From the IMG/VR virus record IMGVR_UViG_3300048929_000342, positions 1 through 21,384 of that record: a stretch of 21,384 bases of DNA, one strand, 5' to 3'. The DNA comes from a virus. Below are positions 1 to 21,384 of the stretch, in pieces (positions within the stretch are counted from its first letter, which is position 1; every line of letters starts with the position of its first letter). The position numbers and the translations under genes are program-made. The notes beneath the pieces are model-generated. The model made no database searches. It was not told the DNA's origin and saw only the letters and a list, made by a program, of their open reading frames with translations.

Positions 1-501
1 GATCGCGCCGCCTTCGCCGATGCGCGCATCGCCGCGGTGCATGCCGGGCTGAAGCTGACCCCGGACCAGGAAAAGCTGTGGCCCCCGGTGGAAGCCGCGG
101 CGAAGGATTTTGCCAAGCTGCGGATCGACCGTGCCAATGCGCGGATGGAAGAGCGCAAGAAGTCCGACGATGCGAAGGGCCCGGAGACGCCGGACAATCC
201 GGTCGCCCGGCTGCAGCAGCGCGCGGACACCATGGCGGCCACGGCGGCGGCGCTGAAGAAGATCGCCGAGACTGCCGATCCGCTCTACAAGACCCTCGAT
301 GACGGCCAGAAGCGCCGGCTGGCCATCCTGACCCACATGGACGGCAGCCGGTTCGGCGGTCGCGAGGGCATGCGCCACCGCGGCTTCGAGCATCGCATGG
401 ACCGCATGGGCGACCGCGACGACGATCGCGGCGGCATGGATCGCGACCGGCCGGGCCGCGGCATGGACCGTGATCGCGGGCCTGGCCCCGAGCGCATGTG
501 A
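1..501 (+). CDS. LTXXQ / Spy-CpxP-like periplasmic protein, 5'-partial
   Basis: The frame is open from base 1, so the gene starts upstream of the window; the first ATG/GTG-like codon (GTG at 37) is internal. The visible 166 residues contain the LTPDQEKLW motif typical of the LTXXQ family (CpxP/Spy-type periplasmic chaperones and stress proteins), a helical middle region, and a low-complexity tail rich in Arg, Asp, Gly and Met (roughly the last 50 residues, repeated MDRDR-like units). The signal peptide expected for this family would lie outside the window. A rho-independent terminator follows 32 bases after the stop. The family assignment rests on the motif and overall helical character; the exact substrate is unknown. 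This is host chromosome flanking the inserted element. Confidence 0.7.
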   Translation, partial: DRAAFADARIAAVHAGLKLTPDQEKLWPPVEAAAKDFAKLRIDRANARMEERKKSDDAKGPETPDNPVARLQQRADTMAATAAALKKIAETADPLYKTLDDGQKRRLAILTHMDGSRFGGREGMRHRGFEHRMDRMGDRDDDRGGMDRDRPGRGMDRDRGPGPERM

Positions 502-532
502 AGGCGCTCGCAATCGACTTTTCCACACGACG

Positions 533-558
533 AAGCCGCTGATTTTCAGCGGCTTTTT
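533..558 (+). terminator. Rho-independent terminator after the LTXXQ gene
   Basis: Ten-base-pair stem (AAGCCGCTGA pairing with TCAGCGGCTT) with a TTT loop, followed by TTT. It lies 32 bases after the stop of the upstream gene and so ends that transcript before the tRNA gene. Confidence 0.85.
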
Positions 559-677
559 CGTTTTCGTGCAGTTTTTGTGACGCCGCCGGATAATCTTCGC
601 CAGCTTGCTGGACATCCTGGAATCGCTTTGCTAAACGACGCCGTCCCCAAGGGGATGTGGACTTCCGGACTGGTTCC
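559..677. other. Intergenic region upstream of tRNA-Lys
   Basis: No credible coding frame. It should contain the tRNA promoter. TTGCTG (605-610) with a loosely matching TGCTAA (629-634) is the best pair I see, but the -10 is poor, so no promoter is called. A reverse-strand frame across this region and the tRNA is a shadow. Confidence 0.4.
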
Positions 678-753
678 GGGCGCATAGCTCAGTTGGTAGA
701 GCAGATGACTCTTAATCATCGGGTCCCAGGTTCGAGCCCTGGTGCGCCCACCA
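678..753 (+). tRNA. tRNA-Lys (CTT), CCA encoded
   Basis: A full cloverleaf can be drawn. The acceptor stem GGGCGCA pairs with TGCGCCC; the D arm holds AGTTGGTAGAGC; the anticodon stem GATGA/TCATC encloses loop CTCTTAA with anticodon CTT (711-713), reading AAG lysine codons; the T arm contains GGTTCGAGCCC; and CCA is encoded at 751-753. The gene is the integration target of the element to its right. The last 47 bases of the mature tRNA (707-753) are provided by the 48-bp attL core, so the gene stays functional after insertion. Confidence 0.97.
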
Positions 754-754
754 C
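707..754 (+). repeat. attL core (48-bp direct repeat with attR)
   Basis: Bases 707-754 are identical to 20189-20236. The repeat begins in the 5' side of the anticodon stem and runs through the anticodon loop, T arm, acceptor 3' strand and CCA plus one base. Flanking bases differ at both ends (T706 against A20188; C755 against T20237). A repeat of this kind with an integrase at one end is the classic product of tyrosine-recombinase insertion into a tRNA 3' end. Confidence 0.95.
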
Positions 755-783
755 CCCTAAAGTGCTGATGCACAAGGGGTTTT
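754..783 (+). terminator. Putative tRNA terminator supplied by the element
   Basis: CCCCT (754-758) pairs with AGGGG (775-779), and inside it GTGC (762-765) pairs with GCAC (770-773) around a TGAT loop, with a small internal bulge. TTTT follows at 780-783. It begins directly at the end of the tRNA and lies on the element side of attL, so the element seems to bring its own stop for the tRNA transcript. Confidence 0.6.
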
Positions 784-867
784 AAGAAAACAATCCGACA
801 GAACAAAACGGAACGGTAGACGCGGTTTGCGCTATGGTTTGCAACTTACGTTCGGGAGGCGTTCTAG

Positions 868-1206
868 ATGTCCTATGACGATGAAGGTGGCGAGCCGCCG
901 TCAAAGGTTCTTTTCGCAAATCATCAGTGGTCCGTGACTGATTATGGCGTCGAGGCGGTGAGGCCGGACGCGCCCTATTATCATTTCGGCGCCGATCGGA
1001 TTCTGGAAACAACAGATCGTGGCGGCCAGTTATTCTATGATTGGCCCATTCATCTCGGCGAAAAAACTTGGGTCGATATCGAGGCTTTTATTGAGGTTTT
1101 CTTGAAGGCAATCGAAATGCACGCTGGTAGATTAGGTGGCAAGGTCGATCAGGATGTTTTGGCCAGAAGCCTCGCTCGCGGTCGTAAGGAAGCGTCGCGG
1201 CGTTGA
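868..1206 (+). CDS. Hypothetical protein, first gene of the element
   Basis: 112 residues, no recognised domain. The start at 868 is backed by a strong ribosome binding site (GGGAGG, 854-859). The protein is acidic at the N-terminus (SYDDEGGE), has an aromatic-rich centre (FANHQW, YYHFGADR, LFYDWP) and an Arg/Lys-rich C-terminus. Its base composition is less GC-rich than the late genes. Its stop codon (1204-1206) directly abuts the integrase stop on the other strand (1207-1209), so the two genes are exactly convergent. The position between attL and integrase is common for accessory cargo genes. I do not assign a function; similar small proteins near integrases in Rhizobiales are my recollection only. 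Confidence 0.75.
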   Translation: MSYDDEGGEPPSKVLFANHQWSVTDYGVEAVRPDAPYYHFGADRILETTDRGGQLFYDWPIHLGEKTWVDIEAFIEVFLKAIEMHAGRLGGKVDQDVLARSLARGRKEASRR

Positions 1207-2277
1207 TTAACCGCCGAACTGCGCAACCAGTTTGACGATGGCCTGATCTGCCAACTCCGCCTGACCACCCAGATAGTTCGCTTCCAAGATTATTTCCACG
1301 TCTTTGAGGCTGTGGCCGGTGATCGAAGCAATCTGCGGGACAGTGCACCCTGCCAGCGCCAGCCGCGTGACAGCGGTGCCGCGCAGGTCGTGGAAATGCA
1401 GATCGAAGTCGCCCAGATTCGCCCGGTCGAATGCCTTTCCCCACGAGGTTCGGAAGCCGTCGCCGGTCCATGGCTCGCCGAAGGTGTTGCGTAGGATCGT
1501 CCCCTCGGGCTTTGCAGGCCGGCGCGCATCGAGCGCAGCCTTCAGCGCCGGCCCGACCGGGATCACAACGCGCTTCTTCGCCTTGCCTCTGCGGCGCTTG
1601 CCCTGCTGCAATCTGATGTGGGTACCGTCGTATTGCGACCATGTGATCTTGATCAGGTCACCTTGGCGCTGGCCTGTCCAGAGCGCGATCAGTAGTGCGA
1701 ATTGAAGCTCGGGCGATGCTGCAGCGCAGAACGCTGTGATGTGTTCGGGTTGCCAGATGATGTCGGCGCGGTCCGATTCGTAAAGCCGGCCGCCGCGCTC
1801 GCACACGTTGACCGCGATAGTCCCATGATCCTTGGCCACCGCCAGCACGCGCGCGATCGTTGTCCAGGCGTAGTCCGCTGTCCGCGGGTTGTCCGCCATG
1901 CTTGCCCGCCACGTCTTGAACTTGCCGCGGGCGCGGCGATCTTGGACCACCGACAGCGGCATCGTGCCGAACTCGTCCTCAATCATCTTGAGGTATCGAC
2001 GGTAAGCCTTCTTGGTGACTTCCGCGAGCGAAGTGAACTCGGTGGACGCCCTGAATGCCGCGACCAAGGAGAACAGCGTTCCGGTAACAGGCTTGGTGCG
2101 ATCCGCATGCGCAGCCGTGTACGCGACCACGAACTGCGGATCGCCTGGCGACAGCGGTTTCCCATCGGCGCTTTTGAGCATAGGACCGCCGCGCCACGCA
2201 TAGTAGTATTTGCGCAGCGAGCCGTCAGCGAGCCGTTTAGACGCGGTCGCTACGCCGGGCAGCTTTCGCCGATGCAT
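1207..2277 (-). CDS. int: Tyrosine-type site-specific recombinase (integrase)
   Basis: 356 residues. This enzyme catalyses integration and excision between the two tRNA-Lys repeats. The C-terminal catalytic domain shows the family residues: Arg204 in TGQRQGDL, candidate Lys227 in the beta-hairpin, His296 and Arg299 in HDLRGTA, His322 in TGHS, and the nucleophile Tyr335 in EANYLG. The N-terminal half (about 60-165) looks like a SAM-like core-binding domain, preceded by a short basic N-terminal region that may bind arm sites. The start at 2277 overlaps the end of the upstream 72-aa gene by 41 bases, so it is probably translationally coupled to it. The gene lies last in a four-gene leftward operon and points at attL. 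Confidence 0.95.
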   Translation of the reverse strand: MHRRKLPGVATASKRLADGSLRKYYYAWRGGPMLKSADGKPLSPGDPQFVVAYTAAHADRTKPVTGTLFSLVAAFRASTEFTSLAEVTKKAYRRYLKMIEDEFGTMPLSVVQDRRARGKFKTWRASMADNPRTADYAWTTIARVLAVAKDHGTIAVNVCERGGRLYESDRADIIWQPEHITAFCAAASPELQFALLIALWTGQRQGDLIKITWSQYDGTHIRLQQGKRRRGKAKKRVVIPVGPALKAALDARRPAKPEGTILRNTFGEPWTGDGFRTSWGKAFDRANLGDFDLHFHDLRGTAVTRLALAGCTVPQIASITGHSLKDVEIILEANYLGGQAELADQAIVKLVAQFGG

Positions 2278-2455
2278 TTTCGCGCTCCCACTTCTGGAAT
2301 TCGTCCTCGTCGCGCGGCGCGATGGGCGGCGACCTCAGTAGAATCGTGATGGTGCCATTTGGCGCCAACTGAATCGCATCGGCACCTTCGCGCTTTGCCG
2401 CCCGAATTGCTCGGGTGACGTCGACTTGCAGGAAGGTGCCGAGGCGACGGGTCAT
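2237..2455 (-). CDS. Small conserved-looking protein upstream of int (72 aa), possible directionality factor
   Basis: The start at 2455 was chosen because the preceding gene stops at 2457, leaving one base between TGA and ATG; a longer frame from 2539 would overlap that gene. The N-terminal part (FLQVDVTRAIRAAKREGADA) looks like a small helical unit, followed by a beta-like stretch ending in PNGTITILL and a highly charged C-terminus. Proteins with a similar 'V-TRA-AA--G---I-L-P-G-I-I' layout are, as I remember, common beside integrases in Rhizobiales elements. A role in recombination directionality is inference from position and size only. It overlaps integrase by 41 bases. Confidence 0.7.
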   Translation of the reverse strand: MTRRLGTFLQVDVTRAIRAAKREGADAIQLAPNGTITILLRSPPIAPRDEDEFQKWERENASAKAARRSDRV

Positions 2456-2456
2456 G

Positions 2457-2654
2457 TCAGTCTTTGCGCTTGGCTTGGGACGACTTCCACTCGGCGACTC
2501 GGCGCTCGACGAAGGCATTTGAATGCCCCCGAGCGTCAAGGGCGGTCAGGCCGAGACGAATGGCATCGGCATCACCTTCCTTGCTTGCCGCGATCCTCAC
2601 TTCCAACTCCAGGTCGCGCGGCGGCTTAGGCGCGAGAGGAAAGCCCGCCGTCAC
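2457..2654 (-). CDS. Small hypothetical protein (65 aa)
   Basis: 65 residues starting with GTG at 2654, which overlaps the TGA of the upstream gene (GTGA junction at 2651-2654). It ends one base before the next start. The protein is charged and likely helical (LELEVRIAASKEGDADAI, then VERRVAEWKSSQAKRKD), without a recognised motif. Its overlap pattern with both neighbours indicates a real cistron in the integrase operon. Function unknown. Confidence 0.6.
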   Translation of the reverse strand: MTAGFPLAPKPPRDLELEVRIAASKEGDADAIRLGLTALDARGHSNAFVERRVAEWKSSQAKRKD

Positions 2655-2833
2655 AGCGTGTTCCCCCGCAGCTTGGCGGCCTCGGCGTTGGCGGCGTCGG
2701 CCAGTGTGCTGGCGGCGTCTGCGAGGATGGACTCCCGCGTCATGCCGAGGCCGCGCTCGTTCGAATAGGCGAGGCCGGCGAGAATGGCAGCTTCAGAGCT
2801 TTCGCGCAGGTAGGTGACATAGGCTTCGGTCAT
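2651..2833 (-). CDS. Small hypothetical protein (60 aa), first gene of the int operon
   Basis: 60 residues, nearly all predicted helix and Ala-rich, with no recognised domain. The ATG at 2833 follows AAGGA on the reverse strand (about 2843-2847), nine bases upstream. It heads the leftward operon that ends with integrase, and shares the intergenic control region 2834-2934 with the rightward regulator gene. Function unknown. Confidence 0.6.
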   Translation of the reverse strand: MTEAYVTYLRESSEAAILAGLAYSNERGLGMTRESILADAASTLADAANAEAAKLRGNTL

Positions 2834-2875
2834 TGGGTCGTTTCCTTACTTGCAACTCAAGCGGTATGCCTGCAG

Positions 2876-2903
2876 TTGACAATTACCCGATATCAGGTAA
2901 TGT
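2876..2903 (+). promoter_or_regulatory. Promoter with palindromic operator in the spacer
   Basis: A consensus TTGACA (2876-2881) is followed 16 bases later by TAATGT (2898-2903). The spacer is filled by a 20-base palindrome (2882-2901): arms ATTACC and GGTAAT around a central GATATC, with only one mismatched pair (C2888 against A2895). A dimeric repressor bound here would block the promoter. The likely ligand is the helix-turn-helix protein encoded just downstream; this is inference. It lies 43 bases upstream of the leftward operon start and may affect both directions. Confidence 0.65.
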
Positions 2904-2934
2904 GGACAATAGACAAAACTTGGACTTAGTCAAC

Positions 2935-3597
2935 ATGAAATTATCAGCACTCGTGCCACACACGTCAGATTGGCTTGGAGTTCCGCGATCGACGGTTGAC
3001 TCAGTCGCCAAATATCTCCGCCCCGCGGGCCTCTTGTCATCGAGCGGTCGGGGGCCGGGCGGCGCGGAGATGACCGTCGACGACAAGGTCAATTTGTTGC
3101 TTGGGGTCTGCGGCGTTGAGATTGCGAGCCGCGCAGCCGAGCACGTCCGAATCTGGCGCAGGTTGGTTCGGTTCAGCGACAAAGACGATCACCGCTTTGC
3201 CTTTCTTCAATCTGAAACAGTGAGGGATTTTTTCTTCGATCTTCTCACTAAGGATCTGAACGGCGGCGCTCTAGACGCTTGGTTGAAAGAAGCCGACGAC
3301 GAATACGGTCGGTATCAGGACACGAAAACGGTGCCACGACACAAAATGACTCTCGATTTTTTTGTCGATGAATTTGCTTTCACGCTCGTCGTTTCGCGTT
3401 TTATTTCCTCGATCTATCCGTCCGTGCGGACGGCGTCGGCCGACACGATTGAAGTTACGTTCAGCCAAGGTCCGCCCGGTGGCGAGTTCGAATACCGGCC
3501 CCCGCGGCGTGACGAAGGATACAAGGCAGGCTCTCGACTTATTCGACGCCTTGATGCGCAGAACCTTCGCGGGTGGGGGACCTGCCTGCTGGAGTAG
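2935..3597 (+). CDS. Winged-helix/HTH transcriptional regulator (candidate element repressor)
   Basis: 220 residues from the ATG at 2935. An upstream ATG at 2833 would place translation across the promoter and operator, so it was rejected; no strong Shine-Dalgarno is visible for either. Residues 8-34 read as a helix-turn-helix (TSDWLGVPRSTVDSVAKYL then RPAGLL), followed by a glycine-rich wing (SGRGPGG) and a TVDDKVNLLLGV helix, a layout I associate with small HTH regulators of alphaproteobacterial mobile elements. The C-terminal two thirds is unassigned and may sense ligand or dimerise. It is transcribed from a promoter whose spacer is a palindrome, so autoregulation is likely, and a terminator-like hairpin follows. 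Its codon use is less GC-rich than the late block. Confidence 0.65.
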   Translation: MKLSALVPHTSDWLGVPRSTVDSVAKYLRPAGLLSSSGRGPGGAEMTVDDKVNLLLGVCGVEIASRAAEHVRIWRRLVRFSDKDDHRFAFLQSETVRDFFFDLLTKDLNGGALDAWLKEADDEYGRYQDTKTVPRHKMTLDFFVDEFAFTLVVSRFISSIYPSVRTASADTIEVTFSQGPPGGEFEYRPPRRDEGYKAGSRLIRRLDAQNLRGWGTCLLE

Positions 3598-3622
3598 CAC
3601 CACATTATCCCAACCACACCAC

Positions 3623-3660
3623 CCCGGCTCGGGCCTGACAATCCGCAGCCGGGAATTTTT
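3623..3660 (+). terminator. Terminator after the regulator gene
   Basis: CCCGGCT (3623-3629) pairs with AGCCGGG (3647-3653) around a 17-base loop, followed by AATTTTT. It lies 26 bases past the regulator stop. The loop is long, but stem GC content and T-run fit intrinsic termination. Confidence 0.6.
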
Positions 3661-3694
3661 GTACCTGAAACTTAAACCCTATGGAGACAACCCA

Positions 3695-3982
3695 ATGAAG
3701 ATCACATCACTTACTATCGTCACCAATCCTAAAGACTGGGCGAATGGCGACACGTTGTTGGCCTTCTTCGATGTGGAGTACGCCGGAATTCAAATGCGTG
3801 ACGCCATGCTTATCAAGGGCGCTCGCACTGGTCAGATCATAGCCAACGCGCCGAGAGGGGAAAACCGCGACGGCGAGCGCGCCATCCGCATCGTCGATCA
3901 TGAAATCAAAGAGGCGATGACTGCCGCCGCTCACAGTGTGTTCGTCGCCATGGGCGGCGTCGACGCTGCATCGTCTAACTGA
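3695..3982 (+). CDS. SpoVG-like small protein (95 aa)
   Basis: The start at 3695 has GGAGA at 3684-3688; a longer frame from 3362 is antisense-like noise overlapping the regulator. The protein opens with MKITSLTIV, contains a beta-strand pattern (LLAFFDVEYAGIQMRDAMLIK), a GENRDGERA segment and a C-terminal helix (HEIKEAMTAAAHSVF). This resembles the SpoVG fold: K-I-T-x-I start, short strands describing a regulated property, then an Ala-rich C-terminal helix. SpoVG proteins are small site-specific DNA/RNA-binding regulators. The similarity is by eye and remote. It sits between two hairpins, upstream of the replication module, and may be an early regulatory or recombination gene. Confidence 0.6.
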   Translation: MKITSLTIVTNPKDWANGDTLLAFFDVEYAGIQMRDAMLIKGARTGQIIANAPRGENRDGERAIRIVDHEIKEAMTAAAHSVFVAMGGVDAASSN

Positions 3983-3985
3983 AAC

Positions 3986-4012
3986 AAAAAGCCCCGGTCT
4001 TGCGACCAGGGC
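3986..4012 (-). terminator. Hairpin, terminator-like on the reverse strand
   Basis: GCCC and GGTC (3991-3999) pair with GACC and GGGC (4004-4012) around TTGC with one mismatched pair. On the reverse strand the hairpin is followed by TTTTT (complement of 3986-3990). There is no T-run on the forward strand, so forward termination after 3982 would be weak, while leftward antisense transcription would be stopped. Confidence 0.45.
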
Positions 4013-4019
4013 GGCATTG

Positions 4020-4049
4020 CTGACAACTGATGTGATGATCGTTTATAGC
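4020..4049 (+). promoter_or_regulatory. Candidate promoter of the replication operon
   Basis: CTGACA (4020-4025, five of six to consensus) and TATAGC (4044-4049, four of six) are separated by 18 bases. They lie in the 123-base gap before the 97-aa gene and the primase-helicase gene. Called from consensus only. Confidence 0.35.
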
Positions 4050-4092
4050 ACAGCCGTCCAAAACCGCAACATAAAAATCCGGGTCCAACATC

Positions 4093-4097
4093 AAGGA
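4093..4097 (+). promoter_or_regulatory. Ribosome binding site deciding a TTG start
   Basis: AAGGA lies eight bases before TTG at 4106. There is no in-frame ATG or GTG nearby upstream, so the TTG is taken as the start of the 97-aa gene. Confidence 0.6.
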
Positions 4098-4105
4098 CTC
4101 CAAAA

Positions 4106-4399
4106 TTGTCAAATGAAAATGACGCACGCTTTCGCCTGCGAGAACTACACGCGCTACTGGTCAGTGAGATCGATCGCAACGCGCACGACTGCGCGGTCCG
4201 CGTTCTGAAGCAAATCGGCAAGGAAGCCGCTGCGGCACGCATCACCAACGATCCGATCGCCGTATCCGCCGACCTCGATATCCGCTTGACGTTTTGGCGC
4301 ACGTTGTACGACCGCGCCAAATCGCGCCGCGCGTTCGAGCAGGAACTGGAAATTCTCGAACATATGCGCAGGGAAGATGCGACGCGGGTGTCGGCATGA
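4106..4399 (+). CDS. Hypothetical protein preceding the primase-helicase (97 aa)
   Basis: 97 residues, starting with TTG behind a well-placed AAGGA. Predicted to be almost wholly helical and charged (RELHALLVSEIDRN, RLTFWRTLYDRAKSRRAFEQELEILEHM), with no domain I recognise. Its stop overlaps the ATG of the primase-helicase (ATGA at 4396-4399), so the two are translationally coupled. A role as an accessory of replication is inference from that coupling. Confidence 0.75.
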   Translation: MSNENDARFRLRELHALLVSEIDRNAHDCAVRVLKQIGKEAAAARITNDPIAVSADLDIRLTFWRTLYDRAKSRRAFEQELEILEHMRREDATRVSA

Positions 4400-7014
4400 G
4401 CGATGTACTACGCCTCGCAAAATACTACGCCGAGAAGATGAATTGGGCGGTATTTCCCGCGCCGCAGGGCGAGAAGAAATCCCGCAAATCCGCCGAGCAC
4501 AGCAACGGCCGCAAATGGGGAGCGACCAAGGACAGCATTGAGATTGAAGGTGACTTCATTCGGTGGCCAGATGCAAACGTCGGTATAGTTACCGGCGAAA
4601 TTTCAAACATCTTCGTCATCGAGGCCGATACGCTTGAGGGGCATGAGGTAGACGGGATCGCGTCACTCGATGCGCTTCAAGCTCTGCATGGCACTTTTCC
4701 TCCCACACTGCAGGCGGAAAGCCCGAGCGGTTCCATTCACTACTATTTCCGGCATCCCGGCCTTCCAGTCAAAACCTGCGCCGGAGAACTCGCGCCTGGC
4801 GTCGACATTCGCGGCGACGGCGGCATGGTCATCGTGCCGCCGTCCGTCAGGCCGGCCAAGGAGGGTAGGCCGGGTGGCACGTACAAGTGGCGTAACCCGG
4901 AACAGCAGGTTGCGGAAGCACCGACGTGGTTGTTGACGCTCGTTCAGGCCCTCAACTTGCCATCGGAACGCACAGCGGCAGCGCGCGCAGTGACAGCCAC
5001 GGGGACACCAATCCCGAGCTACAAAATCGATAGCGCGCGTGAACTCTACACATGGCTACGTGACAACGACGCGATCACGAATCGGAGAGACTGGATTCTG
5101 GTCTGTGGTGGCGCGGCTAAATACGAATTCGGCGATGACGGTTTCGAGTTGTTCGAGATTATCTGTCACGGTGGCGGCGCCGACAACACCGCCAAATATC
5201 AATGGAACTCCCTTAAACCCGACCACAAGAACCCTGCGACGCTGCTCGGCGTGATGGACATTGCGCATCGCGCCGGGTGGAAGGGGAGCGTGGAAAAGAC
5301 AGCGCACGGCACTTTCAAGGACGTTTTACCCGCCATTGCCGCAGTCGCCGCGGCGACGCCGCCGCCCGCTGGCTCTACTTCGATGTTGGGACACGCGCAG
5401 GCGACGTCCGATCTAGGCTTGCCGATCCTAGCGGCCTTCAATGCAGCCCACACGATCGCTCATGCAGCGGATGCGCCAACTTTCCCAATCGAAATCAAGA
5501 CGCCGCCGCTGCGAGGGCCGCTGACGGAAGCCATCGGCAAGCTCTACACCCTCGCTGATCGGGACGGCGCAGCCCTCCGATACGACACATTCGGGGAGTT
5601 GCTAGGTGTGCTTTCACAGGCGCACGATATCACGCTTGATACTGTTGTCGCCCGCATTCGGTCGGCAGGCGTCGTAGTGCCGGAGGGGCGGCTAAAGCGC
5701 TCGCGCCGGGAGTTCGAGAACGCAGTCGTTCAAGAGGCCCGGACCGGGAACGGTTGGCACACATCTTCCAAAGGTAACAAGCCTGATCCAAATATTTCGG
5801 AAAATGCAGACGTCCTTCTGGCCATGCTTCATACCGAACTGAGGTTCAACGAGTTTGCACGGCACGTAGAATTTAGCCGAGATGGAGCACCCTGGCGCAT
5901 GTTGGACTCGACCGATCTGCGTGCGATATTCTATGAGGCAAACTCCGCTGTTCATCTTTTCCATGCTTCGATGAACTTCCTCGACACGTGCATGACGACG
6001 ATCGCCCGACGGCGCACCTACGATCCGCTGACGGATTATCTCGACACTTTGCGATGGGACGGCGAACCACGGCTGGATAAATGGCTTCACCATGCCTGCG
6101 GTACCCCTGCAGATGCATACCACGCCGCCGTCGGGCGAAACGTCATGGGTGGATTGGTCAAGCGCGCACGTCACCCAGGATGCAAGCACGACGAGATTCT
6201 GCTGCTCATCGGTCGACAGGGCGTCACGAAGTCAGGTCTAGCAGCATCACTGATGCCGGATCCCACTTGGTATGCAGACACGATAAACCTGCGACGGAAC
6301 CTCGGCGACCTAATTCCGGAGATTTCGGGAAAGTGGATGATCGAGTGGTCTGAACTCGCAAGCATGGGCAAAACAGCGGTCGAGGACGTCAAGGCATTCA
6401 TCTCGCGCAGTACAGACCGCTACACCAAAAAGTTCGAGAATATCGCCGGCGATCATCCCCGCCGCATGATCTTCATTGCGACGTCAAACGATGACGAGCC
6501 GCTCCAGGATGAGTCAGGCGGGCGTCGATTTCTTCCTGTGCGGGTGCTGCGCGAAATCGACATCCCATGGATCGAAGCAAACCGGGACCAGATGTTCGCG
6601 GAGGCGTCGGCGCTGCACGCCAATGGCGATCGTTTCGGTATCCCCCGAGAACTTTGGGGCGTGGCGGCCGAGCACCAGGAGGCGGCGCGCAGTCGCCCCC
6701 TGCATGAGGAGTTCATCGCCGACTGGTTCTCGGGGCGTGCAGAGCCTTTCTACATCACGTCGAAAGACTTGGTCGAGGCGCTGCGTCGCTCTAGCGCGGG
6801 CACCAACAAGATCAGCGAGGCGTGCAAGCGTGTCGGTCTCGAAAAGCGCCGCAGCAACCGCATCACCGACTTTTGGATAACTGCTGGCGCCGACGTCAGT
6901 GCAACGCCGCGGGTCCGTCTGGCTGAGCAACGCGTAGGGGAAACGCATTCGAAGGTCACCTGGCAGTGGCCCTTAGTAGCGGTCCGCCAGCCAGCACCGC
7001 CGCCGCCGTACTGA
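4396..7014 (+). CDS. Primase-polymerase / VapE-type helicase replication protein
   Basis: 872 residues; the start at 4396 sits in an ATGA overlap with the preceding gene. The N-terminal part (about 1-200) is a bifunctional primase-polymerase (AEP) domain: the acidic pair in VIEAD (Glu76, Asp78), SGSIHYYF (111-118) with its conserved His, and GVDIRGDGGMVIVPPS (135-150). The C-terminal part (about 550-750) is a virulence-associated-E / D5-like P-loop helicase: Walker A GRQGVTKS (606-613, Lys612), Walker B region MIEWSEL with Glu653, an IATSN sensor (Asn698) and GRRFLPV arginines (710-711). This architecture replicates phage satellites and small temperate phages, usually from iterons beside the gene. 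Such a repeat cluster begins seven bases after the stop codon. Confidence 0.92.
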   Translation: MSDVLRLAKYYAEKMNWAVFPAPQGEKKSRKSAEHSNGRKWGATKDSIEIEGDFIRWPDANVGIVTGEISNIFVIEADTLEGHEVDGIASLDALQALHGTFPPTLQAESPSGSIHYYFRHPGLPVKTCAGELAPGVDIRGDGGMVIVPPSVRPAKEGRPGGTYKWRNPEQQVAEAPTWLLTLVQALNLPSERTAAARAVTATGTPIPSYKIDSARELYTWLRDNDAITNRRDWILVCGGAAKYEFGDDGFELFEIICHGGGADNTAKYQWNSLKPDHKNPATLLGVMDIAHRAGWKGSVEKTAHGTFKDVLPAIAAVAAATPPPAGSTSMLGHAQATSDLGLPILAAFNAAHTIAHAADAPTFPIEIKTPPLRGPLTEAIGKLYTLADRDGAALRYDTFGELLGVLSQAHDITLDTVVARIRSAGVVVPEGRLKRSRREFENAVVQEARTGNGWHTSSKGNKPDPNISENADVLLAMLHTELRFNEFARHVEFSRDGAPWRMLDSTDLRAIFYEANSAVHLFHASMNFLDTCMTTIARRRTYDPLTDYLDTLRWDGEPRLDKWLHHACGTPADAYHAAVGRNVMGGLVKRARHPGCKHDEILLLIGRQGVTKSGLAASLMPDPTWYADTINLRRNLGDLIPEISGKWMIEWSELASMGKTAVEDVKAFISRSTDRYTKKFENIAGDHPRRMIFIATSNDDEPLQDESGGRRFLPVRVLREIDIPWIEANRDQMFAEASALHANGDRFGIPRELWGVAAEHQEAARSRPLHEEFIADWFSGRAEPFYITSKDLVEALRRSSAGTNKISEACKRVGLEKRRSNRITDFWITAGADVSATPRVRLAEQRVGETHSKVTWQWPLVAVRQPAPPPPY

Positions 7015-7020
7015 CCACGT

Positions 7021-7124
7021 CATGAGAGCATGAGAGACGCAAAACAGCCTCTCATGACGTGTCTCTCATGCCAAAATCGCTTTAGAAACAGTCCTTTAGA
7101 TACTTCATGAGAGACATGAGAGAC
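7021..7124. other. Candidate replication origin: six CATGAGAG iterons
   Basis: CATGAGAG occurs on the forward strand at 7021-7028, 7029-7036, 7106-7113 and 7115-7122, and inverted as CTCTCATG at 7049-7056 and 7063-7070; four of the six extend to CATGAGAGAC (7029, 7106, 7115 and the inverted copy at 7061-7070). The 34 bases between the inverted copies and the last pair are AT-rich and hold two CTTTAGA repeats (7080-7086, 7094-7100), a possible unwinding site. Position directly after the primase-helicase gene matches P4 and SaPI/PICI origins, where the initiator binds short repeats. Origin function is inference. Confidence 0.65.
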
Positions 7125-7253
7125 AGATATAAGATTCAAGAGGATATGAAAACGCAACGCCTTGCTTCGTTTCCTGGTGCTCTTGGAAGTTCGATTCTGC
7201 CGCTCATGCCTCACATGCCAACCACTCAACACTTAATCGCAAGAGGACCACCA

Positions 7254-7487
7254 ATGCTTGATGAGATCAAATTGACCGAATTGAACCTTCGCGAAGAAGC
7301 GACGTGGGGAGCAAAGAACATCGCGAGGATCGCGCGCGTGTCGCCCGACCTGATTTACGAATGGGCGAAGCTACCCGACTGCCCGATCACACAGCCCGAT
7401 GGCTTTCGGTACTTCGTGCTGAAATCGGCGTTCGTTCGGTGGTTGACCGCGAAGCAGCCAAGACTAGCCAACGTTAGCAAAGGGTAG
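7254..7487 (+). CDS. HTH DNA-binding protein (77 aa), AlpA/excisionase/TerS-like
   Basis: 77 residues. Start 7254 has AAGAGG (7241-7246) seven bases upstream; earlier in-frame ATGs at 7107 and 7146 lie in the iteron region or have bad spacing. Residues 17-65 form a MerR/Nu1-like winged helix: TWGAKNIARIARVSP, then a YEWAKLPDCPITQPDG turn and FRYFVLKSAFVRWL. In phages this fold appears in AlpA-type activators, excisionases and the DNA-recognition domain of small terminases. It lies between the origin and the portal gene, a place that suits a late-gene activator or a packaging-specificity factor. Which of these it is cannot be told from sequence. Confidence 0.75.
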   Translation: MLDEIKLTELNLREEATWGAKNIARIARVSPDLIYEWAKLPDCPITQPDGFRYFVLKSAFVRWLTAKQPRLANVSKG

Positions 7488-7528
7488 CTTACTACACACA
7501 GGTCGCGTATTCGGGTATATAATCATGA

Positions 7529-8704
7529 ATGAAACTTGGCCCGTTCCGCTTCTTCGAAACCAAAGCTCTGCCTCAGACCGACGATGATATTCTCGCGCTG
7601 CTCGGCACCGGGCAGGCCGGTCTGATCACCAAAGCGCAGGCCTTGGAAGTCTCCGTCGTCAAGTCTGCAATCGCCGCGATCACGGACGCATGCGCGACAC
7701 TGGACATCAAGGTCGTCGAGGTGAAAGCGGACGGCAGCGAGGTTGACGCGCCGGACCGTCCCATCTCGAAGCTGCTTCAGGATCACGTCAACGCCTGGAC
7801 GAGCGCCTACGAATTTGTCCGCACCCTGATATTTAGATTGCTCACCGAAGATGCCGGCAGCATGGCATGGGTTAACCGTGTCGATGGGGAAGTCGTCGAA
7901 ATCCTCATTTACGCGCCCGGCGTTATCAGCGTCGAATACGACGAAACCGGTGAGCCATCCTACAAACTCGGCGATCGGCCGCTCGACTCCGCGGATGTCA
8001 TTCACCTGCGTTCCGCATTCGACCGCAGCCCGTTGACGATGGCCATGAAGGCCATCTCGACCGCCTGGCATCTCGAAAATCATGCCTTGCAACTGTTTCG
8101 CAAGGGCGCGCGTCCCGGCGGTGTGATCGAGTTCCCCGGTCAGATTGGCGACGAGAGCCTCAAGAAGATGGGGGCCAGTTGGCGCAAGGCTCACGAAGGC
8201 TCCGACAACGCCGGTCGGACAGCGCTGCTCTGGGGTGGTGCGAAGTTTACCGGCTACACGCTTAACAGCACAGACGCGCAGTTCATCGAGAACCGGAGCT
8301 TCCAGGTGCTCGAAATCTGCCGGCACTTCCGGATAGGCCCGGGAATGGTCTACGACCTGGGCCGCGTGACCTACAACAATGGCGAGCAGCAGGGTCAGGA
8401 ATTCCTGTCCTATAGCCTAGAGCCGCACCTGCGCGCACTGGAAGCCGCTTTGCGCCGTGCGCTGCTGTCGCCGGAAGATCGCGCGAAATATCGAATCGTC
8501 TTCGACCGCGATGACTTGACGCGCGCATCACTTAAGGACCGCGCCGTCGCCATCAACAGTCTGCGCGCGTCCAAGACGCTCAACGCCAACGAAGCCAGAT
8601 CCTGGATAGGTCTGCAGCCTTACACCGGCGGCGACGTATTCGAGAACACCAACATCACCACACCGGACCAAGCCCCCGTCGATCCTGCAACGGTGCCGGC
8701 ATGA
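7529..8704 (+). CDS. Portal protein, HK97 family
   Basis: 391 residues, normal for HK97-family portals. The portal forms the dodecameric ring at one capsid vertex through which DNA is packaged and to which the connector binds. Diagnostic stretches include the N-terminal FRFFETKA, DVIHLRSAF, MKAISTAWHLENHAL followed by LFRKGARPGGV, FQVLEICRHFRIGP with the YNNGEQQGQEF segment, and the C-terminal DDLTRASLKDRA and LNANEARSWIGL. No Shine-Dalgarno precedes the ATG at 7529, but TATAAT (7518-7523) lies just upstream, so the mRNA could be leaderless. It overlaps the next gene by ATGA (8701-8704). First gene of the morphogenesis block, with no terminase upstream. Confidence 0.95.
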   Translation: MKLGPFRFFETKALPQTDDDILALLGTGQAGLITKAQALEVSVVKSAIAAITDACATLDIKVVEVKADGSEVDAPDRPISKLLQDHVNAWTSAYEFVRTLIFRLLTEDAGSMAWVNRVDGEVVEILIYAPGVISVEYDETGEPSYKLGDRPLDSADVIHLRSAFDRSPLTMAMKAISTAWHLENHALQLFRKGARPGGVIEFPGQIGDESLKKMGASWRKAHEGSDNAGRTALLWGGAKFTGYTLNSTDAQFIENRSFQVLEICRHFRIGPGMVYDLGRVTYNNGEQQGQEFLSYSLEPHLRALEAALRRALLSPEDRAKYRIVFDRDDLTRASLKDRAVAINSLRASKTLNANEARSWIGLQPYTGGDVFENTNITTPDQAPVDPATVPA

Positions 8705-9102
8705 GCGACCTGGCCCACCTCAACGATCTGATCGCCTATCAGGACCGCGGCGCCGAAATGGTTGCCAAGCATCCCGTCACCGGCGAAACGATGCCCGACA
8801 TCGTGCTGATCATTGCTGGACCTGACTCGGACACAGCACGCCGCGCTCGCCTCACCATGCAGGACGAATTGCAGGCATGGCGCTCGGCACCGCCAGCGCA
8901 AGATTATGACAGGCTGGCAATCGAGCGGCTCACCCGCTGCGTCGTCGGCTGGCGCGTCAAGAAGGCCGGCGTCGAACTGCCGTTCACTTTCAGCGCTGTA
9001 GTGAAGCTTTTCACCGACATGACGTTCATCCGCGAGCAGGCTGACCGCTTCGCCGCCGATCGCACCCCGTATTTCATCCGCACCCCACTGGTTGACGAAT
9101 AA
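8701..9102 (+). CDS. Tail-assembly-chaperone-like phage protein
   Basis: 133 residues. The C-terminal half (RLTRCVVGWRVKKAGVELP, then FTFSAVVKLFTDM, FIREQADRFAADRTPYF) matches a pattern I know from small tail-assembly-chaperone-like phage proteins: 'VVGW-----G--LPFS-----L---PFIREQVD-F--DR--F'. The N-terminal half carries LIIAGPDSDTARRARLTM. These proteins are not virion structural parts; chaperone function is by analogy. The gene overlaps portal (ATGA) and protease (TAATG), which is a strange place for a tail chaperone, normally near the tape measure gene. Coding status is sure; function is moderate. Confidence 0.65.
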   Translation: MSDLAHLNDLIAYQDRGAEMVAKHPVTGETMPDIVLIIAGPDSDTARRARLTMQDELQAWRSAPPAQDYDRLAIERLTRCVVGWRVKKAGVELPFTFSAVVKLFTDMTFIREQADRFAADRTPYFIRTPLVDE

Positions 9103-9599
9103 TGGACAACCTCGAACTCAAGGCCGCGCTCAGCGTCACCGACGATGGCCAGATTACCGGCAACGCATGGCCGTTCGGATCGGCCGACAGCGTGGGCGAC
9201 ATCATCACTAAGGGCGCATTCGGCGACATCCATCCCGACCTGCCGATCTTGTATCAGCACAACCCCGCCGATCTGGTTGGCACCTGGACCGAAGCAACGG
9301 AGACGGCCGAAGGGCTGTCCGTCAAAGGTCAGCTTCATCTCGACCAGCCGCGCGCGCGTTCCGTCCGCGCCATGCTCAAGAGCGGACTTGTCAGCGGTCT
9401 CAGTATCGGCTTCCGCACCAAGGCCTCAACCAAGCAGGGCCGCAACCGCGTGATCAGCGCGCTCGATCTGGCGGAAATTTCACTCGTTCGAGATCCCAGC
9501 CATCCGCGGGCACGCATCACGTCCGCGAAATCCTTCGACCAGGCCGTTGCATTTGCCGAGGCCATTCACCGCGCGACGGCCGCGCTTACAAGGAACTGA
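9102..9599 (+). CDS. HK97-family prohead maturation protease
   Basis: 165 residues, typical of the family. The serine protease cleaves the N-terminal scaffold (delta) domain of the capsid protein during head maturation. It begins with the usual beta-strand (GQITGNAWPFGSADSVGDII), includes KGAF, the His motif LYQHNP (His53), the serine motif SGLSIGF (98-104) and the C-terminal strand AEISLVRDPSHPRARI. Its start overlaps the stop of the preceding gene (TAATG), and the capsid gene follows four bases later. Confidence 0.95.
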   Translation: MDNLELKAALSVTDDGQITGNAWPFGSADSVGDIITKGAFGDIHPDLPILYQHNPADLVGTWTEATETAEGLSVKGQLHLDQPRARSVRAMLKSGLVSGLSIGFRTKASTKQGRNRVISALDLAEISLVRDPSHPRARITSAKSFDQAVAFAEAIHRATAALTRN

Positions 9600-9603
9600 C
9601 CAT

Positions 9604-10794
9604 ATGAAGCACGTTTCCCCGCTCGAATTCAAAGACGAAAACCTCGACCCGGCAGCCCTCGTCACCAAGGCGCTGGACGATCTGTCGAAGACCGTGGATG
9701 AACGCCTGAAGGCTGTCGAGACCAAGGGCGTCGACCCCGACCTCCTGAAGCGCCTCACCGCGATCGAAGCCAAGTCGAACCGTCCGGGTGCGGGCGCCAA
9801 GACTTCAGACGAACAGGCCGAACTCGAAACCAAGGCCCTCGCATCGTTCGCGCGCACCGGCAGCGATGTGGAGATGAAGGCCGCCGCCTCGGACAACAAC
9901 GTCGATGGCGGATGGTTGGTACTGCCGACCGTCGATCTGCGCATCCGCACACTGATGGCCGACCTGTCGCCGATGCGCAGCCTGGCCGAAGTGGTCACGA
10001 TCGGCACCAGCAGCTATGAGCGTTTCTACAGTCTCGGCAAGCGCGGCGCACAGCGCGTCGTCGAACGTGACGATCGCCCGCAGGACACCGCGCGTCCGGA
10101 ACTTATCAAGCAGGCCTACGGCGTCGGCGAATATTACGCCGCTCCCGCCGCTACCCGTCATCTGCTCGACGACGCCGCGGTCGATATCGCTTCGTGGCTG
10201 ATCAACAACGCCACCCAGGACTTCGCCGAGACCGAAGGCGAGGACTTCCTGCGCTACGACGGGTCGAATGGTTTCCCGCGCGGCCTCCTGACCTACGACA
10301 ACACCAGCGAAAAGGACTTCGTCCGTGCCTGGGGCAAGTTCCAGTACACCGCCGCGGGACATGCATCGGCTCCGACCGACGCGCAGTTGATCACCGCCCT
10401 GGTCAAGCTGGTTGCGTCGCTGCGTCGTCCGTACAAGGGCAACGCCCGGTTTGTCATGAACAGCAACACGGCTGTGCGGCTCCGCACCGTGGTCGACGCG
10501 AACGGCCGCTTCCTGTGGGCTCCGACCGGCAACCTGATCGAAGGTATCGAGCATCCGCTGCTCGGCTATCAGGTCGAGATCGACGATGAATTCGACGACA
10601 TCGGCGCAGGCACGCTGCCCGTGGCCTTCGGCGATTTCAAGCAGGGCTACGTCATCGTTGATCGACAGGGCATTCGTGTCGAGCGCGATGCGATCACCCA
10701 GAAGGGCCGCGTGCTGTTCGACACCTACAAGCGTGTGGGCGGCGGCGCGGGCGACTTCAACGCCATCAAGTTCCTGAAGGTTGTGGCTTCGTAA
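9604..10794 (+). CDS. Major capsid protein, HK97 fold
   Basis: 396 residues. The start at 9604 has AAGGA at 9590-9594; an earlier in-frame start at 9547 would run into the protease gene. Residues 1 to about 95 form a charged helical delta/scaffold domain (KALDDLSKTVDERLKAV, LLKRLTAIEAK) that the upstream protease would remove, near VEMKAAASDNN. The mature shell domain starts about DGGWLVLP and shows the HK97 signatures: LSPMRSLAEVVTI, ATRHLLDDAAVDIASWL, GEDFLRYDGSNGFPRGLL, LVASLRRPYKGNARFVMN, and C-terminal GDFKQGYVIVDRQGIRVERD. Single gene, so the element codes its own coat rather than borrowing one. Confidence 0.95.
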   Translation: MKHVSPLEFKDENLDPAALVTKALDDLSKTVDERLKAVETKGVDPDLLKRLTAIEAKSNRPGAGAKTSDEQAELETKALASFARTGSDVEMKAAASDNNVDGGWLVLPTVDLRIRTLMADLSPMRSLAEVVTIGTSSYERFYSLGKRGAQRVVERDDRPQDTARPELIKQAYGVGEYYAAPAATRHLLDDAAVDIASWLINNATQDFAETEGEDFLRYDGSNGFPRGLLTYDNTSEKDFVRAWGKFQYTAAGHASAPTDAQLITALVKLVASLRRPYKGNARFVMNSNTAVRLRTVVDANGRFLWAPTGNLIEGIEHPLLGYQVEIDDEFDDIGAGTLPVAFGDFKQGYVIVDRQGIRVERDAITQKGRVLFDTYKRVGGGAGDFNAIKFLKVVAS

Positions 10795-10828
10795 GCCACT
10801 TCCTCCCCTCAATCACAAGGACACGCAA

Positions 10829-11215
10829 GTGAAAGACACCTATCACGACACCAAGATCGCCCCGTCGCTCGTCTCCGCCGTGCAGGCTGCAACGCTGAAG
10901 GGTGATGCGGTCGACCTGCAGGGTTTTGGCTCGGCGCTTATGGCGGTCAACACCGGCGCCATCGCATCGTCCGGCCTTTATGACGTCCGGATGCAGGAGT
11001 CGGACACCACGACGGACGGCGACTTCACCGACGTCGCTTTCGCCGATCTGCTCGGCTCACTTCCCTCCAGCCTCGCCGCATCGTCCGTCTATCGACAGGG
11101 CTACATCGGTAAGCGCCGCTACATCCGCGCGGTGATCACCAAGCAGTCCGGCACATCGATCGCTGCCGGTGCCGTGTTCATCCTGGGTCATCCTGCCCTC
11201 GCTCCCGTAGCGTAA
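10829..11215 (+). CDS. Capsid decoration-like protein (128 aa)
   Basis: The start is taken as GTG at 10829, seven bases after AAGGA (10817-10821); the ATG at 10781 lies inside the capsid gene. The protein is likely beta-rich with a 'LQGFGSALMAVNTG ... MQESDTTTDGDFTDV ... YRQGYIGKRRYIRAVIT ... GHP' layout. I know this from small proteins next to HK97 capsid genes in many siphophages, where a capsid-surface or decoration role is suspected. A 7-bp-plus hairpin ends the capsid transcript section just downstream. Role is inferred from position and family resemblance. Confidence 0.75.
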   Translation: MKDTYHDTKIAPSLVSAVQAATLKGDAVDLQGFGSALMAVNTGAIASSGLYDVRMQESDTTTDGDFTDVAFADLLGSLPSSLAASSVYRQGYIGKRRYIRAVITKQSGTSIAAGAVFILGHPALAPVA

Positions 11216-11229
11216 GCGGACTGAAGGAT

Positions 11230-11266
11230 ACGCCGGTTGCACGGATGTACTGCAGCCGGCGTCTTT
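11230..11266 (+). terminator. Hairpin after the capsid/decoration genes
   Basis: ACGCCGG (11230-11236) pairs with CCGGCGT (11256-11262), extended inside by a T-G pair and TGCA/TGCA (11238-11241, 11251-11254) around a nine-base loop. CTTT follows. A strong stem with a short T-run: probably a partial terminator or an mRNA-stabilising 3' end that sets capsid expression above downstream genes. Confidence 0.5.
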
Positions 11267-11280
11267 CCAGGATCATCCCC

Positions 11281-11652
11281 ATGCCTATGAAGCCAGCCCG
11301 AATTCTTTCATGCGGATGTCGTGTCGCCTCAGGTGAGCGGTGTCACCACGTGATCGTAGAGAAGCGCGCCATCTATCGTGCATCCGATGCAAGGCGACCT
11401 TCATCTGGCCAGCGTGGCTATGACGCCGAATGGCAGCGCGTCAGCAAAGCCTACCTTGCCGAGCCAGGCAACGACCGATGCGGATGCGGTGCGCCTGCTG
11501 TGTTGGTTGCGCACATCTTCTCTATTCGCAAAGCGCCGCACCTCAGGCTCGATCGATCGAACTGGAAGCCGTCGTGCCAGCGCTGCAACGCCATCGATAG
11601 AGCGAACGATAGCCCCGGGGGTGGTCGGAATGTTTCAGCAAATGCTTCCTGA
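11281..11652 (+). CDS. HNH endonuclease (packaging-associated type), variant active site
   Basis: 123 residues from ATG 11281 (AGGA at 11267-11270). The pattern QRGYDAEWQRVSKAYLA, a CGCGAPA Cys cluster (C67, C69), VAHIFSIRK (His78), LDRSNWKPSCQRCN (Asn94, C99, C102) is that of small phage HNH nucleases that work with TerL in cos-type packaging. Two positions differ from the usual form: VDHI is VAHI, and the final His of the CH motif is Asn103. HNN variants of this fold are known, so activity is possible. There is an extra N-terminal Cys/His group (C11, C13, C21, H22, H23) that may bind another metal. Placed far upstream of the terminase genes. Confidence 0.8.
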   Translation: MPMKPARILSCGCRVASGERCHHVIVEKRAIYRASDARRPSSGQRGYDAEWQRVSKAYLAEPGNDRCGCGAPAVLVAHIFSIRKAPHLRLDRSNWKPSCQRCNAIDRANDSPGGGRNVSANAS

Positions 11653-11701
11653 CCATACATCCCCCTTCGCGCAAGAGAGCACCAAATTGGAGATTTTCAG
11701 C

Positions 11702-11821
11702 ATGACCAACGCCCCCGACGAGAGGCCGCACACCGCGCCGATCGAACCGACCCCGCAGCCGCTTGACGACGACGACACCCTGGGCCTTGCAGGCTGCGGT
11801 TTCGGCGCTATCGGCGAATAG
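11702..11821 (+). CDS. Small acidic protein (39 aa)
   Basis: 39 residues with a TTGGAG ribosome binding site (11687-11692) nine bases upstream of ATG 11702; its stop is adjacent to the ribosome binding site of the next gene. The sequence is proline-rich, then a run of aspartates (LDDDDTLG), then a Gly/Cys tail (LAGCGFGAIGE). The longer frame from 11378 runs antisense-like over HNH and is rejected. No family recognised. Spacing suggests real translation. Confidence 0.55.
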   Translation: MTNAPDERPHTAPIEPTPQPLDDDDTLGLAGCGFGAIGE

Positions 11822-11829
11822 GAGAGACA

Positions 11830-13125
11830 ATGCCCCATAAGATCAATCTTGTTCGCGTTCTCACGAGCGCCACAGGCAACTCGACTCCGATCACGCTCGG
11901 CGCGAAGTACTCGCAACTGTTTCTCCTACCGTCTGAAGCCGGCGCAATGGACGGTCGGACCTACTCGTACCTGATCGTCGACGGCAACAACTGGGAGCGC
12001 GGTCGCGGCGTTTACACTGCGTCCGGTACCACCTTGGCGCGGAACGTCACTCAGTCGTGGAATGGCTCCGTACTCGGAACAAGCCGAATCTCGCTATCCG
12101 GCACCGCGCAAGTCCGATTCGCCGAGCCTGCCGAAGATATGGATGGCGTCCGCGGAACTCGCGCGGTCACTGGAACGTCGGACACGCTGAACGATTCCGA
12201 TCTTGGCTATGTCGTCACCTACAGTAACGCGAGCGCGGTAGCCGTGTCGCTGGCACAGGCGTCGGTGTCGAACCTGTTCATGGATGGCTGGGCGGTCTGG
12301 GTTAAGAACAAGGGCGCTGGTGCCGTCACCATTACGCCAGCCACCAGCACGATCGATGGGGCTGCAACACTGGTGCTGGCGCAGAACCAGGGCGCGCTGA
12401 TCTGGTCGGACGGAACGAACTACCAGTCGTTCAAGCTCCGCGGCGATCTGGGGACGGCCGCGGTGCGCGCAGACACGGACTTCGTGCGAACGGATACGGC
12501 GCAGTCGCTGTCGACGTCTCAACAGTCGCAAGCCCGCTCAAATGCCGGTATTGATGTAACAACACTCTCCAAAACGGCAGGCTACACCGTAGTCGCTGCA
12601 GATTACGGTGCGCTGATCAAGTGCAGCGGAACTTTCACGCTGGCGCTCACTGCCGCGGCGACTCTCGGCGATAAATTCAAGGTGTTCGTGCGCAACACCG
12701 GCACAGGGTTGGTCACGCTCGATCCAAATGCTTCTGAGTTGGTGGATGGCGTCGCGACCGTCGGACTTTTACCCGGCACCGGCTGCTGGGTAATCTGCGA
12801 TGGTACTGGTTTTGTGACAATCGGTCGCGCGGTTGAGGCACAGAACCTGTCGACTACCGGCTATCTAAAGTTGGCTGGTGGACTGATCATGCAGTGGGGC
12901 ACGACGGGGGTCGGCGCACAGACAGTGACGTTCCCTGTAGCATTCCCGAATGCATGCCTCCGGATACTGGCCATGGTCGATATCGGAACTACAACCGCGT
13001 TCGTTGTCTCTCCAAACATCAGCACGCCATCGACCACCAGCTTCACGACCTCTCCGACGTATTCGACTGGCGGATCTCCGACGGCTGCTGGAAATTCAGT
13101 CTCTTGGATAGCATTGGGGAATTGA
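11830..13125 (+). CDS. Tail-fibre-like / receptor-binding protein
   Basis: 431 residues, GGAGAG just before ATG 11830. Residues 1-95 are a beta-rich N-terminal domain (ITLGAKYSQLFL, DGRTYSYLIVDGNNWERGRG, VYTASGTTLARNV) seen in fibre-like proteins of alphaproteobacterial phages. Residues 118-201 and 250-331 are two copies of one beta-domain (pattern ...W-VWVKNKGAGAVTI... and ...F-VFVRNTGTGLVTL..., each ending in a DGT motif), divided by a short linker. The C-terminal part (348-431: LAGGLIMQWGTTG ... VTFPVAFPNACLRIL ... SWIALGN) resembles the gp53-like tail-fibre C-terminal domain that binds the host surface. It lies inside the head gene block, where tail fibres are not usual; a head fibre or decoration role is the alternative. 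Confidence 0.8.
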   Translation: MPHKINLVRVLTSATGNSTPITLGAKYSQLFLLPSEAGAMDGRTYSYLIVDGNNWERGRGVYTASGTTLARNVTQSWNGSVLGTSRISLSGTAQVRFAEPAEDMDGVRGTRAVTGTSDTLNDSDLGYVVTYSNASAVAVSLAQASVSNLFMDGWAVWVKNKGAGAVTITPATSTIDGAATLVLAQNQGALIWSDGTNYQSFKLRGDLGTAAVRADTDFVRTDTAQSLSTSQQSQARSNAGIDVTTLSKTAGYTVVAADYGALIKCSGTFTLALTAAATLGDKFKVFVRNTGTGLVTLDPNASELVDGVATVGLLPGTGCWVICDGTGFVTIGRAVEAQNLSTTGYLKLAGGLIMQWGTTGVGAQTVTFPVAFPNACLRILAMVDIGTTTAFVVSPNISTPSTTSFTTSPTYSTGGSPTAAGNSVSWIALGN

Positions 13126-13126
13126 G

Positions 13127-13330
13127 ATGAAAACTCTCGCGACTTTCAACGATGACGGCTTCCCGACCGCATTCTACCGGGCGGACGTCAATGACCTCAC
13201 GGTCTGCCCGCCGGACGCAGTAACGATCACGAATGAACAGTGGCTGGAATTTATCAACAATCCAGGACGTCGAAAATTCGTCGGAGGCGATGTGGTGGAG
13301 TGTTTTCCGATCGTCGCCGCAGCAGTCTAA
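13127..13330 (+). CDS. Small fibre-partner protein (67 aa), tail-fibre-assembly-like
   Basis: 67 residues, ATG one base after the fibre stop, with GGGGA at 13116-13120. The C-terminal part TNEQWLEFINNPGRRKF then VGGDVVE follows the pattern of tail fibre assembly chaperones, where '-is-eqw--l-----R-i--g-vve' is typical. Position directly behind the fibre gene supports that. The protein is much shorter than classic Tfa proteins (about 190 aa), so it could be a chaperone core or a small virion protein. Called by pattern and location. Confidence 0.65.
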   Translation: MKTLATFNDDGFPTAFYRADVNDLTVCPPDAVTITNEQWLEFINNPGRRKFVGGDVVECFPIVAAAV

Positions 13331-13345
13331 CTCCACCAACCACAA

Positions 13346-13352
13346 AAGGAGG
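13346..13352 (+). promoter_or_regulatory. Perfect Shine-Dalgarno (AAGGAGG) before a 13-codon frame
   Basis: AAGGAGG lies eight bases before ATG 13361, the strongest ribosome binding site seen in the window, yet it serves a frame of only 13 codons. Confidence 0.7.
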
Positions 13353-13360
13353 AACTACAC

Positions 13361-13402
13361 ATGACCATCGCCCCGTTCGAAACCAAAATCGGCGACAAGT
13401 AA
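13361..13402 (+). CDS. 13-codon micro-ORF between the fibre and connector genes
   Basis: ATG 13361 to TAA 13402 codes MTIAPFETKIGDK. It has a perfect AAGGAGG site and stops seven bases before the connector ATG (13409), whose own AAGGA overlaps the stop. It may be a leader peptide that delivers ribosomes to the connector gene, a true micropeptide, or the stump of a longer gene after an old deletion. Too short for homology calls. Confidence 0.4.
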   Translation: MTIAPFETKIGDK

Positions 13403-13408
13403 GGAAGC

Positions 13409-13714
13409 ATGATGGCCGTTGATCTCAGCACCGCGAAGCAGCACCTGAACCTGACGACGTCGGATGACGATGTGCTGGTTATTCGGCTGCTTTTGGCCGC
13501 GCAAGATTGGTTGGAACGGCAACTTGGCTACAAGATTGATGAGCGATACCCGGACGACGCGCCGCCGGCGCTGGATCAGGCGGTCTACCTGATGACTGGC
13601 CACTATTATGCCAACCGCGAGGCGACGCTGGTTGGCGTGTCCGCCGCGACGCTGCCGTTTGGTCTGGATCACATCGTCAACGATTACCGAGATTGGTCGT
13701 GGTCCTGTGAGTGA
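13409..13714 (+). CDS. Head-tail connector (gp6-like)
   Basis: 101 residues with the layout of HK97 gp6-family adaptors: DLSTAKQHLNLTTSDDDVLVIRLLLAAQ at the N-terminus, WLERQLGYKIDE, then a helix (APPALDQAVYLMTGHYYANRE) and a PFGLDHIVNDYR end. These proteins ring the portal and continue the DNA channel into the neck. The ATG at 13409 has AAGGA at its ideal place; a second ATG follows directly at 13412. It overlaps the next gene at GTGAGTGA (13707-13714). Confidence 0.88.
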   Translation: MMAVDLSTAKQHLNLTTSDDDVLVIRLLLAAQDWLERQLGYKIDERYPDDAPPALDQAVYLMTGHYYANREATLVGVSAATLPFGLDHIVNDYRDWSWSCE

Positions 13715-14141
13715 CCCATCTGCCGCGGTCCAGATAGCGTTGCGCGCCCGCTTCATTGCGACCGCTGCTGTGACTGCCCTGGTTCCGGCAAACAGCATCC
13801 TCGACCACAACCAGCGTCCCGCACCAAGCCCATCCATCGTGCTCGGTGAGGACCAGGTGGTGGATGCAAAACTCACGATCAAACGCGATTACGTGCGGGT
13901 CTACAGCACAATCCACATCTGGAAAAAGGAACCTAGCTTGGCCGGTGTCAAAGCGATCAGCGACGCCATCCGGCGGTCAGTCGGTCGCGTGCGGGCGCTG
14001 GACCTCGCGGATCCTGACTATGCCGCCACCGATTGCCACGTTGAGTCATCCCGCTTCATGCGGGATCCCGATGGCGAGACCTCCCATGGCGTCATGGTGG
14101 TCAGCACCCTGGTTCAGCAGCGTTGGAGCGTGACGATATGA
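13707..14141 (+). CDS. Tail terminator / tail completion protein (DUF3168-like)
   Basis: 144 residues from GTG 13707, eight bases inside the preceding gene; no separate ribosome binding site, so coupled translation. The family layout is clear: SDPSAAVQIALRARF, VPANSILDHNQRP, PSIVLGEDQVVD, then STIHIWKKE and the helix VKAISDAIRRSVG, then a LVQQRWSVT strand. In siphophages these hexamers cap the tail tube and join it to the head. Its presence means that the element codes the tail side of the neck even though it lacks a tube protein. Confidence 0.85.
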   Translation: MSDPSAAVQIALRARFIATAAVTALVPANSILDHNQRPAPSPSIVLGEDQVVDAKLTIKRDYVRVYSTIHIWKKEPSLAGVKAISDAIRRSVGRVRALDLADPDYAATDCHVESSRFMRDPDGETSHGVMVVSTLVQQRWSVTI

Positions 14142-14461
14142 GGGCCGGCAGCATGGACCGCACGGTCGTTATCCAGCGTTCCACCACCACGATCGATCCC
14201 GCCGGCACACCTGTCGAGACCTGGTCAGTCGTCGCGACGCTGCGCGCGCAGATCATCAAAGCCTCGACGGAGGAATTCATCCGCGGCGCCGGCGCCGCCG
14301 ACGAGACCGCCGTGGTGTTTCGCGTCCATTGGCTGGACGGTGTCACCAATGCGGACCGCGTCATCTACCAGGGCGTCATCCACAATCTGAAAGAGACCCG
14401 CGAGATCGGCCGTCGTCAGGCGCTGGAACTGCGCACGCTCTCGACCGGGGTAGCGCCATGA
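14138..14461 (+). CDS. Head-closure protein (SPP1 gp16 / head-tail adaptor family)
   Basis: 107 residues starting at ATG 14138 in an ATGA overlap with the preceding stop, with GGAG at 14125-14128. Family pattern: MDRTVVIQRSTTTIDPAG, TWSVVATLRAQIIK, a STEEFIRGAGAADE segment, then FRVHWLDGVTNADRVIY, HNLKETREIGRRQALEL. It seals the portal-connector complex after packaging. Start at 14153 (MDRTVV) is possible, but the overlap and ribosome site favour 14138. Confidence 0.88.
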   Translation: MRAGSMDRTVVIQRSTTTIDPAGTPVETWSVVATLRAQIIKASTEEFIRGAGAADETAVVFRVHWLDGVTNADRVIYQGVIHNLKETREIGRRQALELRTLSTGVAP

Positions 14462-14844
14462 AGGGTGACAAGCCCGCTATAGTGACCGACAAGAAGGCCG
14501 TCTCCACCGTGCCAAAGGTGCCGTCCTGGCTGTCTCCCGACGCCAAAAAGGAGTGGCGCCGCGTCATGCCAGCGCTGGTCGAGCGGCGCATCCTGACCGA
14601 GGCGGACCTCGGCTCGCTCGAACACTACTGCGTGGCGTGCGGCCGCATCCGCGAGATTGAGCGTCTGATCCAGGCCGCCGGCGCCGCGATCGATCCCGCC
14701 ACGTTCCGCATGCAGGACAAGGCGATGCAGACGGCGCGCCAGCTTGCCGCCGAGCTTGGCCTCACACCGGTCAGCCGGTCCCGCCCGTCTATCCGCGACG
14801 ACGGCAACGAAGATGAAGATGACAACCCGCTCAACGTATCCTGA
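14458..14844 (+). CDS. terS: Terminase small subunit, P27 family
   Basis: 128 residues starting in an ATGA overlap. P27-type signatures: VPSWLSPDAKKEWRRVMP, LTEADLGSLEHYC, ARK/ACGRIREIERLI, then MQDKAMQTARQLAAELGLTPVSRSR and an acidic tail (DDGNEDEDD). It recognises the packaging site and delivers DNA to TerL. The gene lies after the neck genes, while in most siphophages it comes before the portal. It overlaps TerL by 32 bases in another frame. Confidence 0.9.
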   Translation: MKGDKPAIVTDKKAVSTVPKVPSWLSPDAKKEWRRVMPALVERRILTEADLGSLEHYCVACGRIREIERLIQAAGAAIDPATFRMQDKAMQTARQLAAELGLTPVSRSRPSIRDDGNEDEDDNPLNVS

Positions 14845-16426
14845 CTGGCTATTCGATGGCTCAGAGATCGCCGATCCCTTCGGATATGGCGAGCGTGCGG
14901 TACGTTTCCTGCGCGCGCTGAAGCACCCCAAGAGCACGCTGCCGAAGCGGGCCTTTCAGCTTGATCCGTGGCAAGAGCGGATCGTGCGCCGGATCTACGG
15001 ACCGCGCCACCCGGACGGTACCCGCATCGTGAAAACGGTCCTGCTGCTGCTTCCGCGCGGGAACCGCAAGACGTCGTTCGCCGCGGCGCTGAATCTGCTT
15101 CACACGATAGGACCGGAGCGCGGGCCGCGCGGCGAGGCCGTGTTCGCAGCGTCCGACCGGGCACAGGCGGGCCTCGGCTTTGCCGAAGCCGCCAGCATCA
15201 TTCGCGAGGACAAGCGCCTCGTCAGCGCCACCCGCATCTATGACGCGCACAACTCTGTGAAAAAGATCGTCCTGAAAAAGGGCGGTTCATTTCTGGAAGC
15301 GATCAGCGGCGACGGTGCGCCAGCGCACGGCCGGACGATCGCCATGGCCCTGGTCGACGAGTTGCATGTTTTCCGGAACGCCGAACTCTGGAAGGCGATC
15401 AAGTCCTCGCTGCCCAAGACCCAAGGCTCGCTTCTGATCGTGGCGACCACCGCCGGCCGCGGTCAGGAGAACATTGCGTTCGAGATCGTCGACTATGCGC
15501 GCAAGGTCGCCCGCGGCGAGATCGACGATCCGTCCATGCTGCCGATCCTGTTCGAGACGCCGGCGGATGCCGACTGGAAGGACGATGCGCTGCTGTACCG
15601 CGCAAATCCCGGCCTGGCGCTTGGGTATCAGGACATCGCCGGGCTGCGCCAACTACGTAAAGAAGGCGAGTCGAGCATCACCGCACGGGAGACCTTTCGC
15701 CAGCTTCACCTGAATGTCTGGCTCGACCACTCGGAGACGCCTTTCGTGGAGATGGACATATACGACAGGGGCAACCGTCCGCTGCCGCCGGACATCGATG
15801 GCCTGCCATGCTGGATCGGCGTCGACATGTCGACGACCACCGATTTGACCGCGGTTGTTGCGTGCGTGCGAAAGGACGACGACTACCTGATCCTGCCGTA
15901 TTTCTTCTGCCCGGCTGACAACCTCCGCGCACGATCGGAGCGTGATGGCGTTCCCTATGTTGCTTGGGCCGAGCAGGGCTTCATCACGCCGACCGCCGGC
16001 AACGTGATCGACTACCGCGCTGTCGAGGACTGCATCCGCGGCCTTTGTGAGCGCTTCGACGTCCGCGAGATCAATTTCGATAAGGCTTTCGCCAGCCCGG
16101 TCATGATCCCGCTGACCGAGGATGGGCTGCCGACGGCTACCATGTCCCAAGGTTGGCAGATCCAATCGCCGGCGCTGCGCGATCTGGAGCGGACGATCGT
16201 CGAGGGACGCTTCGTTCACGCGGGCCACCCGGTGCTCCGCTGGAACTTCAGCAACGTGGCGATCCACCAATGGGGGAATGACAACCGCGCAATGCGTAAG
16301 GGCAAGAGCACGGACCGCATCGATGGCGCCGTTGCCAGTTGGATGGCCGTCTCCCGAGCCGCTGGAGGCGGAGCGCGATCGATGTACGACCGCGAGGATT
16401 GGACCGAGGAGATGGGGTACTTCTGA
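14813..16426 (+). CDS. terL: Terminase large subunit (ATPase and nuclease)
   Basis: 537 residues from ATG 14813 (or 535 from ATG 14819). An upstream in-frame ATG at 14744 would lie deep in terS and is not needed. N-terminal ATPase: Walker A variant LLPRGNRKTS (79-88), Walker B ALVDE (Asp182, Glu183), coupling motif near IVATTAG (209-215). C-terminal RNase-H-like nuclease: GVDMS with Asp338, and IDGAVASW with Asp504 near the end. With P27 TerS and an HNH nuclease in the same element it probably cuts at cos ends. The TGATG overlap with the next gene ties it to gp10. An element-coded TerS/TerL pair means packaging is self-directed. Confidence 0.95.
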   Translation: MKMTTRSTYPDWLFDGSEIADPFGYGERAVRFLRALKHPKSTLPKRAFQLDPWQERIVRRIYGPRHPDGTRIVKTVLLLLPRGNRKTSFAAALNLLHTIGPERGPRGEAVFAASDRAQAGLGFAEAASIIREDKRLVSATRIYDAHNSVKKIVLKKGGSFLEAISGDGAPAHGRTIAMALVDELHVFRNAELWKAIKSSLPKTQGSLLIVATTAGRGQENIAFEIVDYARKVARGEIDDPSMLPILFETPADADWKDDALLYRANPGLALGYQDIAGLRQLRKEGESSITARETFRQLHLNVWLDHSETPFVEMDIYDRGNRPLPPDIDGLPCWIGVDMSTTTDLTAVVACVRKDDDYLILPYFFCPADNLRARSERDGVPYVAWAEQGFITPTAGNVIDYRAVEDCIRGLCERFDVREINFDKAFASPVMIPLTEDGLPTATMSQGWQIQSPALRDLERTIVEGRFVHAGHPVLRWNFSNVAIHQWGNDNRAMRKGKSTDRIDGAVASWMAVSRAAGGGARSMYDREDWTEEMGYF

Positions 16427-16821
16427 TGGCTGACGATCTGGACCGATACCTCGCGGCGTTGCCTGACAAGATCCGTCGCGAAGTGGGCGGCGTGGTCCGT
16501 GACCAAGCCCAAATGCTCTCCGATGCCCAGCGCGATGCGTTGCGCGGGCTGGAGCAAGCGCCTGCTGACAGCGGCGACCTGGAAGCGTCCTGCACCGTTG
16601 TCCGGGGCACCGACGATCTCGAATGGATTGTGCAGGCAGGCGGCGACGAGACCACTGGTGACGTCCGCACCGGCAGCGGTGTCGATTTTGACTACGGCGA
16701 GGCTTTCGAGTTCGGCACCAGCCGGCAGCAAGCGCGCCCGTTCTTTTGGCCAACCTATCGTGAGAAGCGCGACGGGATCCGGCAAGCAATCGCTTCAGCG
16801 GTGGAAAAGGTAATCAAATGA
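16426..16821 (+). CDS. HK97 gp10-family neck/tail component
   Basis: 131 residues, start overlapping the TerL stop (TGATG). Family pattern: DLDRYLAALPDKIRREVGGVV with a long helix, LEASCTVV, then DFDYGEAFEFGTSRQQARPF and the closing FWPTYREKRDGIRQAI helix. HK97 gp10-like proteins are part of the tail-proximal neck. Directly linked to terminase here, which is not the usual neighbour. Confidence 0.88.
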   Translation: MADDLDRYLAALPDKIRREVGGVVRDQAQMLSDAQRDALRGLEQAPADSGDLEASCTVVRGTDDLEWIVQAGGDETTGDVRTGSGVDFDYGEAFEFGTSRQQARPFFWPTYREKRDGIRQAIASAVEKVIK

Positions 16822-17198
16822 ATCAATGCGCGCGCGAAGTGACATGGGCTGGCGGCGTCCATGTTTTCAATCTGAACGAACCGCGAGTCCTGAAGGTGCT
16901 CAACGGGGCGCCGGATGCGTTGAAGATGCTCCGCACCCGCACGGGTGTGTTCACGCTGGAGCCGCTACGTGGCCAGTTCGGCGACACGCCGGCTGCGTGC
17001 TTACGACGCTTTGAGGAAGGGGTCTATTCGCTGCCAGACGTCGAGCGGGTGATCCTCTACGGCCTGTGGGGCGGCGGCATGAAATTCAGTGACGCGGATG
17101 CGCTCGTCGAGGAATTCGTACGCAACCAGCCCGTTCACCAGAATGCTGTGATCGCTTATGGCGTCGTGGCCGACCTGTTCGTAGGAGTCACCAATTGA
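16818..17198 (+). CDS. Tail assembly chaperone, GTA-gp10-like
   Basis: 126 residues, ATGA overlap with gp10. It resembles the tail-assembly-chaperone family seen in gene transfer agents (gp10-like): 'FNLNEPRVLKVLN', a RTGVFTLEPLRGQFGD stretch, SLPDVERVILYGLWGGGMKFSDADALVEEF. Such chaperones keep the tape measure in solution while tube subunits gather. It precedes the tape measure gene with the typical tight overlap, but the tube gene that normally comes just before is absent. Confidence 0.75.
   Translation: MNQCAREVTWAGGVHVFNLNEPRVLKVLNGAPDALKMLRTRTGVFTLEPLRGQFGDTPAACLRRFEEGVYSLPDVERVILYGLWGGGMKFSDADALVEEFVRNQPVHQNAVIAYGVVADLFVGVTN
17183..17187 (+). promoter_or_regulatory. Ribosome binding site deciding the TTG start of the tape measure gene
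   Basis: AGGAG lies seven bases before TTG 17195, which overlaps the preceding stop (TTGA). This supports TTG as the true start. Confidence 0.7.
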
Positions 17199-19372
17199 GC
17201 GTCCCAGCACTCAACATCCCGATCCGAGCCGACGTCAGCAAATTCAAGCAGGACATGGAGTCGACCAGTTCGATCGCCGGGCACGCCGTTCGTGGCATCA
17301 CGGCGCAGGTCATCAAGATGAACGCCGGCTGGCTGGCGACGCAAGGCGCAGCCGGCGGCGCTGCCCTGGCATTTGGCAGCGTCCTCGGCGTCCTCGGTCC
17401 CATTGCCGCAGGCGTGGCTGTGGTCACCAACACCTTCAAGCTCATGGCGTACGCGACCGAGCTTGCCAAGAAACAGATCGAAGAATTCAACGACGTTGCT
17501 GACAAAGCCGCCGGCACGGGCGTCTCGACGGATTTCTTCCAGCGGTTCACCAAGACGGCGCCCGCCGCCGCGCTTTCGCTCGACCAAGTGACCGCCGCGC
17601 TGAAGCGGTTCAACGAGGCGTCTACCGACAAGCTCGGCGGAAGCGACTTGCAGCAGCGGCTCGACGCCCTGACCAAGGCTGGCAATTTCGCCGGCAACAG
17701 CGGGACCGCTGAACTCGGCGCGTCCAACAACACCGAGGAGAAGCTGCGCGCCACGGCAAAGTTGATCAGCGAGGCCCTGGACAAGGGCGAACGGCTGGCT
17801 GCTCTTGATATTGCGGGCAAGGCGTTCGGCGCGCCTGTCGCCGAGGCGTTGCAGAAGAACAGCGGCTATCTCGACGACATGCTGAAGCGCGCCGATGCGC
17901 TGAACAAGTCGCAGATCATCTCTCCCGAGGACGTCGGCCGCGCGATCGAACTCAAGGAGCGGATGGACGCCGCACAGCAGACGCTGTCCGAGAAGTGGAA
18001 GCCGGTCCAGGACGACCTCGCGAAGCTCGGCATGAACTACCACCAGAGCTGGGTGGAGATCACGGAGGACCTCGCCGCGGCCGTTGGCTATGCCACCCAG
18101 CTCTATTCGGCGCTCAACAAGGTGCCGGACTGGTTTGCCAAACGGATTGGCGGAGCATCTGTGTGGCAGTCGATCACGGATGCCACGACCACGCCGGCGA
18201 GCCGGGCAGCATCCGAGATGTCGCTTGGCATTTCCAGCGATCCTGTCGATATCGCGTCCGTCGATTCCAATGCCAAGCTTCGCGCTGCGCTTCAAAACCA
18301 TGGCAACGTCACGCGAGGGATGCAGCAGGCGACCGATATCCAGTCGGCGGTGCGGGGCGACACGTCCAAGAACCCGACCGAAGCCAAAGCGGAAACGGCC
18401 GACCAGTTCGACCGAGCGACTGAGGCGGTGCAGAAGCACACCGCCCGAACGGAGGCTGACACCAAGGCCGTCGGTCTCGGCGCCGGCGCGCTCGGCGAAC
18501 TGCGCACCGAGGCACAGTTGTTAACCGCCGCGCAACAGGCCGGCCTGCCCATGACGCAGGCGCTGGCTGACAAAATCCAGGATCTAGCCCAAGACGCCGG
18601 CGACGCCGCGACGGCTTTGGAAAGGGCCAAGGTCGCCAGCGAGATCAGATTTGACCGCGGTAGTGCCTTCCTCACATCGGAGGATCTGCAGATCGCGCAA
18701 CGGCTCAAGGGCATCTACGGCGACGACATTCCGGCAGCCCTCGCCAGCAGCGAAGCCGCGGCGATGCGGTTCACCAACAGCCTGCGGTCCATGTCCGACT
18801 TGGGTCAGCAGATCAACCAAGGCATGTTTGTCGAGTTTGGGCAGAACATCCGAAACGGCGCCAGCGCCTTCGACGCGCTGAAGCAAGCCGGCAGCAGCGC
18901 GCTCGGCAAGATCGCCGACAAGCTGGCTTCGATGGCGGCGGACAACCTCTGGAAGTCGGCATTCGGCGGCTCCAGCGGCGGCGGCCTGATGTCGCTTTTG
19001 GGTCTGGGCGGCTCCAGTGGCGCGGAGCTTCCCGGCTTCGGCACCGCCAGCTTTGTCGGTCCGCTTCCTGGCAATGCGACCGGGACGGACAACTGGCGGG
19101 GCGGTCTGACCCGCGTCAACGAACAGGGCGGCGAGATCATGAACCTGCCGGGCGGCACTCAGATCATCCCGCACGATATCTCCATGGCTATGGCGAAGGG
19201 TGGATCTGGAGGCGGCAGCGTCACGGCACCGGTCACAATCACAATCGATGCCACCGGTGCGGATCCCGCCGGCTTAGCGAGGGTTCAGCAGCAGTTGGCG
19301 ACCCTGAAGGCGGAACTGCCCGCACGGGTCGTGGCAGCGGTCACGACCGCCAAGAAGCAGCGCCAGCTATGA
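17195..19372 (+). CDS. Tail tape measure protein
   Basis: 725 residues from TTG 17195. The N-terminus (LNIPIRADVSKFKQDMEST) is typical of tape measures, followed by a hydrophobic stretch (51-79: AAGGAALAFGSVLGVLGPIA), long Ala/Lys-rich helical regions, and the C-terminal tape measure signature GGLTRVNEQGGEIMNLPGG (636-654) with TQIIPHD. The length sets the tube length; at the usual 0.15 nm per residue this predicts a tail near 110 nm. No peptidase or lytic domain was seen. It overlaps genes on both sides (TTGA, ATGA), so there is no sign of a deletion at its borders. Confidence 0.9.
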   Translation: MSVPALNIPIRADVSKFKQDMESTSSIAGHAVRGITAQVIKMNAGWLATQGAAGGAALAFGSVLGVLGPIAAGVAVVTNTFKLMAYATELAKKQIEEFNDVADKAAGTGVSTDFFQRFTKTAPAAALSLDQVTAALKRFNEASTDKLGGSDLQQRLDALTKAGNFAGNSGTAELGASNNTEEKLRATAKLISEALDKGERLAALDIAGKAFGAPVAEALQKNSGYLDDMLKRADALNKSQIISPEDVGRAIELKERMDAAQQTLSEKWKPVQDDLAKLGMNYHQSWVEITEDLAAAVGYATQLYSALNKVPDWFAKRIGGASVWQSITDATTTPASRAASEMSLGISSDPVDIASVDSNAKLRAALQNHGNVTRGMQQATDIQSAVRGDTSKNPTEAKAETADQFDRATEAVQKHTARTEADTKAVGLGAGALGELRTEAQLLTAAQQAGLPMTQALADKIQDLAQDAGDAATALERAKVASEIRFDRGSAFLTSEDLQIAQRLKGIYGDDIPAALASSEAAAMRFTNSLRSMSDLGQQINQGMFVEFGQNIRNGASAFDALKQAGSSALGKIADKLASMAADNLWKSAFGGSSGGGLMSLLGLGGSSGAELPGFGTASFVGPLPGNATGTDNWRGGLTRVNEQGGEIMNLPGGTQIIPHDISMAMAKGGSGGGSVTAPVTITIDATGADPAGLARVQQQLATLKAELPARVVAAVTTAKKQRQL

Positions 19373-19797
19373 TCGACCACGAATGGCTGCAGGACCGGCT
19401 GGCTGGCGTGCTGCGCTGGCAACTGGCGCACCCTGGAGAGGTCGACAGCCCCGACGCACCCGAAGTCCCGATCGCGGGCCAGCGGGTTTGGGGGCTGTTT
19501 CTGGCGCTCCACGCGGCGCGCACGGGCAACGGCTTCGGCCCGAACCCGTTGAGCAACGCCGAGATCGAAACTTACGCTCGGATGGCGCGCGAGCCTATTC
19601 GACCGTTTGAGTTTGAAATGCTGCGGGCGCTCGACCGCGCGTACCTAGAAGCGTCGCGGGAGCAGGCGAAACCCGAGGAGCCGGAGCGGGAGCGCCCCTC
19701 GTCGGGCGATATCATGGGTGCATTCCGGCGGGCCGCGAAGCAGGAGGTGTCGGAGCGGGTACTGACCGCCCCATTGTTCGACGCGCTGTTTCCGTGA
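19369..19797 (+). CDS. Tail-assembly-associated protein (142 aa)
   Basis: ATGA overlap with the tape measure stop. The core LSNAEIETYARMAREPIRPFE then FEMLRALDRAYLEA follows the 'p-ei-aya----pl-pwE---l-alD-ayl' pattern found in small proteins beside tape measure genes (often named tail assembly chaperone or minor tail assembly proteins). The C-terminus is charged and then has a short helical end. In most phages this type comes before the tape measure; here it follows it. Function by pattern only. Confidence 0.65.
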   Translation: MIDHEWLQDRLAGVLRWQLAHPGEVDSPDAPEVPIAGQRVWGLFLALHAARTGNGFGPNPLSNAEIETYARMAREPIRPFEFEMLRALDRAYLEASREQAKPEEPERERPSSGDIMGAFRRAAKQEVSERVLTAPLFDALFP

Positions 19798-19825
19798 GAC
19801 GGTGGCAGTTAGGAGGGAGTGATCC

Positions 19826-20098
19826 ATGAAACAAGATGAGAAATATCTCGACCTGCTGGCCAACGTCAAAGCACTCGACATGGTCCTGCGCGGGCTTTTC
19901 ACGAAGTGGGCACTTGAAGCACCGGATCCGCCGGAGTCCGCCTTTCGTATGATAGAAGGAATGATCGGTTCGCTCCACGCGATCACTGCCAATGCTTCAA
20001 ACGAGGAAGTAGCGGTAGTCACGAGAATCGAAGATCACCTGCGCGCTTTTCATAAGAACGTGGACGTGCGCCTGCGGGCGGCTAATGGAGGGGAATAG
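19826..20098 (+). CDS. Hypothetical protein, last gene of the element (90 aa)
   Basis: 90 residues with an excellent AGGAGG (19811-19816) nine bases before ATG 19826. Predicted all-helical (YLDLLANVKALDMVLRGLF, MIEGMIGSLHAITAN, VVTRIEDHLRAFHKNV). No domain recognised. It lies 28 bases after the tail block and 90 bases before attR, a place where satellites and prophages often carry accessory or moron genes, but it may also belong to the late operon. Confidence 0.7.
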   Translation: MKQDEKYLDLLANVKALDMVLRGLFTKWALEAPDPPESAFRMIEGMIGSLHAITANASNEEVAVVTRIEDHLRAFHKNVDVRLRAANGGE

Positions 20099-20134
20099 TT
20101 TGCTCCATCGCTAATACATCAACAATGTCAAAGG

Positions 20135-20153
20135 AACCGGAACGCGCCGGTTT
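20135..20153 (+). terminator. Weak terminator-like hairpin at the element's right end
   Basis: AACCGG (20135-20140) pairs with CCGGTT (20147-20152) around AACGCG, followed by only one more T (20153) and G. A short stem and poor T-run; possible end of the late transcript. Confidence 0.35.
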
Positions 20154-20188
20154 GTCGCTAAGTCGTTGAAATCGCTATCGGAGGGGTA

Positions 20189-20236
20189 GACTCTTAATCA
20201 TCGGGTCCCAGGTTCGAGCCCTGGTGCGCCCACCAC
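20189..20236 (+). repeat. attR core: tRNA-Lys 3' remnant
   Basis: Identical to 707-754. It holds the tRNA-Lys sequence from within the 5' side of the anticodon stem to CCA plus one base, without D arm and 5' acceptor strand, so it is not a functional tRNA. It marks the right end of the element; host sequence resumes at 20237. Confidence 0.95.
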
Positions 20237-20389
20237 TTCCCCTCGATAATTCAAACACATCAAAGACGGCAGTTCGGGGGTCTGAGCACTGACCCGTTGT
20301 GTGGTTTTCGGGCGACCTGTCGCCACCTGTCTCAACGAGATCTCTCTCGGCAGCCGTCGATGCCACCGTTGGCTGGCTATGTATGCAAG
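20237..20389. other. Host intergenic DNA after attR
   Basis: I see no gene here. A reverse-strand frame that includes 'GAPGLEPGTR'-type residues is only the tRNA remnant read backwards. Any tRNA-Lys terminator used before insertion should be here, but none is clear. Confidence 0.5.
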
Positions 20390-20418
20390 GATTACTTTTA
20401 TCTGGCTCAGATGTAATC
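20390..20418 (+). promoter_or_regulatory. Palindromic operator upstream of the toxin-antitoxin pair
   Basis: GATTAC (20390-20395) and GTAATC (20413-20418) form outer arms, and ATCTG/CAGAT (20400-20404, 20408-20412) inner arms, with four extra T bases on the left side. It ends one base before the toxin ATG, as expected of an autoregulated toxin-antitoxin operon. Confidence 0.55.
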
Positions 20419-20419
20419 T

Positions 20420-20734
20420 ATGGACTACACTTATCCTGTGATCGAAGTTCGCGAAACGCCCGAGTTCACGCGCTGGCTTGTCGCACTGAAAGATAGGCGA
20501 GCCGTTCTTCATATCGTTCGTCGAATCGGCCGTGTGGCCGCAGGCAATTTCGGCGACGTGAAGTCGGTCGGTGGGGCGGTGGCCGAACTACGGATCGATC
20601 ACGGCCCCGGATATCGCGTCTACTTCACCCGGCGCGGGTCGGTGCTGGTGATCCTGCTCTGCGGCGGCGACAAGCGCACGCAGAGCCGGGACATCGAAAA
20701 AGCAGCAGAGATTGCAGCGAAATTGGAGGACTAG
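20420..20734 (+). CDS. RelE/ParE-superfamily toxin (HigB-like 'addiction module killer')
   Basis: 104 residues. Pattern of the killer-protein family: ETPEFTRWLVALKDRRA, IVRRIGRVAAGNFGDVKSVGG, VAELRIDHGPGYRVYFTRRG, LLCGGDKRTQSRDIEKA. The RVYF and GGDK-TQ-RDI segments are the usual signature of this group; such toxins are mRNA interferases acting at the ribosome. The antitoxin gene starts on the base after its stop, in toxin-first order. It lies outside attR and so is host chromosome or a remnant of another insertion at the same tRNA. No ribosome binding site is obvious. Confidence 0.9.
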   Translation: MDYTYPVIEVRETPEFTRWLVALKDRRAVLHIVRRIGRVAAGNFGDVKSVGGAVAELRIDHGPGYRVYFTRRGSVLVILLCGGDKRTQSRDIEKAAEIAAKLED

Positions 20735-21034
20735 ATGAAGGTCAGCAGTCTGAAGAAGTTCGACGCAGCCGAACATCTGGATAGTCCGGAAATGCGCGCA
20801 GAATATTTGAATATCGTTCTTGCCGATGGCGATGCCGATGAGATCCGCGACGCTCTGAATGTCATCGCTCGCGCCCAGGGCATGAGCGAGGTCGCCAAGG
20901 CCGCTGGCGTGACCCGCGAGGGGCTCTATAAGACGCTCGGGGAAAGTGGCAACCCCGAGTTCGCTACAGTTCTGAAAGTCATCGGAGCCTTGGGAATCCG
21001 CCTTTCGGCACACGCGGCTGGTACCAAGGGCTGA
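20735..21034 (+). CDS. HigA-like antitoxin with HTH (addiction module antidote)
   Basis: 99 residues; GGAGG (20725-20729) and a start directly at the toxin stop. The N-terminal part (SLKKFDAAEHLDSPEMRAEY, LNIVLADGDADEIRDALNVI) and the HTH part (MSEVAKAAGVTREGLYKTL, NPEFATVLKVIGALGIRL) match the antidote family paired with this toxin type. It neutralises the toxin and likely binds the palindrome before the operon. Confidence 0.93.
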   Translation: MKVSSLKKFDAAEHLDSPEMRAEYLNIVLADGDADEIRDALNVIARAQGMSEVAKAAGVTREGLYKTLGESGNPEFATVLKVIGALGIRLSAHAAGTKG

Positions 21035-21072
21035 CCACGATAAAAGATCCGCGCTAGTTTCCCCGGCGCAAC

Positions 21073-21099
21073 AAAAAAGCCGGCATTGCTGCCGGCTTT
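21073..21099 (-). terminator. Terminator of rpoH
   Basis: GCCGGCA (21079-21085) pairs with TGCCGGC (21090-21096) around TTGC. Read on the reverse strand, the stem is followed by TTTTTT (complement of 21073-21078), 26 bases after the rpoH stop. The TTT on the other side gives weak activity for the toxin-antitoxin operon as well. Confidence 0.88.
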
Positions 21100-21124
21100 C
21101 CGTCATTCGTGATTGCTGCGCCGT

Positions 21125-21384
21125 TCAATGCACGGCGTGCAAGGTTGCTTCTTCCTGCCGCGCGATAGTGCCCTTGACCGCGGTCTGCACCTTCTCGAAG
21201 GCACGGACCTCGATCTGGCGGACGCGCTCGCGCGACACGCCGAACTCGGTGGCGAGATCTTCCAGCGTCATCGGCTCGTCGGCGAGGCGTCGCGCCTCGA
21301 AGATCCGCCGCTCGCGCGGGTTGAGCACGCCGATGGCGCCGTTCAGGGCCTGCCGGCGATGATCGAGCTCTTCGTGCTCGGCCA
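21125..21384 (-). CDS. rpoH: RNA polymerase heat-shock sigma factor RpoH, C-terminal part
   Basis: Open to the window edge; about 86 C-terminal residues are visible. It contains the region 4 signature of RpoH: LNPRERRIFEARRL, MTLEDLATEFGVSRERVRQ then IEVRAFEKVQTAVK. The region 4.2 helix-turn-helix binds the -35 element of heat-shock promoters. The in-frame GTG at 21328 is internal; the frame continues upstream (ELDHRRQALNGAIG). Host chromosome on the right flank. Confidence 0.93.
   Translation of the reverse strand, partial: AEHEELDHRRQALNGAIGVLNPRERRIFEARRLADEPMTLEDLATEFGVSRERVRQIEVRAFEKVQTAVKGTIARQEEATLHAVH

Follow-up and report, generated by a model that had tools for sequence, protein, structure and literature searches.

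In PICIs, the replication origin (ori) lies immediately 3' of rep and consists of two iteron sets around an AT-rich region; a fragment spanning rep and ori drives plasmid replication (PMC6092414). The Rep protein of SaPIs and the Cch2 protein of SCCmec recognise the iterons downstream of their genes with their C-terminal domains (PMC7581432). In the window, i.e. the whole stretch of 21,384 nucleotides of viral DNA analysed here, a cluster of short repeats at 7021-7124 follows a gene for a Prim-Pol/VapE primase-helicase. We consider it highly probable that this cluster is the replication origin, of the SaPI/PICI iteron type, of the integrated 19.5 kb element in which it lies.

With the Gram-negative PICI origins (EcCICFT073 and others; PMC6092414) the cluster shares its position 3' of pri-rep, an AT-rich stretch flanked by iterons, and an iteron sequence that changes from element to element. 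Unlike these PICIs, the element probably resides in another host group, Bradyrhizobium, has another iteron sequence and brings capsid, terminase and tail-like genes of its own; its origin function is predicted. In SaPIbov1, SaPI1 and SaPI5, too, the iterons are found downstream of the helicase gene, and the SaPI helicase loads itself and recognises them with its C-terminal domain. The window is, however, remote from the SaPIs in sequence, and its six iterons of 8-10 bp are laid out as ++--++. SCCmec Cch2 also binds, with its C-terminal domain, direct repeats directly downstream of its gene, but these are only three short AAGTG iterons and no primase is fused to the helicase (PMC7581432). The P4 alpha protein with ori and crr is a satellite primase-helicase acting on repeats as well, a likeness drawn from its description only; the window cluster resembles SaPI and PICI origins more than P4.

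The repeat cluster and its element

The six copies of CATGAGAG lie at 7021, 7029, 7049, 7063, 7106 and 7115; the window contains no other exact copy. The initial annotation had described four direct and two inverted copies within 104 bases, four of them extended to ten bases, next to an AT-rich stretch with two CTTTAGA repeats, and all of this was found. The order is + + - - + +, the copies at 7029, 7063, 7106 and 7115 run on to CATGAGAGAC, and CTTTAGA occurs at 7080 and 7094. The iterons form a ++-- set (7021-7070) and a ++ set (7106-7124), separated by 35 bp with 66% AT compared with 39% window-wide, an AT content reached by just 0.5% of the window's 35-mers. With the primase stop at 7014 and the first iteron at 7021, the cluster lies immediately 3' of the presumed initiator gene (Table 1).

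Table 1. Features of the element and its putative origin (window coordinates)
Feature	Position	Strand	Basis
attL, 48 bp perfect repeat, 3' part of tRNA-Lys	707..754		
Tyrosine integrase of the element	1207..2277	-	PF00589, 2.6e-13
Primase-helicase (Prim-Pol + VapE-like AAA+), likely initiator	4396..7014	+	PF09250, 1.2e-33; PF05272, 1.4e-58
Predicted C-terminal winged-helix domain (residues 767-830), likely iteron reader	6694..6885	+	AlphaFold models
Iteron 1, CATGAGAG	7021..7028	+	
Iteron 2, CATGAGAGAC	7029..7038	+	
Iteron 3, inverted	7049..7056	-	
Iteron 4, inverted, CATGAGAGAC	7061..7070	-	
AT-rich gap with two CTTTAGA, candidate unwinding element	7071..7105		composition; function inferred
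Iteron 5, CATGAGAGAC, base 7115 common to iteron 6	7106..7115	+	
Iteron 6, CATGAGAGAC	7115..7124	+	
Possible degenerate inverted pair, one mismatch each	7201..7217	-	weak
HTH gene (77 aa, AlpA/excisionase-like) adjoining the origin	7254..7487	+	phrog_66, E 0.0024
attR, second 48 bp copy	20189..20236		

In 3000 dinucleotide shuffles of positions 7000-7149 the most frequent 8-mer occurred once or twice, and three times in two of the shuffles, as against six times in the real sequence. The CATGAGAG cluster is also the top 8-mer cluster of the window, where at least four copies within 150 bp are found nowhere else. Window-wide, matches to CATGAGAG with one mismatch are at chance level; two inverted ones 80-90 bp beyond the cluster, CATGAGCG (7201-7208) and CATGTGAG (7210-7217), may be degenerate members of the iteron set. 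No DnaA boxes were found near the cluster, and the GC skew of the element has no turning point there. As far as can be judged from sequence, the cluster displays every feature of a PICI or SaPI origin.

The att repeats bound an element of 19,482 bp. The att/tRNA stretch matches Bradyrhizobium plasmid records, a hint, short of proof, that the host group is probably Bradyrhizobium. Besides the integrase, the primase-helicase and the small HTH protein, the element encodes a portal, protease, capsid, terminase and connectors, and at 11830-13125 and 16818-19797 it carries tail-fibre-like, tail tube-like, tape-measure-like and tail-chaperone-like genes. A lysis gene was not recognised among the proteins scanned, nor was a master repressor identified in the element. 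Of the PICI hallmarks, the integrase, the tRNA-Lys att repeat and the primase-ori arrangement were found; the AlpA-like match is weak. With tail-type genes present and lysis genes unrecognised, the element may be a satellite, a small phage or a defective prophage.

Two other sites were seen. The sequence CCCCGGGGGTGGTC at 11613-11626, where an HNH-like gene ends, is a possible cos (packaging) site; GGGGGTGGTC occurs in about 30 related records, mostly with GGGACCGGCGCGGGG or a similar sequence some 20 bases later (as in L070, L080 and L082). Just outside attR, at 20420-21034, there is a small toxin-antitoxin-like pair of HigB/HigA-like appearance, within which a repressor (phrog_4268) is located at 20735.

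The putative initiator

For the primase gene, the ATG at 4396 was preferred as the start over the upstream TTG at 4294. The protein found no close relatives as a single query. PriRep1, a vapE-like primase-helicase solved with dsDNA (7PDS), is its best match among solved structures both in sequence (E 8.6e-28) and in fold (Z 28.5), the latter covering the helicase and the C-terminal domain; the two are 26% identical over the aligned residues, and this likeness concerns the protein only. The next fold matches are the primase-helicases of NrS-1 and SaPI5, the fold of SaPI5 Rep being common to the window protein (7OM0, Z 13). AlphaFold modelled residues 529-872 (mean pLDDT 86) as the AAA+ core followed by a winged-helix-like domain, which was obtained again when the domain was modelled alone (pLDDT 72). 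Both runs gave helices followed by two strands, the order of a winged helix. Compared alone, the C-terminal domain matched no single fold significantly (best E 0.09), and its top rows include many winged-helix regulators. According to these models, the initiator would be a primase-helicase with a predicted C-terminal DNA-binding domain.

A possible course of initiation is that the Prim-Pol/VapE protein binds the CATGAGAG iterons through its C-terminal winged helix. As in the SaPI and PICI work, hexamers could assemble on the iteron sets to either side of 7071-7105. The protein would then melt this AT-rich stretch and load itself as the helicase, and its Prim-Pol domain would prime DNA synthesis.

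Joint exchange of replication gene and repeats

About 130 related loci were collected by terminase and portal searches. Two of them, L004 and L087, are closely related to the window outside the replication module: L004 has 98% identity in the terminase, 92% in the HTH protein and 83% in the portal, and L087 has 94% in both the HTH protein and the portal. Their replication protein, composed of Prim-Pol and AAA_25, is unlike that of the window, and the stretch between the replication gene and the HTH gene contains TGCCAACG repeats instead of CATGAGAG. In both records the TGCCAACG cluster is the strongest 8-mer cluster. Because L004 and L087 keep the HTH protein but differ in the replication protein and in the repeats, the repeats travel with the replication gene. 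The comparison amounts to a natural experiment in which replication gene and repeats were exchanged together.

This bears on the idea that the repeats are operator sites through which the HTH protein, being AlpA-like, controls its own promoter. The last two repeats lie 130-150 bp ahead of the HTH gene, and self-activation has a precedent in the E. coli PICI EcCICFT073, whose AlpA is an activator of its own expression (PMC6092414). Yet an HTH protein that is 92-94% identical is accompanied by TGCCAACG where a different replication protein is present, and clusters of a similar type follow VapE genes in many elements. The repeats are thus linked to the replication gene and not to the HTH gene, which argues against an operator; we regard this explanation as improbable.

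Even less probable is that the inverted copies form an RNA hairpin, a terminator or attenuator that ends the primase mRNA. The perfect 13 bp arms (7016-7028 and 7049-7061) and an RNA folding z-score of -2.94 fit such a structure. However, any inverted copies yield stems, no terminator-like site was found on this strand, and what recurs across the family is a set of short copies, direct and inverted, rather than a stem. The iterons of plasmids can act in copy control in addition to initiation, but that the cluster is a copy-control, partition or incompatibility site, or a set of sites for a helper-phage protein, instead of the origin itself is equally hard to credit, since its place immediately 3' of the initiator gene and the joint divergence agree with the tested PICI origins, and the scan of the proteins recognised no partition gene.

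The origin reading, proposed initially as iterons beside the initiator gene, is supported by the chance tests, by recurrence in the VapE family and by the exchange in L004 and L087. The putative window origin belongs to an already known kind, since its layout has been published for SaPIs and E. coli PICIs.

Repeat clusters of the VapE family

The same CATGAGAG set turned up in no relative, whether in the IMG/VR stretches, in 391 genomes (from the family of a Bradyrhizobium genome) or among the related loci. Close CATGAGAG pairs occur in 27 IMG/VR stretches, none of which has a set directly after a primase gene; at least three copies are present only in L136/L153 and in L154, where they sit within coding sequence. 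L153 (4163-4260) and L136 (7983-8053) belong to one AT-rich 36 kb phage contig, with CATGAGAG in two intergenic stretches near antirepressor-like genes; these repeats are probably regulatory and unrelated to the window cluster. Isolated pairs were found in 9 of the 391 genomes, with no third copy near them. Conservation of the repeats in relatives, which had been suggested as a check, thus holds for their kind and position, but not for the exact CATGAGAG set.

For the family-wide comparison, VapE relatives were drawn from genome contigs, viral contigs and the genus Bradyrhizobium, giving 144 non-redundant loci, and a region beginning 90 bp ahead of the VapE stop and ending 330 bp past it was scored for at least four copies of one 8-mer. 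Such clusters were found at 78 loci (54%), compared with 2 of 116 stretches upstream of VapE (2%) and 3 of 259 other ORF ends (1%); the remaining 46% of the VapE loci have none by this exact 8-mer test. The motifs vary from locus to locus (CTGACGCA, ATGACGCA, CGGTTACA, CGGAAACA, GGTAGGAA and others). At 61 of the 78 loci, with 34 expected, the most AT-rich 30-mer lies inside the iteron span; these AT-rich gaps have only AT-rich words in common, at low frequency. TGACGCA-type iterons were noticed at L092 5376-5476 and L065 1660-1900, with VapE primases 34% identical to that of the window in the helicase region; TGACGGACA of L065 resembles TGAGAGACA of the window.

Most interesting is the layout of remote VapE loci, in which the spacing is conserved and the sequence is not. 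Neighbours of the same orientation are 8-10 bp apart, with a peak at 9, and opposite copies peak at about 22 and 44 bp. In the window the corresponding distances are 8, 9 and 14 bp for the same orientation and 20 and 43 bp for opposite copies. Copies less than 7 bp apart were not counted separately, so the 9 bp peak is in part built in at its short end; the peaks at 22 and 44 bp are unaffected. Two remote loci, L277 and L287, match all six window sites in place and orientation to within 3 bp with unrelated repeats (p 0.003 for both, the lowest value that 300 shuffles allow). A window-like layout at p<0.05 was seen at only 10 of 77 loci, about 4 being expected.

It had also been suggested that relatives with diverged C-terminal domains change the repeat in parallel. 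For the closest primases, those of L305 and L306, identity is 48-49% in the AAA+ core and 18-32% in the C-terminal stretches, and these loci have different repeats in the same place, as suggested. Among locus pairs with a C-terminal similarity above 0.6, 82% share the motif, compared with 2% at low similarity, and over 49 loci motif and C-terminal similarity correlate (Mantel rho 0.29, p 0.006). This effect is inseparable from overall helicase relatedness, as the AAA+ core correlates too and the partial correlation is -0.007.

A tentative interpretation, which we would hold with somewhat less than even confidence, is that VapE-type primase-helicases have a common origin grammar in which the spacing is fixed (about 9 bp; 22 and 44 bp), the sequence is free, and the word is set by the fast-diverging C-terminal winged helix. 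With the window, an element of the Bradyrhizobium group that encodes a capsid gains a probable origin of the PICI type. How the C-terminal domain of an initiator reads its iterons becomes directly testable with the family-wide data set. If the grammar is true, origins and their specificity would be predictable from sequence in satellites and small phages well outside the PICIs described so far.

What the first reader, a model, noticed from the sequence alone, without database searches (positions are those of the whole stretch)
16818..19797. Tape measure and tail chaperones kept while the tail tube gene is missing
The block codes a tail terminator, a GTA-gp10-like chaperone, a 725-aa tape measure and another tail-assembly-like protein, but no tube protein between terminator and chaperone, where it normally lies. 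The tape measure sets tail length, so a satellite that supplies its own tape measure could rebuild the helper's tube to its own length (about 110 nm by the 0.15 nm per residue rule). That goes beyond simply stealing finished tails.
Basis: partly seen in the sequence, partly recalled or inferred. Interest (0 to 1): 0.78.

Follow-up and report, generated by a model that had tools for sequence, protein, structure and literature searches.

The report
Satellite building tails on borrowed tube
A complete 19.5-kb soil-bacterium phage satellite makes its own heads and its own tail "ruler" and assembly helpers but no tail tube, so it most likely builds hybrid tails from another phage's tube protein, a trick shown in 2026 for cholera-phage satellites and found here in many Bradyrhizobium elements.

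Summary
The window contains an integrated element with both ends visible (perfect 48-bp repeat, 707-754 and 20189-20236, at tRNA-Lys; 19.48 kb). It encodes integrase, primase, a full head/packaging set and the overlapping genes Ne1-TAC_11-TMP-TAC_18 (16426-19797). No tube, distal-tail or hub gene is detectable; the one unassigned tube-sized structural gene (10829-11215) is predicted to be a jelly-roll capsid cement.

This is not decay. Fifteen relatives carry Ne1-TAC_11-TMP, and TMP dN/dS is 0.09-0.11. Complete phages with related TMPs have a tube gene beside Ne1; only one satellite (L017) has a tube. Most satellites also carry chaperones of complete rhizobial phages, moved away from the tail operon.

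Best explanation: chimeric tails, with satellite TMP and chaperones and helper tube and tip. This was demonstrated for Vibrio PLEs (PMC12987554), which also reports tmp genes in some cf-PICIs, so it is a known kind and this is a new variant. "Its own length" is not supported: satellite TMPs (708-753 aa) are as long as, or slightly longer than, related phage TMPs (660-718 aa).

The parts
707..754 (+). attL: 3' part of tRNA-Lys (tRNA 678-753), 48-bp perfect direct repeat
1207..2277 (-). tyrosine integrase
   Evidence: PF00589 3e-13; phrog_1 4e-34
4294..7014 (+). prim-pol / VapE-type primase-helicase (longest ORF; true start probably a little downstream)
   Evidence: PF05272 1e-58, PF09250 1e-33
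7529..8704 (+). portal protein
   Evidence: PF04860 1e-74
8701..9102 (+). tail assembly chaperone of family phrog_313, out of place between portal and protease; homologue of RHph_N28_2 EVB88_025 which follows that phage's tube gene
   Evidence: phrog_313 1.6e-8; 6e-8 to EVB88_025; dN/dS 0.08-0.10
9102..9599 (+). prohead protease S78
   Evidence: PF04586 3e-20
9604..10794 (+). HK97-type major capsid protein
   Evidence: PF05065 1.5e-55
10829..11215 (+). predicted jelly-roll capsid cement protein (phrog_5707); the candidate hidden tube, rejected
   Evidence: model pLDDT 78, Z 8.5-9.2 to phage cement or capsid-decoration chains
11245..11652 (+). HNH endonuclease
   Evidence: phrog_144 1.6e-14
11830..13125 (+). 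tail fibre (gp53-like C-terminus; N-terminal part 61-68% identical to fibres of phages L006 and L005); insertion absent from L001 and L002
   Evidence: PF21882 2e-16
13127..13330 (+). small gene with weak similarity to tail fibre assembly proteins
   Evidence: phrog_188 0.004
13409..13714 (+). head-tail adaptor Ad1 (gp6-like)
   Evidence: PF05135 9e-13
13707..14141 (+). tail terminator (Tail_completion_gp17)
   Evidence: PF11367 8e-21; phrog_176 3e-12
14138..14461 (+). head closure protein (Phage_HCP)
   Evidence: PF05521 1.7e-17
14458..14844 (+). terminase small subunit
   Evidence: PF05119 3e-21
14813..16426 (+). terminase large subunit
   Evidence: PF20441 1e-32; phrog_9 7e-122
16426..16821 (+). 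Ne1 / HK97-gp10-like neck or tail-completion protein; overlaps the next gene by 4 bp
   Evidence: phrog_5 4e-11; aligned with 14 relatives
16818..17198 (+). tail assembly chaperone TAC_11 (GTA-gp10 family)
   Evidence: PF11836 1.4e-11; helical model pLDDT 91; dN/dS 0.03-0.10
17195..19372 (+). tape measure protein, 725 aa; N-terminal ~395 aa of satellite/type-B kind, C-terminal part shared with complete phages L005 and L006
   Evidence: phrog_8892 3e-22; dN/dS 0.09-0.11
19369..19797 (+). tail assembly chaperone TAC_18; homologue of RHph_N28_2 EVB88_026 (between that phage's first chaperone and its TMP)
   Evidence: PF23812 8e-11; 35% over 109 aa, 2e-16, to EVB88_026; dN/dS 0.13-0.17
20189..20236 (+). 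attR: perfect copy of attL; the element ends here

Best explanation
The window holds a complete, integrated, capsid-forming phage satellite, probably of a Bradyrhizobium-like host. Shown by sequence: it encodes integrase, primase, head, packaging motor, connectors, terminator, Ne1, three tail-assembly chaperones, a tape measure and a tail fibre, and no detectable tube, distal-tail or hub gene; the arrangement is conserved in distant relatives and under purifying selection. Inferred: when a siphophage helper is active, the satellite's chaperones coat its own TMP, which docks on the helper's tail-tip complex through its C-terminal part; helper tube subunits are loaded around the TMP; the tube is capped by the satellite's terminator and Ne1 and joins the satellite's own head. 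The tail is therefore chimeric: satellite TMP, caps and (in this copy) fibre; helper tube and tip. The likely gain is tails that fit the satellite's own neck and that displace the helper's TMP, rather than a new tail length.
For: The element is complete and no tube or tip family is found in it; the candidate hidden tube is a jelly-roll cement protein. TMP, TAC_11, TAC_313 and TAC_18 are intact with dN/dS 0.03-0.17 at dS 0.2-1.35. The order Ne1-TAC_11-TMP recurs in 15 distinct relatives, five of them in Bradyrhizobium genomes. Tube family phrog_1407 is in 0 of 10 type-A records but accompanies the related TMP in every complete-phage record searched. 39 unassigned type-A ORFs give no tube hit. 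Chaperone pairs that lie between tube and TMP in complete phages (RHph_N28_2; RHph_Y60; L006) are kept in the satellites, moved or fused, without the tube. The TMP C-terminal part is up to 55% identical to that of complete phages (L005, L086) to which the N-terminal part shows only background similarity. PLE satellites were shown by western blot, mass spectrometry, TEM and tmp deletions to build such tails.
Against: No helper, induction, expression or particle has been observed. A tube of the L005 type or of family phrog_158 was not found in seven of eight satellite-bearing genomes. One relative (L017) has its own tube, so a tube-less state is not obligatory. Mosaic TMP C-termini are common among phages and need not mean helper matching. 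A tube of a kind unknown to Pfam and PHROGs cannot be fully excluded.
Confidence: 0.7

Rival explanations
1. Relic: the tail genes are leftovers of a prophage that lost tube and tip, and the satellite now takes finished helper tails as classical cf-PICIs do.
For: The order Ne1-TAC_11-TMP equals that of complete type-B phages minus the tube.
Against: dN/dS 0.09-0.11 for TMP and 0.03-0.10 for TAC_11; open and of near-constant length in relatives with only 40-92% TMP identity; TAC_313 and the fused chaperone pair sit in the head module, not where a deleted tail operon would leave them.
Confidence: 0.12
2. Interference: satellite TMP and chaperones mainly poison the helper's tail assembly (decoy TMP, titration of tube subunits), as an anti-phage function; the satellite's tails are taken from the helper.
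For: Tail assembly is a known target of defence: Rta of PLE11 and Tai.
Against: Tai and Rta are not TMPs; a decoy would not need terminator, Ne1 and a matched set of chaperones; blocking helper tails would also block a satellite that needs them unless it uses its own TMP, which returns to the chimeric-tail model.
Confidence: 0.08
3. Self-sufficient tail: an unrecognised satellite protein forms the tube, so no helper tube is used, at least in some members.
For: L017 does carry a phrog_158 tube; family libraries are incomplete.
Against: No unassigned protein of the right size remains in the window's structural region after modelling of 10829-11215; no tip or hub genes, so a helper is needed in any case.
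Confidence: 0.06

Closest known systems
Vibrio cholerae PLE satellites (PLE11, PLE1, PLE4) with chimeric tails on phage ICP1 (PMC12987554, 2026)
   Same: Satellite encodes its own TMP and TAC (PLE11 also a baseplate hub protein) while the tube and most other tail parts come from the helper.
   Different: PLEs take the helper's capsid and the contractile tail of a lytic phage; here the satellite has its own full head and packaging genes, the related complete phages have siphophage-type tail modules, and there are up to three chaperones of different families plus terminator and Ne1. No sequence comparison with PLE proteins was made.
Capsid-forming PICIs (cf-PICIs; Alqurainy et al. 2023, known here through PMC10690885 and PMC12987554)
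   Same: Own capsid, protease, portal, head-tail connectors, HNH, TerS and TerL; no tube or tip; satellite size. PMC12987554 Extended Data Fig. 10 reports putative tmp genes in a sampling of cf-PICIs.
   Different: The classical description has the helper supply the whole tail; this clade carries terminator, Ne1, TMP and 2-4 chaperone-like genes. PICI regulators and helper induction were not tested.
Complete rhizobial siphophages and prophages (type B loci L013-L033; L005/L086; RHph_N28_2; RHph_Y60)
   Same: Homologous TMP parts, chaperones, Ne1 and terminator.
   Different: They have tube, distal-tail and hub genes; the chaperones lie between tube and TMP.
RcGTA-type gene transfer agents
   Same: TAC_11 is the GTA-gp10 family.
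   Different: The element has integrase and att sites and lacks GTA tube (g9-like), distal-tail and hub genes.

Membership tests
Capsid-forming phage satellite (cf-PICI-like) | Integrated element with integrase and att sites, of satellite size | tested here: met
   48-bp att repeats 19,482 bp apart at tRNA-Lys, integrase 1207-2277
Capsid-forming phage satellite (cf-PICI-like) | Own capsid, portal, protease, connectors, HNH, TerS and TerL | tested here: met
Capsid-forming phage satellite (cf-PICI-like) | Tail entirely from the helper (no tail genes) | tested here: not met
   TMP, three chaperones, terminator, Ne1 and a fibre are present; tube and tip absent
Capsid-forming phage satellite (cf-PICI-like) | Induction and mobilisation by a helper phage; PICI-type regulators | not testable with these tools
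   No helper or experiment available
Satellite with chimeric tail (PLE kind) | Satellite-encoded TMP and chaperone, no satellite tube | tested here: met
Satellite with chimeric tail (PLE kind) | Satellite TMP incorporated in particles with helper tube; tmp needed for transfer | not testable with these tools
   Needs particles and a deletion mutant
PLE family itself | Sequence kinship with PLEs; helper capsid used | tested here: not met
   Own capsid and packaging genes; PLE sequences were not compared
Complete siphophage prophage | Tube, distal-tail and hub/tip genes | tested here: not met
   None found between the att sites; present in type-B and L005-type loci
Tail tube fold for 10829-11215 | Tube-type fold of siphophage tail tubes | tested here: inconclusive
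   Rows shown are jelly-roll and cement-like proteins, Z 8.5-11.2; no tube among them
Gene transfer agent | No integrase or att sites; own complete tail | tested here: not met
   Integrase and att present, tail incomplete

The most novel reading that the evidence does not exclude
Helper-adaptor chaperones: these satellites combine a constant TMP N-terminal half, cognate to their own Ne1 and TAC_11, with an exchangeable TMP C-terminal half and a second, relocated set of chaperones of particular phage families (phrog_313 plus TAC_18 in one subclade; a fused Y60/L006-type pair in the other). The second set would load a given helper's tube subunits onto the satellite's TMP, so that chaperone content decides which helpers can be used. 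Head-less Bradyrhizobium elements carrying a TMP with or without a fibre (L009, L082-L085) would be the minimal form.
Probability: 0.35. Interest if true: 0.75.

Novelty: new variant of a known kind. Interest (0 to 1): 0.55.

Why it matters
Until March 2026 well-characterised satellites were thought to take finished tails. PLEs then showed chimeric tails in one system, and the same paper pointed to tmp genes in some cf-PICIs. The present data show the arrangement as a selected trait of a clade of rhizobial satellites with their own heads, and TMP genes without tube in several other satellite-like elements. If the model holds, satellites commonly rebuild tails rather than borrow them. The split between satellite-type and phage-type halves of the TMP, and the relocated chaperones, would let one test which contacts load tube subunits and predict likely helpers from chaperone type.

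Tried and rejected
Hidden tube at 10829-11215: modelled and searched; it looks like a capsid cement protein; Foldseek alone gave no significant PDB hit and only unnamed phage proteins in BFVD. TAC_11 as the tube, as Pfam and PHROGs label it: rejected from the helical model and lack of any solved match, from g9 being the RcGTA tube, and from type-B phages having both. Degenerate prophage: rejected by dN/dS and conservation. TMP length as the key: not supported. TAC_313 in cultured phages by tblastn gave nothing; the link came through L017's tube and RHph_N28_2. PDB sequence searches of the chaperones gave nothing useful. The cf-PICI founding paper is not held. A single origin of satellite TMPs is not claimed: ten type-B phage TMPs form one supported clade, but some other phage TMPs fall among the satellites with weak support.
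Full report
What was claimed.

Extent of the element. A 48-bp perfect direct repeat lies at 707-754 (3' end of tRNA-Lys, 678-753) and at 20189-20236. The element is therefore complete in the window: 19,482 bp from repeat to repeat, with the integrase at 1207-2277. The toxin-antitoxin-like pair at 20420-21034 is outside it. The window itself is a virus-contig record without a host genome.

Gene content. HMM searches give integrase, prim-pol/VapE, portal, a phrog_313 tail chaperone (8701-9102), protease, capsid, 10829-11215 (phrog_5707, unknown), HNH, a fibre (11830-13125), Ad1, tail terminator (13707-14141), head closure, TerS, TerL, Ne1/HK97-gp10-like (16426-16821), TAC_11 (16818-17198), TMP (17195-19372) and TAC_18 (19369-19797). 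The last four overlap by 4 bp each, as in a translationally coupled unit. No tube, distal-tail or hub family appears, and five further unassigned ORFs have no Pfam hit.

Excluding a hidden tube. 10829-11215 was modelled from eight relatives (pLDDT 78). The structural aligner places it with phage jelly-roll cement and decoration chains: BPP-1 3j4u_H Z 9.0, Agrobacterium phage Milano 8fwg_l1 Z 9.2, Agrobacterium phage 7-7-1 9hz8 Z 8.5; YomS (6i5o, Z 11.2) and XepA (6i56, 10.9) rank higher and are not annotated as tubes. Ne1 aligns along its length with HK97-gp10-type relatives. TAC_11 is called 'tail tube' in Pfam and PHROGs, but its model (pLDDT 91) is mostly helical and finds nothing in the PDB, and the RcGTA tube is g9 (PMC7296036).

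Relatives. Scans of virus contigs and of one genome per species gave two main kinds of loci. Type A has the window's gene order, portal to TerL and then Ne1-TAC_11-TMP: the window, L001, L002, L003, L011 (same element as L021), L015, L017, L018, L025, L026, L028, L030, L031 and, from a search of 266 genomes of the genus of G004, L078, L079 and L081. These are 16 elements, several of them partial contigs. Type B are siphophage-type prophages with the order terminator-tube-Ne1-TAC_11-x-TMP-distal tail genes. Tube family phrog_1407 was found with the related TMP in every type-B record searched (9 of 9) and in 0 of 10 type-A records. Thirty-nine unassigned type-A ORFs gave no tube hit.

Exceptions in type A are informative. 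L017 has its own tube (phrog_158 4e-22; about 51-53% identical to the tube of Rhizobium phage RHph_N28_2) between cement and HNH. L015, L025, L030 and L081 carry a phrog_32 tail assembly protein (lambda gpI-like) after the portal. L011 carries a minor tail protein of phrog_14. The window carries a fibre inserted between HNH and Ad1. So a constant core (Ne1, TAC_11, TMP) comes with varying single tail genes, much as PLE11 adds a hub protein.

Selection. Among window, L001 and L002, dN/dS is 0.09-0.11 for TMP, 0.03-0.10 for TAC_11, 0.08-0.10 for TAC_313 and 0.13-0.17 for TAC_18, at dS 0.2-1.35. The block is maintained, not decaying.

Chaperones of complete phages. In RHph_N28_2 the order is tube, EVB88_025 (phrog_313), EVB88_026, TMP. 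The window's 8701-9102 and 19369-19797 are homologous to EVB88_025 (6e-8) and EVB88_026 (2e-16): both chaperones of that set are kept, in separate places, and the tube is not. In the other subclade a gene after the capsid (L003, L011, L015, L025, L028, L030, L031, L079, L081) matches the two chaperones that lie between tube and TMP in RHph_Y60 and L006, fused into one protein. TAC_313 and the fused gene lie in the head module, so they are not leftovers of a trimmed tail operon.

TMP halves. The first ~400 residues of satellite TMPs match type-B phages (43-61%) and show only background similarity to L005, L086, L006, Y60 and N28. The rest matches L005 (52%, window) or L086 (50-55%, L003, L011, L078, L079) and others. 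From general knowledge of siphophages, not tested here, the TMP C-terminus sits at the tail tip, so a phage-like C-terminal part is what a borrowed tip would demand. Mosaic TMPs are common in phages, so this is support, not proof.

Length. Type-A TMPs are 708-753 aa (median 740), type-B phage TMPs 660-718, L005-type 701-717.

Wider distribution. TMPs without a tube also occur in other elements of Hyphomicrobiales genomes: L009 (primase, fibre, Ne1, TAC_11, TMP, integrase; no head genes recognised), L010, L012, and L082-L085 (706-716-aa TMP; L084 and L085 with primase/helicase and a lone prohead protease, L084 with a fibre). Their ends were not mapped.

Literature. PMC12987554 (Nature, March 2026) shows that PLEs encode TMP and TAC, put their own TMP into tails built with ICP1 components, and lose 96-99.9% of transfer without tmp. 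Its Extended Data Fig. 10 reports putative tmp genes in cf-PICIs. The mechanism is thus known. What is added here: a conserved clade with own heads, the relocated phage-type chaperones, the two-part TMP, and the occurrence in other satellite-like backbones.

Verdict. Observation partly confirmed (the core is right; the terminator is misplaced). Interpretation partly supported: chimeric tails are likely, an own tail length is not supported. Nothing was shown experimentally; the helper is unknown.

Noticed in passing
L009:1994-18802 (Bradyrhizobium sp. Rc3b): Element with primase, fibre, Ne1, TAC_11, full-length TMP and integrase but no recognised head genes: TMP carriage without an own capsid.
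   Followed up: partly
L082, L083, L084, L085 (Bradyrhizobium-group genomes): Small elements with a 706-716-aa TMP (C-terminal part like L005) and no tube; L084 and L085 have a primase and a lone prohead protease, L084 a fibre.
   Followed up: partly
L085:5363-7347: AAA ATPase plus HNH pair resembling a Septu-type defence system close to the TMP gene (recognised from memory, not tested).
   Followed up: no
L012:6478-11647: TMP split by an apparent inversion: N-terminal 528 aa on +, C-terminal piece next to TerL on -, with a small DNA-binding-like gene between.
   Followed up: no
L001:3744-4937 against window 9604-10794: Capsid protein only 38% identical although flanking portal and protease are 83-93% identical: capsid gene swap between close relatives.
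   Followed up: no
L002:12193-12660: 155-aa ORF without family hit inserted between TMP and TAC_18.
   Followed up: partly
window 16818-17198; Pfam PF11836 and phrog_8985: The GTA-gp10 family is labelled 'tail tube protein' although it behaves as a chaperone; automated annotation will report a tube where none exists.
   Followed up: yes
window 20420-21034: RelE/HigA-like toxin-antitoxin pair just outside attR, so not part of the satellite (identified by eye only).
   Followed up: no
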